64,000 nucleotides of DNA from the NCBI RefSeq assembly GCF_003008595.1, contig NZ_CP027671.1:1-64000 (forward strand), read 5' to 3'. The notes below the pieces were generated by a model. It was given only the letters and a program-made list of their open reading frames with translations, was not told where the DNA came from and did no database searches. The DNA comes from Simplicispira suum. GTDB lineage: Bacteria; Pseudomonadota; Gammaproteobacteria; Burkholderiales; Burkholderiaceae_C. Positions 1-64,000 of the stretch are shown here, piece after piece; the first letter of the stretch is position 1, and every line of letters begins with the position of its first letter. A program made the translations under genes and the position numbers.

Positions 1-25
1 GCGGCCGTAACCGGCCTGCAGGCCC

Positions 26-811
26 TTAACTCTCAGCATGGCCGACTCCCAGGTAGGCTTCGATTACGCCGGGGTCCGCGCGCACGTGCTCGGGGCTGCC
101 CTGCGCGATCAGCTTGCCGAAGTTCAGCACGTAGAGATATTCGGTGAGGCTCATGACGAAGGCCATGTCGTGCTCCACGAGCAGAAAGGCAACTGGGCGA
201 GCCGCGCGCACCCGCCTCAACGCGGCCACCAGCGCCTGCTTTTCGGACGAGTTCATTCCCGCGACCGGCTCGTCCAGCAGGATCAACTTGGGGTTGGAGA
301 TGAGCGCCCGGCCCAGTTCGGTGAGTTTTTGCAATCCATAAGGCAGGTCACCCGCAACGCGATCGAGTTGCGCTTCCAGTCCCAGCAGGACAGCAACGTC
401 CTCGACTTGCTGGTCGACGGCCTTTTCCTCACGGCGCGCTGCGGGTAGCGCGAGGCCGCTCGTCACGAAGCCCGCGCGCGTGGCCGAGGTTGTGCCCATC
501 CTCAGGTTGTCGCGCACGGTCATCGTCGGGAACAGCCGCACGTTCTGGAACGTGCGCGTGATGCCAAGCGCGGCGATTTCGTGGACGGCCACGCCGGCAA
601 TTTCCTTGTCGTCGAGCTTCACGGTGCCGCCGGTGGGATCGTAGATGCGCGAGATCACGTTGATCAGCGTCGACTTGCCCGACCCGTTGGGGCCGATCAG
701 CCCGACGACCTGCTGCGCAGCGACCGTGAGGCTGACGCCGTCCACGGCCTTCAGGCCGCCGAAGTGCATCGACACGTTGTCGACTGAAAGAAGCGGTGCG
801 CCCGTGTTCAT
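26..811 (-). CDS. livG: ABC transporter ATP-binding protein, LivG type
   Basis: Cytoplasmic ATPase of a branched-chain amino acid/aromatic acid importer. The 261-aa protein has Walker A GPNGSGKST at residues 40-48, a degenerate signature (LPYGLQ), Walker B LILLDEP and the switch HD in LLVEHDM. Length and the motif FQNVRLFP are typical of LivG. Its ATG overlaps the stop of the acyl-CoA ligase (ATGA), so it is translated with the permease and ligase genes. The partner ATPase LivF is not in the window and would lie just left of base 26. The substrate is probably not leucine: the operon carries a CoA ligase and faces a catabolic operon, so an organic acid is more likely (inference). Confidence 0.93.
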   Translation of the reverse strand: MNTGAPLLSVDNVSMHFGGLKAVDGVSLTVAAQQVVGLIGPNGSGKSTLINVISRIYDPTGGTVKLDDKEIAGVAVHEIAALGITRTFQNVRLFPTMTVRDNLRMGTTSATRAGFVTSGLALPAARREEKAVDQQVEDVAVLLGLEAQLDRVAGDLPYGLQKLTELGRALISNPKLILLDEPVAGMNSSEKQALVAALRRVRAARPVAFLLVEHDMAFVMSLTEYLYVLNFGKLIAQGSPEHVRADPGVIEAYLGVGHAES

Positions 812-2427
812 CGCTTCACCACGATGCCGAACTTCTCGCGGTCCCAGATTTCGCCTAGGCGCCGCTGGGCATCCTCCTTGAGCTTGTACTTTTCGACCTT
901 TTCGGTCATGGTCTTGGGCAACTGCGCCAGGAACTCTACGTAGCGCGGCACCATGAAGTAGGCCATGTTGTCGTTGCAGTGGTGCAAGAGTTCGGCCTCC
1001 GTCAGGCGGGCGCCGTCGCGCAGCACAACGCTAACCATCACCTCGTCCTCGCTGTGCTCGGAGTGCACGGGGAAAGCGGCGACGTCGAGGACGGCGGGGT
1101 GCATGAGGATCATCTGCTCCACCTCGAACGACGAGATGTTCTCGCCGCGGCGGCGGATCGCATCCTTCTTGCGGTCCACGAAGAAGATGTAGCCGTCCTC
1201 GTCCATCCAGCCGCGGTCCCCAGTGTGGAACCACAAGTTGCGCAAAGTCTGTGTTGTCGCCTCGGGCATGTTGTAGTAACCTTGCGCGAAAATCCACGGC
1301 TCCCTGGTTCGCACGACGATCTCGCCCGGCGTGCCGCGCGGCAACTCGAAGTCTTCGTCGTCGACGATGCGCATCTCGCAGTACGGCGCGGGTTTGCCGC
1401 CCGACTCCCACTTGGAGGGCGGGTCGGCGGGGCCGCGCACCGTCACCATCCCGCAGTCGGTGAGAGCGTAGACCGACGTGAACTTGATGCCAAAGCGTTC
1501 CTCGAACTGGTGGTAGATCTGCTTGGGCGTCGGCACCACCATCACTTGGCGCACCTTGTGGTCGCGGTCGGCAGGGCTCGGCGGCTGACTCCAAATGAAG
1601 TTCGTCATCGCGCCGAGCGAATTGAATTGCGTCACGCCAAAGCGGCGGATGTCGTTCCAGAAGGCCGACGCTGAAAAACGGCGTACCATCGCGACCGATG
1701 CGTCGGCCATCAATGCGGGCAGCACGCTGCACAGCCATGCATTGCCGTGGAACACCGGCAGGCAGACGTACAGTACGTCGTCCGCCCGGTAGCCGTAGGT
1801 CTCCGCGAGCACGACGCCGCAGCTCACCGTGTGCGAGTGTGTGGAGAGGTTTCCCTTGGAAGGTCCGGTGGTGCCAGAGGTGTAGAGCAGCGAGTGGAGG
1901 TCGTTGAAGCGCACGTCTACGTCCGGCGGGCTGTCGGACGATCCATCCAGCAGTTTGGCATAATCGGAGAGCGGCCAGTCGATGCTGCCAGCAGTGGGCT
2001 GTTGCTGACCCTCCTCGGTAATTGAAAACACGTTGTGCAGCTTGGGCACGCGGTCGCCGATGGCCGCCAGGCGAGGCACGAGCGTCGCATCCGCCACCAG
2101 CACCTCGCTGTCCGAATGCTCCAAGTAGTAGGCAAGCAGCTCGCCCTTGGCCGCCGTGTTCAGCGGCACCGATACGGCGCCCAGCTTGCCAAGTGCCACG
2201 AACAGCAGCACCATCTCCGGCTTGTTTTCGACCATCAGGGCCACATGGGTGCCCTTGGCCACGCCCTGAGCGGCGAGTCCGTTGGCCAGCTTGTTGCTCA
2301 GAACGTCGAGGTCGCGGTAGGAGATCGTGCGGCCCTCGAAGCTGATGAAGGGCCGGTCGCCTTGCTCGCGCGCCTTGTCGGCCACGATCCGGCCGAGCAC
2401 GCGCCTGCGGATAGGATAGGACTTCAT
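808..2427 (-). CDS. AMP-binding acyl-CoA ligase (CaiC-like)
   Basis: Activates a carboxylic acid to its CoA thioester using ATP. The 539-aa protein is a full-length adenylate-forming enzyme, with the phosphate loop TSGTTGPSKG, the HTGDRGW motif, the hinge DRKKDAIRRRGENIS and a C-terminal LPKTMTEKVEK carrying the candidate catalytic lysine. The reading frame stays open further upstream, but the ATG at 2427 overlaps the livM stop as ATGA and begins the conserved N-terminus, so the longer start was rejected. Lying between livM and livG, it very likely activates the acid that the transporter brings in. The nearest families are crotonobetaine/carnitine and related ligases; the substrate cannot be read from sequence. 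Confidence 0.88.
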   Translation of the reverse strand: MKSYPIRRRVLGRIVADKAREQGDRPFISFEGRTISYRDLDVLSNKLANGLAAQGVAKGTHVALMVENKPEMVLLFVALGKLGAVSVPLNTAAKGELLAYYLEHSDSEVLVADATLVPRLAAIGDRVPKLHNVFSITEEGQQQPTAGSIDWPLSDYAKLLDGSSDSPPDVDVRFNDLHSLLYTSGTTGPSKGNLSTHSHTVSCGVVLAETYGYRADDVLYVCLPVFHGNAWLCSVLPALMADASVAMVRRFSASAFWNDIRRFGVTQFNSLGAMTNFIWSQPPSPADRDHKVRQVMVVPTPKQIYHQFEERFGIKFTSVYALTDCGMVTVRGPADPPSKWESGGKPAPYCEMRIVDDEDFELPRGTPGEIVVRTREPWIFAQGYYNMPEATTQTLRNLWFHTGDRGWMDEDGYIFFVDRKKDAIRRRGENISSFEVEQMILMHPAVLDVAAFPVHSEHSEDEVMVSVVLRDGARLTEAELLHHCNDNMAYFMVPRYVEFLAQLPKTMTEKVEKYKLKEDAQRRLGEIWDREKFGIVVKR

Positions 2428-3401
2428 GTGTGGGGCGCCTCGGAAATGGGAGGGGGCGGGCGCTTGCGCGCGATCCGCGACGCGATCCAGTCGAACGACT
2501 TTTGCAGCAGGCCGATGAGGCCGGTGGGCCAGAACACGAACACGAGGATCATCGCTAGGCCATACACCAGCTGGTGATGGCCGCCGAAGCCGCGCAGTAA
2601 TTCGGGCAGCACGACGACGAAGATGGCACCGAGAAACGACCCAATGATTGAACCGAGTCCGCCAACCACGATCATCGAGACGAAGGTTATCGAAAGCCAC
2701 AGCGTGAAGTGTTCAACGCTGATGAAATTAATAATCGGCGCATACAAGGCGCCGCCCAGCGAAGCTAGCGCCGCACTGACTGCGAAAGCGGTGACCTTTA
2801 GGCGCGGTACGTTCACTCCCAGTGAACTCGCGGCTAGTTCGCTATCGCGAAGAGCTACGAGCATGCGTCCGGGTCGGCGTTTTACCAAATTCGCCACGAA
2901 CCAAATGGTGACCGTCACGATCGCCAGTACGAGATAGTACATTCGACTAGGCGTATTGAAGACGAAATCAAATATCTGAGGTGGGTTCACCGTGAGGCCG
3001 TAAGGCCCGCCTGTTATCCCTTTAAAGTGGTAGAGGGCGCGTTCCACGCTGATTCCAAAAGCCATCGTCGCGATGGCGAGGTATAGGCCTCGCAGGCGCA
3101 CCGCTGGGAAGCCCACACCCAAACCAATCAGCCATCCGCTCGCTATAGAAAGTACGAGTGCAAGGGCGAAGGGCACGTTATATTTCAACTGCGCGATAGT
3201 CGAAACGTAAGCTCCAATCGCGAAGAAGCCAGCATGCCCAAGGGAGATCTGACCGCTCAGGCCGGTTAGGAAGTTTAGGCCTACCGACACGACACCGTAG
3301 GCTCCGGCAAGTGTAAGCAGATAGAGCCAGTAACCGTCCGCCATGAATGGGAGCGCGATGGCGATAGCGAGACCGACCCACGGAACAATCACGCGTTTCA
3401 A
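2424..3401 (-). CDS. livM: ABC transporter permease, LivM type
   Basis: Inner-membrane permease of the Liv-type importer, 325 aa, with repeated hydrophobic helices from the first residues (VGLAIAIALPF) and the conserved GLSGQISLGHAGFFAIGAY segment near residue 50. Start and stop overlap both neighbours by four bases, as in a translationally coupled operon. The codon choice looks a little less GC-rich than in the ligase next to it, as in livH and livK. It pairs with the LivH-type permease upstream. Confidence 0.92.
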   Translation of the reverse strand: MKRVIVPWVGLAIAIALPFMADGYWLYLLTLAGAYGVVSVGLNFLTGLSGQISLGHAGFFAIGAYVSTIAQLKYNVPFALALVLSIASGWLIGLGVGFPAVRLRGLYLAIATMAFGISVERALYHFKGITGGPYGLTVNPPQIFDFVFNTPSRMYYLVLAIVTVTIWFVANLVKRRPGRMLVALRDSELAASSLGVNVPRLKVTAFAVSAALASLGGALYAPIINFISVEHFTLWLSITFVSMIVVGGLGSIIGSFLGAIFVVVLPELLRGFGGHHQLVYGLAMILVFVFWPTGLIGLLQKSFDWIASRIARKRPPPPISEAPHT

Positions 3402-4276
3402 ACCTTGTCCTTTCGTTGTTTACCGAACAAGCCTTCAGGCTGCACAAGCAGCACCAAGAGAATGAACAGGAAGGCGATGGTGTCCTTCAGATACGTGGGG
3501 ATGTAGAGTACCGTGACGTTCTCGATTACACCGAGTACGAGGCCACCAACGAAGGCGCCAACGAGACTATTCAGACCACCGAGCGCGGCGACGGCAAACG
3601 CCTTAATGAGCGGCGCCTGCATCATGTTCGAGTGGAGGAATGTAAGCGGTGCGATCAGTACTCCGGCGACCGCGCCCACACACGAACCGACTATCCAGGC
3701 CGTGGAGGTGAGTCGGCGAAGATTCAGACCCATGAGCGCAGCGCCGAAACGATTTTGCGGGATGGCGCGCAGTGCTAGACCCGTGCGCGTCCAGCGCAGA
3801 TATGCCGCAAGCCCAACCGCAATGAGAAATGCGGTGGCCATTACGCCCAGATTCTGCGCAGCAATCGCCACCTCGCCGATGCGGATAGTGCCTTCACCAA
3901 AAATCGAAGGGTACGGCCGTACCTCGGGGCCCCAGATCAGCTTCATCAACCCGTGGATCACGAAAAAAAGTCCTAGAGTAACCACCACTGTCGCGAGTGT
4001 GCCGCTCGTCTGAACAGGTCGAATCACGATGCGCTCGACGAGGAATCCAATCACGGCTCCTGCTGCGAGGCTCGCGAGAATCGCGACTGCGAACGGGGCA
4101 TGCAACGAGTGAAACACCGTGAAGCCCACAAATGCAGCCATCGCCGATACCTCGCCGTGCGCGAAGGTCGCGATCTCGGTGATCCGATTGATGAAAACAA
4201 GGCCCAGCGCGAGTAGCGCGTAGACGCTTCCTTCGGCCAGTCCGTTAATGACGGCTTGATCCATAGCAAAGTCCAA
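3398..4276 (-). CDS. livH: ABC transporter permease, LivH type
   Basis: Second inner-membrane permease of the importer, 292 aa. It shows the LivH N-terminus (INGLAEGSVYALLALGLVFI), the FAHGEVSAMAAF loop and about eight hydrophobic segments. An alternative start (MDQAV) lies four codons in. It overlaps livM by four bases and follows the binding-protein gene by 18 bases. Together with livM it forms the membrane channel; the substrate is inferred only from context. Confidence 0.92.
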   Translation of the reverse strand: MDFAMDQAVINGLAEGSVYALLALGLVFINRITEIATFAHGEVSAMAAFVGFTVFHSLHAPFAVAILASLAAGAVIGFLVERIVIRPVQTSGTLATVVVTLGLFFVIHGLMKLIWGPEVRPYPSIFGEGTIRIGEVAIAAQNLGVMATAFLIAVGLAAYLRWTRTGLALRAIPQNRFGAALMGLNLRRLTSTAWIVGSCVGAVAGVLIAPLTFLHSNMMQAPLIKAFAVAALGGLNSLVGAFVGGLVLGVIENVTVLYIPTYLKDTIAFLFILLVLLVQPEGLFGKQRKDKV

Positions 4277-4294
4277 TAGATGCGAGGAAGCGCG

Positions 4295-5476
4295 TTACTT
4301 AGCAACGATCCAGTCTGAGACTTGAACCCATTTCCCGTCCTTCACCTGAATCATGTAGAGTGAGCGCTTGCCGTCATGATCATTCGCACTGAAGACGATG
4401 GGGCCCATCATCTCGGACTGCTTGGGATTCCACTTTTCCAGCGCCGAGATCACCTTTTCGCGTGTAGGCTGCGGGCCCGCTTCCCTAATAGCCTCGATTA
4501 CCAACTGCATCGCTGAGTACGCGTAGGCCGTGAAGAACGTGGGGTCGACGTCCGGGGCATATTTCTTCATATTAGCGAGGTAGGCTTTGACTGCAGGAGC
4601 ATCACTTTCGGGGCGCGCCATCATGTCGGCGGCGTAGAAACCTTCGGCCAGTGGGCCCAGTAGCTTGATCAGCGTGGCGTCAGCCTGAGTCGTGAAACCA
4701 GCGTATTTGGGCTTGAAGCCGATTCGGTCGGCAGCAGTAACAAGTCGCGCAGACGCTTCAAGCGTGGTCGCTGTGTACACGAAATCGCAACCCGCGTTCT
4801 TCATTTTGAGGACCTGAGCCGAGAAGTCGGTGGTACCACGCTCGAAAGTCTCGGCAGCGGAAAGCTCCATTTTTCGTGCAGCCACTGCCTTCTTAGCGCC
4901 GGCGAAATGATCCTCGCCCGAAGGATCTACCTGGTATACCAAACAGGGCTTTTTGACGCCCACATGGTCAATCATCCAGCCAACGATAATCTCGGCCTGC
5001 GTCAGGTACGCAGGATGAGCCATGAACAGCTGCTTCAGTCCTGCGTGGTTAAGCTGAGTAGAACTAGCACCCATAGGGAACAATAGCGGGACTTTGGCCT
5101 GCTCGAGATATTTGGCGGCTACCACTGTGGTTGGCGTTCCCAAGCCCGTCATAACTAGCACTTGGTCGCGCTCTACCAACTTGCGGACTGCAGCCATGGC
5201 ACGCGAGGGTTCGTAACCGTCATCCTCAATCAGCAGTTCGATCTTCCGACCATTGACGCCGCCGGCGTCGTTGGCCGCATTCACGGCAGCATTCCAGCCA
5301 GCGCTCATCTGCTTCCCGGTAAGCGGGATGGGCCCAGTGAGTGCGTCGTACGCACCGATCTTCACAACTTTGTCTGTCACCCCCTGGGCGGCCACCGGCT
5401 GCTGTACGGCAGCAGCAATTAGCGCCGCCCCTGCGAACACACCAGCGAGTTGTCGAATGAATCTTTTAATACGCAT
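4295..5476 (-). CDS. periplasmic substrate-binding protein of Liv-type ABC importer
   Basis: Periplasmic ligand-binding component, 393 aa. It starts with a basic stretch and hydrophobic core followed by PVAAQG, a clear type I signal peptide with cleavage near residue 30. The mature protein begins VTDKVVKIGAYDALTGPIPLTGKQM, the usual opening of a Peripla_BP_6 protein. Its first 11 bases overlap the end of the tetR gene, so regulator and transporter are probably co-transcribed from the divergent promoter. Solutes for this family include branched amino acids, amides and aromatic acids; a carboxylate that is then CoA-activated fits the neighbours. Confidence 0.9.
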   Translation of the reverse strand: MRIKRFIRQLAGVFAGAALIAAAVQQPVAAQGVTDKVVKIGAYDALTGPIPLTGKQMSAGWNAAVNAANDAGGVNGRKIELLIEDDGYEPSRAMAAVRKLVERDQVLVMTGLGTPTTVVAAKYLEQAKVPLLFPMGASSTQLNHAGLKQLFMAHPAYLTQAEIIVGWMIDHVGVKKPCLVYQVDPSGEDHFAGAKKAVAARKMELSAAETFERGTTDFSAQVLKMKNAGCDFVYTATTLEASARLVTAADRIGFKPKYAGFTTQADATLIKLLGPLAEGFYAADMMARPESDAPAVKAYLANMKKYAPDVDPTFFTAYAYSAMQLVIEAIREAGPQPTREKVISALEKWNPKQSEMMGPIVFSANDHDGKRSLYMIQVKDGKWVQVSDWIVAK

Positions 5477-6230
5477 TGTTTGCCTCCAATCGGTTTAGGT
5501 GGGATTCGCACGTCACCGAGACGACTTCTTCGTCTCCTCGGATGCTTTCCGGGTGCGCATCAAGCGCCCGGGTAATGAGTTGCACGAGTTGGTCAGCGAC
5601 GAATTCGGCAGACCATTCGCCGCCCTGTCGATACCACTTTGGGACCCAGTTCATGGCTCCGAACAGCGCGAAAACCGCCAGCTTCGCATTGCAAGGGATG
5701 ATGGAGCCATCACGCATACCTTCTTCTACCAACGCGCGATAACGTCGCTCTAGCTGGTCGCGGCGGCTGATCAGGCGGCACAGCTGGTCCGGCAGCAGTG
5801 CGCCTTCCTCCAGAATTACGACTGGATGTCCGAATTCGCCGATTAGCTCAGCGAGATAGCCGTGGATCGTCAAGCGCAATTTTTCAAGTCCACTCCGACC
5901 TTTTCGCTCGCCTTCTTCCAGATGTCGAAAGCTCATATCCATCACTAAACCGAAGCAGGCATCGAGCACTTCATGCTTGTTCTTCACATAGCGGTATAGC
6001 GCCGGCTTGGTAACTCCGAGACGCTCAGCAATGTCGTCCATCGAGGTCCCGTGGAACCCGCTGCTGTTAAAGCACTGAGCAGCCGCGTGCAGGATGGAGT
6101 TGCGCTTGAGGCGGTTCTTTTCCTCTTGTGACTGCAACGCACTGCCCCACGTGGCGACGAGTCGCCCCGCTCCCTTTGTGCTGTTAGGGGAGACCTTTTC
6201 GGCCTTTGAAATCGTCTGACGGTGTTGCAT
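5466..6230 (-). CDS. TetR-family transcriptional regulator
   Basis: DNA-binding regulator of 254 aa. After a roughly 40-residue extension, residues about 45-92 form the TetR helix-turn-helix (HAAAQCFNSSGFHGTSMDD, then GVTKPALYRYVKNKHEV). The rest is a helical ligand-binding domain. It is the first gene of the leftward transporter operon and is divergent from the rightward thiolase operon, so it most likely represses both and is released by the substrate or its CoA ester (inference). An inverted repeat between the operons is a candidate operator. Confidence 0.88.
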   Translation of the reverse strand: MQHRQTISKAEKVSPNSTKGAGRLVATWGSALQSQEEKNRLKRNSILHAAAQCFNSSGFHGTSMDDIAERLGVTKPALYRYVKNKHEVLDACFGLVMDMSFRHLEEGERKGRSGLEKLRLTIHGYLAELIGEFGHPVVILEEGALLPDQLCRLISRRDQLERRYRALVEEGMRDGSIIPCNAKLAVFALFGAMNWVPKWYRQGGEWSAEFVADQLVQLITRALDAHPESIRGDEEVVSVTCESHLNRLEANNAY

Positions 6231-6241
6231 ATGACCGAAAG

Positions 6242-6261
6242 ATAAGGTATCGTTTCCTTAT
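6242..6261. promoter_or_regulatory. candidate TetR operator in the divergent promoter region
   Basis: The 112-bp gap between the tetR start (6230) and the first thiolase-like gene (6343) holds an inverted repeat, ATAAGG-N8-CCTTAT. The region around it is AT-rich compared with the genes. Position and symmetry fit a TetR-type operator controlling both directions; binding is inferred. A GGAGA ribosome site precedes 6343. Confidence 0.45.
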
Positions 6262-6342
6262 AGTCAAGTTAAAAGACCAGTTAGTAACCTAGGGAAACCC
6301 CCCGGTCAAACAGCTGCTTCTGCGGCGAAAGGAGATGTTCGG

Positions 6343-7446
6343 ATGACTGTGTATATAGTGGGCCTCGGCTTGCATCCACCCAGCCAGGCGGATCGCGCGT
6401 TTAGACTTGAGGAAATGGCGTGGCGCACATCGCGCGCAGCGCTCGAATCTGCGTGTGTGAGTCGCCGGCAGCTCGACAGCGTGACTCTGGGGGCTTGTGA
6501 CGAAATGGACGGACGGCCCATTTCAAGCATGCTCATGACCGCACCTGCGGGTGGCTACGGCACCGACGAGATCAAGGTGACCGACTCGGGCGCCACGGCG
6601 CTCGCCCTCGCGTACGCTCGAGTCCTCGCCGGAGAGTCCAACCTAGGCCTTGTGGCGAGCTGGTGCAAGACATCCAAGACCGACATCGGCGCCGTTTTCC
6701 GCTTACGCGGCGAACCCTTCTTCACTCGCCCGCTCGGCATCGATGAGACCGTAGCTGACGCGTTGTTCGCACAGGCTGTTGCCGCAGAATTCGACATAAA
6801 CAGCGATGAGACAAATACGCGCGTGCTTGACGCGTACACGCGGGCCTCATGCAATCCGCGTGGCATTCGGCACATCGTGCCGACGCGCGAGGCCGTCGCA
6901 ACCTCTGCCTATGAAGCCACACCGCTGCGCGCCGCCCAGCGCGCACCATACACCGACGGCGCAGTGGCACTGGTGCTCGCGTCGGACGACTTCCTACGCA
7001 GCAATCCGGAATGCAAACCGCTTGCGCGCATTTCGGGTATCGGCTGGGCCACGGACGAGTACAGGTTGGACGGCCATCGGCTGTGCTCAATGAAGTCGGC
7101 GCGTGCGGCCTGGCAAAGCGCACTGGAGCAAGCAGGCGTAGGCAGCGCTGCAGAGTTGGATGCGATCGAACTCGAATCGCAGACCGGCTGGCACGAAGCA
7201 GCCTACGTGCGCGCATTCGGCATCCAGCGTGATGAGACAATATCGCCATCAGGGGGTGCATTCGCACAGAACCCGTTGTTCTGCACCGGCCTCGTGAACG
7301 CGGCCGAGGCTGTGCTTCAGGTTGCGGGTCTCGCAGGCAAAGTGCAGCGCCCCCGTGTGAGGCGCGCCGCGGCGCACAGCTGCCATGGGTATGCGCAGCA
7401 GGGCAACGTGGTGATGGTGTTCGAGGGCATAGGAGCGACGCAATGA
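6343..7446 (+). CDS. thiolase-fold protein lacking the thiolase cysteine (1 of 3)
   Basis: A 367-aa protein of the thiolase / lipid-transfer (SCP-x) fold, first gene of the rightward operon. Where thiolases have ENACAS it reads VTDSGATAL, so the nucleophilic cysteine is glycine. The protein is shorter than usual, and the C-terminal thiolase motifs are altered (SPSGGAFAQNPLFCTGLVNAAE, late CHGYAQQG). Cys-less relatives such as Ltp2 act as retro-aldolases on CoA-ester side chains in complex with DUF35 proteins, so an aldolase or structural-subunit role is more likely than thiolysis. It overlaps the next gene by four bases (ATGA). Confidence 0.75.
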   Translation: MTVYIVGLGLHPPSQADRAFRLEEMAWRTSRAALESACVSRRQLDSVTLGACDEMDGRPISSMLMTAPAGGYGTDEIKVTDSGATALALAYARVLAGESNLGLVASWCKTSKTDIGAVFRLRGEPFFTRPLGIDETVADALFAQAVAAEFDINSDETNTRVLDAYTRASCNPRGIRHIVPTREAVATSAYEATPLRAAQRAPYTDGAVALVLASDDFLRSNPECKPLARISGIGWATDEYRLDGHRLCSMKSARAAWQSALEQAGVGSAAELDAIELESQTGWHEAAYVRAFGIQRDETISPSGGAFAQNPLFCTGLVNAAEAVLQVAGLAGKVQRPRVRRAAAHSCHGYAQQGNVVMVFEGIGATQ

Positions 7447-8642
7447 GCACGAACAACACCGTCGCCGTACTGGGAACGTACCAAACCGAATTCAAAACGC
7501 ACGATCCTGATCACACGTTCGCCGAACAGGCACAGATCGCCGCTGCCGGCGCCCTGAAAGACGCGGGGATGACGCCGGGCGATGTCGACGCCATAGTCTT
7601 CTCGCTTGCACCTACCTACTTCATGGGCGTGGCTGATGCCGATCGATGGTCCATCGACCACATCTTCGGCGCTGGCAAGCCTATGCTACGCGTCCATACG
7701 GGTGGCGCCACTGGCGGGTCAGCTGTTCAGGCCGCGTACAACCTGATTCGTTCCGGCATGTATCGCTCGGTTCTCGTCGTGGGTGCCGAACGAGTAGCCG
7801 AAACGCCTGACGCCCAAGACGTACTGAATTTGATCTTCGACGTCTTCTACGAACGCGACATTCCGCTATCGACGAACACATCCGTCGGCTTGTGGGCGAC
7901 TAGCTACTTGGAGCGCTACGGATACACGGAAGTGGACCTCGCACGCGTCGCGGTGCGTGCGCGCCGCAATGCCACGAAAAACCCTCATGCGCATTTGAAA
8001 GGCATGATCAGCATCGAGGATGTGATGGCCTCGCGCATGATCAGCACGCCCCTCAAGTTGTTCGATATCTGCCCACGCTCCTCCGGCAGCGCCGCGATGC
8101 TCATCGGCAACATGGACATGGCAAAGCGCTTCTGCTCTGCACCCGCGTTCATCAACGGAGTTGCGAGCCGCAGCACTACTTACTGGATCGGCGACCGGAT
8201 GACGCCAACCTCCGATGCCGACCTGACAGATTTCGTGATAGCGGCTGAAGCTGCAACGGTTTGCTTTAAACAAGCGGGTATTACGGATCCGCTGGCCCAA
8301 ATCCAGGTCACTGAATTTTATGACCCATACACAGTCATGACGCCGCTGCAACTAGAACGTCTGGGCTTCTGCGCGCCGGGCATTGCACTGCGACTGGAAA
8401 AAGAAGGTTACTGGGACGTGGAGGGAGGTGCAGTTGCAGTCAATCCTTCGGGTGGGACACTCTGCACGAACCCCATCGCCGTGACAGGCCTAGTACGAGC
8501 CATCGACGCAGCCACGCAGGTGATGGGCCGCGCCGGGACGATGCAGGTTCCAGGCGTGCGAAACGCCGTGTCGTCCGCTGTGGGCGGCATCGCCCAATTC
8601 TATAACTGCATAGTATTCGGCGACCAGCCATACGGCCACTGA
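7443..8642 (+). CDS. thiolase-fold protein lacking the thiolase cysteine (2 of 3)
   Basis: A 399-aa thiolase/SCP-x-like protein. The catalytic region reads RVHTGGATGGSAVQAAYNLI, placing glycine where the acyl-accepting cysteine should be. The family's NPSGG motif (AVNPSGGTLCTNPIAVTGL) and the FYDPYTVM segment remain. It is translationally coupled to the preceding paralogue and followed after 16 bases by a DUF35 protein, so the three probably form one complex, as known for Ltp2-DUF35 aldolases and for BbsA-BbsB thiolases. A plain acetyl-CoA acetyltransferase role looks unlikely. Confidence 0.78.
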   Translation: MSTNNTVAVLGTYQTEFKTHDPDHTFAEQAQIAAAGALKDAGMTPGDVDAIVFSLAPTYFMGVADADRWSIDHIFGAGKPMLRVHTGGATGGSAVQAAYNLIRSGMYRSVLVVGAERVAETPDAQDVLNLIFDVFYERDIPLSTNTSVGLWATSYLERYGYTEVDLARVAVRARRNATKNPHAHLKGMISIEDVMASRMISTPLKLFDICPRSSGSAAMLIGNMDMAKRFCSAPAFINGVASRSTTYWIGDRMTPTSDADLTDFVIAAEAATVCFKQAGITDPLAQIQVTEFYDPYTVMTPLQLERLGFCAPGIALRLEKEGYWDVEGGAVAVNPSGGTLCTNPIAVTGLVRAIDAATQVMGRAGTMQVPGVRNAVSSAVGGIAQFYNCIVFGDQPYGH

Positions 8643-8658
8643 AAAACAGGAGAAACTG

Positions 8659-9129
8659 ATGAGCGAACGCAACATTGAACCCGGAGGCGTGATCACTGAA
8701 GTGGTGACGCTGCGCTACGACTATTCCCTCGGCGAGGTTGCCGGTAAGTTCATGGAAGGGCTCAAGCAAGGCAAGATCCTTGCTACTAGTTGCTCCAAGT
8801 CGGGACTGACATATCTGCCGCCGCGTGCCTACTGTGAGCGCAGCTTTGAACCATGTGACGGCTGGGTGGAAGCGGCATTCGAAGGCGTCATTGAGGCCTC
8901 GACCATCATCGTGCGTGGTTTTCAGGGAAAGCGCAATCCGCCAGTGGCGATCGCGTACGTCAAACTCGACGGGATCGACTCCGCCATCGGGAACTACGTG
9001 GACGACTTGGATCTGAGCAATCTTGATGTGGCGCAGAAAAAGATCGCGCCAGGTACTCGCGTTAAGGTGAAGTTTGGGCCGACACGTGAAGGTCGCATCA
9101 CTGATTTTAGCTTCGTCTGCGCGGAATGA
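8659..9129 (+). CDS. DUF35 OB-fold protein with degenerate zinc ribbon
   Basis: Small 156-aa partner protein of thiolase-fold enzymes. The N-terminal rubredoxin-like part has only some of the expected cysteines (TSCSKSG, then YCERSFEPC). The OB-fold core follows (GVIEASTIIVRGF, PVAIAYVKLDGID), ending GTRVKVKFGPTREGRI. A GGAGAAA ribosome site stands before the ATG. DUF35 proteins bind acyl-CoA or scaffold Ltp2, BbsB and HMG-CoA-synthase/thiolase complexes. Here it most likely serves the two upstream Cys-less thiolase homologues. Confidence 0.8.
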   Translation: MSERNIEPGGVITEVVTLRYDYSLGEVAGKFMEGLKQGKILATSCSKSGLTYLPPRAYCERSFEPCDGWVEAAFEGVIEASTIIVRGFQGKRNPPVAIAYVKLDGIDSAIGNYVDDLDLSNLDVAQKKIAPGTRVKVKFGPTREGRITDFSFVCAE

Positions 9130-9139
9130 TGGTGGCCGC

Positions 9140-10330
9140 ATGAGCAGTGCATCGCCCGTGCGGGACGGCCAGCGCGCCTGCATCGTCGGCATCGGCGAGA
9201 CGCGCTACACGAAGCGCGGCGAACAGGCCGGCCGCGGAGAATGGGCGCTGGCCTGCGAAGCTGCGCTCAATGCCACGCGCGACGCCGGGCTCGACCCGCG
9301 GCACATCGAAGGGCTCGCTTCGTACTCGGGCGACACCTCGCTGCCATGGCTGATGCAGCACGCGCTGGGCATCCAGCGCCTGCGTTTCGCCTCGATGGTG
9401 TGGGGCGGCGGCGGCAGCGGCGCATGCGGATCGCTGGCCCATGCCGTGGCCGCGGTGGAAAGCGGGCAGGCCGCGAACGTCCTGGTTTTCCGCTCGATCG
9501 TGCAGCGGCCCGGCAGCCGATATGGAGAGGCCGGCGGTTTTTCGGAGGTGCCGCAAATCGACCTTCTCGCTCCCTTCGGCATGCTGATGCCCGCGAGCAT
9601 GATGGCGCCGAGCTTCATCCGCTACATGTACGAATACGGAATCCGTACCGAGCATCTGGCGGAAGTAGCGATCGCCTTCCGCGACAACGCGCAGCGCAAC
9701 CCGCGCGCCGTCATGCACGGCCTTCCACTCTCGATGGACCAATACATGGCCGCGCGCATGATTGCTGAGCCGCTGCGCCTTTACGACTGTTGCCAGGAGA
9801 ACGACGGCGCATGCGCCCTGCTCGTGACCTCGGCAGAGCGCGCGCGCGACCTGCCCTGCAAGCCTGTGCGCGTGATGGCCGCGCAGCAAGGCGGCAACCC
9901 CGGCTGGGGCTCCGCGACGATGGGCAGCCACACCATGCCCGCCGCCGAGTACGGATGGGGCAACGGCGAGCAGCTCTCTCGGGACCTCTATGCCGGGGCC
10001 GGCTTATCGCCCTCGGAGGTAGACTTCGCGCAGATCTACGACCACTTCACGCCCGCCGTGCTGATGTCGCTGGAGAACTTCGGCCTGTGCGGCCGCGGCG
10101 AAGGCGGTGACTTCGTGGCGGACGGAAAGATTCGCCGAGGAGGCTCGATGCCACTCAACACCGCTGGCGGTCTGCTGTCGGAGGCATACATCCACGGCCT
10201 AAATCTCGTGGCCGAAGCCGTTCGCCAGCTGCGCGGCGAATCAACATCACAAGTGCCCGGTGCGCGGGTTGGCCTCGTCACGGCCGGCATCGGCTCGACT
10301 CCCATCAGCGCCGCAATCCTGGCCGTATGA
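9140..10330 (+). CDS. thiolase-fold protein lacking the thiolase cysteine (3 of 3)
   Basis: A 396-aa SCP-x/Ltp2-like protein opening ACIVGIGETRYTKRG. In the nucleophile region (MVWGGGGSGACGSLAHAVAA) the canonical Cys position is glycine; the cysteine four residues later is out of register. NTAGGLLSEAYIHGLNLVAEA replaces the usual GHPIGATG loop, which is typical of the lipid-transfer/aldolase branch. The frame is open further upstream, but that start would overlap the previous gene, so the ATG at 9140 was chosen. It overlaps by four bases with its own DUF35 gene, forming a second enzyme pair. Confidence 0.8.
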   Translation: MSSASPVRDGQRACIVGIGETRYTKRGEQAGRGEWALACEAALNATRDAGLDPRHIEGLASYSGDTSLPWLMQHALGIQRLRFASMVWGGGGSGACGSLAHAVAAVESGQAANVLVFRSIVQRPGSRYGEAGGFSEVPQIDLLAPFGMLMPASMMAPSFIRYMYEYGIRTEHLAEVAIAFRDNAQRNPRAVMHGLPLSMDQYMAARMIAEPLRLYDCCQENDGACALLVTSAERARDLPCKPVRVMAAQQGGNPGWGSATMGSHTMPAAEYGWGNGEQLSRDLYAGAGLSPSEVDFAQIYDHFTPAVLMSLENFGLCGRGEGGDFVADGKIRRGGSMPLNTAGGLLSEAYIHGLNLVAEAVRQLRGESTSQVPGARVGLVTAGIGSTPISAAILAV

Positions 10331-10770
10331 CCATGCCCAACTACCTGCCCGACCTGGGCCCGATCACAGCGCCCCAGCTGCCCGAACACATTTCTTTCTG
10401 GGAAAACTGCGCGAAGCGCGAGTTGCGCTTCCAGTGCTGCAGCGAATGTGAGCGCTGGCGCCACCCGCCGGCGCCCGTGTGCCCGCATTGCGGCTCTGCT
10501 GGCGCCACGTGGAAGCTCGCTCCACCCCGGGCGGAGCTCTTCAGCTACACGGTGGTACACCACGCGCCGACGCCCGCCTTGCGTGGTTACGTCCCTTACA
10601 ACATTGCCATCGTTGCCTTCACCGATCTCATCGACATCCGCATTGTGAGCAACGTGCTGAACATACTGCCGCAGGATCTATGCATCGGCATGCCGCTTCA
10701 GCTAGTGTGGCAGGATCAGGGCCCTGGGCGCGTGGTACCGCTGTTCGTGCGCGAAGGAGCGGCCGCATGA
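10327..10770 (+). CDS. DUF35 Zn-ribbon OB-fold protein
   Basis: A 147-aa protein with an intact zinc ribbon (SECERW, then CPHCGS, two CxxC-type knuckles) followed by an OB-fold (ELFSYTVVHHAP, YNIAIVAFTDLIDIRIVSNV). It is the partner of the thiolase-fold protein just before it, as the ATGA overlap shows. Known homologues are ChsH2's DUF35 domain and BbsA. Unlike the first DUF35 protein of this cluster, its metal site looks complete. Confidence 0.86.
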   Translation: MTMPNYLPDLGPITAPQLPEHISFWENCAKRELRFQCCSECERWRHPPAPVCPHCGSAGATWKLAPPRAELFSYTVVHHAPTPALRGYVPYNIAIVAFTDLIDIRIVSNVLNILPQDLCIGMPLQLVWQDQGPGRVVPLFVREGAAA

Positions 10771-11819
10771 GCGAGCTGCTCTACCCGGCCGGCGAACCAC
10801 CTGTGCCCGGCCACGCCGTGGAGGTCGCGACGGGCGTGCTGTGGCTGCGCATGCCGATGCCGTTCGCCCTGAGCCACATCAATTTCTGGGCAATCCGCGA
10901 CGGCGATGCTTGGGCCATCGTGGACAGCGGCCTGCACACGGTGGAGACCGCCACCGCGTGGCTGCAGCTCGTCGCGCCCGACGGCCCGCTGCAGGGCCGC
11001 CGCGTCTCGCGCGTGTTCGCGACCCACATGCATCCCGACCATGTCGGCATGGCCGGCTGGCTCACGCGCCGCTTCGACTGCCAGCTCTGGATGTCGCGGC
11101 TCGAGTACCTGCACTGCCGCATGCTCGTGGTGGACACCGGGCGCGAAGCCCCGGCCGACGGCGTGCGCTTCTACCAGCGCGCCGGCTGGCAGGACCCGCA
11201 GATCGAAACCTATCGCGCGCGCTTCGGCGCCTTCGGCCGGATGATCCACCCGCTGCCGGACAGCTTCCAGCGGCTCGAGGACGGTGCGGTGCTGCGCATC
11301 GGCGAACATGACTGGCATGTGGTGATCGGCCGCGGCCACTCACCCGAGCATGCATGCCTGCACTGCCCCGCGCTGCGGCTGCTGATCTCGGGCGACCAGG
11401 TGCTCCCGCGCATCACTTCGAACGTTTCCGTGCACCCGACGGAGCCCGCGGCGGACCCCTTGACCGAATGGCTGGAGAGCCTGACCGAGATCGCGCGACG
11501 TGTGTCCGACGACGTGCTGGTTCTGCCCGCGCACAACGAGCCTTTTACCGGCCTGCACGAGCGGCTGCGGCAGCTGGAAAGCAGCGTGATGCAGGCTCTC
11601 GAGCAATTGCGCATCAAATTGCTGGAGCCGCGGCGTGTGGTCGATGTGTTCGACGCGCTGTTCCGGCGGGCGGTGGGCGATGACCCACACCTCCTGAGCA
11701 TGGCCACCGGCGAAAGCGTGGCGCACATCAATTTCCTGCGTCAGCGCGGCGAAGCGGAAATCGAACGGATTGAAGACGGTGTCGAGTGGTACCGGCTTAC
11801 ACCGGGGAGGGATTCATGA
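10767..11819 (+). CDS. metallo-beta-lactamase-fold hydrolase
   Basis: A 350-aa binuclear metal hydrolase. Residues 87-92 give HMHPDH, the HxHxDH motif. Later GHSPEHACL and SGDQVLPRI supply further metal ligands, and PAHNEPF closes the core. A helical C-terminal extension of about 100 residues follows (VVDVFDALFRRAVG), as in the glyoxalase-II/RNase-Z-like group often found in acyl-CoA clusters. Start at 10767 because its ATG overlaps the previous stop. A thioesterase or lactonase role on a CoA intermediate is plausible; the substrate is unknown. Confidence 0.82.
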   Translation: MSELLYPAGEPPVPGHAVEVATGVLWLRMPMPFALSHINFWAIRDGDAWAIVDSGLHTVETATAWLQLVAPDGPLQGRRVSRVFATHMHPDHVGMAGWLTRRFDCQLWMSRLEYLHCRMLVVDTGREAPADGVRFYQRAGWQDPQIETYRARFGAFGRMIHPLPDSFQRLEDGAVLRIGEHDWHVVIGRGHSPEHACLHCPALRLLISGDQVLPRITSNVSVHPTEPAADPLTEWLESLTEIARRVSDDVLVLPAHNEPFTGLHERLRQLESSVMQALEQLRIKLLEPRRVVDVFDALFRRAVGDDPHLLSMATGESVAHINFLRQRGEAEIERIEDGVEWYRLTPGRDS

Positions 11820-12589
11820 ATCAATTGCAAGGGCTCACCGCCGTCGTGACGGGCGGCACCACAGGCATCGGGCTCGCGTGCGCGCATGCCTTGCTGGCCG
11901 CCGGAGCCGAATCAGTCCTCGTCAACGGCCGGGATGCCGCGCGCGCCGAAGCAGCGCGGAAGTCGCTGGAATGCCAATTCCCGCACGCCCGCGTGCTGTG
12001 CGCCGCGGGCGACATGGGGCATGCCGAAGATGCGGCACGGGTGATGTCCGCCGCCCATGAGGGTCTCGGGCGCATCGACGCGCTGGTGAACTCCACCGGC
12101 GGCACCGACGTCCCCAAGCTGCTGCATGAGACCGCGCTGGAGGACATTGCTGGGATCCTGGATCGAACGCTGCTGCCGCAGCTCACAAGCTGCCGCGCGG
12201 CTTTGCCTTATCTGCGCACCGCCGGCCGCGGCTGCGTGATCAACATCGCCTCCGACGCCGCGAAGTTGCCCACGCCCGGCGAGGCGGTGATCGGCGCCTC
12301 GATGGCCGGCATTGTGATGTTCACGCGCACGCTCGCGATCGAGGGCCGCCGGAGCGGCATCCGCGCGAACGTGGTCACGCCTTCGATGACCACCGGCACG
12401 CGCCATTTCGACACGGTCATGGCCGACCCTTTCTGCGCCAAGATGTTCGCCAAGGCGGAGAAGATGGCGGCGCTCGGAGTCGTCACGAAAGACGAGTTGG
12501 CGCAACTTGTGGTGTTCCTCGCCTCACCCGCCGCAGCCAAGATCACGGGGCAGGCGATCAGCATGAATGGGGGGATTTCAGCCCTATGA
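11816..12589 (+). CDS. SDR-family protein with degenerate catalytic site
   Basis: A 257-aa short-chain dehydrogenase/reductase fold. The NAD(P) motif TGGTTGIG is intact near residues 12-19 and the catalytic serine region reads NIAS (S146). The YxxxK motif, however, is replaced by IGASM, giving Ile159 and Met163 in the Tyr and Lys positions. The C-terminal GQAISMNGGIS motif is normal. Start at 11816 (ATGA overlap with the hydrolase). It may be non-catalytic, use another acid/base, or catalyse a non-redox step. Placement between the hydrolase and the thiolase suggests a role in the pathway. Confidence 0.8.
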   Translation: MNQLQGLTAVVTGGTTGIGLACAHALLAAGAESVLVNGRDAARAEAARKSLECQFPHARVLCAAGDMGHAEDAARVMSAAHEGLGRIDALVNSTGGTDVPKLLHETALEDIAGILDRTLLPQLTSCRAALPYLRTAGRGCVINIASDAAKLPTPGEAVIGASMAGIVMFTRTLAIEGRRSGIRANVVTPSMTTGTRHFDTVMADPFCAKMFAKAEKMAALGVVTKDELAQLVVFLASPAAAKITGQAISMNGGISAL

Positions 12590-13839
12590 ACACCGAACCC
12601 GTTTTCATTATCGGCGTCGGCCACACACCATTCGGCAAGCATGCTAACCTGTCGGTGCGCGAACTCGCGCGGGGCGCCACCACGTCGGCCATGAACGACG
12701 CCGGCATCGGCCTCGGCGCCGTGCAAGCGGCCTTCTTCTCCAATGCGACGCAAGGCCACATGGAAGGCCAGGAAATGATCCGCGGCGAGATCGTGCTGCG
12801 CAGCATGGGCGTGGGCGGGATCCCGGTGTTCAATGTGGAAAACGCGTGCGCCAGCGCCAGCTCCGCATTCAAACTGGCCGTCAACGCCTTGCGCGCGGGC
12901 GATGCCGACGTGGCGCTCGCGCTGGGCGCCGAGAAGATGTTCTCCCCGGACCGCGACCGCATGATGAGCGTCTTCGACGGTGCGTGGGACGTCGCGACGG
13001 CGCAAGAGAACGCGCGGCGGCTCGTCGAGCTGGGCGCGGGCGTCGATGTGCCGGACGGCACCACCTCGCCACGCCCCTACAGCGTCTTCATGGATGTCTA
13101 CGCGGCCTTCGCGCGCTACCACATGAAGCGTTTCGGCACGACGCAGCGCCAGCTGGCGGTGGTCGCCGCGAAGAACCACGAGCACTCGGCCGCAAACACA
13201 CTGTCTCAGTACCGCAAAGTGTTCACGGTCGACGAAGTGCTCGCGGCCCCGCCCATCACCTATCCACTCACGCTGCCAATGTGTTCGCCCATTTCGGACG
13301 GCGCTGCCGCAGCCATCGTCGCGACCCGAGAGGGCATGCAGCGTCTTGGCATCGACGCGAGGCGCGCGGTTCGTGTGCTCGCCTGCGTGGTGCAGTCGGG
13401 CAGCGATCGCGCCCCGGACGAAGTGGAGCGCCACTGCACCGCGCTTGCCGCGAAACGAGCGTACGAAGTCGCAGGCCTGGGTCCCCGGGACATCGATGTG
13501 GCCGAAGTGCACGACGCCACCGCGATGGGAGAAATCATCCAGGTAGAGAACCTCGGGTTCTGTGACTACGGGGACGGCGGCCCGCTTGCAGAACGCGGCG
13601 AAACGCGCATCGGCGGCCGCATCCCCGTCAACTCTTCGGGCGGCCTCGAATCGAAGGGCCATCCCATCGGCGCGACCGGGCTGTCCCAGATCCACGAGCT
13701 CGTCACACAACTGCGCGGCGAGGCAGGCGCACGACAAGTGAATGGCGCGCGCACGGCGATCGCCGAGAACGGCGGCGGGCTGCATGGTATCGAGGAAGCG
13801 GTGGCCTGCATCACTATCCTTCAACGCACGCAGGACTGA
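12586..13839 (+). CDS. thiolase with intact catalytic cysteine
   Basis: A 417-aa SCP-x-type thiolase that probably cleaves a 3-ketoacyl-CoA to release acetyl- or propionyl-CoA. Unlike the three paralogues upstream it keeps the nucleophile (NVENACASASSAF, Cys88), the HDAT motif in VAEVHDATAMGE and the GHPIGATG loop near the C-terminus. It overlaps the previous gene by four bases. It is the best candidate for the actual thiolytic step, leaving the Cys-less homologues for aldol-type cleavage. Confidence 0.9.
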   Translation: MNTEPVFIIGVGHTPFGKHANLSVRELARGATTSAMNDAGIGLGAVQAAFFSNATQGHMEGQEMIRGEIVLRSMGVGGIPVFNVENACASASSAFKLAVNALRAGDADVALALGAEKMFSPDRDRMMSVFDGAWDVATAQENARRLVELGAGVDVPDGTTSPRPYSVFMDVYAAFARYHMKRFGTTQRQLAVVAAKNHEHSAANTLSQYRKVFTVDEVLAAPPITYPLTLPMCSPISDGAAAAIVATREGMQRLGIDARRAVRVLACVVQSGSDRAPDEVERHCTALAAKRAYEVAGLGPRDIDVAEVHDATAMGEIIQVENLGFCDYGDGGPLAERGETRIGGRIPVNSSGGLESKGHPIGATGLSQIHELVTQLRGEAGARQVNGARTAIAENGGGLHGIEEAVACITILQRTQD

Positions 13840-13850
13840 CAGGAAAAGCA

Positions 13851-14615
13851 ATGGACCCAAAGGGAAAGACCGCCGTCGTGACCGGTGCGGGCTCGGGCCT
13901 GGGCCGCGCAACATGCGACGAGCTGAAGACAGCCGGTGCCACTGTGTTCGCCTTCGAGCGCGACGCAGGCCGTGTGGAGTCGCTGCGCGCGGCGGGCATC
14001 GAGGCCTTGCAGGTGGACGTCGCCTCGGAAGCGTCGGTGCGCGATGCCGTGGCGCACGTCAAGTCGCGGGTGGGCGCACTGCACGTTTCGGTGAACTGCG
14101 CGGGCATCTTGCGCGCGGCCAAGACGATCGCCCGCGGCGAGGTTTTTCCGCTTCAGGACTGGGACGACACCATCGCCGTCAACCTCACGGGCACGTTCAA
14201 CGTCGTGCGCTTTGCCGCGCTCGCGATGAGCGTGAACGAGCCCGACGCCACCACCGGCGAGCGCGGGGTGATCGTGAACGTGGCTTCGGGCGCGGCCACG
14301 CAGGGCCAGGTGGGCCAGGCGGCCTATAGCGCAAGCAAGGCGGGCGTCATGGGCATGACGCTGCCCATAGCACGTGACCTGGCGGATCACGCGATTCGTG
14401 TCGTCACGATCGCGCCGGGCCTGTTCGACACGGCGATGGTGGCCAGCATGACAGACAAGGTACGTGACGCGCTCATCGACCGGATGGTTCTCTTTCCAAA
14501 GCGGCGCGGGCGGCCCGAGGAATTTGCACGGCTGGTGCGCCATGTCCTCGAAAATGAATACATCAACGCGACTATGCTGCACATCGATGCCGGGGTGAGG
14601 ACAACGCCGCGATGA
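13851..14615 (+). CDS. SDR-family 3-hydroxyacyl-CoA dehydrogenase-like protein
   Basis: A 254-aa short-chain dehydrogenase with complete motifs: TGAGSGLG at residues 11-18, NCAG at 82-85, the catalytic serine near 146, and Tyr159/Lys163 in YSASK. The insert between strand 4 and the active site ([18 protein letters not shown]) resembles type II 3-hydroxyacyl-CoA dehydrogenases (HSD17B10-like). It would make the 3-keto substrate of the thiolase encoded 11 bases upstream. A GACAGGAAAA ribosome site precedes the ATG. Confidence 0.87.
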
Positions 14616-15775
14616 CACCCTCAACCGGCGTATTTGTCGTGCAGGCACACGAACGCATCGTGTTCGGCCAGCCGGCAGGAGAGACGGTCGCTGACGAGGC
14701 AGTGCGGCATGCCGCTCGTCGTGTTTTCCTAGTCACCAACCGGTCGCTGGCACATCTGGACGACGGCCCCGTGCAGCGCGTGGTGAAGGCACTCGGCATG
14801 CGGCATGCCGGCACGTTCGCAGCGATGTCGGCCCATTCGCGTTGTGAGGACGTGGTGGCTGCCGCGAACATGGCGCGCAACGCCGGAGCTGACCTTCTGG
14901 TCGCTATTGGAGGTGGCTCCGTCATCGACGGCACCAAGGCAGCACTTCTTTGCTTATGGCACAACCTCGACACAATAAAGCAGTTGACGGGCCTTGCGGG
15001 CAGCCCGCACGATGCAGACATGCCCGTTGCGCACGCGGTCAGAGCGATAGCCGTTCCCACCACCTTCAGTGCAGCCGAATTTACCAGCGCGGCTGCAGTG
15101 AACGACGAGGCCACCCGCACAAAGCACGTGCTCTCGCATCGTTTGTTCGCGCCGCAATCGGTCGTGCTTGACCCAGAAGCCACGCTCCCCACGCCGTTGC
15201 AGTTACTGCTCGCAACAGGCATGCGTGCGATCGATCATGCCGTGGAGACCTACTGTTCGCTCGCGGCCAATCCCGTGACGGAAATGTTTTCCATGCAGGG
15301 GCTGAAGCTGCTCGCGCAAGCCTTGCCGGCTATCGTCGACGATCCACATGACCTCGCGACACGCTTGCAGGCGCAGTTGGGCATGTGGCAAGCGGTCGCG
15401 CCCGTGGCAGCCGGCGTGAGCGTCGGCGCGAGCCACGGCATCGGCTACGTTCTGGGCGGCAGTTATGGGGTACCGCACGGCGAGACTTCTTGCGTACTGC
15501 TTCCGGCCGTGCTGCGCTGGAACGCGGAAGTGAACGCGGTGCGGCAGCGCGAGCTGGCACGAGCGGTCGGCGCGCCTAACGAAGACCTCCCGGCCTTCAT
15601 CGCCCGTCTGGTCGAGAACCTTGGCCTACCGCGATCTTTAGACGACTTGGGTATCCGAGGCAACGATCTGGACGATATCGCGATACGCGCGCTCGTTTAT
15701 CCCGCAGTCGCCGCCAACCCTCGGAGCATCCACTCAGAGGCCGATGTGCGCCGCATCCTCGAGACTGCACGTTGA
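14612..15775 (+). CDS. iron-ADH superfamily reductase, maleylacetate-reductase-like
   Basis: A 387-aa enzyme of the dehydroquinate-synthase/Fe-ADH fold. It has the nucleotide-binding GGGSVIDGTKA near residue 100, AVPTTFSAAEFT, and the ligand-bearing GASHGIGYVLGGSYGVPHGE segment. In TGMRAIDHAVE the usual first metal ligand Asp is Arg205, while His209 is kept. Maleylacetate reductases also lack this Asp and work without metal, so a metal-free reductase is likely. It overlaps the SDR by four bases and ends the operon. No ring-cleaving dioxygenase lies beside it, so maleylacetate itself is not a certain substrate. Confidence 0.82.
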   Translation: MTPSTGVFVVQAHERIVFGQPAGETVADEAVRHAARRVFLVTNRSLAHLDDGPVQRVVKALGMRHAGTFAAMSAHSRCEDVVAAANMARNAGADLLVAIGGGSVIDGTKAALLCLWHNLDTIKQLTGLAGSPHDADMPVAHAVRAIAVPTTFSAAEFTSAAAVNDEATRTKHVLSHRLFAPQSVVLDPEATLPTPLQLLLATGMRAIDHAVETYCSLAANPVTEMFSMQGLKLLAQALPAIVDDPHDLATRLQAQLGMWQAVAPVAAGVSVGASHGIGYVLGGSYGVPHGETSCVLLPAVLRWNAEVNAVRQRELARAVGAPNEDLPAFIARLVENLGLPRSLDDLGIRGNDLDDIAIRALVYPAVAANPRSIHSEADVRRILETAR

Positions 15776-16069
15776 GTTGGTTAGAGCAGTTTTGTGCAAG
15801 GCACGCACCGCTTCGCAGTGGTCCGGCTCCATGTGTGCAATCGCTTGGTAGCAGCCAACGGTCAATGTCCCGCTCGAGGCCAAGCGATAGGTTTCCCTCT
15901 CCTTCTCGCGCAAGGCGCCAGCGGAAAGCGGTCTGCGAATCGCGATACTAATAGACCCCGGGGGAATCCCTGCACCTTGGACAATCGCCATCTGGGTCAG
16001 ACCCACCCATCTGCGCCGGTCCAATGCCGTCTTTATGTACGCCAAGACCTTCTGATCGTTCGCACTCAA
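15734..16069 (-). CDS. small winged-helix-like protein, possibly 5'-truncated
   Basis: A 111-aa frame whose first 60 residues (KVLAYIKTALDRRRWVGLTQM, then GAGIPPGSISIAIRRPLSAGALR and RETYRLAS) look like a winged-helix DNA-binding domain; the remainder is not recognised. The start would be TTG at the very edge of the umuC fragment, and the frame is open beyond it, so its true N-terminus may have been lost at the junction. The 3' end overlaps the end of the reductase gene tail to tail. It could be a decayed gene. Confidence 0.4.
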   Translation of the reverse strand: MSANDQKVLAYIKTALDRRRWVGLTQMAIVQGAGIPPGSISIAIRRPLSAGALREKERETYRLASSGTLTVGCYQAIAHMEPDHCEAVRALHKTALTNSTCSLEDAAHIGL

Positions 16070-16236
16070 GCCTTGGGGTGCGCCTGGGCCATCTCTGGCA
16101 CGAGATTCGACACCTGGAGAAGGGAGCCGGTCTTGTTGCCCTCTCAGCCAACTTCCCGCTGTATGGCGACATGTCTGATCGCATGGCCAGCCTGGTGGCT
16201 GCGCTGGGTCACCGGCACGAGGTGTATTCGATGCAA
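16066..16236 (+). pseudogene. umuC: umuC fragment (5' side of the disrupted gene)
   Basis: Translation gives GVRLGHLWHEIRHLEKGAG followed by LVALSANFPLYGDMSDRMAS and a stretch ending HEVYS. This is the conserved segment of the Y-family DNA polymerase V catalytic subunit just before the catalytic YSIDE motif. Similarity stops exactly at YS and the N-terminal roughly 60 residues are absent. The C-terminal half of the same gene appears in the same orientation at about 26256-26977, ten kilobases away. The gene is therefore broken and an island lies between its parts. Confidence 0.82.
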
Positions 16237-16635
16237 CTTATACCCAAAACTGCCATAGATGCATCGAAGGCGATCATTTTACCTGGGGATAAGCCATTGA
16301 GGTCAACTATGTAAATTGACGGCGTCGTACATAGTTGGATTAAATGCGCGATGCAACATCGGTGTTGCGCCGTTCCCCGGCCAGAACGATGGCGGACGGC
16401 AGACGCTCGCCGCCTTTGCGAACCGCATCGTCGGCCCACTGAGCGGCAGGACTGCAGTGGCGACCAAAGGACGCATCGGACATGGCACCCGCCAGCCGCA
16501 GTCATAGCCAGCACCGTGTCGCGACAGCTTCGTGCCCAAAGCCGACCTCCCCACGACCGGCGAGGCACAGGCTTTGAGCTAGGCCCAGGTGGCTGAGAGA
16601 AATCATCCCCGCCCGACGTTGAACTCGATGCAACT
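16228..16635. repeat. 386-bp spacer between two 11-bp direct repeats
   Basis: TCGATGCAACT occurs at 16228-16238, right at the end of the umuC fragment, and again at 16625-16635, overlapping the stop codon of the GAP1-like gene. Between them lie about 386 bases in which no convincing gene is visible in any frame. The layout fits a small insertion with a target duplication, or the end region of the island. No terminal inverted repeat was seen. Confidence 0.5.
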
Positions 16636-18688
16636 ACCAGAGCTTCGAGTGCTGCTTGACGAAGTTCTTAACTAGTCGGCCTCGAGGTGAATTCCGGTCG
16701 AGGGCATCCCCCACTGAGCGAAGGTATCTCGAGCCACCCCACAGCTGCCAAATCTCCTCCAGAAGCTGAAGGAAAAGCTGGTCAGAGCGCATCAGCTGGG
16801 CTAGGCCTTCTGCGTGCAGCTGCAAGTCTGAGCATTTTCGTGCCGTGGCACGACGCAACCTGATGGCGTTGTCCCATTCCTGCCCAAACGGCGCCAATGG
16901 GAGGGAGTTTCCAAACAACCGCCACTGATCCTCAGGGAATGACTTACTTTCGGCCGCTACGTGAAGGGGCTCGAAGGTGAGCTTGAGAAGGTCTTCGACG
17001 CTACGTGAGCGTCGCCCCAGAGCGCGCCTATACCCATAGACCTGCAGCTCGAAAGGCAGGCTGCCCTCACATGCGGCGAGAGCCTGCAATGCCAAGTACC
17101 AGGGGTCGGCGCCAACCTCGTTGGGGATGGCCTCGGGATCGAGGGTGTCCGCCAGCAGCAGCAACAACTTCCTTGATGGCGCGGAAATACGGGCCAGGAA
17201 CTGCGCAACGGCGTTCGTGTCTGAACACAAGATTCGAAGCCATGGGCGAGCCTGGTCGTCGATGTTCGCCGACGCGACTAGGTGAGTAAGGCAATCTAGC
17301 GTCTGAAGGGACCCAACGGCTTGAACTGCAGCCTGGATCGAAGCTGGTTCTCGCAATCCAAGCAGCATTGCCTTGAGGACGGGAGCCTTGGAGAGTTCGA
17401 CGCCGGCGCGCGCAGCCAACGTCGGCAGCAACTTAGTGTGCTTCCAGAACTCTGGGACCTCGGCAATCGCCGGACGAAGAATGAGGAGCGGCACCGCCAA
17501 GTCTTCGACCTGAGAGAGTCTGTCCGTGATCGCAGCGCCCGGGATCGCCGCGGCGCCCGCCCGGATTGCTTCTCGAACCTCACCGCGTGAATCCATGCTC
17601 AATTCAAGTAGTCGTCTTGGATCGTGCTCCCAGAGCATCAGGGCGAACGGCTCTTGCTTCTCTGCGACAGCGGCCTCTGGAATCAGTGAGAAGTTGTCGA
17701 TGACGAAGTCCAGGACGTGTCCGTCAACCGACGACAGGTCCGTCATGGCTGACTGGGCCACGACGGATTTCACCAACTCTGAGGCCGAGAAGGCAGGAGA
17801 CTCTTCCACACGCCGCACTGCATCCGAGACGCCTTCTGCACCAGTAGCCTCTAGGGCCGCATGAAGGCTGCAGAACGGGCGCATTGCCTCACGGCCACCA
17901 AGAATGTCTGCGCCAAGCTTCCGCAAAAACGGCCCCAGCGTTGAAGCGTTCGGGAACTGTGCGTCGTGCACGAGGTCGTCCAGCCAAGGACCAGTTGATT
18001 TCGAACTCGCTTCGAGCCCCTCCACAGTCGACGAAAAGCGCAGAGGTGAACTCGACTTGCCGCCAGGGGTCAGCTGAAGATCGAACGGCAATCCGTCCTG
18101 GGAACGGTCTCTTGACGTCAGCGTGCAGAACCGGAAGGACCGCTTGAGCCGTGGCCACTGCTGATCCCATAGCCGCAATACCACGTCGTCGATTTCGCTT
18201 CCTTCGTTCCGACGCGCCCACACCTGTTCATCAGGGTGCTCGTACACCGCGCTCGCAAGAGTCGTGAACCACGAGGACGCCTCGGGGGAGAACGTGCGTC
18301 CTACGGGGTGGGCCTTTGGCTCAACCACGACATCAGTGGAGTAAGCGTCAAGAGGGGCCTTCATCATCGGTCGTTGATGAAGCTCGGTGATGGCGGAGGG
18401 TGACACCAACGTCGCTAGGTCGGCAAAGCCGATGAGTAAGGTGTGCGTCCAGACGCATCCTGGACGTGACATTTCAGGGGCTGGCCAAGTCCTAGCCAAT
18501 GCGTACATGCCCGACTCTGCCAACGGGTAGCCGGTGAGGTAGGGCAACCCCACCGACGCGATGCCAGGCCCAGACGCGTCGCTCATCACGAGCATCAGCC
18601 TGGCGTCCTTGGTCGGCAGGCTGACCGAACAAGCTAACTGGCGATGGCCGTCGGTGTAGCCGTGAAGCGCCTGATGAATCTTGACCAT
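16634..18688 (-). CDS. GTPase-associated protein 1-like (GAP1) of a conflict system
   Basis: A 684-aa protein, last gene of the five-gene operon. It opens KIHQALHGYTDGHRQLACS, the hallmark of the GAP1 N-terminal domain found with paired GTPases in predicted NTP-dependent conflict systems. The middle (residues about 150-330) and a long helical C-terminal half (LLILRPAIAEVPEFWKHTKL onward) match the expected GAP1-M and GAP1-C layout. No nuclease or protease motif is visible, so a regulator or scaffold of the GTPases is the likely role. Start at the ATG 18688; a GTG three bases earlier is also possible. Domain names are from memory of the family, not from a search. Confidence 0.78.
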   Translation of the reverse strand: MVKIHQALHGYTDGHRQLACSVSLPTKDARLMLVMSDASGPGIASVGLPYLTGYPLAESGMYALARTWPAPEMSRPGCVWTHTLLIGFADLATLVSPSAITELHQRPMMKAPLDAYSTDVVVEPKAHPVGRTFSPEASSWFTTLASAVYEHPDEQVWARRNEGSEIDDVVLRLWDQQWPRLKRSFRFCTLTSRDRSQDGLPFDLQLTPGGKSSSPLRFSSTVEGLEASSKSTGPWLDDLVHDAQFPNASTLGPFLRKLGADILGGREAMRPFCSLHAALEATGAEGVSDAVRRVEESPAFSASELVKSVVAQSAMTDLSSVDGHVLDFVIDNFSLIPEAAVAEKQEPFALMLWEHDPRRLLELSMDSRGEVREAIRAGAAAIPGAAITDRLSQVEDLAVPLLILRPAIAEVPEFWKHTKLLPTLAARAGVELSKAPVLKAMLLGLREPASIQAAVQAVGSLQTLDCLTHLVASANIDDQARPWLRILCSDTNAVAQFLARISAPSRKLLLLLADTLDPEAIPNEVGADPWYLALQALAACEGSLPFELQVYGYRRALGRRSRSVEDLLKLTFEPLHVAAESKSFPEDQWRLFGNSLPLAPFGQEWDNAIRLRRATARKCSDLQLHAEGLAQLMRSDQLFLQLLEEIWQLWGGSRYLRSVGDALDRNSPRGRLVKNFVKQHSKLW

Positions 18689-18698
18689 CACACCGCTG

Positions 18699-19634
18699 TC
18701 ATTCCAAGAGCCAGTTCACCGGCACGGTGAGGTCGTGCGAAATCACTTCTCCAACTACTACCTTGATGCGTTGCGAAGGGACCTCCATATCGCGCATCCG
18801 GTCAGCGTCAGCGGTAGGTGCGCCTTTGACATCGTCATATTCCGCACCCTGAGCGCTCACGCCAAATATGCGTTGTTCCCAACCAGCATTGAGACCATGT
18901 GTCAGGTACTGGTGCAGCAAAGGAAGGTGCATCTCCAGGAACCGTTCTGGTGACACCGCGTCGTCTTCGACCTTGTCCCACGCCGACAGGATGACCGCAA
19001 GCTTGCGGGGCCCAACGTCCAAAGGCAGGGCTTGCAGGCAGCGCAGAATGTCCACGAGCTGAACCTGGGTAGGAGACGATTCAGGTTTCCACGGTACAGC
19101 CTTTTCCCCCTGAGCGTTCGCCTGACCATCGGCCGGCGCTGCCCCTTCAGCAGCCGCCTGAGCATCCGTCTGGATGTCACCGTGAATGTCCCCCGGACCG
19201 TCACCCATGCTCTCGGCTAGAGCTGCGTCATCTGCGATCCAGCCAGGCGGCTTGATCTTGTCAACATGTATGAACAAAAGGACGCCGCTGGCGCGTAGCG
19301 CGTCAGCTACCGAGGGCGTGCACTCCCGCATCTCCCACATCTGGGAAAAGGCCTCGCCTGCAATGTCGGGAAACGCGAGGTCGAACACCTCCCCGCCCTC
19401 TGATTGCAAGGTAAGTTTGACGGTCTTGTTTCCGGAGTGGAATGTCCGCTCCTGCTTCTTGGCCTGGACCCACCGCGTAGCGATTTCTCGCAGGTACGCC
19501 GCTTCCTCAGCTGCGAGCTTCACGAGGCTAAGTCGCACCAGCACTTTCTTGTTGGTGAGGAGATGCCACAGGGCTGCTAGGAAGGTGGTCTTGCCGGATT
19601 CCGGAAGACCCATTGCAACAATGGCCTTACTCAT
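18699..19634 (-). CDS. P-loop GTPase of the conflict system (DO-GTPase1-like)
   Basis: A 311-aa cytoplasmic GTPase. Walker A GLPESGKT lies at residues 9-16, the Walker B/G3-like element FPDIAGE has Asp90, and LSAWDKVED (Asp219) takes the NKxD place for guanine recognition. An Ala/Gly/Asp-rich low-complexity stretch at 145-180 is an insert. It overlaps the second GTPase by eight bases. Paired GTPases of this kind occur together in the predicted GTPase-centred immune systems and may form a heterodimeric switch. Either GTP or ATP use would need testing. Confidence 0.82.
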   Translation of the reverse strand: MSKAIVAMGLPESGKTTFLAALWHLLTNKKVLVRLSLVKLAAEEAAYLREIATRWVQAKKQERTFHSGNKTVKLTLQSEGGEVFDLAFPDIAGEAFSQMWEMRECTPSVADALRASGVLLFIHVDKIKPPGWIADDAALAESMGDGPGDIHGDIQTDAQAAAEGAAPADGQANAQGEKAVPWKPESSPTQVQLVDILRCLQALPLDVGPRKLAVILSAWDKVEDDAVSPERFLEMHLPLLHQYLTHGLNAGWEQRIFGVSAQGAEYDDVKGAPTADADRMRDMEVPSQRIKVVVGEVISHDLTVPVNWLLE

Positions 19635-20661
19635 GGTCTGCCCTCGCGCGTGGGCGCAGCCGGCCGAACGAGCGCGCAGCTATCGGGATCACCGCCGGAA
19701 CCTTCGTTGGATGCAGGCAGGCAGGGTCAGACATCCAGTAGTGCAAGAGTTCCACCATGCCTGTGCCGCGGGCCGCTTTGGCGGACTGCGGTGACGCTGC
19801 AACGCGGAACGACTGAATCTCAATGAAGTGCTCAGAGAACTGGTCGCGCACGTCGTGAACGATGCCCTCGAAGAATTGCAAGACGCGCTCGGTCTTGGCC
19901 TCGTCCTTGAGTACCGCATCCAGCTTGGTGAGGACGACCGCGAGGCGCTGCCACGGACGGGTAGCGCCCGCTTCCTGGAATGCCCGAAGGGTCAGGCAGA
20001 TGTCGTCCCTCACCTGGTGGCGTAGCCCTAGGTCGAGAAGACGTTCACCGTCCGCCAGGACGGTTAGGACATCTGCTCGATGCAGTTCAACGAAGTCGTT
20101 GGCCAGCGCTGGATCGCTCTGTGCATCCATGTAGTCCTCGCCGGCTCGGTTCGCCAGCAAGGCTGCGCGCTTGTCATGGCAACCTGACGCAACAAGGTCA
20201 AGATGGAAGTAGGTTGCATCGCCACCCTGCGTGCGCTCCATCTTGGGCTTCTTGCGCTTCGATGCTCGACGTGTGTCGTGGCACGCAAGCTCGAACGAAT
20301 GAAGCGTCGAGGACCCCGCGAAGGTAAACCCGCCCACCGGCCCGTGCTGGAAGAGATCATAGGCGCCAGCGATGAGGCTGGTCTTGCCAGAGTCGAATGG
20401 GCCCACCAATGCGATGACATTGCACGGCTGGTTGCGCAGCAAGACCTGCGCTTGGCTGCGCGCCAGCGCTTCAGCGCTGGGCAGGCGGACTCCCGGGGTC
20501 GGCTTGGTGGCGGCCATCGACGTCGGCCGATCAACAATGACCAGAGCCTTGCCGTAGTGGGTGCAGGCCGCCAAGTCTTGACCTTCGATGCAGCGGCCAT
20601 CCTGGGCGACCTTGCAGTCCGGGTTGTCGCACTGAACGGTGTCTACTTCCTCTTCTACCAT
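19627..20661 (-). CDS. second P-loop GTPase with N-terminal Cys cluster (DO-GTPase2-like)
   Basis: A 344-aa protein. Residues 11-33 hold four cysteines (CDNPDC, then C24 and C33), probably a small zinc finger. The GTPase domain follows with Walker A GPFDSGKT (87-94) and TKLD (245-248) for guanine. Where the first GTPase has DIAGE this one reads NRAGED (171-176), so the Walker B Asp is missing. Start at 20661, five bases after the helical protein's stop; the longer open frame would run into that gene. Probably the partner of the first GTPase, perhaps with weak hydrolysis. Confidence 0.8.
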   Translation of the reverse strand: MVEEEVDTVQCDNPDCKVAQDGRCIEGQDLAACTHYGKALVIVDRPTSMAATKPTPGVRLPSAEALARSQAQVLLRNQPCNVIALVGPFDSGKTSLIAGAYDLFQHGPVGGFTFAGSSTLHSFELACHDTRRASKRKKPKMERTQGGDATYFHLDLVASGCHDKRAALLANRAGEDYMDAQSDPALANDFVELHRADVLTVLADGERLLDLGLRHQVRDDICLTLRAFQEAGATRPWQRLAVVLTKLDAVLKDEAKTERVLQFFEGIVHDVRDQFSEHFIEIQSFRVAASPQSAKAARGTGMVELLHYWMSDPACLHPTKVPAVIPIAARSFGRLRPRARADHE

Positions 20662-20666
20662 GGCAG

Positions 20667-21734
20667 TTATCCGAGCCGCGCCAGAGAGAACTCGCGGTAG
20701 GCCGCGGCAGCGAACTGAAGTGGCGACAACCGAGCCTCGCGCGGCAGCCCGGTCGTCGTGCACCAAGCGGCAATCCAGTCATCCTTTCCGTGAACCTCAT
20801 GTCGGCGCTGCATGGCGAAGAGGATCGGGGCCAAGGTTGCCGAAATGCCGTCAGTCGCCAACCCATCGACAGCGTTGTTGAGCCAGTCCTGCGGCATGCC
20901 TTGGACAGCCTCGGGAATCGACTGAAGCGGTGCATCCAGCAGGCCGGTCCGGGACAGCAGCGACGACAGCGCTGGCGGGCCGGGCAGCACCTTGGTCAGA
21001 CTCCCAAGCTCGCGTGCAATCGCCAGCGACAGGTGCTCCGGAGCGACCTTCGAGAAGTCGAGTCTCAGGTCGAAGCTGTGGCCGCCCTCTAACCACCACA
21101 GGATGTCGAGTTCCTCGTCTTGGATGTTGACGTACTTCTGTACAGCGGACTCGAACTCCCGTTGCCGACGGGCCATCGCCGAGACGGCCTTGTTCGTCGC
21201 AACAGCCAGGGCTTGCGCAACATTCAGCATGACCCCGGTGTTCACGGCCTGGATCAGCGCCTCGTCGTTTTTGTCCACCGTTGGGGCGACCAGCTTGACC
21301 TGCTCAAGCGAGGGCCGCCGGCGTGACGTTTCCGACAGTCGGCGTAGGACGTTGTCGGCCATCCCGACGAGGTCCATTGGTTGCTTCAGCTCGCGCAGCC
21401 CCCCGCATGACACGCTGGACACAACTGTTGCCGCGAGTGCAGTGACGCCGTCGGTCTCGGAGCCCGTCGCCGCCGCCAAAGCGGACGCCGACAACATGAT
21501 GAGTTCGTCGTCACCAGGCTGAGTCGCTTCGCCAGCGAGCGCCTGGCGAAGCGTCGCCACCTCAGATGACCCCATCTGAGGCGTGAGGCGGAATGCCAGT
21601 TTGGCTAGCAAGGCGAGGTCGGACTTGGTGACAGCCTCCACATAACCTTCAATCGCCGTCCAGCGCTTCTCGATCAACGCCGCATCCTGCTGGAACGACA
21701 TGCTGGCATACCAGCTCGAAAACTGATCTTGCAC
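20667..21734 (-). CDS. all-helical GTPase-associated protein (GASH-like)
   Basis: A 355-aa protein predicted to be almost all alpha-helical, with no signal peptide, membrane span or enzymatic motif. It has features of the GTPase-associated-system helical (GASH) family: an N-terminal FSSWYASMSFQQDAALIEKR, a central Ala/Val-rich bundle and a segment IQDEELDILWWLEGGHSFD in the second half. Position between the phosphoesterase and the GTPases is the expected one. Likely a sensor or adaptor; the assignment rests on pattern and context. Confidence 0.72.
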   Translation of the reverse strand: MQDQFSSWYASMSFQQDAALIEKRWTAIEGYVEAVTKSDLALLAKLAFRLTPQMGSSEVATLRQALAGEATQPGDDELIMLSASALAAATGSETDGVTALAATVVSSVSCGGLRELKQPMDLVGMADNVLRRLSETSRRRPSLEQVKLVAPTVDKNDEALIQAVNTGVMLNVAQALAVATNKAVSAMARRQREFESAVQKYVNIQDEELDILWWLEGGHSFDLRLDFSKVAPEHLSLAIARELGSLTKVLPGPPALSSLLSRTGLLDAPLQSIPEAVQGMPQDWLNNAVDGLATDGISATLAPILFAMQRRHEVHGKDDWIAAWCTTTGLPREARLSPLQFAAAAYREFSLARLG

Positions 21735-21749
21735 TTCTTCCCCCTTGGT

Positions 21750-23102
21750 TTAGTCGTTTTTCTCGTGCTTCTCGATTTGCTTGGCCAGTTCGGCCAGCAG
21801 ACCCTTTTCCTTGGCGAGCTTCAAGACGCTGTGATAGCGCTCGTGCGGCGCAACCTGCAGATCGGCCTTTGTGATGAGGCCAAGCTGGAGTGCGATGTCC
21901 CGCATCTGGCTGCCCCTGAGCTGCCAGAACCTGAAGATGAGATTGTCGGTGGACGGCTCAGTCACATCGGCCTCCGTCCGCGGCTTTGGGCGCACTTCGG
22001 ATGCAGCCGCCTCCATAGCAGTATGGACCGCCGAGGCGATATCTGTTCCGCCTTGAGGCGGAGTCACTACCTTCATCTCGGCCCAGCCCACTGCAAACGA
22101 CGGCATCTGCGGCAATTTCAGCTGAAGCCTCCAGAACTCGTCGCGTTCTTGGGTGAGTAGTGGGACAAACAGCTCGTTCGGGGCTTGTTGGAAGTGGCGC
22201 AGACGAGCACGAACTTCGACGCCGCGCGTCAGGCCCTCGCCATCCACATGAAGGTCGACCAGGTTGTATCCGGGGTTCCAGCGAGGCTCTTCCCGGTCAG
22301 GGTTCACCGCGCCGGCCAAGAAGCGGAAAAACTCAGGTGGCCGCAAGCAGCGCTGGTCATGCTCGTGACCAAAGAACTGTAGTGGTGCTCGCGCATTGAT
22401 GGTGTTCTCGGCATCGGCGGCATCAGAAAACCACGAAGGAGGGTGATGACTCAGCACCAGGTTGATCACGTCCTCCTGCGGATTCAAGACCACCTGTGCG
22501 CTGCCTAGGAAGAGTCTGCCGGGGGCGTTGTCCCGGTCGCCAAGGCCGGAAATCAGGACGGACGTGAGGCCGTACACGCGAAGCGTCACGCCATCGCCCA
22601 GCTTCAGGTCTTTCTCCCAGAAGGGGTATGACGGGAAGATGCCGCAATCGAACTGTGCAGCGAAGTCGTTGTAGGCCTGGAGCGGCTTGAAAAGCGCCTC
22701 CGCCGAAGGGGCATAGCCCAATTGCCGGGAGAGTTGCCTGTCGCGATTGAACAGCCCGACTTCCTTGGCGATTGCTTCTTGGGCATTCGAGACATCGACC
22801 GCCGCGCAGATCGCCCGGTCGATGTCGTGGTTACCAGGGACCGTCAAGATGCCCTCGGGCTCGCAACCGCAGCGAGCTGCGACACGCAGCAGCCAATCCT
22901 TTGCGGCCTTGTATTCGTCGGGATGGCCTTTGAACGCGATGTCGCCACCGACCAGGATGGCGTCGACCGGGATGCCGTCCTTGTTGCAGAGCTCAAGTAG
23001 GTCAGCCTCAAGGCGCGTTCGATACGGCGCGTCCCTGTCCCCGCGCGCGGTAAGGCACGCCGGCTCACGGAAATGGATGTCGGAGAGATGCAGTAGGCGC
23101 AT
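21750..23102 (-). CDS. calcineurin-like metallophosphoesterase with C-terminal adaptor-like domain
   Basis: First gene of the operon, 450 aa. The N-terminal two thirds is a complete dinuclear metallophosphoesterase: DIH at 8-10, GGD (Asp54), GNHD at 90-93, SHHP and GHEHD. The last 65 residues (RFWQLRGSQMRDIALQLGL to LLAELAKQIEKHE) form a compact helical module like the death-fold effector-associated domains that recruit effectors in bacterial conflict systems. It is a candidate effector or nucleotide/nucleic-acid phosphoesterase of the GTPase system. It stands 164 bases from gmtX, and the promoter should lie in that gap. Confidence 0.83.
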   Translation of the reverse strand: MRLLHLSDIHFREPACLTARGDRDAPYRTRLEADLLELCNKDGIPVDAILVGGDIAFKGHPDEYKAAKDWLLRVAARCGCEPEGILTVPGNHDIDRAICAAVDVSNAQEAIAKEVGLFNRDRQLSRQLGYAPSAEALFKPLQAYNDFAAQFDCGIFPSYPFWEKDLKLGDGVTLRVYGLTSVLISGLGDRDNAPGRLFLGSAQVVLNPQEDVINLVLSHHPPSWFSDAADAENTINARAPLQFFGHEHDQRCLRPPEFFRFLAGAVNPDREEPRWNPGYNLVDLHVDGEGLTRGVEVRARLRHFQQAPNELFVPLLTQERDEFWRLQLKLPQMPSFAVGWAEMKVVTPPQGGTDIASAVHTAMEAAASEVRPKPRTEADVTEPSTDNLIFRFWQLRGSQMRDIALQLGLITKADLQVAPHERYHSVLKLAKEKGLLAELAKQIEKHEKND

Positions 23103-23266
23103 CGCGCGATCTTAACCATCCGTTACAGCTGCCCTCGGCCGCGTGCGTGGCGTGGACGCGCCCGCCGCCACGCGCCGGCGCAGACCAGCAATGTGCCGTC
23201 CGGTCGGTACGGGCCCGCATCAAACATGAGCAGTCTGGACGGACGTTGAGTTGGCTTCGGACGCGG

Positions 23267-23948
23267 TTAGCGTTCGCCGAGCACCTTCCGGATAGCTCGA
23301 GTGAAGCCAACCTTGAACACCGTTCGTCCCTTCTCTGTAAGGATTTCGCCGTGCGTACCCGTTCGCCAGCCCTGGTCATCCAGAAATGGGGCTGAGACGG
23401 CGTGGCGAAGTGCCTCCCGCTCGGATTCAGTGAGCTGGGCGTCCATCGTGAGAACGGCGATGGGATGGCCGTCGCCGCTCGGCACAATTGTTGCGGCGAG
23501 CGGGCGTCGGTCCACGGTCACCACAGTCTGGGACTTGAGCAGGTTCAACTGCCCTCGCAGCTTGTCTCGCTCGACCATCGTCGCCTGCATGATTGACCGG
23601 ACCGCCGGGTCTTCAATCCGCATCAGCAGCTCGAGTCCCTGCTGCCGGCTTCGGCGCGGCTTGTCGTCTTGGCTTGTCGACCCCTTGGAATGCCGCCCAG
23701 GCCGAGATTAAGCTGACGTAGTCAGCCGAGGCTGCGTTGTAGAGGGCGCGGCCCTTCAAGACGCCTTCGGCTTCGCAGATGCGTCCGATTGCAGACGTGG
23801 AGAAGTCCTTGGACCCGGAGTGTTGGCGCCGACAGATGTCATGCACCTTCTGAAGGTTTCCGAGTCGCTGGGAACGGCCGCCCTTCGCCAGCAGCGCTTC
23901 GAGCACGACGTCAGGATGAATTTCAGGCACGGTCTGCGCTTTACTCAT
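23267..23948 (-). pseudogene. gmtX: gmtX-like gene with one frameshift
   Basis: Two abutting frames together make one protein of about 225 aa. The first (23948 to about 23640) reads VVLEALLAKGGRSQRLGNLQ to SADYVSLISAWAAFQG. The second, in the next frame, reads MRIEDPAVRSIMQATMVERD, then KLRGQLNLLKSQTVVTVDRR. I recognise the pair as the GmtX protein of gamma-mobile-trio islands. The shift falls near 23630. Its start overlaps the end of the gmtZ remnant by eight bases. A programmed shift is possible but decay is simpler, since gmtZ is also broken. Confidence 0.68.
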
Positions 23949-26258
23949 GTTCGACCCTTAGAGTGAGGATGGGGTGCGACAACCGTGGATCGGCACGGAC
24001 CATTGCGCCGACATCAATGCCCAAGCGCTCACCGAGTCGTTCACCCGCATCCATCAGGCGGATGACCTCCCGTTCCCGAGCACCGGGTCGTTCGGCTCAA
24101 GCTGGCACGCGAGCTTGCGCATGAACGCATTGCCTTGCAGCAACTGTTCACGCTCCGATAGCTAGAGGAAAACTGGCGGCAAGTCTTCGCGATACATCGC
24201 GGCGTCGAGCAGTTGGCTGCGTCGAAACACTGCTTTGCCAGGGTCGAGGTCGGGGTAGATTTCAGCGCTCTCACAGACCCCCGAAAGTTGGCGCAACTCA
24301 GAGTCCTTTTCTTCGAACGCGAGCTGCACGTCGGCCAGTGTGCCGGCAGCCACGAGCTGCGAGCCAGCGTTGCCGCCATGGTTCAGTGCATGCTGGCAGC
24401 GTTCGATGAGTCGATAGCACGCGACCAAATCCTCCGCCAGGTCGCTGAACTTCGACATCGCGCTTTCCCAAACGCGCTCCGCCTGCCGGAACGCTGCCAT
24501 GCGAGCAAACGGGACGCGCGCGTCCTCAGCTTCGGCCTTCGTGACTCGAAGCCTGTGCAAGGTCTCCTCGTCGGCAAGGCAAGCGTTGCGAGCTTCGTCG
24601 AATCGATAGGCGATGGTGTTGAAATGCGCGGCCAGCGCCGGCAGGTGATGTGGCTCGGTGACAAACCAGCGGCATCGAATGCAATTTCGAACGCCGCCTG
24701 GCACGGGTGCGTAGATCGGCATCGACAAGTTGCCGACGTTGGGACCGCCGTTGTGACAGCCGCCCAAGGGATAGCCTTCAACCTCGCAAGTGTTCCCTCC
24801 AACAAGGCAGAGCCCGTGGTGCGTGGGCATCCACCAGGATTCCGCTCCGTGACGTGTGCGGGAATGGCGGCAGCGAAGCTCGTCTGACAGTTACTGATGG
24901 CCGACGACACCAGCGCATCATGGGCAGTGTCCAAGAGGAAGTGCTGGATGCTGCGCTCTTTGTTCGCCTCGAGGTGAGCCGCCCCAGCGATGAGCTGCTC
25001 GCGCATGTAGTTGCACCAGGCTTCGTGTAGTACAGGCTCATCAGCAAGCGGCTGTGTCCGACGAGCTTCTGCAGGATGGGAAAGGGCACGTTCCCTTCGA
25101 GCGCCAGGGCGGTGATGAGCGACACGCGCAGGCTGTGCAGTGGGAAGAGCGTGCGGATGCTCTTGTCGCCGGCTGAAAGGGTGGGCAACAAGCGAACACA
25201 CGAGCCATCTGCGTGCGTGTCACCCCGGAACGCGAGCCGAGTCTCGAGGGCGTCCATCAGGTAGAACCAAGCGCGGTTCATCAACGCGTCAGTAACCGGC
25301 AAATCTGGGCGAGCAGATTCTGCCAATCGGAAAAGGAAGCAGGCGTCGGGATAGCTTGCGAGCTGGATTTCGCTCTTGGCCTGAATGTGGCGGCCGTCGA
25401 GCTCCGTCCAGGGTGTGCGGCGAGCAATCGGGTTGTATTTCTCCTGCCAGTTGCGGAGTTTCTCCAACCAATAGAACGCTTGCTGGTGAACTTGGCCATC
25501 CTCCGGCCACGGCAGGACGTACCCTTTCACTGGGCCCGCGAGGTAGCGGTCCGCCGTCTTGTTGGTGTTGACGTAGAGCGCAGACCCGATGGCGCCGCCC
25601 TGCGTCAGAGCCTGCCTTCGAAGCACTCCGTTTTGCCACGGCCGTGTCTCGCTGCCAGAAGCCAAGGGACCGGTGTTCAGCGCCCATGCACCTGACGTAT
25701 ATCGCCAGGTGTCCGCTTCACCAGAGTCAAGGAACCTGACCTGCATGGTCCGCAGCGGCAGTATCAGCTTGGTGAGGAGCGCCACCCATCGCACGGGACT
25801 CCACATTTCGAGAACGGCTGGCTTTTCGTTGGCCTTCGGCCTCACGCGCCAGACGCAATCAGGGTCAGTGCGGTCAATATCATCCTCGGTGACCGGGAAC
25901 CAGTCTGGCGCAACGATGCCACCCATGCCAATCCTGGGCCCTGAGACGGTGTGGGCCCACGTCCAATCGGCGAAGTTCGGGCATGCGGCAAGCATTTGGC
26001 GCTGCTCGTCGATGGTAGCGGCGAGTGAACGCTCTCGTCTAACCTTGGTAGGCCACGTCGAGACATCTTTGGCACGGGATTTCGGAATGCCGGCGAGATG
26101 ACAGGATGCCCGTCGTCAGCTGTTTCACTGAAATCACGCAGCAGCACCCATTCCAGGAACTTGTTGATGATGTTGTTGTAGGACGCGCCAGCATTCGACT
26201 TGGGACACACCGATGCGTAAAAATCAGGTAGGTGCGTCTGACGGAGCAGGAAGACTGC
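23941..26258 (-). pseudogene. gmtZ: gmtZ-like large integrase, N-terminally truncated, several frameshifts
   Basis: A large island integrase can be followed through at least five reading frames. It begins LPDFYASVCPKSNAGASYNN and INKFLEWVLLRDFSE, then PNFADWTWAHTVSGPRIGMG. The recombinase core reads LFPLHSLRVSLITALALEG, then LQKLVGHSRLLMSLYYTKPG. Next come NKERSIQHFLLDTAHDALV and a Cys-bearing part (CEVEGYPLGGCHNGGPNVG), ending PRLSHPILTLRVEHE. The Arg, His-x-x-Arg and Tyr residues of a tyrosine recombinase are visible, but translation is interrupted about every 200-700 bases. Its 5' end stops where umuC sequence resumes near 26258, and no gmtY partner is seen. The island should no longer move by itself. 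Confidence 0.7.
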
Positions 26259-26977
26259 AGGCGTAGGACGCAAGATCTCGGTGCAGCTCAAGGAAGCAGG
26301 CATCCAGAGTGTCCTGGATCTGGCACGCCTAGATCCGGCCAATGTGCGCAGGCGTTGGTCTGTCGTTCTGGAGCGCACGGTGCGTGAACTGCAGGGTATG
26401 CCTTGTATCGAGCTGGACGAGCAGCCTGCTCCCAAGAAAGAGATTGCTTGCAGCCGGTCGTTTGGGCGCCCGGTCAATGAGCTCCCGGATCTGGAGCAGG
26501 CCGTGACCACGTTTTCCTGCATGGCGGCGCAGAAGCTGCGCAAACAGCAAAGCCATACGGCCCATGTGCTGGTGTTCATTCACACCAGCCCTTACCGCCA
26601 AGGACCCACAGTACGCACGCACAGACCTACGAGCGACACGGGCACCCATTGTCAAAGCGGCATTGACCGGACTGCGCAGGATTTACCGCCCCGGCTACCA
26701 ATTCATCAAGGCCAGTGTCATGTTGCTGGACCTACACAGCGCACGCCTGCGACAGGGTGAGCTCGATCTGGAACCACTGGAAACTTCGGACGACTCCCGT
26801 GAACGGCGAATGGGGGTGCTTGATGAACTCAATCAGCGGTATGGCCGGGGAACGGTGCAGTTGGCCGGCGCTGGGCTGCAGGTAGCAGGTGTGCATGCAC
26901 GCGGGGCGATGCGGCAGGAGCGTAGGTCGCCGGCTTATACGACCTGCTGGGAGGACATGCTGGTGGTGGGGGCCTAA
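26256..26977 (+). pseudogene. umuC: umuC fragment (3' half of the disrupted gene)
   Basis: Starting at GVGRKISVQLKEAGIQSVLD and continuing LARLDPANVRRRWSVVLERT and RELQGMPCIELDEQPAPKKE, this is the little-finger half of UmuC. The end KASVMLLDL to RSPAYTTCWEDM is in another frame, so a frameshift lies near 26620-26650. It matches in orientation and order the fragment at 16066-16236. About 85 residues between them, including the catalytic SIDE region, are missing. Confidence 0.85.
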
Positions 26978-27022
26978 TCCAACGCTTCGGCCCGGAAATT
27001 CTGCCGAATACTGTCGTATAGG

Positions 27023-28098
27023 TGTCGCATCCCGGACGATTGCCTAGACTCTAAGCGCTACCCGTTATTCATGGCCAGGGCCGTTCTGCGGGAGTTGATA
27101 GAGTCGCTTCAACCCACCGGGAGCCTCAAGCCATGCTGATTACACTGCACAAGAACGCCCGCACCACCCCGCCATACGTGCCGAGATGGCCGCCAGTAGC
27201 GAGTCTGCTGCAGTGCTCGCCAAGCGCTTTAACGTCACCGAACAAACCGCCGCCAAGTGGAAGAAGCGCACGAGCGTTGCTGACCGCTCGCACACAGCAC
27301 ATCACCTTCAAACCCAGCTCACCAGTGCACAGGAGACGGTCGTGGTGCATCTGCGCCGCACCTTGCTGCTGCCGCTTGACGACTTGTTGGCAGTGACCAG
27401 GGAGTTCATTTGCCCCAGCGTCTCTCGCTCTGGGCTGGACCGGTGCCTGCGCCGCCATCGCGTGGGTAACTTGAATGCGCTCAAGCCCAAGACGCCGAGC
27501 GAGCCCCACAGGGCTTTCAGGCTCTACGAGCCGGGGTACCTGCACATTGACGTGAAGTACCTGCCCCAGATGCAGGATGAGATCAAACGTCGCTATCTGT
27601 TTGTCGCCATCGACCGGGCCACGCGGTGCGTGTTCGTGGTCATCAAGGACAACAAGACAGCTGTCAGTGCCCAAGCCTTCTTGCGGGCCTTGCACCAGGC
27701 GTGCCCTATCAAGATCCAAAAGCTGCTGACCGACAACGGCAAGGAGTTCACCGACCGCTTGTTTGCCAACCGCGAGAGCGCGCCCAGTGGCAACCATGAA
27801 TTTGACCAGCTGTGCCAGCAGTTCGGGATAGAGCACCGGTTGACTCGGCCCAGAACGCCCAAGACCAGCGGGATGGTGGAACATTTCAATGGACGCATTG
27901 CCGATGTACTCAAGACGGACCGGTTCACGGGCAGCGAGGACTCGCAGCAGACGCTGCTGCGCTACGTGGCGCTGTACAACCACCAATTGCCGCAGTCAGC
28001 CTTGAAGAGCAAGACACCGATGCAGGCCACGAAAGAGTGGCACCATTCGCATCCGCATTTGTTTAACAAGCGGCCTTATGATCGTGCGGGATGCGACA
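27023..28098 (+). mobile_element. IS481-family insertion sequence
   Basis: Terminal inverted repeats TGTCGCATCCCGGACGAT (27023-27040) and its complement with one mismatch (28081-28098) bound a 1076-bp element with one transposase gene. No clear target duplication was found at the flanks. It sits 45 bases after the umuC remnant and two bases before an IS630 copy. A decayed copy of its right end in opposite orientation lies at about 34364. Confidence 0.82.
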
Positions 28099-28103
28099 GC
28101 TAG
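27133..28103 (+). pseudogene. IS481-family transposase with N-terminal frameshift
   Basis: The first codons (MLITLHKNARTTP) are in one frame and the rest, from IRAEMAASSESAAVLAKRF, in another. One base seems to be missing near 27172. From the ATG at 27186 an uninterrupted 305-aa protein remains with helix-turn-helix and DDE core (HIDVKYLP, LTDNGKEF, GMVEHFNGR), so reinitiation could still give a nearly complete enzyme. Its stop codon TAG at 28101-28103 lies outside the inverted repeat, in the left end of the adjacent IS630. Confidence 0.75.
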
Positions 28104-29348
28104 TAGTTCGTTCCATCAATACAGTTACTAAATAGATGATAATCGCCATGCTTCTTCAACTCATGAAGGTGGTGATCATGGCGAGAAAATCTGAACGGCC
28201 GCCGTTGGTTCTGACCGCACAGCAACGGGCCAAACTGCAGGATCTGTCGGCGTCGCGGGTGGCGCCCGCGCGCGAAGTGGAACGTGCCAAGGTGATGTTG
28301 GGCTATGCCGATGGTGTATCGATCACGGAACTTCAGCGCCGGCTTGGGTTCAGCCGACCCATGATCTACCGGTGCGTGGACAAGGCGCTGGCCGCAGGTG
28401 TCCAGATGGGACTCAAGGATAAGTACCATCGGCCACACGAACCGGAGATCAGCGACGAAGCCAAGGCGTGGGTGGTCAGCATCGCATGTACCAAGCCCAA
28501 GGTTCATGGCCTGGCGGCCGAGTTGTGGTCGATCTCGGCGCTGGCGCGGTTTGTTGGCGAGCGAGCGCAGGCTGCTGGCTTCCCCCGCTTGGCCAATGCG
28601 GGCAAGAGCACCGTCTGGCGCATCCTGGACGACAACGACATCAAGCCGCACAAAATTCGCTACTACCTGGAAAAGCGCGACCCCGACTTTGATCGCAAGA
28701 TGCAGGAAGTCCTGATGGTTTATCGGGACGTTTCGCTCTACACCGAGGGCGCTGTTCACGATGCAAGGCCCAACCCCATCTACACCGTCAGCGTCGATGA
28801 GAAGCCCGGTGTTCAAGCTATCGGGCTGACCGCCCCCGATTTGCCGCCGGTACCGGGCAAGGCCGCCAGTGTCGGGCGTGACTATGAGTACGTTCGCCAC
28901 GGAACAGTGTCCATCCTGGCCGGTATCGACCTGCATTCGGGGCACATCTTTGCCAACATCGAGGATCGCCACCGCAGTATCGAATTCATTCGTTTGCTCA
29001 AACAACTCGATGCGCACTACCCCGAGGATGCGATCATCCGCGTGGTGCTGGATAACCACTCGGCCCATATCTCCAAGGAGACCATGGCCTACCTCAGCAG
29101 CCGCCCCGGGCGCTTTGAGTATGTTCATACGCCCAAGCATGGCTCTTGGCTCAACTTGATAGAGTGCGCCTTCTCCAAAATGGCGCGTACATTCCTGCGA
29201 CACATCAGGGTTACATCCAAAGACGATCTAAAGCAACGCATCCTCAAAGGCATCGCAGAGATCAATGCATCGCCGGTAGTGTTTCGTTGGAACAAATTCG
29301 ACCTCGGGGTGGCCTAATATGTATTCGTTTTAATGAAACGAACTACTA
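28101..29348 (+). mobile_element. IS630-family insertion sequence
   Basis: Ends TAGTAGTTCGTT at 28101-28112 and the complementary AACGAACTACTA at 29337-29348 extend to a 19-bp inverted repeat with two mismatches. The outermost TA on both sides fits the TA target duplication of IS630/Tc1-mariner elements. It is directly next to the IS481 copy and contains one intact transposase. Confidence 0.85.
28178..29317 (+). CDS. IS630-family transposase
   Basis: About 379 aa, DDE transposase. An N-terminal helix-turn-helix region (ITELQRRLGFSRPMIYRCVD) is followed by the catalytic core with SVDEKPGVQA (first Asp), VLDNHSAHISKE (second Asp) and HGSWLNLIECAFSKM (Glu). The reading frame is intact, so this copy may be active. 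The ATG at 28178 begins MARKSERPPL, the usual N-terminus; earlier in-frame ATGs exist at 28136 and 28163. Confidence 0.88.
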   Translation: MARKSERPPLVLTAQQRAKLQDLSASRVAPAREVERAKVMLGYADGVSITELQRRLGFSRPMIYRCVDKALAAGVQMGLKDKYHRPHEPEISDEAKAWVVSIACTKPKVHGLAAELWSISALARFVGERAQAAGFPRLANAGKSTVWRILDDNDIKPHKIRYYLEKRDPDFDRKMQEVLMVYRDVSLYTEGAVHDARPNPIYTVSVDEKPGVQAIGLTAPDLPPVPGKAASVGRDYEYVRHGTVSILAGIDLHSGHIFANIEDRHRSIEFIRLLKQLDAHYPEDAIIRVVLDNHSAHISKETMAYLSSRPGRFEYVHTPKHGSWLNLIECAFSKMARTFLRHIRVTSKDDLKQRILKGIAEINASPVVFRWNKFDLGVA

Positions 29349-29349
29349 G

Positions 29350-29398
29350 GGAGCAAAAATAAGGCAAAAGAGTGTCACAAAGTTCGAATTTTTGCTCC
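29350..29398. repeat. 11-bp inverted repeat beside the recombinase module
   Basis: GGAGCAAAAAT at 29350-29360 and ATTTTTGCTCC at 29388-29398 face each other across 27 bases, directly after the IS630 end and about 80 bases before the large recombinase gene. It could be a recombinase binding site, an element end, or a hairpin in the leader. No T-run follows. Confidence 0.5.
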
Positions 29399-29480
29399 GT
29401 CTTATAGCTACGACAGGGCAGAGAACGGAACAATTTTAAGAAAAATGAACGCGCTCTTCAAGTTGCACTGAGTGGCCGCT

Positions 29481-31703
29481 ATGAGCAATCGCACCGTCTT
29501 CCCTACCGCCGCTGCCGACATCGAGGAGCCAGTTGCCTCGCAAGCAAGTGCGCCCAAGCGCCGGCGCGGCCGTCCACTGGGAGCGCGCACGCGCGTGGTT
29601 CATACACGCATCACCGCCGACGAATTCGCTTTTCTCAGGGCGGTGGCCCAAGACGTAGATCTGACAGTTGCCTCGCGCCAGTATCTGCTCTGGCCAGGCC
29701 GCCAGCCAGAGCGTATCGCGCTGGAGGCGTACTGCGCCGAGTTGCTTCAACGGATCCAGCACGGTGCGATGGCATTGCCTGATCAAAGCATTGCCAAGTC
29801 CATGCTCCAGGAGCTTCGAAATCTGCGCTATGTCCAGAACGAAGGCCGTTTGCCCAAAGAAGCGATCGTCCCGTCCGTGGAGTTGCTCACGGGCGCCTCT
29901 GATTCATCCCCCTCGACTGAGCTAGCTGAAATCCCTCCCACCTTGGAGGAATTCGCTCTTCGGTTCGATGAGGACATGTTCGGCGAGGCCGAGCTGCTGG
30001 AGTTGTACCTGGCCGAGTATCCGCCCAATGCCATTGCACAGTCGGGTGCGATAGATCCTTCACGGAGCGATATCTTGCCTGCTCGCGATGGCATTGGGCT
30101 GCAGCGCTCCGACAGCTGCAGCGTGCGAACAGAGACGCTGCTTCATGTCATCGAGTGGCTCGATCGCAATTTGGGCGTGCGGCCCGAACGCGAGCACCTC
30201 ATCGGCCAGTGGATTCGCTTGAGCAAAGCCCAGCGCGAAGCGATGAATCGCGCCGGTGTGATCAGCCTGGGCAACTTGGCGGACTGGATATCTTTGCAGG
30301 GGCCAAAGTGGTTTGACCGCTTTCCGCGTTATGGCACAGCTCGTGCCCGTGCGCTGGAGCTTTGGCTCCTAAAGTGGGATCTCAAACCCGCCCAAGGACT
30401 GCGTGAGATTGGAAGCCAAGGCGCCATCGTCCCCGCGAGCCAGTCGAGGCTTGTGCCTATCAAGGCGCGGCCATGGCCAGACGATCTGCGTGGTGAAAAC
30501 GGCCGGTTCCGAGGTCAAGGGCCGAACTCCTTCGATGCGCATGATGACGTGGAGGCGGTCCAGAAGTGGTTCGATCTGATTCGAGAGAAGTCCAAGGCGA
30601 CCCAGATCGCCTACAGGCGCGCGATCGAGCGCCTGGTCTGGTGGGCGCTCCATGAGAAACGCGTACCGCTGTCTTCACTCAGCACGCCTGATTTGCTCGA
30701 ATTCAAGGCCTTTTTAAGGGACCCACCCGCTCACTGGGTGCAGCCTGAGCGCGGAAAGGGCGGCACAGGGGGGCAGGATTGGCGCCCACTCAAAGGACCG
30801 CTCAATGACAAGAGCATGAACCTGACCTTCGCTGCTGTGGGAGCGATGTTCAGTAGCTGGAAGGAGAAGAACTACATCACGAGCAACCCGGCCTTCGGGA
30901 TGGCTGGCCCCAAGCGGGAGGACATCACGCTCGATGTCATGCGCTCGTTCACGGACCATGATTTGGCGGTAATCGGCGAGACCTTTGCAAAGCTGGAGGA
31001 TTCCCCGGCCAAGAGGCGACTTGCCGCCATCCTGCGTCTGCTGGAGACAACCGGACTGCGGCGCGAGGAATTGGAGACTGCAACGTGGGCAGCCATGGAA
31101 CGTGCACGCATCGACGGCGCCACCTCAGAAGAGTGGTTGCTCGATGTGATGGGCAAGGGCAAGCGCAAACGCAAGGTGCCGATCACTGAGGCGGTGCGCG
31201 AGGCGCTGGAGATTCACCGCCAAGACCGTGTCCTTCTTGCGAAGACCAAACCCAAACTGCAGTTTGACGTTGCGTTCGAGGACATGCCCCTCATCGGAGT
31301 GATTGATGATCGGTGGCGGGCCCATATGGAAAAACAACACTACCAGCGGCTGGCATCGGGGAGCCCCGAAGTGACAGACAGCGCCCAGGATGCCGACCAG
31401 GATGGTGCAGACAAATTGCGAGCCAAGGGAGCCCTTTCTGGCTCCGGCATTTATGCCGTCTTGCGGGCATTCTTCAAGAAGTGCGCGGCCCAGGACGATG
31501 ACCCGAGCGGCCCATTTTTGAAGGCCTCAACGCATTGGCTTCGGCACACCTTTGCCCACCACGCGCTGGACGCGACGGACAAAGACGTTCCGGTCGTTCA
31601 GCAGCTTCTCGGACATTCGTCGATCAACACTACGCTCGTGTATGTGAAGGCTGATCCGAAAGCGCGAATTGATGCGGTGCGAAAAATCAAGATGTCGATC
31701 TGA
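29481..31703 (+). CDS. large tyrosine recombinase/phage integrase family protein
   Basis: About 740 aa, much longer than common integrases. An N-terminal basic tail (PKRRRGRPLGART) and a helical region lead to a middle domain (WLDRNLGVRPEREHLIGQW to PKWFDRFPRYGTARARALEL) like the extra domain (DUF3701 type) of Burkholderiales integrases. The SAM-like core-binding domain follows (KWFDLIREKSKATQIAYRRA), then the catalytic domain with TTGLRREEL, HWLRHTFAHH and GHSSINTTLVYV, giving Arg, His-x-x-Arg, His and Tyr. All catalytic residues are present. The ATG at 29481 was preferred to a GTG nine bases earlier. It heads a module with HU and HTH genes. Confidence 0.85.
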   Translation: MSNRTVFPTAAADIEEPVASQASAPKRRRGRPLGARTRVVHTRITADEFAFLRAVAQDVDLTVASRQYLLWPGRQPERIALEAYCAELLQRIQHGAMALPDQSIAKSMLQELRNLRYVQNEGRLPKEAIVPSVELLTGASDSSPSTELAEIPPTLEEFALRFDEDMFGEAELLELYLAEYPPNAIAQSGAIDPSRSDILPARDGIGLQRSDSCSVRTETLLHVIEWLDRNLGVRPEREHLIGQWIRLSKAQREAMNRAGVISLGNLADWISLQGPKWFDRFPRYGTARARALELWLLKWDLKPAQGLREIGSQGAIVPASQSRLVPIKARPWPDDLRGENGRFRGQGPNSFDAHDDVEAVQKWFDLIREKSKATQIAYRRAIERLVWWALHEKRVPLSSLSTPDLLEFKAFLRDPPAHWVQPERGKGGTGGQDWRPLKGPLNDKSMNLTFAAVGAMFSSWKEKNYITSNPAFGMAGPKREDITLDVMRSFTDHDLAVIGETFAKLEDSPAKRRLAAILRLLETTGLRREELETATWAAMERARIDGATSEEWLLDVMGKGKRKRKVPITEAVREALEIHRQDRVLLAKTKPKLQFDVAFEDMPLIGVIDDRWRAHMEKQHYQRLASGSPEVTDSAQDADQDGADKLRAKGALSGSGIYAVLRAFFKKCAAQDDDPSGPFLKASTHWLRHTFAHHALDATDKDVPVVQQLLGHSSINTTLVYVKADPKARIDAVRKIKMSI

Positions 31704-31748
31704 TCAGTCTGCGCTATAAACAGGCACTATTTACCGAGTCCCATTGCA

Positions 31749-32057
31749 ATGAACCGCTCTGAAATCATCGAAGTCCTGGCAGCGAAAAACAGCCTTACCA
31801 AAGTCGCCGCGAGCGCGGTTCTCGACACGCTCATCGAGACCATTCAAACAGCCGTAAAAAAAGGCGATGCCGTCCAGCTGGTGGGATTTGGCACCTTCAA
31901 GGCATCCAAGCGCGCTGCGCGCGTGGGCAAGAATCCTGCGACTGGCGCCACTCTGAAAATCCCGGCAACGACTGTGCCAAAGTTTGTTGCTGGCGCGAAG
32001 TTCAAGGCGGTGGTCGATCCCAAAGCCGCCAAGCGCAAGGCCCAGAAGAACGCATAG
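31749..32057 (+). CDS. HU-family DNA-binding protein
   Basis: A 102-aa histone-like protein. It opens MNRSEIIEVLAAKNSLTKVA, has the core VQLVGFGTFKASKRAARVGK and NPATGATLKIPATTVPKF (the beta-arm), and a short Lys-rich tail (KAAKRKAQKNA). It lies 45 bases after the large recombinase and may act as its DNA-bending accessory; that link is inferred from position. Confidence 0.9.
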   Translation: MNRSEIIEVLAAKNSLTKVAASAVLDTLIETIQTAVKKGDAVQLVGFGTFKASKRAARVGKNPATGATLKIPATTVPKFVAGAKFKAVVDPKAAKRKAQKNA

Positions 32058-32137
32058 GGATCGGGTGAGCGGATCCTGCGTCACCCTTACGCCGGCATCT
32101 CGCGCCTACAGGCGCGTGCAACACAGGACATCAGCAG

Positions 32138-32611
32138 ATGACAGCGTTCTCCGAAGCATTTAGATCGGAAGTGGTGCGCTTGGCACGCCGTGAAGTCAAA
32201 GCGGACCTGGCCTCTTTGCGCAAGTCCGGCGCAGCTCAGCGAGCCGAAATCTCCGCGCTGAGGAAGGACATCCGAGCCCTCCTCGTTCAAGTACGCTCCC
32301 TATCCAAAGGGGTCGAGCGTGCGATGCCAGAGCAGCCTGCGACAAAAACGCCACCGGCCGCACGGCGCGGGGGACGCCCCTTTGTCTTTCGTCATGAGGT
32401 TTTGCTGGCCAAGCGTGCGGCCTTGGGCATGACGCAGACAGAAATGGGCGTCCTTCTTACAGCGTCTCCGCTGTCGGTGTACCGCTGGGAAACAGGCAAG
32501 GCCAAGCCACGAGAAGCGCAGTTGAAGCGCATTCGCCAAGTCCTGAAGATGGGTGTGCGTGAGGCCAGGAAATGTGTCGCCGCTGGCCAGAACCCGAGCG
32601 CGCTCGCTTGA
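32138..32611 (+). CDS. HTH (XRE-like) regulator with N-terminal coiled coil
   Basis: A 157-aa protein. Residues 1-65 are a charged helix likely to form a coiled coil (ADLASLRKSGAAQRAEISAL). After an AT-hook-like RRGGRPF, the C-terminal part is a Cro/XRE helix-turn-helix (LAKRAALGMTQTEMGVLLTA, then SPLSVYRWETGKAKPR). It belongs to the recombinase-HU module and may control its expression. Confidence 0.85.
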   Translation: MTAFSEAFRSEVVRLARREVKADLASLRKSGAAQRAEISALRKDIRALLVQVRSLSKGVERAMPEQPATKTPPAARRGGRPFVFRHEVLLAKRAALGMTQTEMGVLLTASPLSVYRWETGKAKPREAQLKRIRQVLKMGVREARKCVAAGQNPSALA

Positions 32612-32624
32612 AGCGGCGCAGTCC

Positions 32625-33710
32625 TTAGGCCATGAGCCTAAGAGGTAGTTGCATCTGCACTGGAGCGTCGTCGCGCATATTGCGCAGCGTCAAACGGATC
32701 TCGGGGTTGAGATGCGTCCGCAGGTGGTGAAGCCCCTTGATGTTCTTGAGACCAGCGCGCATCGCTACTTCGGCGGCGGGAACGCCCTCCTCCAACCATC
32801 TCACCAACCGAGTATTGCGAACAACTTGCGGCCCCATGCGTACGGGCATGGCCGTCCCTGAAACTGCCGCCGCTTGCTTCATGATCGCCTTCACCAGAGC
32901 AAACAGGTTGTCCGCGCTCATCGTGGGATTCCTGGCGGTGCAAAAGAGGATGGCGTGGGTCTGGGCCTTGGGAAAGCTTGGGCGGATGTTCAACCAAGAA
33001 TCGAGGGCGTCAGCGACTTGCGTCGTCAGAACCAGACGCCTGCGCTGATTTGGGCCTGGGCCGTCGAGTTGCACGGTCGCGACTTTCCCAAAGCGCCGCG
33101 AGCTTGGATTGGCGATGCGCGTGACAGCCCCGATGGTCAAAAGGCGCGCTTCCTGCGGAGTAATCCCATACTGAAACAATAGCAGCAGCAATGCCTTGTT
33201 GCGCGCGAGCACAGGATCCGAGGCATCAAGTTCATTGACGATCTGGAGCGCGGAATGCCACAGAGGCTCCAGCATGATCGCTCCAAGTGGATCTTCTGAC
33301 GATGGAGTGTCCTCCCGTTCCACGTCAAGAACTGGATTTTCTACTACCCACCCACGTTCAGCCGCAAATGAATAAATGCGCTGCAATAACCGCCAGTAGC
33401 GTCGGCGCGTGATGTCGCTGACCCCTTCGGTTTCTTTTCTGGCCTCCAGCCCGGTGCGGAGAAACTGGACCACATCAACCGCAGTCACTTGGTGCCACTC
33501 AATGGGGGCAACCGAAACTCCGTCCTCCTTTTTCCGATTGAGCAGGTACGTCATCCAGGTGCTCCAGAAGTGACGATAGAACGGCTCGCTCTCGGCCGAG
33601 ATTGGATCTCTCGTCTTTGCAGCCGAGTGTGACAACCATTGCTCAAGTAACTCAAGAGCCGTGGGCCGCGGAGGTTCATTCGCTTTGACGATTACAGTTC
33701 CCATACCCAT
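32625..33710 (-). CDS. degenerate tyrosine-recombinase-like protein
   Basis: A 361-aa protein with the layout of an integrase: core-binding domain (FWSTWMTYLLNRKKEDGVS, then SDITRRRYWRLLQRIYSFAA) and a catalytic-like domain. The usual TGLRxxEL is YGITPQEARLL. The HxxR box reads QVVRNTRLVRWLEEG, and the region that should carry GH...Tyr reads GLKNIKGLHHLRTHL with no tyrosine. It converges on the HTH gene and ends 14 bases from it. Perhaps an accessory or inhibitory protein of the neighbouring recombinase, or an inactivated relative. Confidence 0.72.
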   Translation of the reverse strand: MGMGTVIVKANEPPRPTALELLEQWLSHSAAKTRDPISAESEPFYRHFWSTWMTYLLNRKKEDGVSVAPIEWHQVTAVDVVQFLRTGLEARKETEGVSDITRRRYWRLLQRIYSFAAERGWVVENPVLDVEREDTPSSEDPLGAIMLEPLWHSALQIVNELDASDPVLARNKALLLLLFQYGITPQEARLLTIGAVTRIANPSSRRFGKVATVQLDGPGPNQRRRLVLTTQVADALDSWLNIRPSFPKAQTHAILFCTARNPTMSADNLFALVKAIMKQAAAVSGTAMPVRMGPQVVRNTRLVRWLEEGVPAAEVAMRAGLKNIKGLHHLRTHLNPEIRLTLRNMRDDAPVQMQLPLRLMA

Positions 33711-34363
33711 ATCGAATTTCCCCGGTTTTCACCTTATGTGTTGGCATGATAATCGCACTCCGCTGTTTTGACAAACAAAATGCGATTGCGCAGCTAGGGA
33801 GGTCATGTAATACGAATATACCAAAATGGAGTGGGTTTTCGGAAGGCAGATTGCCTCGTGGCGCTTGCATCGTCCTAGATCAACCCATGCTTCAGGTTTG
33901 CGAGTGCACCCCAGAGCGCAAAACTTTCCTTCACTCTTCCCTCCCTGTACCTTTAGGCTGCGAGGGGCCGCCCTGAAACTCAGCAACCAGAATAGTGCCC
34001 AAATTTGCCGCCATACGGGCTTCTCACACCTACCCAACCGTCTGCCAACGACTATGGGCATACAGCTAAGGTCTCGCTGGATCGTGAACGGAGTTTCTTA
34101 AATTGGCTTCATCATCATCAATGAGTCCCCTCTTCTTCCCTTTTTCTGGAGGCTGCGGATTGGCGCCTGCTCCCATTTGGAGTGCGATCTTCACTCTAAT
34201 TTTAGAGGAAAGTCATACAACTTATTGACTAGCACATTCGCTTCGGAAACGCCTGCTTCATAAACATCTTGATAGAGATTCCAAACCGATAGCTCTAAAA
34301 ATATCACTAAAAGCGCCGCAGTAAATTCCATTGCTTTTCTTTGTTAGCTCACTAACATGTCTA
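33711..34363. other. intergenic stretch without recognisable genes
   Basis: The roughly 650 bases upstream of the degenerate recombinase contain only short overlapping frames without family resemblance or good ribosome sites. Base composition turns AT-richer between about 34200 and 34360. The first 80 bases probably hold the promoter of the recombinase-like gene. Confidence 0.5.
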
Positions 34364-34457
34364 TGTCTCGCATCCCGGACGATCATAAGGCCGCTTATTA
34401 AACAAATGCGGGTATGAGTGGTGCCACTCTTTCATGGCTTGTATGGGTCTCTGCGAA
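34364..34457 (-). mobile_element. remnant of an IS481 right end
   Basis: Beginning TGTCTCGCATCCCGGACGAT, this sequence follows the complement of the last roughly 90 bases of the IS481 element at 27023-28098, with scattered substitutions and a two-base insertion in the terminal repeat. The rest of the element is missing. Its outer end points toward the recombinase module, so IS481 right ends bracket 28099-34363 in inverted orientation. A short unassigned frame (NHNHNHDFAVTNNAVVVLPS) fills 34458-34642. Confidence 0.68.
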
Positions 34458-34691
34458 GTTAGGGGACAGCCTTTCTGCTTCAGCCTTGGGGTTGGCCACG
34501 CCAATCGCAATCACAATCACAATCACGATTTCGCCGTTACCAATAATGCGGTTGTGGTGCTTCCAAGCCGCAAAGTGCCTGTGTTCCAGTGCACGGCGCG
34601 AAATGTCAACGGGCTGCGTTACGAAGGCTGCATTGATAAATGGGCGGATTCAAAAGTGAAGTGCAACACCTGCCACCTGTAAGGTCTGCAG

Positions 34692-34945
34692 ATGCAAGCC
34701 ACCTCTTCGCACTGCCAGCAACTTCAGCCTGAAGATCGCGTCACCATTGCCAGCCTGAAGCAGCAAAACCACAGCGTACGAGCGATCGCCCGGCAACTGC
34801 GCCGCTCCCCGGCCACCATCAGCCGGGAACTACAGCGCAACGCCTGCCCGTCTGGCTATGGCAGCGCCGCCGCCCAGCGCCTGTGCCTGCAGCGCAAACG
34901 TATCGCCCACCCCGAGATCAAGCTTCACCCCGATTCGATCTTGTT
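34692..34945 (+). pseudogene. IS30-family transposase, 5' part
   Basis: N-terminal 85 codons: helix-turn-helix region SLKQQNHSVRAIARQLRRSP, then ATISRELQRNACPSGYG and a basic stretch, ending KLHPDSILF at the IS21 insertion point. The frame continues without change of sense at 55390 (LFGLVIHLLRLRWSPEQIA) once the insertion is removed. By itself this part lacks the DDE core. Confidence 0.85.
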
Positions 34946-35105
34946 CCCCGGCGGCCACCCAAAGTGCTTACATGCTCCGCCCAAGGAGAGCAAGTTTTTG
35001 CGTCGTGAGGGCTTGAAAGGTTTGCAGCCTTACATTCGGACTGTTTTTGCAGTGGGTACTGCTGCCCATGATGGCTATTCGCGGCTGGGGTTCCCATCTC
35101 CACTT

Positions 35106-36434
35106 GGTACTTAACGTACTGACACTTTGTCGGAATGCCCCCAACCCGGTTTGACCTTCGTTCCATCACTGCGCTTCTTGCAGGCTCTCCTTCAAACGGT
35201 GTTAACGGCTCGCCGTTGTGCTGTTGGTCAGCATTTGTTGGTGATCAGCTCGCGCTCACCGGCTCCAGCGGATTCCACCTCACCTGGTCAAAGGCTGCGC
35301 CTTTGGCCAGGACCGCCCAAGCGGTGCGCGCCATCTTGTTGGCCAACGCCACCACGACCACGTTGTAGTGACGTCGCTCCAGTAGTCGGGTGATCCAGCT
35401 TGATCGCTCTGCCCTGGCAACCACGGCTCTGGCCCCGGCAATCAGCAGGGTGCGCAGGTAGGTGTCACCCCGCTTGGAGATACCCAGTTGCTGCGTCTTG
35501 CCCCCGGTGCCCACCTGCCGCGGTGTCAAGCCCACCCACGATGCAAACTGGCGCCCGGATTTGAAAGTCGAGAAGTCGCCGACGGCCGCCACCAGCGCCG
35601 AGGCCGTCAAGTCCCCAATGCCTGGGATGTGCTGGATCGCCTGCATCTGACGATCCTCGCGGATCATGGCACGCAGCCGCTGACCAAGATGGTCGATGTC
35701 TTCTTGCAAGGCGTCAATGCGTTTGAGTTGCTCCTGCACGCTGAGCACCAGATCGGCGGTCAGCCGATCAGCCTGCTGCGCCCGGGCCAGCTCGCTCTGA
35801 ATTGTCTTCAGTAACTGGTTGTGCCCCACCGGTAAAGCGATGCCGAACTCGGCCAGGATGCCGCGCAGTGCATTGGTTTGCATGATGCGCATCTTCATGA
35901 GCTGGCGACGCATGCCGTGCAGCGCCATGCAAGTCTGCTGGCGCTCCGTCTTGACCGGCACGGGCTTGATGTGCGGCTGTTGAGCGGCCACCCAGATCGC
36001 TTGCGCGTCCATGGCGTCGGTCTTGTCGCGCAATAAGAAGGCCTTGACGTGCTGGGCAGGCAGCAGTTTGACCTGATGCCCCAAGCAGCTGATCACCCGC
36101 GCCCAATGATGAGACGTGCCGCAGGCCTCCATCGCAACCAAGCTACGCTGGCACTTGGCGAAGAACTCGGTGAGTTTGGCGCGCTTGATCTGGCGGCGCT
36201 GGATTTCACCAGTGTGCATATCGACGATGTGCAGCTGGAAGACTGACTTGGCCAGATCCAGACCAATGACGGGCAGATTTGCAGTAGATTGCATGGCGGG
36301 GCCTCCAGATCAAGTGGTTGTAAGAACCTCCACTTTGGCACTCTGATGCCGTTTCTGCGAGGCCCCACCGTCAACCGATGACAGCCTCATTCAGCAGCAG
36401 CGCTGTAGGTGGGCGGACCATGCCATCTCCACTT
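35106..36434 (-). mobile_element. IS110/IS1111-family element
   Basis: The 12-bp sequence CCATCTCCACTT occurs at 35094-35105 and 36423-36434, bracketing a 1329-bp unit with one transposase. Removing the unit brings the IS21 left end next to its subterminal repeats. IS110 elements have no inverted ends but duplicate a short core on insertion, which this fits. Non-coding stretches of about 140 bp lie on both sides of the gene; one of them should encode the bridge RNA of this family. Confidence 0.65.
35245..36294 (-). CDS. IS110-family transposase (IS1111-like)
   Basis: A 349-aa DEDD transposase. It has the N-terminal GLDLAKSVFQLHIVD (first Asp), MEACGTSHHWAR (Glu), LRDKTDAMDAQAIW (Asp pair) and the C-terminal Tnp_20-type region IPGIGDLTASALVAAVGDF, then ASWVGLTPRQVGTGGK. 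The frame is intact. The N-terminal sequence resembles the IS1111 subgroup, where the guide RNA lies downstream of the gene. Confidence 0.88.
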   Translation of the reverse strand: MQSTANLPVIGLDLAKSVFQLHIVDMHTGEIQRRQIKRAKLTEFFAKCQRSLVAMEACGTSHHWARVISCLGHQVKLLPAQHVKAFLLRDKTDAMDAQAIWVAAQQPHIKPVPVKTERQQTCMALHGMRRQLMKMRIMQTNALRGILAEFGIALPVGHNQLLKTIQSELARAQQADRLTADLVLSVQEQLKRIDALQEDIDHLGQRLRAMIREDRQMQAIQHIPGIGDLTASALVAAVGDFSTFKSGRQFASWVGLTPRQVGTGGKTQQLGISKRGDTYLRTLLIAGARAVVARAERSSWITRLLERRHYNVVVVALANKMARTAWAVLAKGAAFDQVRWNPLEPVSAS

Positions 36435-36560
36435 ATGGCCACCCAAACTGCTCCACCCTGGCCACGTTGATCTGACGCACTGAGCCTGGTGCGTCGGGCG
36501 CCGTGAGGCCCGACAGGCAGGACGTTACTTTCTGCTCCCTTATCCCGAGGGAGCCCGAGG

Positions 36561-37962
36561 TTGAACGTCTTGAAGCCACATCTACAAACCACCATCTGGA
36601 CGCTGCTCAAGGGCGGCGCTACGCAGCGCGAGATCGAGCGCATCACCGGTATCTCGCGCCACACCATCCGCTCGTATCAGCAGCGCTTTGCCGCCGACCC
36701 GGCAAACTGCCCCGGGGTGGCCACCGACTCTCCAGGGCAAACTGCTCCACCCTGGCCACCGACTGGCCTGGCGGTGCCTGTGCCGGTGACCACATCCAAG
36801 TGCGAGCCACACCGCGCTTTCATCGACGCCCAGTTGCGCCTGGGCCGCAACGCCACCGCCATCTACCAGGACCTGGTCGACCTGCACGGCTTCGATGGTG
36901 CCTACAACTGCGTCAAACGCTTCGCGGCACAACTGCGCCACAAGGAGCCCGAGCAGTTCGATCGCCTCTCATTTGCCCCAGGTGAGGAGATGCAGGTCGA
37001 CTACGGCGAGGGCGCACCCACCCGGGTGCCCGGCACCGAGCGCTGGCGCAAACCCCGCCTGTTCGTGGCCACGCTGCGTTACTCGCGGCGCAGCTTTCGC
37101 CGTGTGGTCTGGAAGTCTGGTCAGCAGGTCTGGGCCGAGCTGCACGAGCAGGCCTGGGCGTACTTCGGTGGGTCTGCCCGGTATGTCGTGCTGGACAACC
37201 TCAAGGAGGGCGTCTTGAAGCCCGACCTGTACGAGCCCGCCCTCAATGCGGTCTACGCCGCCACGCTGGCCCACTACGAGGTGGTGGCCGACCCAGCCCG
37301 GGTGCGAGACCCCAATCGCAAAGGGACGGTAGAGCACGCCATCGGCCACACCCAGGCCACCGCGCTCAAGGGCCGGCGCTTTGAGAGCATCGAGGAGCAC
37401 AACGCCTTCCTGGAACACTGGGAAGTGAAGTGGGCAGCCTCTCGCATCCACGGTGCCGAACGCCGCCAGGTGCAGGCCATGTTCGAGGAGGAGCGCGCGC
37501 ACCTGCAGCCGCTGCCGATCACCGCCATGTCGTACTTCACCGAGGTCCAGCGCACGGTCTGCGATGACAGCTGCGTGCGCATCGAGCACAGCAGCTACGC
37601 CGCGCGCCCAGCAGCCATTGGCGCCAAGGTGCTGGTGCGGATCTTCGAGCGGCGCATCGAGGTTCGGGACTTGCGCACCCAGGCCTTGCTGCGCACGCAT
37701 GCCCGGGTGGATCGGCCCGGCACGGTGGTGTTGCCCATGGCAGAGCGCGTGTTCAACCCCTCACGCGAGACCCGCTTCATCCTCAACCAGGCCCGCTCCA
37801 TCGGCCCTCAGGCGGCACGGCTGTGCGAGATGCTGTTTGCTATCGAAGGGCGGGTGGGCCAGCGCAAGCTCCGGGGCATCGTCAACCTGGCGCGGCGCTA
37901 TCCACACCGGTTCATCGACGCGGCCTGCACAGGTGCCATGGAGCAAGGCGTGCACAGCTACC
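36561..37962 (+). pseudogene. istA: IS21 istA transposase, 5' part
   Basis: About 467 codons of IstA: N-terminal helix-turn-helix (TLLKGGATQREIERITGISR, then HTIRSYQQRFAA), DDE core (MQVDYGEG, YVVLDNLKEGV, KGTVEHAIG) and most of the C-terminal part up to EQGVHSY. At 37963 the frame runs into foreign DNA and ends at 38018. The missing end (HVKALTERLVADALAALQ and onward) is found at 54386. Start is TTG at 36561, matching the family N-terminus. Confidence 0.86.
37953..37962. repeat. 10-bp direct repeat, left copy
   Basis: CACAGCTACC here and at 54386-54395 bracket the 16.4-kb catabolic block. Dropping the block and one copy restores the istA reading frame exactly (GVHSYHVKALT), so the repeat is the scar of a simple insertion. 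Confidence 0.85.
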
Positions 37963-37986
37963 TTGATGGCACCCATCTCGCGTGGC

Positions 37987-39018
37987 TCAGGAGGCTCTTG
38001 CGAGCTCTCGGCTTCTGAGCAAGTCCAGCGCAACGTCGACGATCATGTCTTCCTGGCCACCGACCATACGGCGCCGGCCCAGCTCCACCAGGATGTCGAC
38101 AGTTTTCAAGCCGTATTTCTTCGCCGCCGCCTCGCTGTGGCGCAGGAACGAGCTGTAGACGCCGGCATACCCAAGGGCTAGCGTTTCGCGGTCAACCCGC
38201 ACAGGCCGATCCTGCAGGGGACGCACGATGTCTTCGGCCGCGTCCATCAGCTGCATCACGTCGCAGCCGTGCTTCCACCCAAGGCGGGTGGCGGCGGCAA
38301 TGAAGACCTCTAACGGCGCGTTGCCGGCGCCCGCGCCCATCCCGGCCAAGCTGGCATCAACACGATCGCAGCCTTCCTCTACCGCGACAATGCTGTTGGC
38401 CACGCCCAGGCTCAGGTTGTGGTGAGCATGTATGCCCGTCTCGGTTTCGGGGTCAAGTACTTCCTTGAGCGCGCGGAATCGCTCGCGCACTTCGGACATG
38501 CTCAGCGCGCCGCCTGAGTCCACGACATATATGCAGGTTGCGCCATAGCCTTCCATCAGCTTAGCCTGCTGTGCTAGCGCCCGGGGCTCAGTCATGTGGC
38601 TCATCATGAGAAAGCCCACCGTGTCCATGCCCAAGTGGCGCGCGTATTCAATGTGCTGCCGGGAGATATCGGCTTCGGTGCAGTGCGTGGCCACTCTCAC
38701 GACGCGCGCGCCCGCATCGTAGGCCGCCTTCAAGTCGTGCACGGTGCCGATGCCCGGCAGCAGCAGCGTGGCGATCTTCGCGCGCTCCACGGTGCTCGCC
38801 ACCGCCTCGATCCACTCCAGGTCGGTGTGGGCGCCGAAGCCGTAGTTGAAGCTTCCGCCCTGCAGGCCGTCGCCGTGGGCGACTTCGATCGAGTCGACGC
38901 CTGCTTCATCGAGCGCCTTCGCGATTTCTCGCACATTTGTTACGCTGTACTGATGGCGAATGGCGTGGCAGCCGTCGCGCAGTGTCACGTCCGAGATGTA
39001 GATCTTCTTGCCGTTCAT
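37987..39018 (-). CDS. dmpG: 4-hydroxy-2-oxovalerate aldolase
   Basis: Class II (HMGL-like) aldolase, 343 aa, that splits 4-hydroxy-2-oxovalerate into pyruvate and acetaldehyde, the last step of the meta-cleavage pathway. It has [14 protein letters not shown] at residues 10-23 with metal-binding Asp15, and [13 protein letters not shown] with the two metal His. The C-terminal helix ([20 protein letters not shown]) contacts the partner dehydrogenase. The start at 39018 follows a strong GGAGGA ribosome site. It lies 17 bases after the acetaldehyde dehydrogenase gene; such pairs channel the aldehyde. Its stop is only 24 bases from the edge of the inserted block. Confidence 0.94.
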
Positions 39019-39035
39019 TAGTGTCCTCCTTCCGG

Positions 39036-39986
39036 TCATGCCGTCATGGCCGCGCGCCTGTGCAGGCTGGCAGCAATCCGCTCGGCAGTGGCCAGCGCCG
39101 CGCTGGTCATGATGTCGAGATTGCCGGCGTAGGCCGGCAGGTAATTCCCTGCACCCTCAACCTCTAGGAACACGGAGGTCTTGAGGCCGCTCATCCGATC
39201 GCCAACACCGGGGATGCGGATCGGCACGTCGATGCGGTCAAACTGCACTTGCTGCTTGAGGCGATAGCCAGGCACATAGGCTTGCACCTCTTTGACCATG
39301 CGCTCGATGGACCCAGCGATGGCATCTTGGGAGGCCGTTTCGCTTAGCACGAAGATGGTGTCGCGCATGATCAGTGGCGGCTCGGCCGGATTCATCACTA
39401 TGATGGCCTTGCCCTTGGCAGCACCGCCCACGGTCTCAATCGCCCGCGAGGTGGTCTCCGTGAACTCGTCGATGTTCGCGCGGGTTCCGGGGCCGGCCGA
39501 CTTGCTGGCGATCGAGGCGACGATCTCTCCGTAGTGAACCTTGGCCACGCGGCTCACGGCCGCCACCATGGGGATGGTGGCTTGGCCGCCGCAGGTGACC
39601 ATGTTGACATTGAGCGCATTCAGGTGCGCCTCGCCGTTGACCACCGGCACACAGTACGGGCCGATGGCCGCAGGCGTGAGGTCGATCATGCGAATGCTAG
39701 GCTTGGCCGCGCGCAGCAGCGCCTCGTTCTTGACATGGGCAGCGGCGCTGGTGGCGTCGAACACCACGTCGATATCGGCGAAAACCGGCATGCGCAGCAG
39801 CCCCTGCGCGCCTTCATGGGTGGTGGCCACTCCCAGGCGCTCGGCGCGGGCCAGGCCGTCGGAGGCCGGGTCGATCCCCACCATCGCAGCCATCTCGATG
39901 TGCTTGCCGTGGCGCAGGATCTTGATCATCAAATCCGTGCCGATGTTGCCGCTGCCGATGATGGCGGCCTTGAGTTTCCGGGTCAT
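39036..39986 (-). CDS. dmpF: acetaldehyde dehydrogenase (acetylating)
   Basis: A 316-aa enzyme converting acetaldehyde, CoA and NAD to acetyl-CoA, in complex with the aldolase encoded next. The Rossmann motif is [12 protein letters not shown] (residues 9-20), the catalytic cysteine is in [11 protein letters not shown] (Cys132), and [15 protein letters not shown] and VPGYRL are family segments. Length equals DmpF/BphJ/MhpF. It stands 13 bases after the hydratase gene in the lower-pathway operon. Confidence 0.94.
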
Positions 39987-39999
39987 GTGCTTCTCTCCT

Positions 40000-40779
40000 T
40001 CAGGTCATACGGCAGCCGACGCTGCCCAATTCGCCGATGCGCGCCTGCACCACGTCGCCGGCCTTCAGCGCCACCATCGGCCCGAGCGCGCCCGACAGGA
40101 TCACCTCGCCGGCTTGCAACGGTTTGCCGCGCGCGGCCATGGTGCGGGCCAGCCAATAGGCGGCGCGCAGCGGGTGGCCCAGGCAGGCCGCGCCAGTGCC
40201 CACCGAAGCCACCGCGCCGTTCACCGTCATCTGCATGCCCAGTTCGCCGAGCGCAAGCTGGCCGACGGCGACCGGCTGCTGGCCCAGCACGTATAGGGCC
40301 GACGAGGCGTTATCGGCCACGGTGTCGACCAGGCTGATCTTCCACTCGGTGATGGCGCTGTCGACGATTTCCAGGGCCGGTAGCGCGTAGGCGATGGCGC
40401 AGAGGAATTCGGACCAGGTCGGCGCGGCCCCTGTGAGCTCGCGTCCCACGACGAAAGCCACCTCGGCCTCCACCTTGGGCTGGATCAGGCGGCTCATGGG
40501 CACCGCGTCGCCGTCGAGAAATTCCATGTCGTCGAACAGCACGCCGAAGTCCGGCTGGTCGACGCCCAGCTGCTGCTGGACAGACTTGGACGTCAGTCCC
40601 ACTTTCTTGCCGACGACGCGGCGGCCCGGTTCGTCCAGACGCGCGCGCACGTTGACCTCCGCCACCTGATAGGCGGCATCGAGGCCGGCGATGCCGTGGC
40701 TGGCCGAGATCGAGCCGATGGTCTCCCGGTCGCGCCGCGCCTGGCGCAGCGCTTGCGCCGCATGTTCCACGTTGTTCAT
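40000..40779 (-). CDS. dmpE: 2-oxopent-4-enoate (2-keto-4-pentenoate) hydratase
   Basis: A 259-aa enzyme of the fumarylacetoacetate-hydrolase fold that adds water to 2-oxopent-4-enoate, giving 4-hydroxy-2-oxovalerate. It shows [33 protein letters not shown] and the metal-binding [12 protein letters not shown]. The start at 40779 ([19 protein letters not shown]) gives the normal length; an upstream extension is open but has no conserved sequence. It precedes the dehydrogenase and aldolase genes in pathway order. Confidence 0.92.
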
Positions 40780-40940
40780 GATTCTCTTTCTAGGTTGAGG
40801 GTCAGTAAGCTGCCGCGCCGTGCAGCCGAGAGACGGCGTTGCCATGCATGAGGCCGGCGGCGTCTCGTGGTCGGCAATGTCCGCAGCCAAGCAGCTCTCT
40901 TACGGCAGCCGTCTTGGCTGGGGTCAGCCGGTGCGCAGCC

Positions 40941-41780
40941 TCAGGCGACATCCGCTTCTGCCAAAAAGTCGTTCACCAATCGCACGAAGCGGCCACCATG
41001 CTCGATTTGCGTCCAGTGGCCGCACTGGCCGAACACGTGGAGCTGGGCGCGCGGGATCATCTGCGACAACCGCATCGAATTGGCTACCGGCACGACACGA
41101 TCTTCGCGGCCATGAATCACCAATGTTTCGTGGAGCAGCGCGCGGATGCTGTCCTCGGGGCTCGCCAGCGCCTCAATCCAGCGCTGCCGCGGCGCGGGAA
41201 ACATCGCTGCATACGCTTCTTGCACGCCTTTGCGCACGCTCGCTTCGTATCGCATGCGCGCGAGATCGTCGCTCATGAGCGAGTCGTCGTAGGCGAACCA
41301 CGCCATGACAGCTTTCATATTTTCGACCGATGGCGTGTAGCCCCAGACCGCGTCCAGCGCCGGCGTCAGTTCGAATTTGAGGCCAGCCGCGCCCATGAGA
41401 ACCATCCTGCGCACGCGTTCGGGGTAGCGAATTGCGAGCGCCAGCGCGATTGCACCACCGAAGGAGTTGCCAACCAGGTCGACTTGCTTCAGGTCGAGAG
41501 CGTCGAGGAACCCTACTGTCTGCTGAACCCATAGGTTCAGCGAATAGCTGCCGTCCAGACTGGGGTCGCTGTAACCGAACCCAGCCATGTCAAGTGCTAG
41601 CGCGCGACGCCGTTCAGCCAGCTTCGGAAGCGCAAGTCGCCAGTTGGCCCAGCCGCTCACGCCCGGGCCAGACCCGTGAATGAGCACCACCGGCGAGCCT
41701 TGCCCGAGGTCGTGGTAGTTCGTTCGGATGCCGCTCGCCACAATGGATTGGCCGATTTCGGGGGAAATAGTAGTCATCAA
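40941..41780 (-). CDS. meta-cleavage product hydrolase (alpha/beta hydrolase)
   Basis: A 279-aa hydrolase cleaving 2-hydroxymuconic semialdehyde-type ring-fission products. It has the oxyanion-hole sequence LIHGSGPGVSGWANW, nucleophile elbow GNSFGG (Ser106), Asp in HGREDRVVP and His in GQCGHWTQIE. It matches the XylF/DmpD/TodF group. First gene of the leftward lower-pathway operon, followed by a 161-base gap before the hydratase. Whether it prefers a catechol or 3-alkylcatechol product cannot be told. Confidence 0.9.
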   Translation of the reverse strand: MMTTISPEIGQSIVASGIRTNYHDLGQGSPVVLIHGSGPGVSGWANWRLALPKLAERRRALALDMAGFGYSDPSLDGSYSLNLWVQQTVGFLDALDLKQVDLVGNSFGGAIALALAIRYPERVRRMVLMGAAGLKFELTPALDAVWGYTPSVENMKAVMAWFAYDDSLMSDDLARMRYEASVRKGVQEAYAAMFPAPRQRWIEALASPEDSIRALLHETLVIHGREDRVVPVANSMRLSQMIPRAQLHVFGQCGHWTQIEHGGRFVRLVNDFLAEADVA

Positions 41781-42268
41781 ACATCTCCATAGAATATCGA
41801 GATTATTGATAAAATCGGTTATTACTTAAAATAAGTGCAAACCCCTATAAATATCGATATGTTTACTGGTACGCTTTCGATCATGCAAATGGCACAGAGC
41901 GCCGCATCACTAGCTCGGCACTAGCGTGAAAACGTGAAATTAGAAGAAAACGAAGGGTGCAGAAGTAGTTCATAGAATTTCTTCCATGATCCTGAGCGTG
42001 CGTGTACAGGCCCACAGCGGTAGACGGTGTTCCGCACCGGGCGTACTTCTTGCGAATCGTCGGGAAGTGGAGGACGTTGCCGGGTCACTTCCCCAAAGGC
42101 ATATGGTGAGGCTCTCGCTTTAAAAAAAAATGGATCGCGCGACGCGCACGTCACCCACGTGTTGGAGCGCGCTTTAGGAAAGTCAGGTTGGCGCGGCCCA
42201 CGTGAAATTAGTGCGCCAAGCACGGCCGACGCTATCGACCGTGATCAGGAGATCGTGTACAGGCGCTC
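41781..42268. promoter_or_regulatory. divergent promoter region, meta-operon versus gntR
   Basis: The 488-bp region is AT-rich from 41781 to 41880. It holds the palindrome ATATCGATAT (41851-41860), an ATATCGA copy at 41794-41800 and the inverted repeat ACTTA-AAA-TAAGT (41824-41836), all candidates for binding by the adjacent GntR protein. The part from about 41930 to 42268 shows no gene. The TTCCGGAA motif seen elsewhere in the block is absent. Confidence 0.45.
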
Positions 42269-42997
42269 ATGGAAAATCAGCACTCTTTATCCAACGGCCA
42301 TGCCCACCGCGTCCCGACGCCAGATGACAGCGAGCCCGCGCCGCGGTCGCTCATCGAGGCGACGTATCGGCAGTTGCGGACCGACATCATCGGCGGCCGG
42401 CACGCGCCCGGTGAACGCCTGCGTGTGGAGCACTTGAAGAGTGAATATCAGGTGGGCGCGGGCACGCTGCGCGAGGCGCTCGCCCTGCTCGTAGCGGATT
42501 CGCTGGTCGTGCCGCACTCGCAGCGCGGCTTCCGTGTGGCACCCATGTCACTGGCCGACATTGAAGACCTCACGCGGACGCGAACGCTGCTCGAATGCGT
42601 GGCCTTCCGCGACTCGATCCAGTATGGCGACGATGCGTGGGAAGCGCGCGTTGTGAGTGCCTACCACCGGCTCTCGCGCGCCGAGGAACGGCTGGCTTCC
42701 GACGTCAGTGGCGTGTTCAACGAATGGGAGGAGCGCAACCGCGCCTTCCATGAAGCGCTTACTTCCGCCTGCCCTTCACCTTGGATTCTGCGCTTTCAAG
42801 CATTGCTGTATCAGCAGGCCGAGCGTTACCGCCGGCTATCGGCAGTGACCACCAATGTCCCGGCAAGCGTCCACGACGAGCACCGCCAAATTTACGAGGC
42901 AGCGCTTGAGCGCAATACCGAAAGGGCTGAGCGCATGCTTGCGCAGCACATCCAGTTCGCTGTCACGGTAATCAAGAAGCAGGGCGTGCTCAAGTGA
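42269..42997 (+). CDS. GntR-family regulator, FCD type
   Basis: A 242-aa regulator. Winged helix at about residues 28-95 (YRQLRTDIIGGRHAPGERLR, then VGAGTLREALALLVADSLV, SQRGFRVAP), then the all-helical FCD ligand domain with metal-type positions in EERNRAFHEALTSACPS and DEHRQIYEAALERNTERA. It is divergent from the hydrolase-hydratase operon and upstream of an acyl-CoA ligase, so it probably controls one or both in response to an aromatic acid or its CoA ester. Confidence 0.88.
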   Translation: MENQHSLSNGHAHRVPTPDDSEPAPRSLIEATYRQLRTDIIGGRHAPGERLRVEHLKSEYQVGAGTLREALALLVADSLVVPHSQRGFRVAPMSLADIEDLTRTRTLLECVAFRDSIQYGDDAWEARVVSAYHRLSRAEERLASDVSGVFNEWEERNRAFHEALTSACPSPWILRFQALLYQQAERYRRLSAVTTNVPASVHDEHRQIYEAALERNTERAERMLAQHIQFAVTVIKKQGVLK

Positions 42998-43253
42998 GCG
43001 GCCGACGACGCCGCAGTGCTGTTCGGCGGTCGCTCCTCTGGTCCATCCCTTGCGGGCACTTCGCGCCAAGAAGGCTTCAACGGTCAGGCGCTGGTGTCCG
43101 AGGAGGTTAAACCCTACGCTTGGCCCTCCCTTCCGAGGCGATTTCTCGTCGCCGGTAATGCCTCCGCGAATCCGCATACGCCAGTGCAAGATCGCCCCGA
43201 AGTCGGGGGATCGGCGAGGTGGACCGTTTCTATTTGCTGGCCTTGAGATCAAG

Positions 43254-44963
43254 ATGACACAACACTCATACCCCTTCCGTCAGGCACGCGACCTGCTCCT
43301 GCAACTGCGCGATGACCATGCCGCGGCGACCGAGCGGTTCCGCTGGCCCCGCATGACAGAGTTCAACTGGGCCATCGACCACTTCGACGCTCTGGCCAAA
43401 GGCAACCATGCGCCTGCCTTGTGGATCGTCGAAGTCGACGGCAGTGAGCATCGCTTCAGCTATGCGCAGGTATCCGCGCGCTCGTCGCAGGTGGCGAACT
43501 TTCTGAAAGCGCAAGGCGTGCGTCGCAGCGATCGCGTCCTGCTGATGCTGGGTAACGAGCCGGCCTTGTGGGAAACGATGCTGGCCACCATGAAACTCGG
43601 CGCGGTCATCATTCCTGCCACGGCCTTGCTCACCGCCGAGGATCTGCAGGACAGGCTTCACCGCGGTGACGTACGCCACGTAGTGACTGGCGATACGCAC
43701 GCTGCGAAGTTCAAGGACCTGCCCGGTGACTACACCAGAATCTGCGTCGGCGCACCACAGCCGGGCTGGATCGAGTATGCGGCATCGTATGGCGCGCCCG
43801 AACACTTCGAGCCCGAAGCGCGCACGCTGGCCGTCGACCCGCTGCTGTTGTATTTCACTTCCGGTACCACTTCCAAGCCGAAGCTGGTATTGCACACGCA
43901 CGAGAGCTATCCCGTAGGCCACCTCTCTACAATGTACTGGCTCGGGCTGCAACCGGGCGACGTGCACCTGAACATCTCCTCACCCGGCTGGGCCAAGCAT
44001 GCCTGGAGCTGCTTATTTGCGCCCTGGAACGCCGGCGCCTGTGTCTTTATCCATAACACACCGCGCTTTTCGGCACTAGCGTTGCTTCAGACGCTGGCCA
44101 AATGCGAAGTCACTAGCCTGTGTGCGCCGCCTACCGTGTGGCGCATGCTTATCCAGGAAAACCTCGCCGAATGGCGACCCCGGCTGAAGCTGCATTCGGT
44201 CGTGGGCGCTGGCGAACCGCTAAACCCCGAGATCATCGAGCAGGTACAGACGGCCTGGGGCCTTAGGCTGCGCGACGGCTACGGGCAGACTGAAACGACC
44301 GCCCAGGTCGGCAATTCACCCTCTTTGCCGGTCAAGGCCGGCTCCATGGGCAAACCGCTGCCTGGTTACCGCATCGTTCTGCTCGACCCCGATGGCCAAG
44401 AGGCTGACGAGGGGGAGGTCTGCATCGATCTACACGAGCGGCCGACGGGCCTGATGGCCGGCTACCTCGACAGCGCAGAGAAGAACGCAGAGGCCACGCG
44501 GGACGGCTACTACCATACGGGCGACACAGCCGCTCGCGATGCAGATGGCTATTTCACCTTCGTCGGCCGCTCAGATGATGTGTTCAAGGCATCCGACTAC
44601 CGTATCAGCCCCTTCGAGCTGGAAAGCGCTCTGATGGAGCATGAGGCCGTGGCGGAAGTGGCCGTCGTGCCGAGTCCCGACCCGGTGCGCCTCGCCGTTC
44701 CCAAGGCTTACTTGATGCTCGCACCGGGCCGTGCGGCGGACGCCGCCATGGCACAGGACATCATGGCCTTTGCCAGACGCCGACTCGCCCCCTACAAGCG
44801 CGTGCGACGCATCGAGTTCGTGACCGAGCTGCCCAAAACCATCTCTGGGAAGATTCGTCGCGTGCAACTGCGGGCACAAGAAACGACCCGCGCTACCACG
44901 GGCAATCGCGGCGATCAGGAATTCCACGAGGAAGATTTTCCTGGCCTGCGTCAGGAGTCTTGA
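43254..44963 (+). CDS. AMP-binding acyl-CoA synthetase
   Basis: A 569-aa adenylate-forming enzyme. The P-loop is YFTSGTTSKPK, followed by HTHESYPVGHLSTMYWLGLQ and NISSPGWAKHAWSC, as in medium-chain/benzoate-type ligases; GYGQTETT, YYHTGDTAARDADGYFTFVG and LPKTISGKIRR (catalytic Lys) complete it. The frame extends 68 codons upstream without conserved sequence, so the ATG at 43254 after AGATCAAG was taken. Sitting in an aromatic gene block it may activate an aryl or alkanoic acid; a spacer of 256 bases separates it from gntR. Confidence 0.88.
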   Translation: MTQHSYPFRQARDLLLQLRDDHAAATERFRWPRMTEFNWAIDHFDALAKGNHAPALWIVEVDGSEHRFSYAQVSARSSQVANFLKAQGVRRSDRVLLMLGNEPALWETMLATMKLGAVIIPATALLTAEDLQDRLHRGDVRHVVTGDTHAAKFKDLPGDYTRICVGAPQPGWIEYAASYGAPEHFEPEARTLAVDPLLLYFTSGTTSKPKLVLHTHESYPVGHLSTMYWLGLQPGDVHLNISSPGWAKHAWSCLFAPWNAGACVFIHNTPRFSALALLQTLAKCEVTSLCAPPTVWRMLIQENLAEWRPRLKLHSVVGAGEPLNPEIIEQVQTAWGLRLRDGYGQTETTAQVGNSPSLPVKAGSMGKPLPGYRIVLLDPDGQEADEGEVCIDLHERPTGLMAGYLDSAEKNAEATRDGYYHTGDTAARDADGYFTFVGRSDDVFKASDYRISPFELESALMEHEAVAEVAVVPSPDPVRLAVPKAYLMLAPGRAADAAMAQDIMAFARRRLAPYKRVRRIEFVTELPKTISGKIRRVQLRAQETTRATTGNRGDQEFHEEDFPGLRQES

Positions 44964-45062
44964 TAAGTACTGAGTACCGAACTTGCACTGCGATCTATAG
45001 ATTGGAGCTTGCCTGACCATCCCTGCGATGACAGCGATGATGCCGTTTAACGGATGTCAGGT

Positions 45063-45417
45063 CGCTCGAGTTCGCAACAGCAATAAAGCGCTCGCGAGCT
45101 TGAGAATCTCATTGGCTTTGCGCAGCTCTTTGACCTCGCGCTCCAGCGCCTTCATCTGCTCGCGTTCGGAGGTGGTGATGCCATCGCGCACACCAGTGTC
45201 GATCTGGTCGCGTTTGACCCATTCATGCAAGGTCTGCGGCACGCAGCCAATCTTGGGCGCCAGGGATTCGATGGCAGCCCACAACGACGGGTAGTCGCCT
45301 CGGTGCTCGCGCACCATACGAACAGCGCGTTCGCGAACCTCGGGTGAGAACTTGTTCGACTTCTTCATAGCTCAATCCTCTCAGAGAAAAGAGCCTCCTC
45401 AAAGCCGGGGCGGTTCA
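45063..45417 (-). pseudogene. IS3-family remnant with truncated orfA
   Basis: From the terminal TGAACCGCCCCGG (ending at 45417) an orfA frame runs leftward: [34 protein letters not shown] and the leucine-zipper end [19 protein letters not shown]. It breaks off after KLASAL, before the frameshift site and orfB. The same terminal sequence appears at 53584, so related copies once lay at both places. Confidence 0.78.
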
Positions 45418-45724
45418 GTTGCGACATCACGCAGTGCCGAATCAACGCCAGCAAACAAATATCCGCGTTCGCGCGGATGCGCTCAGACAGGCCGTAGACC
45501 GCGCAAGCTCAATTTCTGATTTCAGGGCCCTGAATTTACGATGGGTGCCAGCGCCGTATAGCGTGCGTCAGCTCGCGGGGCTTCAAGTGCTGGATGTTCG
45601 ACACCAGCAGCTTCCCCTTCGTTACCTAGCCCGCGCTAGCGCGGTTTGCCCGTTATCGCATTTGAAAAAACGACACTGATGATGCGTCCCAGCTGAGCCT
45701 CGCCTGTTTCGTGAAGTCGCTACG
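45418..45724. other. intergenic stretch, nothing recognised
   Basis: The 307 bases between the IS3 remnant and the ferredoxin gene contain short frames only. No family resemblance, repeat or clear terminator is visible. Confidence 0.5.
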
Positions 45725-46024
45725 CTAAGGCAAATAGTTCTTGAGTTTCCCCGTGAGCTCAATGCAAACGTCGCCCTTCGGGACCGTGCGGCAACCAAGC
45801 ATCATCCGGTCGAATTCGTCAGATAGCGTGATATGGCGCCGGCTCTGTGGACCGGTCACAACTACCGCACCTTCCACTAGTCGGATTTTGCAAATTCCGC
45901 ACCCACCGTTTCGACAGCCGCGCGGCAAAGGCACCGACGCGGTCCTGGCGAGCGCCTTGAATATGTCCTCGTGTTCCCTGCATGGAAAGAAATGGTCATT
46001 GACCTTGACGGTAAATGGCAGCAT
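45725..46024 (-). CDS. XylT/DmpQ-like 2Fe-2S ferredoxin
   Basis: A 99-aa plant-type ferredoxin with Cys37, Cys42, Cys45 and Cys78 (GCRNGGCGICKIRL, MLGCRTVP). The CRxGGCGxC form and the following GPQSRRHI resemble XylT/DmpQ, which re-reduce inactivated iron in catechol 2,3-dioxygenase. A catechol 2,3-dioxygenase is encoded in the same block, though not next to it. It is last in the leftward operon after the TRAP genes. An electron donor for an absent oxygenase is the alternative. Confidence 0.8.
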   Translation of the reverse strand: MLPFTVKVNDHFFPCREHEDIFKALARTASVPLPRGCRNGGCGICKIRLVEGAVVVTGPQSRRHITLSDEFDRMMLGCRTVPKGDVCIELTGKLKNYLP

Positions 46025-46053
46025 GGCTAGCCCCTTCTGGTTGGCAGTAACAA

Positions 46054-47442
46054 CTACTGGCTCAGGCTGTTCATGACGTCATCGACAGCTGACGGCTTGA
46101 GCAGTTCGCCAGCCGTCCTGCCCGTGGACGCGATTTCCGGCGCGAATAGGAGGATCGCAACCATGAGAAGCTGAAGCAGAATGAATGGGATAGCGCCGTA
46201 GTAGATGTCTGTTGTGCGCAGTTCCTTGGGTGCTGCAGATCTCAAGAAAAACAGGGAAAAGCCGAACGGCGGATGCATGAAGGACGTTTGAAGGTTCAGG
46301 GAGATCATCACGCCAAACCACACCAAGTCAATGTCGAGCGCGTTGGCCACTGGCACCAGCAGAGGTACCACGATGAAAGCCAGTTCAAAGAAGTCGAGAA
46401 AGAAGGCGAGAAAAAAGATGAGGAAGTTGACGAAAACTAAGAAGCTAATCCTCCCCCCGGGCAGACCCGTCAGGAGGTGCTCGACCCAAAGGTGTCCATC
46501 CACGGCATAGAGCGTCAAACTGAAGACGCGCGCCCCAATGAGAATGAAGATTACGAAGCAGGTGAGTTTTGCCGTGGCGTGCATTGCTTGGTTCAACAAG
46601 CTCATGCTGAGCCTCTTGCGCATCGTAGCCATCACCACGGCGCCCATAGCGCCCATGGCGCCGCCCTCGGTCGGGGTCGCGAGGCCAATGAAGATAGTCC
46701 CCAAAACCAGAAAGATAAGGAGAAGGGGTGGTATCAGCGTCAGGCCCGCCCTGACGTACCCTTTGAAGTCGAAGCGGACCCTGTGCTCCGGAGGAATCGC
46801 GGGTACGCTTGCCGGCCAGATGATGCTCACGCAGGCGATGAACAATGCGTACAGCCCAACCAAACCAAGCGATGGCCACATGGCGCCCGCATACATGTCA
46901 CCGACCGATTTGCCGAGCTGATCGGCCATCACGATGAGCACCAGCGAAGGTGGGAGGATCTGCGCTAGCGTTCCCGAAGCGGCGACCACCCCTGCCGCGA
47001 TGCGATGACTGTAGCCATACCGCATCATGATTGGAATCGAGATCAGCGACATGGAGATAACGGAGGCTGCAACAACGCCGGTTGTCGCGGCGAGCAGCGC
47101 CCCGACGAAGATGACTGCATACGCCAGTCCGCCGCGGACCGATCCGAAAAGCTGACCGATAGTCTCCAGCAGTTCCTCTGCCATTCCGCTGCGCTCAAGG
47201 ATCAAGCCCATGAAAGTGAAAAACGGGATCGCCAGGAGCGTCTCGTTCGACATCACGGAGAAGATCCGATCCGGAAGGGAAAGATAGATCGACGGCGACA
47301 GCAGATCCAGGGAGAGGCCGATCACACCAAAGATCAACCCATGCGCAGCCAGCGTGAATGCAACCGGGTACCCGATGGCGAGCATCAGCACCATACACCC
47401 GAACATGATTGGTGCGATATTCTGGACCAGGAATTCCTGCAT
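46054..47442 (-). CDS. dctM: TRAP transporter large permease (DctM)
   Basis: A 462-aa membrane protein with about 12 hydrophobic helices, catalysing sodium- or proton-coupled uptake with the small permease and binding protein. Typical DctM stretches are ETLLAIPFFTFMGLILERSG, GATTGVVAAS-like GALLAATTGVVAASVIS, and the C-terminal TSFMHPPFGFSLFFLRSAAP. The open frame continues far upstream across dctQ, but the ATG at 47442 gives the normal N-terminus and leaves a five-base gap to dctQ. Substrate probably an aromatic or keto acid by context. Confidence 0.92.
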   Translation of the reverse strand: MQEFLVQNIAPIMFGCMVLMLAIGYPVAFTLAAHGLIFGVIGLSLDLLSPSIYLSLPDRIFSVMSNETLLAIPFFTFMGLILERSGMAEELLETIGQLFGSVRGGLAYAVIFVGALLAATTGVVAASVISMSLISIPIMMRYGYSHRIAAGVVAASGTLAQILPPSLVLIVMADQLGKSVGDMYAGAMWPSLGLVGLYALFIACVSIIWPASVPAIPPEHRVRFDFKGYVRAGLTLIPPLLLIFLVLGTIFIGLATPTEGGAMGAMGAVVMATMRKRLSMSLLNQAMHATAKLTCFVIFILIGARVFSLTLYAVDGHLWVEHLLTGLPGGRISFLVFVNFLIFFLAFFLDFFELAFIVVPLLVPVANALDIDLVWFGVMISLNLQTSFMHPPFGFSLFFLRSAAPKELRTTDIYYGAIPFILLQLLMVAILLFAPEIASTGRTAGELLKPSAVDDVMNSLSQ

Positions 47443-47447
47443 GGCAA

Positions 47448-47978
47448 TTACGCTTTCGCTTGTGGTGCTGCACTCAAAAGGGTCTTGAGCTTCGCTACGT
47501 TCTTGATGATCTCGGAGGCAGCCTGCAATGCGAGAAGGATGAATCCGAGCGGCACGAGCAGGCGAGCCGGCCAGATCAGCAGCCCTCCGGAGTTCGACGA
47601 CATCTCTCCATCGGCGAAGGCCGTCCAGAAGACGTCGAAGCCAAGATAGATCACTAGGCCCGACAAGGGCAAAATGCACAGCAGGGCACCTAAGATGTCG
47701 AGTACGCACTTCTGCTTTTCGGAGTACTTGCGGTAGAAGAGGTCTACGCGCACGTGCCCCTGCTCGCAAAGAGTGAGCCCTGCGTAGAGCAGGAAGACCG
47801 CTGCGAACATGTACCACTGCGTCTCGAGCAGGGCATTCGAGCCGATGTCAAACAGTTTCCTTAGGAGGGCGTTCCCTGCACTTAAGGCCGCCATTACGAG
47901 GACTAGCCATTTCACACAGACTCCAATTCGGAGATTCATAGCGTCGATGCTGCGACTGAGCTTGAACAGGAAGTTCAT
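47448..47978 (-). CDS. dctQ: TRAP transporter small permease (DctQ)
   Basis: A 176-aa protein with four predicted membrane helices and the DctQ pattern: LVLVMAALSAGNALLRK, then EXQW-type ETQWYMFAAVFLLYAGLTL, and the HVRVDLFYRKYSEK motif. It stands between the binding protein and the large permease, as usual in the TRAP-TTT operon type. Confidence 0.9.
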   Translation of the reverse strand: MNFLFKLSRSIDAMNLRIGVCVKWLVLVMAALSAGNALLRKLFDIGSNALLETQWYMFAAVFLLYAGLTLCEQGHVRVDLFYRKYSEKQKCVLDILGALLCILPLSGLVIYLGFDVFWTAFADGEMSSNSGGLLIWPARLLVPLGFILLALQAASEIIKNVAKLKTLLSAAPQAKA

Positions 47979-48067
47979 ATTTGGAACGGCGTAGCGGGGC
48001 GGCCCGCGCCGCCAGGATTAGTACGAAGTGAAGCGTGCCGGCAACGAAACCCGACCGAGCCCCGGAC

Positions 48068-49147
48068 TCAGCGGATAACTGTGGCCATCATGTTGTCGAA
48101 GCGACGTTCCGCAACACCGAGCCACTGGATTTGTGAATTCCTGAATGCCTTCCAGTTGTCGTAGATTTCCTTGAACCTCGGATTCTTTGCCGAGATCTCC
48201 TCGTAGATCGACTCCGCCGCTGCATACGCACTGGTCATGATCTCGTTGCTGAAAGGGCGAACCTGCGTTCCCTTCGCAATCAGGCGGCGCAGCGCAGGCG
48301 GGTTCAAGGTGTCATACATCGCCTGCATGTAAGCTTGGCCTTCGGCACACGCGGCCTCGAACACCGCCCTGTACTCCTTGGGCAGTTCGTTCCACTTGTC
48401 AAGGTTTACATACATGGAACACTGTCCGCCGCCTTCCCACCAAGAAGGGGTGTAGTAGTACTTCGCGACCTGGTTGAAGCCGAGCTTCTCGTCGTCGTAC
48501 GGACCAATCCATTCGACGGCGTCGATGGTGCCGCGCTCAAGTGCCGGATAGATGTCAGATCCTGGAATCTGCTGGGGCAGTGCACCCAGTTTGGCCATCA
48601 CATCTCCACCGAGCCCAGGCAGGCGGATCTTCAACCCTTTCAGGTCGGCGACTGTCTTGATTTCCTTGCGGAACCAGCCCCCCATCTGAGTGCCGATGTT
48701 GCCGCAGGGGACGTTGTAGATGTTCTGCTCCTTGAAGAGGTTGCGCATGAGCTTCTTGCCGTCGCCCATGATCATCCACGCGCTTTGCTGGCGGCTGTTC
48801 ATGCCGAATGGCACGACGCTGTCGAACGCAAAGGATGGATCCTTACCGGTGTAGTAATTGCTTGCCGTGTGTCCGGCGTCCACCACTCCTTTGCCGACGG
48901 CATCCAGGACGGCGTTGCCTGCCACAAGCTCGCCGGGCGCGAACAGTTGAATCTGGAACTTTTCATCGGTCATCTCAGAGACCCGTCGGCACACAAACTC
49001 TGAGGTCCCGAATAGAGTGTCCAGCGTCTTGGGAAAGCTCGATGTCATTCTCCAGCGAATGGCTGGCTGTGCTTGTGCGCTCGTGTGAGCAGCCATAAGC
49101 GTTGCGGCAGCTACTCCGCTGCTCAAGAGGATAGATCGACGTTGCAT
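48068..49147 (-). CDS. dctP: TRAP transporter substrate-binding protein (DctP family)
   Basis: A 359-aa periplasmic protein with a Tat-like signal (MQRRSILLSSGVAAATLMAA, cleavage near SAQAQ). The mature part has WRMTSSFPKTLDTLFG, VVDAGHTASNYYTGK, LKIRLPGLGGDV and IDAVEWIGPYDDEKLGF with the substrate-contacting Arg and Trp/Glu of the TakP-like branch, which binds keto or aromatic acids. It is followed by dctQ after 89 bases. Upstream lies the BenD-like dehydrogenase. Confidence 0.9.
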   Translation of the reverse strand: MQRRSILLSSGVAAATLMAAHTSAQAQPAIRWRMTSSFPKTLDTLFGTSEFVCRRVSEMTDEKFQIQLFAPGELVAGNAVLDAVGKGVVDAGHTASNYYTGKDPSFAFDSVVPFGMNSRQQSAWMIMGDGKKLMRNLFKEQNIYNVPCGNIGTQMGGWFRKEIKTVADLKGLKIRLPGLGGDVMAKLGALPQQIPGSDIYPALERGTIDAVEWIGPYDDEKLGFNQVAKYYYTPSWWEGGGQCSMYVNLDKWNELPKEYRAVFEAACAEGQAYMQAMYDTLNPPALRRLIAKGTQVRPFSNEIMTSAYAAAESIYEEISAKNPRFKEIYDNWKAFRNSQIQWLGVAERRFDNMMATVIR

Positions 49148-49223
49148 TTTTGAGTCTCCTTTGGGTATGGGTATCGGTAATAGTGCTTATGAGACAAACA
49201 CGCACTTGGCAGCGCGGAAAGGC

Positions 49224-50036
49224 TCAGTCGCTGAGGCCACCGCCTGCGCTGAGCACCTGGCCGGTGATATATGACGCTTCATCGGAGGCGAGAAAGCAGA
49301 TGGCGTTAGCAACCTCGTCGGTCGTTCCGAGCCTCCTCATGGGCGTTGCATTCATCGTGTCAGTACACGCCTCGCGTTCCCAGGCCTGCTCTTGAGGCGA
49401 GTTTAGTTCTGTGTTTCTCGGCACCCGCCGTACGCCGTTATCGATTGCGCCCGGCGCAACGCAGTTAACACGTACATTGAATTCGCTAATTTCTCGTGCC
49501 AATGCGTTGGTGAAGGCGTGCACACCTCCTTTTGCGGCCGCATACGGCGTGCGATAGAGGCCTCCGCCGGTGATCGTCGATCCCACGGTTACGATCGATC
49601 CGCATCGTTGCCTCTTCATCTGGATGGCTATTTCCCTGGCGCACCACAGCGTGGGCCACAAGGATCGATTTATTTCTTTCTCGATCTCTTCCGGCTGGTA
49701 CTCGGTGAGCGGCTTGAACCAGATGGTGCCTCCCACATTAAGAATGGCGGCGTCGACGCGGCCGTATGTCTGAACGGCAATCTGCACCAAATGCTTTGCT
49801 GCTCGCGCTGTGCTGAGATCACCATGCACAGTCAGGACCTGTGCGCCTCCCACTTCCATTTGCTTGGACATCGCCAACAATTCCGTCTCGGCCATGTCCG
49901 CCACGACGACTTTTGCGCCCTCGGCCGCAACCTTAAATGCGGTCGCCCTGCCGATGCCCTGCGCCGCACCGGTCACAATGACAACACGGCCTTCGAATCT
50001 GCGCCCCTGGATCGATGCATTGGTAGTCGGAATCAC
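49224..50036 (-). CDS. SDR, BenD/XylL-like dihydrodiol dehydrogenase
   Basis: A 270-aa dehydrogenase with TGAAQGIG (22-29), NVGGTIWFKPLTEYQ (100-114), SLWPTLWCAREIA, Ser153 and YAAAK (Tyr165/Lys169). The NVGGTIW and SLxPTLWC segments are characteristic of 1,6-dihydroxycyclohexa-2,4-diene-1-carboxylate dehydrogenase, which makes catechol from the benzoate dihydrodiol. That would feed the ring-cleavage genes of this block. No ring-hydroxylating dioxygenase that would make the diol is present. It begins two bases after the regulator's stop on the same strand. Confidence 0.85.
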   Translation of the reverse strand: MIPTTNASIQGRRFEGRVVIVTGAAQGIGRATAFKVAAEGAKVVVADMAETELLAMSKQMEVGGAQVLTVHGDLSTARAAKHLVQIAVQTYGRVDAAILNVGGTIWFKPLTEYQPEEIEKEINRSLWPTLWCAREIAIQMKRQRCGSIVTVGSTITGGGLYRTPYAAAKGGVHAFTNALAREISEFNVRVNCVAPGAIDNGVRRVPRNTELNSPQEQAWEREACTDTMNATPMRRLGTTDEVANAICFLASDEASYITGQVLSAGGGLSD

Positions 50037-50037
50037 T

Positions 50038-50751
50038 TCAGGCCGCCTTCTCGATGTCGAGGAGCTCGGCTTCTGCAGCAGTGAAATCGGCAGCTGTAAG
50101 TCCCGCGACAGAAGTCTGAACGTGTTGGGCGATTAGGTGCTTGGCACGTTCGATGTCTCGGCATAGGCAGGCTTGCAAGAGGTCTTCGTGTTCCTTCTTG
50201 TCATGTTTCCTTCCGTCAGCCTTGCGGGCAACGATCCGCCGATAGCGCTTGGCCTCTTGGAAGAAGGTGCGGCGCATGGTCTTGAGCCGCTCGGACGAGC
50301 TGGCGGATACCAATGCCTCATGAAAGCGATCATTGGCCCGCTCGTATTCATGGATGACACCTGTCGGATCGAGATGCATCCGCTCTTCCGCCTTGGCTAG
50401 CAGGAAGTATTCGGACGTAATCAAAGCCTCCCACTTGTCTCCACCCGTGCGAAGGCTATCTTCCAACGCTGCAGACTCTACGAGCGCACGGGTCCGCGCC
50501 AGATCCAGAGCGTCCGCCAGAAATAGAGGGGCAACGCGGAAGCCCTTTTGCCCCTCAAGCCTGACGAGGAATTCCGCCATCAACACAAACAAAGCGTCCC
50601 GAACAGTGGCCGGACTCACTTTGAATCGATCCTTCAGCTGCTCCGTTTTCAGCTTCGCATTGGGAGCCCACTTCCCATCGATGATCTCTTCCCTGAGTAC
50701 GTTTGCAACCGCCTCGCTGCGGGTCTTCGTATCGTTGTCGTCAATATTCAT
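50038..50751 (-). CDS. GntR-family regulator, FCD type
   Basis: A 237-aa regulator heading the leftward operon with the diol dehydrogenase and TRAP genes. Winged helix at residues 12-75 (VLREEIIDGKWAPNAKLKTE, then VSPATVRDALFVLMAEFLVR), then a helical FCD domain (ERANDRFHEALVSASSS, KEHEDLLQACLCRDIERAKH). Three TTCCGGAA-like boxes lie 21-65 bases before its ATG, and the same box precedes the catechol dioxygenase gene. It is thus likely autoregulated and also controls the dioxygenase. Confidence 0.88.
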   Translation of the reverse strand: MNIDDNDTKTRSEAVANVLREEIIDGKWAPNAKLKTEQLKDRFKVSPATVRDALFVLMAEFLVRLEGQKGFRVAPLFLADALDLARTRALVESAALEDSLRTGGDKWEALITSEYFLLAKAEERMHLDPTGVIHEYERANDRFHEALVSASSSERLKTMRRTFFQEAKRYRRIVARKADGRKHDKKEHEDLLQACLCRDIERAKHLIAQHVQTSVAGLTAADFTAAEAELLDIEKAA

Positions 50752-50771
50752 GCTGATCCTGGATTTGCAAT

Positions 50772-50815
50772 TTCTGGAATTTATTGAAGTTCCGGAATTA
50801 ATTTTATTTCCGGAA
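50772..50815. promoter_or_regulatory. three phased operator boxes upstream of gntR
   Basis: TTCTGGAA (50772-50779), TTCCGGAA (50790-50797) and TTCCGGAA (50808-50815) are each flanked by A/T tracts and start exactly 18 bases apart. The sequence is a perfect palindrome in two of them. The same box occurs before the catechol dioxygenase. Binding by the adjacent GntR protein is inferred. Confidence 0.65.
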
Positions 50816-51174
50816 TTTTAGTTGTCATTTTATTGTTCTGTTGTAGAGTTAACCCTGTTGCATAGTAAATAAAACTAATGTATTAGCGTATGGAGAAATT
50901 CGCATCTCGATCGCAAGAGGCGAGGCTCTTTTGGAGCGGAGGGGCCCGGTTGCTGCGCAATACTGCTTGCGCTGACGGGCGAGTCCCGTCGTCAGCTGCG
51001 CAAGGCACGCAAATAGGCAAAAACTCAAGACCCATCGTGACTCGCAACTAGAATTGCAGTCCGTAACACCTCACACGACACGACCGAGCACGAAGAGCGG
51101 AATCGTCGGTCACGTTCGCTGAAATACGCGGCAATAGCACCCCCGGGCCAAGGAACCACCAACCAGCACCCGCT

Positions 51175-51330
51175 GTGCGGGCGAGGTGGACGAAGTTCAA
51201 CGAGTCAAGCCGCAACAAGTCGCGGGTACGTGCTCGGGTAGAGCACGTCTTCTGCGTGGTCAAGCGGCTGCGGGGATTTCCTAAGGAGGCTGCCGCGGCT
51301 ACAGACAACGCCACCCGCGCATTCCCGGCC
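51175..51330 (+). pseudogene. IS5-family transposase remnant
   Basis: Within a gene-free 1.1-kb stretch, the frame NKSRVRARVEHVFCVVKRLR is the conserved C-terminal Y-region motif of IS5 transposases (normally SRVRARVEHPFRVIKRxFG). It is followed by a scrambled NATRAFPAP. No ends or DDE core remain. Confidence 0.7.
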
Positions 51331-51499
51331 CCCGGGCTTCCTGGGACAGGGTCTGGTCGCAAGGGCGGAAATCGCCCCTCAAAATCCTGCGACCTATCTC
51401 AAATGGACAGTGAAGGCCATAAACGTCCAAGAACTGCGTCACCAAGTGCCGATGACTCCAGCACTTCAGCACGCGCGTAGGAATGTACGACGGCCCTGC

Positions 51500-51590
51500 A
51501 CTATCTACGGCAGTGCGCAGGCCAACAATGACTTGCCGGGACCGATGGAGCCGGTGACGAGCGTGCTATGACGCGAATCGATACCGGGGC
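51500..51590 (-). pseudogene. istB-like ATPase remnant
   Basis: On the minus strand the sequence reads STLVTGSIGPGKSLLACAL, a degraded Walker A segment of the IS21 helper ATPase IstB. Surrounding sequence is not recognisable. It is not part of the IS21 copy that surrounds the block. Confidence 0.5.
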
Positions 51591-51982
51591 CAGCTACCAA
51601 ACACTCATGAGCGTCTTGCGATCAGTGCTGCGCTCGTCGCGGGTATCGAGATCTTCAGTGGCCGCCTTCGGGTACTTCAACCCCCGCTTCCGTCGTTAGG
51701 CAATCGCGTTTCTCTTTTGACTGCGCCTGTGGACCCGATCGACAACAGCGGCATGCGCTCTCAGGTCATTCATGCCCGCGCCGCTGATCTGATCCTGCAG
51801 GCTGGTGGCCGCGCCCTGGAGCTTGAGGACCGCCGTTGCTCCCCGATGATGTTCATAGCGTTGTTGTCACATCCAAGGGGAAGAGCAAGATTTTCCAACG
51901 ATGCAATCGTTCTCATAACACATCTAATTGCCTATCGCAAGAGATAAAACGCGGTACCTCCATCGTATTTAGACCGATAAAA

Positions 51983-52009
51983 TTCCGGAAATTTAATCTA
52001 TTTCCGATA
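51983..52009. promoter_or_regulatory. operator boxes upstream of the catechol dioxygenase
   Basis: TTCCGGAA at 51983-51990 and a weaker TTCCGATA at 52002-52009 lie within 43 bases before the ATG, flanked by A/T as in the gntR promoter. An ACAGGAG ribosome site follows at about 52014-52020. Placement between promoter and start suggests repression. Confidence 0.6.
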
Positions 52010-52025
52010 TTTAACAGGAGCGATC

Positions 52026-52967
52026 ATGGGCGTTATGCGGTTAGGTCATGTCAACTTAAGAGTGATGGATGTTGAGCAAGCTATCGATCACTACGTGAAC
52101 ATTATCGGGATGACGGTCACTCAGCGAGACCCCGACGGTTGTGCCTACCTAAAATGCTGGGACGAATGGGACAAGTATTCCTTGATACTGACCCCCACAG
52201 ATGAAGCAGGCATCATCCACATCGGATTTAAAGTTGAGAGGGACTCAGACCTTGATGCGATTAAGGCTCACTTCGAATCCGAGCGCATTCCGATCGAGGC
52301 GCTCGATGCGAATGTGCTGCCTCTTTGTGGCAGGTCCCTGCGTTTTAATCTGCCCAGCGGTCACGAAGTCTGGCTGTACGCAGAAAAGGAAACATCAGGC
52401 ACCGCGGTTGGCGATCAGAATCCGGATCCATGGCCGGATGGCCTGAAGGGTGCGGGTGCTCACTGGCTCGACCACTTAGCGCTCGTATGTGAATTCAATC
52501 CGGAGCAGGGTGTCAACAAGGTTGCTGAGAACACCGCCTTCCTCCAAAAGCATCTTCAATTCAAGCTCACTGAACGCGGCGTGGCAGGGCCAGACGGAGA
52601 CATGCTGGTTGCTGCGTTTCTAACGCGTACAAGCACCCCGCACGATATCGCTTTCGTACCAGGCCCCTCGATGGGCTTGCACCACATCGCGTTCTTCCTC
52701 GAGGATTGGAATGCCGTGCTAAAGGCAGCCGATGTCGTCGCAAAGGCGCGCAAAAACCCGAGCTTGACGCCCAACCGGCACGGTATGACACGTGGCCTAA
52801 CGTATTACATGTTCGATCCCTCGGGAAATCGCAACGAGACTTTCGGCGGCATAGGCTATCTTGGCCAACCCGATCGACCGCTGGTCACATGGACTGATGA
52901 ACACGTAGAACGAGGATTGTTCTTCCTAGGCGGCGACAACAAGGCCTTTATGGAGATCTACACCTGA
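52026..52967 (+). CDS. catechol 2,3-dioxygenase (extradiol)
   Basis: A 313-aa type I extradiol dioxygenase opening the ring of catechol or a substituted catechol beside the hydroxyls. Two vicinal-oxygen-chelate halves are visible. The iron ligands fall at His150 (HWLDHLAL), His220 (LHHIAF) and Glu271 (NRNETF), close to XylE His153/His214/Glu265. Residues of the active-site signature (GLTYYMFDPSGNRNE) are kept. It is transcribed alone from a promoter with TTCCGGAA boxes; its product is the substrate of the hydrolase at 40941-41780. Confidence 0.92.
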   Translation: MGVMRLGHVNLRVMDVEQAIDHYVNIIGMTVTQRDPDGCAYLKCWDEWDKYSLILTPTDEAGIIHIGFKVERDSDLDAIKAHFESERIPIEALDANVLPLCGRSLRFNLPSGHEVWLYAEKETSGTAVGDQNPDPWPDGLKGAGAHWLDHLALVCEFNPEQGVNKVAENTAFLQKHLQFKLTERGVAGPDGDMLVAAFLTRTSTPHDIAFVPGPSMGLHHIAFFLEDWNAVLKAADVVAKARKNPSLTPNRHGMTRGLTYYMFDPSGNRNETFGGIGYLGQPDRPLVTWTDEHVERGLFFLGGDNKAFMEIYT

Positions 52968-53083
52968 GGTTGAAAGGCTATGGTCCATCGACCGATGGAA
53001 CGGTCCCAGGTGCGCGCGTCAGCGGGGCCTGCCACGTCTTGAGCTGGCTGCTGCCGCCTACATAGCTTCGCTCCTGCGAGTTT

Positions 53084-53580
53084 TGAACCGCCCCCTATTT
53101 GAACTGACCCCCAGAAGTTGGACGGTCGCGATCCCACCAATCAGGCGGTGTTTCTCAGCCGGTATTCCACCGGGCTAAGTCCTTGCAATCCGAGTTTGAT
53201 GCGCTCGTGGTTGTAGTAGCGGATGTAATCATGCACGCCCGCCTCGAGTGCCGCGATGCCGTCATGCGTCTCAAGATCGGACTTGGCGGCGCTGGGCCGT
53301 GTCGTTCTGGTTTCATATTGGGGAGCCCTTGCTTCCTCCTTCCAAGAGCCTCCACGCCGCCCTCATCGAGTTTGCGTCGCCAGACCACTACTTGGTTTGG
53401 ATTGCGAATGTCGTAGAACGCCGCCACTTGGCGGTTTGATAGCTGTTCACGGTCCTGATGGGACAGGACCTGCAGCTTGAACTGCGCTGCGTTTGGGGCG
53501 CAAACCGTCAATGCCGTGCAGGCGGTAGTGGCTCACCCAGCTGCGAATCTTCTCCTCAGGCAACGACCACCGCCGCGCCA
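53084..53580 (-). pseudogene. IS3-family remnant with internal deletion (copy 1)
   Basis: From right to left an orfA part (FKLQVLSHQDREQLSNRQVA, then NPNQVVVWRRKLDEGGVEAL) joins directly to the C-terminus of orfB (GIAALEAGVHDYIRYYNHER, LQGLSPVEYRLRNTA, stop at about 53141). The DDE core is gone. The end TGAACCGCCCCC near 53084 is the terminal repeat type seen in the other IS3 pieces of this block. Confidence 0.72.
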
Positions 53581-53583
53581 GCT

Positions 53584-53903
53584 GAACCGCCCCGGTTTTG
53601 AACTGACCCCCAGAAGTTGGACGGTTGCCATCCCGCCAACTAGGCAGTGTTTCTCAATCGGTATTGCGCCGGGCTTAGCCCGTAGTGCCAGCCTTGGTCC
53701 GAGTGAACGATCAGTTGCGCAGTGCACGCGGTCCGCGAAAGCGCTGCCCGCAGCGTGCGGGCAACCAGCTTGAGCAAGACAGCGCGGCCGTTTGAAAGCC
53801 TGCAGCTTGCTCCTTCGGGTTGGACTGAGCGGCCTTGAGCTGGTTGTAGATCATCAGGATGCTGCCGCCTAAGGCCTCGATAAAGCGTCGTCTGATAGAT
53901 CAT
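53584..53903 (-). pseudogene. IS3-family remnant with internal deletion (copy 2)
   Basis: A second, diverged copy of the same IS3 end begins TGAACCGCCCCGG at 53584. Its orfB end reads GLSPAQYRLRNTA and is fused to LIVHSDQGWHY, a motif that normally lies about 60 residues earlier. It repeats copy 1 in the same direction about 500 bases away. Confidence 0.68.
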
Positions 53904-54385
53904 GGCTCATCAGATATCGGCCCGATTGGCTGTACGTGGCCTTCGTCATCGGTGTGTTTGCTAGGTGCACAGTGGTTTGGCAGGTATGCTGCTTGATGCG
54001 CACGGACTTGGTTCTTGATGCGCTGGATCAGGCTTTGTATGTCTGGCAAGTTGCTCGGGAAAAATTGCGCTCTGTGCAAGCAGTTTGACCCTCCGCTTGA
54101 GAGTGGCCGGTAGGATGTTTGCAAGGTTGTGAGAATGGCTTGCGAAAGCGTTCTCGTTGAAATTGCAAAGTTCCTCGAGTGGCAGAGGCCGAAATTTGCA
54201 AGATCAATGAGAACCTACACGCGGTCCGGGAGAAGAATGGGTCTTGATCCGTCCATACGATCCACGGCAGTATCTTCGACTGCGCCGCCCCGACTCCACT
54301 ACTGCCCACGCACCGTCGTGCGCTGCGGCGTGGCAACTGACGGTGTCTCAGTTATTTCCGGAGCGTCTCATTTATTTAAGTACGC
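53904..54385. other. unrecognised right end of the inserted catabolic block
   Basis: The 480 bases between the IS3 remnant and the istA junction hold no gene I can support. The last 35 bases are AT-rich and contain GTCTCA twice (near 54344 and 54365). No inverted match to the left end of the block (37963 onward) was found. Confidence 0.5.
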
Positions 54386-54586
54386 CACAGCTACCACGTC
54401 AAGGCGCTGACCGAGCGGCTCGTGGCCGATGCCTTGGCAGCCCTGCAGGCCGACACCCCAACACCGTCGGCGTCGCCTTCCATGTTGACCCAGCAACACG
54501 CGCTCATTCGCAGCGCCGACGAGTACGGCTGTCTCTTTGCCCACGCCGCCACCGCCACCCAATCCCTTGAGAGCATCCAGTCATGA
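54386..54586 (+). pseudogene. istA: IS21 istA transposase, 3' end
   Basis: Beginning with the second copy of CACAGCTACC, the frame HVKALTERLVADALAALQ, then SMLTQQHALIRSADEYGCLF is the missing C-terminus of IstA. Its TGA overlaps the istB ATG (ATGA), as in intact IS21 elements. Joined to 36561-37962 it restores a full gene. Confidence 0.85.
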
Positions 54587-55341
54587 ACATGATCGAGATC
54601 GAACGCGCCCTGCGCGAGCTGCGCCTGTCCGGCATTGCCGAGACCCTGTCGACCCGTGTGATGCAGGCCCAGGCCGCCCAGGAGCCCTTCCTGGAGACCT
54701 TCGCTGCCATGCTCCAGGACGAGCTGGACCGGCGCCGCTCGCGCCTGACCGAGCGCCGCTTCAGGCGCTCGGGCCTGGATGAGCGGCCCTCGCTGGCGGA
54801 CTTCGACTGGCGCTTCAATCAGAAGCTGCCGCGCAGCGCCTGCTTTGAGTTGCACACCCTGAAGTTCATCGGCGAGGGCGCCAACGCGCTCGTCATCGGC
54901 AAGCCCGGCACCGGCAAGAGCCATGTGGCCAAGGCCGTGGCCTACCAGGCAACGCTGCAGGGATACGACGTGCGTTACGTGGAGGCCGACACCGAGTTTG
55001 CCCGCTACGGGCTGGCCAGCACAGAAGAACAGGCCGAGCAGCTCAAGGGCTGGATCGAGCCCGACCTGCTGGTGCTCGACGATCTGTTCCTGGCCCGGCG
55101 CATCGCCGATGTGAGTGCCGAGCTCTTGCAGGCCATCGTGCACCAGCGCTACAAGTTACGCCGCGCCATCGTCATCACCTCCAACCGCGTGGTGCAGGAC
55201 TGGGGCAAATACCTGGGCGACGCCACCATGGCCAGCACCATCCTGGACCGGCTCATGCACCGCTGCGCGATGCTGGAGTTCGAGGGCAAGAGTTACCGAT
55301 TGAAGGAGGCCGCCTCACGCATCACCGCCACGCCCGTATAG
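54583..55341 (+). CDS. istB: IS21 helper ATPase IstB
   Basis: A 252-aa AAA+ ATPase that loads IstA onto target DNA. Walker A GKPGTGKSH near residue 106, Walker B LLVLDDLFL, sensor I VITSNR and the C-terminal LDRLMHRCAMLEFEGKSYRL are intact. It is still in frame and complete, but its partner istA is split 16.4 kb upstream, so the element cannot move by itself. Confidence 0.9.
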   Translation: MNMIEIERALRELRLSGIAETLSTRVMQAQAAQEPFLETFAAMLQDELDRRRSRLTERRFRRSGLDERPSLADFDWRFNQKLPRSACFELHTLKFIGEGANALVIGKPGTGKSHVAKAVAYQATLQGYDVRYVEADTEFARYGLASTEEQAEQLKGWIEPDLLVLDDLFLARRIADVSAELLQAIVHQRYKLRRAIVITSNRVVQDWGKYLGDATMASTILDRLMHRCAMLEFEGKSYRLKEAASRITATPV

Positions 55342-55389
55342 TCACCATCCGTCCGTCCTGCCTGGAGCAGTTTGGGGTGGCCATCGGGG

Positions 55390-56175
55390 TTGTTTGGCCT
55401 GGTGATTCATCTGCTGCGCCTTCGCTGGTCGCCCGAGCAGATTGCCCTGACACTGGCACGCTTGTATCCCCCTGGCCATGAATACCGCGTGTCATACGAG
55501 ACCATCTACAACTGCATCTACGCCATGCCCGTGGGCGAGTTGCGCAAGGAGCTGATTGCAACCTTGCGCCACGCCCACAACAAGCGGCTCCCTCGCAGCA
55601 AAGGCAAAGACCGCCGGGGCCAGATCCCCGACATGCTCAGCATTCATGTGCGCCCACCCGAGATTGAGGATCGCCAGTTCCCCGGACATTGGGAGGGGGA
55701 CCTCATCAAAGGAGAGGGCAATGCCAGTGCGGTAGGGACACTTGTGGAGCGCACCAGCCGACTGGTCATGCTGGTCAAACTGCCTGAGTTCAGACCAGCC
55801 AGTGCTGCCAATGTTTTGCAGGCCTTTACGGACAAGCTGTTAGGCATTGCGCAGCCGATGCGCCTCTCCATGACGTACGACCAGGGAAGAGAGATGGCCA
55901 TGCACAAGAAGCTCAGCGAGCAGACCGGCATAGCGGTGTACTTCTGCGACCCGCACAGCCCCTGGCAGAGGGGGTCGAACGAGAACATGAAGGGCCTGGT
56001 GCGCCAGTACCTGCCCAAGGGGACAGATCTCAGCATCTACAGCCAGAAGCAACTCGATGCGATTGCCGATGAAATCAACAACCGTCCCAGAAAGGGCCTG
56101 GGGGTACGATCACCGTTGGCGGTGTACCGCGAGTTGCTGATCAACAACCCGCAGTACTCCACTCTCGTTCATTGA
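55390..56175 (+). pseudogene. IS30-family transposase, 3' part
   Basis: From LFGLVIHLLRLRWSPEQIAL the frame carries the whole DDE core: HWEGDLIKGEGN (first Asp), TYDQGREMAMHKKL (second Asp) and GSNENMKGLVRQYLPKG (Glu), ending in VYRELLINNPQYSTLVH. It lacks the N-terminal DNA-binding domain, which lies at 34692-34945. An ATG-initiated product of this part alone would not bind the ends. Confidence 0.85.
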
Positions 56176-56239
56176 ATCCCAGGGTGTTGCACTTCACTTT
56201 TGAATCCGCCATGCCTTTCACAACTGAACGCACGATCGG

Positions 56240-56464
56240 TCACAGGTCGCAGATACCAATACCTTGATCATCCGACAGCTTCAGGATGGTATTCATCGAA
56301 TGACCGGCGCCCATGGCAGCCGCGCACGTTGCTCGCACTTGGTCTTCCTCTAGGATGCACTTCAACTCTTGACCGCCGAAAGCGATCGGCCCTTGCGTCA
56401 TCGTGTACAACGCGATGCGCAAGAGCTCCTGTTGAGCGGCAACGATCGTCCGCAGCTCCTTCAA
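56240..56464 (-). CDS. small hypothetical protein
   Basis: A 74-aa frame starting MKELRTIVAAQQELLRIALY and ending SDDQGIGICDL. Composition looks protein-like, but the family is not recognised. The stop TGA is followed in frame by sequence that also looks coding (PIVRSVV) up to the IS30 insertion, so it may be a shortened form of a longer protein. Confidence 0.4.
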   Translation of the reverse strand: MKELRTIVAAQQELLRIALYTMTQGPIAFGGQELKCILEEDQVRATCAAAMGAGHSMNTILKLSDDQGIGICDL

Positions 56465-56648
56465 AGTTTCAGCCTACTTTTCCATATGAACCCACGTACT
56501 TTCCGAGACGCATCGCACTGGAATATCCGCCGATGTCGAACGCTTGTGCATCGGGGTCGTTCGTGCCTCCTTGCTGCCTGGAGGCGGCGTCGGTGTCGAG
56601 GTGCTTGTTGATGCCGACGAATATCGCTTTGATGGCCACGCAGTGTCT

Positions 56649-57545
56649 TTATCCGATCTGTCCAAGAAGCCGTTCAATCACATCGCTGGCCTGGCGCTGG
56701 CGCAGTGCCCTCGCCTCGCGCTGCTCGGGCTCGTCGCTCTCGCCAAGTTCGAACTTGGCGACCGACACCGGGCCATCCTTGCGATACCCCTCAGTCCTTT
56801 CGTCCTGGGCGAACCGGTTGCGCAGGATTGCCAGGGAGGCTTGGATCACTGCGCCGTGCCTGCCAGCCAGCTCTTTGCGGAAGACCTCGGCGACGGCATC
56901 CGATCCCGTGGGTGCGTGCTCGATGCAATAGATCAGGTCGTGCGCATCCTTGCGCTCGAAGCGTTGATCGAACGCAAACGACTTCAGGCAGGTGAAACTG
57001 ACCAGGTTGGCGTGCTTGACCTGCTCGGTCGCCACGCCGTTGCCACCCAGCAGTTCGGCCTGGATCTCGGTGACCTGATGGAGGTCAAAGACGATGGACG
57101 AATGCGGAATGTTCAACGCCGAGATCGTGCCATCGGTCGGCAGCGGCTGCACCTTGCCGCCGGCGATATCAGGTGCATCTGCGAGCAACTCCAACACCAT
57201 AAGCGCACCGTGTTCGGTGCGGGCTTGCCAACGCCAGGAGAGTTTTTTCCCGGCCTCGTTTTCGGCGCGCTCGAAGCCCATCTTCTTGAGGTTGTCCTCC
57301 AGCGTGTGATACGCCTCCGTATCGGCGAGGATTTGCAGGTCGATCACGACGTCGACGTCGAGGGTGCCCGCATGCGCGGGGACCGCAGGTGGCCGCGCGG
57401 CGACCAAGTATCTCGGGGTCAGGCCACCGACCAGGTAGACCGAGTCCTTCCACGGCCCTAACCCACGCAGCAGCGTCACGAGGACGCGTTCGCAGTCAAG
57501 CGTGTACTGGTCGCTGTAACCGTCGAGTGTTGCGGGCTTGACCAT
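56649..57545 (-). CDS. nucleotidyltransferase, AbiEii-type toxin candidate
   Basis: A 298-aa protein with a nucleotidyltransferase core: VGGLTPRYLV (residues about 39-48) and GTLDVDVVIDL with the metal-binding Asp pair. The C-terminal half is helical. It is encoded after an AbiEi-like gene with which it shares one base (TGATG), the layout of type IV AbiE toxin-antitoxin/phage-abortive systems. In such pairs this is the toxin that modifies nucleotides or tRNA. The GTxDVD form differs a little from common AbiEii. Confidence 0.7.
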   Translation of the reverse strand: MVKPATLDGYSDQYTLDCERVLVTLLRGLGPWKDSVYLVGGLTPRYLVAARPPAVPAHAGTLDVDVVIDLQILADTEAYHTLEDNLKKMGFERAENEAGKKLSWRWQARTEHGALMVLELLADAPDIAGGKVQPLPTDGTISALNIPHSSIVFDLHQVTEIQAELLGGNGVATEQVKHANLVSFTCLKSFAFDQRFERKDAHDLIYCIEHAPTGSDAVAEVFRKELAGRHGAVIQASLAILRNRFAQDERTEGYRKDGPVSVAKFELGESDEPEQREARALRQRQASDVIERLLGQIG

Positions 57546-58642
57546 CAGAAGCCGATCCGTTCTTTGCGCAGGTGCTCGGCCATTTCCTTGGAGCGGCCTT
57601 CGCCGCGTAGCAGGTCGAGATAGATCTGTACCGGACTGGCCAGCCAGATGCCGCCGACTCGCTCGCGAAAGAGCAAGTCGCCCGGCGACTTCGCTTCGAT
57701 GATGACCATGTTGGCGCCTTCGTTGACAAGACGTGCGCCCAGCTCACCGATGGCGGCATCGGCGTTGGAGCCGAGCAGCAGCCGGGCGCGCACCTGGGAA
57801 ACGCTGGAGAGGAATGGTGAATAGCGCTGTGCCCCAGCTTCGTGGCTGATCGCGTACCCGGCGTCATGGGCGTCGAAGACTTCGCCGACCCGCTCCAGCA
57901 ACTGGTTCGCTTTCGTGGCTGGCACGTAGTAGCGGCGAAGGTTCGGGGGTCGGATGGATGCGAGTTGTTTCACCCACGCATCCAGCAAAGCTGCGGGCTC
58001 GCGAAGGTGACGCTCCTTGCTCGGCCCTTGCCCGCGCGACACCAGCCAGTCGAAACGCTCAAGCTCGGCCAGCACCTGGGAAGCGGTGGCCGGTGACACC
58101 ATCGCACGCTGGGCCAGCTCTTTCACTCCGAACCAGTCCCGATGTTGGATCAGCACAGCGTGAAGCACTTGCGCGCGCCGCCCTGAAAACAGGGACCGTA
58201 CCGACTTTGCGAGGGTCTTGGGCGGAGGCTTGTCGATGTAAAAGTAGGCTCCCGGCGCAGGCAAATACATGCTGCCGCCGCTGTCGTAGTATCCAATGTG
58301 CTCATCTCTGAGCAGTTCCTTGGCGCCGGGAGAAATGGACTCGGCGACCAGTAGTGACAGCCGCTCTTTGCCCTGCCCCCTGAGCCGGCCGTGGCTGGCC
58401 TCCCGGCACTGCCAGATCACCTGCCGAACGTCTCGCGGATAAACGGTCTTCTTGGCCTCCACCAGCAGGATGAAGGACTTGCCCGCTACCTGCAGGTCGA
58501 TCTGCGCGTCGTGCCCGCGATCAACGGTCGAAACGGTAGGCTCCAAATGATCCAGGTCGGCATGCACCTCCGGCAGCTCCCGGAGGGCGTCGAGGAACTG
58601 CGTGATCAACTGCCGTTCGGGCAGGGAAGATTCAAGCATCAT
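57545..58642 (-). CDS. AbiEi-family antitoxin-like protein
   Basis: A 365-aa protein. Residues about 45-110 resemble a nuclease-fold or sensor domain (FILLVEAKKTVYPRDVRQVI). A winged helix follows at about 160-215 (GVKELAQRAMVSPATASQVL, ERFDWLVSRGQGPSKER) and a C-terminal AbiEi-like domain ends SPVQIYLDLLRGEGRSKEMA. Type IV antitoxins of this family repress their own promoter by binding inverted repeats, and such repeats lie just upstream. A second ATG one codon in is possible as start. Confidence 0.75.
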   Translation of the reverse strand: MMLESSLPERQLITQFLDALRELPEVHADLDHLEPTVSTVDRGHDAQIDLQVAGKSFILLVEAKKTVYPRDVRQVIWQCREASHGRLRGQGKERLSLLVAESISPGAKELLRDEHIGYYDSGGSMYLPAPGAYFYIDKPPPKTLAKSVRSLFSGRRAQVLHAVLIQHRDWFGVKELAQRAMVSPATASQVLAELERFDWLVSRGQGPSKERHLREPAALLDAWVKQLASIRPPNLRRYYVPATKANQLLERVGEVFDAHDAGYAISHEAGAQRYSPFLSSVSQVRARLLLGSNADAAIGELGARLVNEGANMVIIEAKSPGDLLFRERVGGIWLASPVQIYLDLLRGEGRSKEMAEHLRKERIGF

Positions 58643-58655
58643 GGGAGTAGGAGTT

Positions 58656-58727
58656 ATTTACTGTGCAGTAAATGAGGCCATTTTAGCCAATATTCGGTGT
58701 TTCGACAATATTTACTGCGCAGCGAAT
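58656..58727. promoter_or_regulatory. paired palindromes upstream of the AbiE-like operon
   Basis: ATTTACTG-TG-CAGTAAAT (58656-58673) and a weaker copy ATTTACTG-CG-CAGCGAAT (58710-58727) start 54 bases apart, the first only 14 bases before the start codon. Between them is AATATT in inverted arrangement. These fit binding sites for the AbiEi-like winged helix and negative autoregulation. Confidence 0.6.
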
Positions 58728-59013
58728 AAGCCGGATTGCGTGCAGGCGGCCGCTGCCCGAGCGCCAGACTCAGCCGTTCAAGGGCCGGAGCTGGCTTGGG
58801 CTGGGCTTCGGCCGAAGGCGAGACATGACGCGTGACTGCAGGCCGATCGGGAAATTTGTTCCACACCCTAGGCGACGGGTCTGGTTCTTCTCCCGAGCAA
58901 TCTTTGTGAAAATCCTCTGCTGCAGGTCAAGGCTCGACTCACGAGAAAGCATGACCAAAAACTTCTATTCGCGCGATTCAAGCGCAGATCTTCTGGCATC
59001 TTTTTACAAATGA

Positions 59014-59156
59014 TGGTGCCTCAGACCCCATGTCGACGCCTAGACATCATGGTCGCCGCCAGAAGGTAGGCGGCCGGTCTCCACCATCGTAGATTGCGTC
59101 CAAGGACGTAGCGCTACATGCTGTGACCTGCGTCGTCAGCAACAAGGAGACCGACC
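59014..59156 (+). ncRNA. candidate bridge-RNA region of the second IS110 element
   Basis: The roughly 140 non-coding bases before the IS110 transposase contain short complementary stretches (for instance GCGGCCG and CGCCGCC parts, and ACGTAGCGCTACATG). In IS110-group elements the guide (bridge) RNA is made from the 5' non-coding end. No structure was computed, so this is a placement by family rule. Confidence 0.35.
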
Positions 59157-60275
59157 ATGGAAGAGCGTAGCAAGATTCACGTGGGCTTGGACGTCCACAA
59201 GGACAGCATCAGCATCGCAGCGGCCGAGTCCGGCCGAATGCCTGGGCGCCTGATAGGCAAGGTCACGCACGATGTGAACAAGCTGCTCAAGGTGCTGGCC
59301 AAGGTCGGCAACGCCGATCAACTGCACATCGTGTACGAGGCCGGGCCTACCGGCTTTGGCCTTCAGCGTGCCTTGCACAGCAGGGGCTACCTGTGCGAGA
59401 TCATCGCCCCTTCGCAGATCCCGCGCCGCCCGGGAGACCGGATCAAGACCGACGGGCGTGACTGCATTCAACTGGCCGAATGCTCTCGCGCTGGCCAGCT
59501 GAGCGCCGTATGGATCCCCGATCCAGAAGACGAAGCGATCCGTGACCTCTCGCGGGCACGCGAAGACGCGGTCAACAGCCGCGTCCAGGCCCGCCACCAA
59601 CTCAAGGGCTTTCTCCTGCGTCACGACGTGCGCTACACCGGCAAGACCTCGTGGTGCGGCGCCTACTACCGCTGGCTAGGGACGCTGAACTTTGGCGTTG
59701 GTGCCGCGCAGACAGCGTTCACTGAATACTGGCAAGCCGTCACCGCTGCAGATGATCGCGTTGAGCGCTTGACCAAGGCGTTGGAGAGCTCAATCACTGG
59801 CTGGCGCTTTGAGCCGGTGGTTGGTGCGCTGCAGGCACTGCGCGGTGTCGCCGCGATCACGGCGATTGGCCTGGTGGCAGAGATTGGAGACCTGGGGCGC
59901 TTTGCCCATCCACGCAAGCTCATGGGCTATCTCGGACTGACTCCGTCAGAACATTCCAGTGGCGAGCGCACAAGCCGCGGCAGCATCACCAAGACGGGCA
60001 ACGCGCATGCACGCCGGCTGCTTACCGAAGCTGCCTGGAACTACCGTTTCAAGGCGCGCATCGGCAAACAAGCGCAGATTCGACAACAAGCGCTGTCCGA
60101 GCCGATACGAAGAATGGCCTGGACGGCGCAGTTGCGGCTGACACAGCGCTTTGCTGCGTTGAATGCGCGTGGCTTGCAGGTCAACAAAGCCTGCATAGCA
60201 GTTGCAAGGGAGCTGGCAGGCTTCATCTGGGCCATCGGCATGCAGGCGCAGCGCGAGCATGGTCAGGCAAACTGA
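59157..60275 (+). CDS. IS110-family transposase
   Basis: A 372-aa DEDD transposase: VGLDVHKDSISIA (Asp), VYEAGPTGFGL (Glu), IKTDGRDCIQLAE (Asp pair) and C-terminal LRGVAAITAIGLVAEIGDLG, then MGYLGLTPSEHSSGERTSRG. The frame is complete. Start after a strong AAGGAG site. It is only distantly related to the IS110 copy at 35106-36434. Element ends were not determined; 60276-60600 holds no other gene. Confidence 0.9.
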   Translation: MEERSKIHVGLDVHKDSISIAAAESGRMPGRLIGKVTHDVNKLLKVLAKVGNADQLHIVYEAGPTGFGLQRALHSRGYLCEIIAPSQIPRRPGDRIKTDGRDCIQLAECSRAGQLSAVWIPDPEDEAIRDLSRAREDAVNSRVQARHQLKGFLLRHDVRYTGKTSWCGAYYRWLGTLNFGVGAAQTAFTEYWQAVTAADDRVERLTKALESSITGWRFEPVVGALQALRGVAAITAIGLVAEIGDLGRFAHPRKLMGYLGLTPSEHSSGERTSRGSITKTGNAHARRLLTEAAWNYRFKARIGKQAQIRQQALSEPIRRMAWTAQLRLTQRFAALNARGLQVNKACIAVARELAGFIWAIGMQAQREHGQAN

Positions 60276-60625
60276 AAGGGCATAACACGCAACAGGATCG
60301 ATCTGGCGATGCGATACGAGCAACGATAGGGCAACCCTCGGAACTCCTATAAGGGCACCGCAAGGCAGATCCCCGACCCTAGAGCGAGGCAGGCCCGCGA
60401 CGAATCGATGAAGTGCTGGTAACCAATCCGCGGATATGAGTCTGATTCATCGTCGCTGCAAACGCTCGTGTCGTATCACCTGATCGATCCTGAGATCACA
60501 CCCAGAACCAGACACTGCCAGTATTGACAATGGCGACCATATGAGGAGGCTGACGGACTTTGCAGTGTTCCGGACGATAGCGCCATCCGAGACAATTGCG
60601 CAAATCCAAACGAGAGTCCGACCCG

Positions 60626-61108
60626 ATGAGCCGATTCGTCCCCGTTGACCGAGAAACTGCGTACCTGTTGCCACCGTCGGTGGACGAATGGCTGCCCAAG
60701 GATCACTTGGCGCGTTTCGTGGTCGAAGTCATCGAACAGCTCGATCTGAGCGATCTGCTGCGCCAATACGCTGGACGGGGTTCGGCGGCGCACCATCCGG
60801 CAGTGCTGCTGGGTCTGCTGATTTACGGCTATGCCAGTGGCGTGCACTCCAGCCGCAAGATCGAGCGGGCGACCTACGACTCAGTGGCGTTTCGCTACGT
60901 GGCGGCCAACACCCACCCGGATCACGACACGCTGGCGACGTTTCGCCGTCGTTTCCTCAAGGAGGTGGAGGCGCTGTTCGTGCAGGTGCTGTTTGATACC
61001 CACCCGTTCACCGTATGCGGCAAACGCGAGGCGGATGGAAGTTTCGCAATGTGGGCGCAAAACTCCCTAGGCCATCTAGCAATGAGAGCACGGGCCATGA
61101 TCGAGTGA
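60626..61108 (+). pseudogene. IS1182-like transposase, truncated
   Basis: The N-terminal 125 residues (MSRFVPVDRETAYLLPPSVD, then HHPAVLLGLLIYGYASGVHS and HPDHDTLATFRRRFL) match the start of IS1182/IS5-type transposases. After VQVLFD near 61000 the sequence no longer follows the family and the frame stops at 61108, so the catalytic part is missing. An upstream 5' region of about 300 bases shows nothing. Confidence 0.78.
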
Positions 61109-61272
61109 TAGAAGTGCGCTGCTGGACGGCGGCATGGACGACAAATGACAGGTTTCAGAATAGGTACCCTTCAATGGCCGTACCTGAATGGTAGTACCCA
61201 GCCTCTTGCAGTCATCGGAGCTTTTAGGGGCTGCTCAGATCACAAGAACTTCTCGTAAAACCAAAGAAAAAA

Positions 61273-61291
61273 AGCGCTCAAAGCGAGCGCT
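61273..61291 (-). terminator. intrinsic terminator of the recombinase-toxin operon
   Basis: AGCGCTC-AAAGC-GAGCGCT forms a 7-bp GC-rich stem. Read leftward it is followed by a T-run (A-run at 61262-61273 on the plus strand); read rightward by CTATTTTAT. It ends the leftward operon 36 bases after its last frame and may work in both directions. Confidence 0.7.
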
Positions 61292-61326
61292 CTATTTTAT
61301 ATAGCAACAAGGTTTGCTTCGTATTT

Positions 61327-61680
61327 CTAGGTCGTCTTTGGGCGCCAATCAAGGCCACCCTCCTCGCCTCGCGGCCGATGAGCACACCGGCCGGTGTGCT
61401 GGCATCCAGGTGCTTTGGCACTAACGGGCGAAGGTACCAACGCCGTCGATGCGATAGCCGAGCACCTCTGGCGACGCCGACAGTCCTGATTCCCAAAAGA
61501 AGACAAGCGAGCGAATGAGGCACTCGCGGCCGGCAGCCCCGCAATCAGGGAAGGTACGGATTTGTTATCCAAGCCGGTTACGGCGACGATCTGGACGAGT
61601 GTGCAGTGGCGAGAATCTATTGCGCCCAGCACGACCAACATGCGGCGCAGATCACCCTTTGGATACTGGGGCACCACCAT
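61327..61680 (-). pseudogene. small helix-turn-helix protein, probably frameshifted
   Basis: The first 50 codons (VVPQYPKGDLRRMLVVLGAI, then TLVQIVAVTGLDNKSVPSLI) look like a winged-helix domain. Beyond LSSF the open frame loses protein character, while the next frame reads WESGLSASPEVLGYRIDGVG, a plausible wing and end. One base change would explain it. Its ATG shares a base with the recombinase stop (TGATG). Confidence 0.45.
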
Positions 61681-62339
61681 CACACAGCCCTCGCCACAAT
61701 GTCAGCGAGTCTCACGGGGTCGCCCTCTACGAGCCGCTTCGTGGTGCTCACGCTCTTGTGTCCCAAGATCGCGGCTATGTGCACAAGATCACGCCCCTGG
61801 CGGTGCTGCTTGACCGCGAAAGTCCGACGAGCCGACTGCGCGCTGCCGCCCTCGATCCCGGCATTTGCGTGCAGGCGCGAGATGTACGCCCCCAGGGTGT
61901 TGCAGGAATAGCTCCAGACGCCTGACGGGAGCATTCGCTTGGTCAGCGCATACGCTCCACCGTCTTCGGTCAGAAAAAGGGCGCTCTCGGGGTCGAGCCC
62001 ACGGTAGGCGCCCTTCTTCACCGTGACGCCGTGCTTGCGCTCCACGCGCCAGGCGAGATAGGCGTCCAGTGCCAACACAACGCGCTTGTTCGACCAGAAC
62101 AGCGGACGCTCTTCACCATTGTGCGCCACATCGACGCGCACTGCACTCGTGACGCGCGCGTTGCCCTTAGCGTCCACGTAGTCGCCTACCGTAATGGTGG
62201 CCAGCTCTGTTACCGACAGCGCTGTGCCGTACAGGACCAGGAGCAATGCGGTATCGCGCAACGGAACGCGGCTGTAGGCTGCGGTCGCGCGAAGCAGATG
62301 CTCGACCTGTTTGTCCTCGATAACCGACGGCTTCGCCAT
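61680..62339 (-). CDS. short tyrosine recombinase
   Basis: A 219-aa protein consisting of the catalytic domain only. The Arg-I region reads YGTALSVTELATI, with no Arg where TGLRxxEL has one. The second box is SARRTFAVKQHRQG, then ILGHKSVSTTKRLVEGD, which has GH but no tyrosine at the usual place. It may therefore be catalytically impaired. It is encoded three bases after a nucleotidyltransferase gene and before a small HTH gene. Confidence 0.72.
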   Translation of the reverse strand: MAKPSVIEDKQVEHLLRATAAYSRVPLRDTALLLVLYGTALSVTELATITVGDYVDAKGNARVTSAVRVDVAHNGEERPLFWSNKRVVLALDAYLAWRVERKHGVTVKKGAYRGLDPESALFLTEDGGAYALTKRMLPSGVWSYSCNTLGAYISRLHANAGIEGGSAQSARRTFAVKQHRQGRDLVHIAAILGHKSVSTTKRLVEGDPVRLADIVARAV

Positions 62340-62342
62340 GGC

Positions 62343-63074
62343 CTATCGCTCCACAGGACGGCGCCCCGAAACCTTGTCTTTCCTCGCCTGCTCACTCATT
62401 GCCTGAAATTTCCCCAATCGACCTTGAGCCCAGTGAATGGTTTGCTTGAGATCGGGCAGATCATGCGTGCGAATCTCTTGCCAAACTATTGCCGACTGTT
62501 TCGATGTGCCCATCTGGCCTAGCGCCATCCGAATGCCCTCCACTCTGGCCGCGATCAGTTCAGCCAGCATCAGTTCATGCGCATCCAAAAGCGGCACATG
62601 GCGCTCAATTGCATACCAGTCAAACAGGTCACGCGGTGTGAGAGCCCACCCACGATAGAAAAGCTTCTTTGCGAGCACTTCCGCCACCGGCTCAAGCGGG
62701 AAGAGACATTCACTGGAAATCTTGTTGTCGAGTCCGAGCAAGGACATGCTGACGATGAAATCAATTTCACCATCGTTAAATTTGAGCTTTAGGGAGGTGG
62801 CCCCCTCGTCGTAGGTGTTGATGAGGTGCTCAAATTTGTCATTCAGTCGCGGGGTAAGAAAGCCGATCCATTGAGGATTACGGATGAACAAATCGATGTC
62901 GTCACTGATCCGATGCTCCATCGCCAGCATAAGCCTTGTTCCACCGCCCAATACAGGAAGGAGAGTGCTTTTGGCAACCGTGGATGCGTCTTGGACCATC
63001 TCATGTGCAAGCTTCTCAAGCCCTCTCCATGGACCATTGGTTTTGTGATTCTTGATGTCCGCAAAAGTGGTCAT
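62343..63074 (-). CDS. AbiEii-type nucleotidyltransferase toxin candidate
   Basis: A 243-aa protein with the typical AbiEii signature GGGTRLMLAMEHRISDDIDLF (G-G-x-Leu, then DxD) near residues 43-63. Further segments are DFIVSMSLLGLDNK and EPVAEVLAKKLFYRGWALTP, followed by RDLFDWYAIE, all common to this toxin family. The ATG at 63074 overlaps the preceding small gene by four bases; the longer upstream frame lies inside that gene. Likely a toxin whose partner is the 103-aa protein. Confidence 0.85.
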   Translation of the reverse strand: MTTFADIKNHKTNGPWRGLEKLAHEMVQDASTVAKSTLLPVLGGGTRLMLAMEHRISDDIDLFIRNPQWIGFLTPRLNDKFEHLINTYDEGATSLKLKFNDGEIDFIVSMSLLGLDNKISSECLFPLEPVAEVLAKKLFYRGWALTPRDLFDWYAIERHVPLLDAHELMLAELIAARVEGIRMALGQMGTSKQSAIVWQEIRTHDLPDLKQTIHWAQGRLGKFQAMSEQARKDKVSGRRPVER

Positions 63075-63382
63075 AGGAGAGCCTTGACTGCTGATTCCCA
63101 AAGGGCGCTGCGGGGCGCTCCGCCCTTGATAGTGTCCGAATAAAGTTGGTTGGCCATCGGTAGCGACGAACCCGACTCCATCGCGCACTGCATCACCAAC
63201 CGTGGCTCCACTTCAACGAAGAGATAGCTCAGAATCGCAGCGGCTTTGGGCGAAGCAGCGCGAAGCTCCCCCTGGCTCAGAGATTCGATTAGGTCGCCGG
63301 GAGAAACAATCGCTCCGTACGGCGCGTTTAAGTGCGTCACAGCCATCGAAATGCCGTGTTGATATGGGCTTGAATTTGGCAT
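63071..63382 (-). CDS. small partner/antitoxin of the nucleotidyltransferase
   Basis: A 103-aa protein (LNAPYGAIVSPGDLIESLSQ, then LRAASPKAAAILSYLFVEVE and GAPRSALWESAVKALL) without a recognised domain, translationally coupled to the AbiEii-like gene. Its length and position fit the antitoxin or accessory protein that commonly precedes such nucleotidyltransferases. The operon promoter should lie at 63383-63450. Confidence 0.62.
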   Translation of the reverse strand: MPNSSPYQHGISMAVTHLNAPYGAIVSPGDLIESLSQGELRAASPKAAAILSYLFVEVEPRLVMQCAMESGSSLPMANQLYSDTIKGGAPRSALWESAVKALL

Positions 63383-63504
63383 GCATTTGCCTCAAATCGT
63401 GCAATTACATTGAGTTTACACGCGAAGCTGGTCCCAAACAAGCCGTGGCACCTTAAGCGCACGTCGAACCCATGTTGAGCGCTTCCAGCGGTCATGGCTG
63501 ATGC

Positions 63505-64000
63505 TCAGATGGTGGCGGGCTGCCAGCGAAGGGCAGCGATTCCTGCACCCGGCTGGTCCTGTACGTGGGCAACCGTGTGAGCCCGTCCTTCAGATACGCA
63601 TAGGGTCATGCCCATTCATGCGCGTCGACCAGGCTCATCACCGCCGCCGCACGTTGGCCCGCGCGCAAGCTGCCAGCGAACAGCCAGTTTTTCTCCCAAT
63701 GGCAAGGGGCCGGATCTGGTTCTCGATCCAGTTGTTGTCCACGGGCATTGCCCATCATCTGCGAAGCGCGTCAGCGCCATCCAACTTCCCGCTCGATCTT
63801 GTAGACCTTGGCGAACTGCTCCAGGCGAACCCGGCGATCTGGCTCTTGTTGGCTGCGTGCAGGTCAAAGAATTTGCGCCGCGCGTGAGCGAGACAGCCGA
63901 CTTCCGTCATGCCATTGGCAAACCCCGCCCTGTAGCCACTGAAGTCATCGCCAGGCTGCCCTGCCAATCGCCAAGGAAATCCCTAGCGTGCTCGCCTGCC
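63505..64000 (-). pseudogene. IS66-family transposase remnant (3' part)
   Basis: Reading leftward from the window edge, GDDFSGYRAGFANGMTEVGC, LAHARRKFFDLHAANKSQIA and, in other frames, DNNWIENQIRP-like and GSLRAGQRAAAVMSLV-like pieces follow the C-terminal half of IS66 TnpC. Several frameshifts separate them. The remainder lies beyond base 64000. Confidence 0.75.

Follow-up and report, generated by a model that had tools for sequence, protein, structure and literature searches.

A probable GTPase-gated conflict system of the GAP1-N1 type as cargo of a decayed Gamma-Mobile-Trio island in Simplicispira suum

Five intact, full-length ORFs lie co-directionally on the minus strand within the first 64,000 nucleotides of contig NZ_CP027671.1 of Simplicispira suum (assembly GCF_003008595.1; this whole stretch is referred to as the window), and we asked what system they encode, on what kind of element they are carried and what they may act against. 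The gaps along the operon are 15, 5, −8 and 7 bases (Table 1), in agreement with the initial annotation, which had described five genes overlapping or lying within 16 bases of each other. When Pfam bit scores were judged against the curated cut-offs, all five proteins exceeded that of a family: GAP1-N1 (PF20012; 110 bits, cut-off 27) over residues 4-103 of GAP1, which makes it the N1 type; DO-GTPase1 (DO1; 239 bits, cut-off 27) and DO-GTPase2 (DO2; 207 bits, cut-off 27), the accessions of the two being PF19975 and PF19993; GASH (PF19994; 62 bits, cut-off 27); and Metallophos (46 bits, cut-off 21.5). The families named in the initial annotation were thus recovered, except that GAP1-M and GAP1-C were not confirmed, since no part of GAP1 beyond its N domain matched a Pfam model at E<=1. 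The operon is therefore a GAP1-N1 "GTPase-centric" subsystem, a known kind, which was predicted to be a GTPase-controlled conflict or immune system (Kaur et al. 2020, eLife 9:e52696; PMC7159879). In the portions of that paper drawn on here, the described system shares with the window the GAP1-N1 protein, a pair of DO-GTPase genes of which one encodes a zinc ribbon, GASH, a calcineurin-type phosphoesterase-GAAD fusion, this phosphoesterase being the commonest effector domain, and mobile neighbourhoods; it is common in proteobacteria, and no structural difference was seen. Beyond that work, the present analysis adds gene-order counts, the asymmetry of the GTPases, the place of fast change in GAP1 and the context of island and plasmid. 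No experimental study of such systems was found in the literature searched, and PADLOC had no clear model for the core, the best core match being LeoA for DO2 (17.4 bits) with the others lower.

Table 1. Positions of the operon, its motifs and the flanking island features in the window
Feature	Position	Strand	Basis
umuC (interrupted), 5' part, left island edge	16071..16232	+	79-88% to L093/L094; UmuC residues 45-100
Operon; transcribed as phosphoesterase, GASH, DO-GTPase2, DO-GTPase1, GAP1	16634-23102	-	
GAP1, type GAP1-N1, 685 aa, GTG start, last gene	16634..18691	-	Pfam
Candidate sensor face of GAP1 (residues 301-500), the segment that changes fastest	17192..17791	-	alignment comparison
GAP1-N1 domain, slowest-changing segment of operon	18383..18682	-	alignment comparison
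DO-GTPase1, 311 aa	18699..19634	-	Pfam
SAWD of DO-GTPase1, where the NKxD guanine-specificity motif is expected	18975..18986	-	alignment
Walker A (GLPESGKTT) of DO-GTPase1	19584..19610	-	GKT in 74/75 aligned proteins, one gap
DO-GTPase2 (344 aa; zinc ribbon at the N-terminus)	19627..20661	-	Pfam; TKLD G4, NRAGE G3
Walker A (GPFDSGKT) of DO-GTPase2	20380..20403	-	GK in 74/74 aligned proteins
Zinc-ribbon four-cysteine stretch of DO-GTPase2	20563..20631	-	alignment
GASH protein, 355 aa, GTG start	20667..21734	-	Pfam; AlphaFold2 model
Metallophosphoesterase (450 aa, predicted effector) ending in a GAAD adaptor; first gene	21750..23102	-	Pfam Metallophos and GAAD; NCBIfam
GAAD adaptor domain, residues 385-445	21768..21950	-	Pfam
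GNHD motif of phosphoesterase, residues 90-93	22824..22835	-	sequence
gmtX, broken, two frames	23267..23948	-	NCBIfam NF040692 in 2 ORFs; tblastn
gmtZ remnant, first 82 residues gone, several frame breaks	24072..26261	-	NCBIfam NF047926 in 3 ORFs; tblastn with intact relatives
umuC (interrupted), 3' part, right island edge, itself two frames	26260..26983	+	76-77% to L093/L094; UmuC residues 193-435, two overlapping matches

The two DO-GTPases, one with a zinc ribbon, both belong to the GAP1-N1 pattern, and the Walker B glutamate is conserved in each: DxxGE is present in all 75 aligned DO1 proteins and GE in all 74 aligned DO2 proteins. At the position of the guanine-specificity motif, the tryptophan of the DO1 SAWD is found in 74 of 75 and its aspartate in 75 of 75 proteins, while DO2 keeps TKxD and lacks the switch aspartate in 23 of 74 proteins, the residue being N in the window. 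Each zinc-ribbon cysteine occurs in 53-54 of the 74 DO2 proteins, and the copy in the window has all four; an upstream TTG at 20766 is a possible alternative start that would give a DO2 of 379 aa. In the alignments, DO1 and DO2 are complementary, with DxxGE and SAWD on one side and TKxD with an often missing switch aspartate on the other. We tentatively suggest, as a possible but doubtful reading, that the pair is an asymmetric switch with split duties, in which DO1 would contribute the catalytic DxxGE and read the base via the non-canonical SAWD, DO2 would contribute the canonical TKxD, only the heterodimer would cycle, and residues 301-500 of GAP1 would form the invader-recognition surface that trips the switch. 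If true, a heterodimeric GTPase pair would be a new type of switch in bacterial immunity.

The GAP1 alignment included 58 relatives of comparable length. Of the 11 segments compared, residues 301-500 had the lowest similarity in 1271 of 1546 pairs; among 25 disjoint pairs this held for 16. Pairwise dN/dS never exceeded 1 in the 13 pairs having a DO1 dS between 0 and 1, so the fast change of this segment may reflect weak constraint rather than an arms race. The initial annotation had assigned sensing of infection to both GAP1 and the helical protein; the hypervariable segment lends indirect support for GAP1, while nothing specific pointed to GASH, which is moderately variable across the aligned relatives and whose AlphaFold2 model (nearly all helical, mean pLDDT 93.6) gave no clear match in the fold comparison.

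In GAP1-N1 systems the coupling of the effector relies on its fusion with GAP1, EAD1 or GAAD, and here it runs through a GAAD domain (PF19976; 61.5 bits, cut-off 23.6) at the C-terminus of the phosphoesterase, a domain that the initial annotation had not named. The metal ligands of the phosphoesterase are intact, and the nine ligand positions are conserved in 59-61 of 61 aligned proteins; N91 and H92 of the GNHD motif are kept in 59 of 61, the exceptions being loci L070 and L071. The best NCBIfam matches were DS8_antiphage (69.6 bits, cut-off 790) and DS9_1 (60 bits, cut-off 420), both far below the cut-offs for whole-protein membership, and PADLOC yielded partial matches to PDC-S60 (43 bits) and to an effector model (34.5 bits). 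The protein thus shares the domain alone with the DS-8 and DS-9 metallophosphatases, whose predicted catalytic residues are required for phage defence (PMC13092281). DS-8, a single protein with a NACHT domain, and DS-9, which is paired with a HAD phosphatase, differ in this from the system in the window; the passages of PMC13092281 consulted make no mention of GAAD or DO-GTPase.

The sample comprised 77 loci, the window among them, chosen by similarity to DO1 of the window, three pairs of which are repeats of each other. All five genes were present in 64 of the 77 loci and their order was that of the window in all 64, indicating that the operon is not a chance assembly. The phosphoesterase profile matched over nearly the whole length in 58 of 66 loci, so in this DO1-selected sample the effector is mostly constant. 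Elsewhere the effector gene has been swapped while the core stays: L070 has a PNPase-GAAD, L036 a patatin with GAAD in a separate adjacent protein, L056 a 1205-aa protein with GAAD, L073 a protein of no assigned family with GAAD, and L142, from the genus of the window, a caspase joined by EAD1. Occurrence is patchy: GAAD and GAP1-N1 exceed their cut-offs in 5 of the 399 genomes examined from the order, the same 5 for both and with some 3 kb between the two, and DO1 does so in 3 of 100 relatives if the genome of the window is counted. Transfer between families and phyla (L033, L035 and L053; L048 and L054) demonstrates the horizontal spread of the operon.

The island interrupts umuC, the two parts of which mark its edges, and the operon within it is adjoined by remnants of gmtZ and gmtX, bearing out the earlier description of the operon as island cargo beside heavily frameshifted mobility genes. 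Gamma-Mobile-Trio islands were reportedly described by Mahata et al. in 2024. The whole gmtY-gmtZ-gmtX set is present in other genomes, whereas the window holds the two remnants alone, and searches of the 97-kb contig with GmtY of two relatives gave no match at E<=1e-3. We conclude that the operon is the cargo of a decayed derivative of a Gamma-Mobile-Trio island on a plasmid-like contig, probably a plasmid. The island differs from such islands in the lack of a detected gmtY, in its broken gmtZ and gmtX, in its GAP1-N1 cargo and probably in its Burkholderiales host; GMT genes near the operon were seen in 1 of the 77 loci, the window alone. GMT islands have been reported as carriers of antiphage systems in the portions of PMC12039261 consulted.

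Overall, these results make it probable that the cargo is a GAP1-N1-type conflict system in which infection triggers a GTPase-gated phosphoesterase, the predicted effector. The variable middle of GAP1 would sense an invader product and its conserved N domain would read or set the state of the asymmetric DO1-DO2 pair, with GASH as an obligate scaffold; a GTP-dependent rearrangement may then release or assemble the phosphoesterase via its GAAD, and cleavage of a nucleotide or nucleotide signal could cause infected cells to stop growing or die. The initial annotation had also taken the GTPase pair as switch and the phosphoesterase as effector, which equals the prediction in the relevant parts of PMC7159879 and fits the intact catalytic residues and the relationship to DS-8 and DS-9. 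The copy in the window is intact and compact and offers a defined candidate sensor segment as well as clearly mutable motifs, so the 2020 prediction is directly testable.

Alternatively, the role might be plasmid exclusion or conflict between elements, in which the same switch and effector would protect the carrier plasmid or island from other mobile elements rather than from phage and would be triggered by plasmid DNA entering the cell or by a transfer protein. This is consistent with the Rep3, ParA and ParB genes of the contig, with the 20 plasmid records, among 72,556 searched, that contain relatives of DO1 (14 predicted conjugative, 6 mobilizable), and with the searches of phage sequences, which found nothing in 50,697 phage records and gave no confirmation among 62 pattern matches in viral contigs. 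However, antiphage systems are likewise expected to be absent from phage records, most DO1-similar loci come from genome contigs whose plasmid nature is not established, and the related DS-8 and DS-9 phosphoesterases target phage (PMC13092281, in part), and we regard this reading as rather unlikely. A regulatory or stress module acting in nucleotide homeostasis, envelope stress or signalling, with no invader as target, is improbable: the intact phosphoesterase has Rv0805 and Icc as its nearest solved relatives (a weak match over residues 3-97), DO1 matches a YcjX-like model weakly (11.6 bits, below cut-off) and a paper on the phage shock response notes that psp operons of gammaproteobacteria include a protein of the DO-GTPase family with a predicted role in membrane stress (PMC11237479, in the part consulted), but the very patchy occurrence, the transfer across families and phyla, the exchange of effectors, caspase and patatin among them, and the location in a mobile island all argue against it. 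Most improbable of all is a toxin-antitoxin-like addiction cargo in which a GTPase/GAP1/GASH complex restrains a phosphoesterase toxin and the cell suffers when the operon is lost: a set of five large proteins that includes a GTPase pair would be costly for addiction, an XRE-RES pair is already on the contig, and the constant core with a variable GAP1 segment suggests sensing, even though the contig is plasmid-like, the cargo is intact next to broken mobility genes and the effector gene is exchanged and comes first in the operon.

With regard to the probable conflict system, the initial annotation had also taken its uninterrupted genes to suggest selection for the cargo; small as this evidence is, selection keeping the cargo intact is plausible, with no break in the 6.5 kb of cargo compared to several in the ~3 kb of gmtZ-gmtX.

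The ORF map of the window and the Pfam matches bear out the initial annotation, which had recognized here an intact five-gene GTPase-centred system: the five genes are uninterrupted, with intergenic gaps of 15, 5, −8, and 7 bases, and all five proteins score over the Pfam cut-off (Metallophos and GAAD on the phosphoesterase, then GASH, DO-GTPase2 (DO2), DO-GTPase1 (DO1), and GAP1-N1). The GAP1-M and GAP1-C domains, also named in the HMM check proposed there, were unconfirmed. The class was already known, having been described in 2020; according to Kaur et al. (2020, PMC7159879), GAP1-N1 systems combine GAP1 and GASH with a pair of DO-GTPases, of which one bears a zinc ribbon; a calcineurin-type phosphoesterase is the commonest effector domain, and GAAD is an adaptor. 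Apart from GAP1-M and GAP1-C, the window operon agrees with that account on every point. No experimental study of a GAP1-N1-type system was found in the literature searched, which left out most subscription papers, so that such work may exist elsewhere; a phage-shock paper mentions a DO-GTPase-family protein once (PMC11237479). The value of the operon lies in its being a compact, testable copy with a candidate sensor segment and an asymmetry between its GTPases.

Scanning with a 38-sequence DO1 alignment (the window protein and 37 of the 120 relatives listed) yielded 73 loci from genome contigs, and together with three from a search of 100 relatives and the window itself, 77 loci were examined. 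These are not all independent, since L004 duplicates part of L010, L008 duplicates part of L033, and L066 and L067 are identical in DO1 and GAP1; L004, and likewise L008, cut short at GASH, is incomplete. All five genes were present in 64 of the 77 loci, and the order phosphoesterase-GASH-DO2-DO1-GAP1 was found in 64/64, with median gaps along the operon of 2, 1, −4, and −16 bases and gaps of ≤30 bases, in operon order, in 63, 63, 63, and 64 loci. Judged by record title, the loci came from proteobacteria, acidobacteria, planctomycetes, myxobacteria, Flavobacterium, Chloroflexi, and others. Among 399 genomes of the order, GAP1-N1 was over cut-off in five and GAAD in the same five, ~3 kb apart each time, with one additional GAP1-N1 match, under cut-off, in a relative's genome (G099). 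DO1 was over cut-off in 3 of 100 relatives, the window's genome included, and matched at E ≤ 0.001 in 5.

The core is constant while the effector is exchanged. The phosphoesterase profile was matched in 66 loci and was nearly full-length in 58; the eight partial cases were L036, L039, L056, L067, L068, L070, L071, and L073. In L039 the match runs out at the contig edge, in L067 the phosphoesterase is in two overlapping pieces, and in L068 a 364-aa ORF separates its two pieces. The effector place is taken in L070 by a PNP_UDP_1 domain with GAAD, in L056 by a 1205-aa protein with GAAD at its C-terminus and otherwise only a weak NPHP3_N match, under cut-off, and in L073 by a 230-aa protein with GAAD whose N-terminal part has no family assignment. 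In L036, a patatin-like phospholipase gene is followed by an overlapping, separate 139-aa GAAD protein ahead of GASH; this effector, whose adaptor is a separate polypeptide, is not named in the section 28 text of Kaur et al. Genome G002, of the window's genus, carries a second, divergent DO-GTPase system with a caspase (L142), in which EAD1 ends both GAP1 and the caspase, as well as a phosphoesterase-type system whose phosphoesterase is 39% identical to the window's; it has an exact 300-base stretch in common with a Giesbergeria anulus record (L033), which makes a Giesbergeria-like member of the Comamonadaceae (order Burkholderiales) the probable host of the window.

Nine phosphoesterase positions (8, 10, 54, 91, 92, 219, 220, 246, and 248), which we take to be metal ligands, are conserved in 59–61 of 61 aligned proteins; all nine are present in the window, and the exceptions are L070 and L071. 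The best NCBIfam matches of this protein were DS8_antiphage (69.6 bits) and DS9_1_antiphage (60 bits), both well under cut-off, with SbcD behind them (23.9 bits). According to PMC13092281, phage defence by the DS-8 and DS-9 metallophosphatases requires their predicted catalytic residues, and this requirement is the strongest outside support for the proposed GTPase-gated phosphoesterase mechanism. GASH is predicted to be nearly all helical (mean pLDDT 93.6), with a long helix at 169–217, and a fold search with the model gave no clear match.

We read the DO1 and DO2 motifs as GTPase G motifs (base motif, switch motif, and SAK). In DO1, D90, G93, and E94 are invariant in 75/75, the base motif S-A-W-D is conserved in 73, 69, 74, and 75 of 75, and S-A-Q stands at the expected SAK place (75, 71, and 70 of 75). 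In DO2, the K and D of T-K-x-D are each found in 74/74, as are the switch-motif G and E, but the switch Asp in only 51/74, being replaced by E (11), N (8), or A (4). N occurs in the window and in seven close relatives, of which L004 is a repeat, so it represents one inherited change and not eight. Each of the four zinc-ribbon Cys of DO2 is present in 53–54 of 74. Judged by these motifs, DO1 and DO2 deviate from textbook GTPases at opposite places, which may make them a split-duty heterodimer. DO1 (18699-19634) also has an acidic/alanine-rich insert at residues ~140–180, found in its closest relatives and missing from most of the 38 aligned sequences.

Rates of change were compared over 11 segments in the 59 loci present in all five protein alignments. 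Median pairwise identity was highest in GAP1-N (46%), followed by the phosphoesterase core (39%), GAAD and DO1 (37% each), and the DO2 GTPase domain (32%). GASH, the linker of the phosphoesterase, the N-terminus of DO2, and GAP1 104–300 all lay at 24–26%, GAP1 501–685 at 23%, and GAP1 301–500 at 14%. The last was the least similar segment in 1271/1546 pairs, or 16 of 25 when only disjoint pairs were taken, and GAP1-N the most similar in 1168/1546. In 13 pairs with DO1 dS between 0 and 1, dN/dS was 0.15–0.45 for GAP1 301–500, 0.13–0.43 for the phosphoesterase linker, and 0.04–0.11 for the phosphoesterase core, and never above 1 in any pair; the GAP1 middle is thus fast, without a dN/dS signal of positive selection, and alignment errors in a stretch this variable may overstate its speed. 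These comparisons make GAP1 301–500 a candidate sensor segment.

DO1 dS was 0.34–0.42 among the operons of Giesbergeria (L033), Acidovorax delafieldii (L035), and Paraburkholderia metrosideri (L053), and 0.85 between those of Pyxidicoccus (L048) and a planctomycete MAG (L054); these values indicate horizontal transfer of the operon, with the usual doubt over MAG contigs. A search of 72,556 plasmid records found DO1 relatives in 20, of which 14 are predicted to be conjugative and 6 mobilizable; 0 of 50,697 phage records matched, and no candidate was confirmed in viral contigs.

Positions of the operon, its surroundings, and the exchanged effectors
Feature	Position	Remark
Five-gene operon	window 16634-23102 (-)
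Imperfect inverted repeat	window 16295-16346	near left island edge
IS481, IS630, two tyrosine-recombinase genes, IS110, in a row	window 27186-36294	right of island
AbiEii-type toxin gene	window 62343-63188	same contig as operon
XRE-RES toxin-antitoxin pair	L092:6812-7884	same contig as operon
Second GmtX-like fragment, 31% identical	contig C3 82573-82809	outside window, same contig
Patatin-like phospholipase and GAAD genes	L036:5612-7856
1205-aa protein with GAAD	L056:4418-8032
230-aa protein with GAAD	L073:7288-7977
DO-GTPase system with caspase	L142:3112-9882	G002

Gamma-Mobile-Trio islands are described in PMC12039261 as carriers of antiphage systems. Intact trios in other genomes have the order gmtY-gmtZ-gmtX on ORF maps, gmtY encoding a 466-aa protein of the Phage_integrase family. 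In the relatives L093 and L094, the island-flanking sequences sit within a single umuC gene and are 277 bases apart there. The window's umuC flanking sequence stops at 16232 and picks up again at 26260, with UmuC residues 45–100 left of the island and 193–435 right of it, the right part in two frames. Since gmtZ starts at residue 83, at 26261 on the umuC edge, a deletion probably took out gmtY together with the beginning of gmtZ and some of umuC; GmtY had no match on the 97,155-base contig. There are further frame breaks, several in gmtZ and one in gmtX. GmtZ is rare: among 399 genomes of the order, 6, one of them the window's, had a match at E ≤ 1e-30 and 3 were over cut-off, as was 1 of 369 genomes of the class. 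With its Rep3, ParA-type, and ParB genes, this contig is probably a plasmid; an overlap of its ends was looked for and none was found. The inverted repeat has 19-base arms, 14 apart and 79% complementary, and is possibly a recombinase site.
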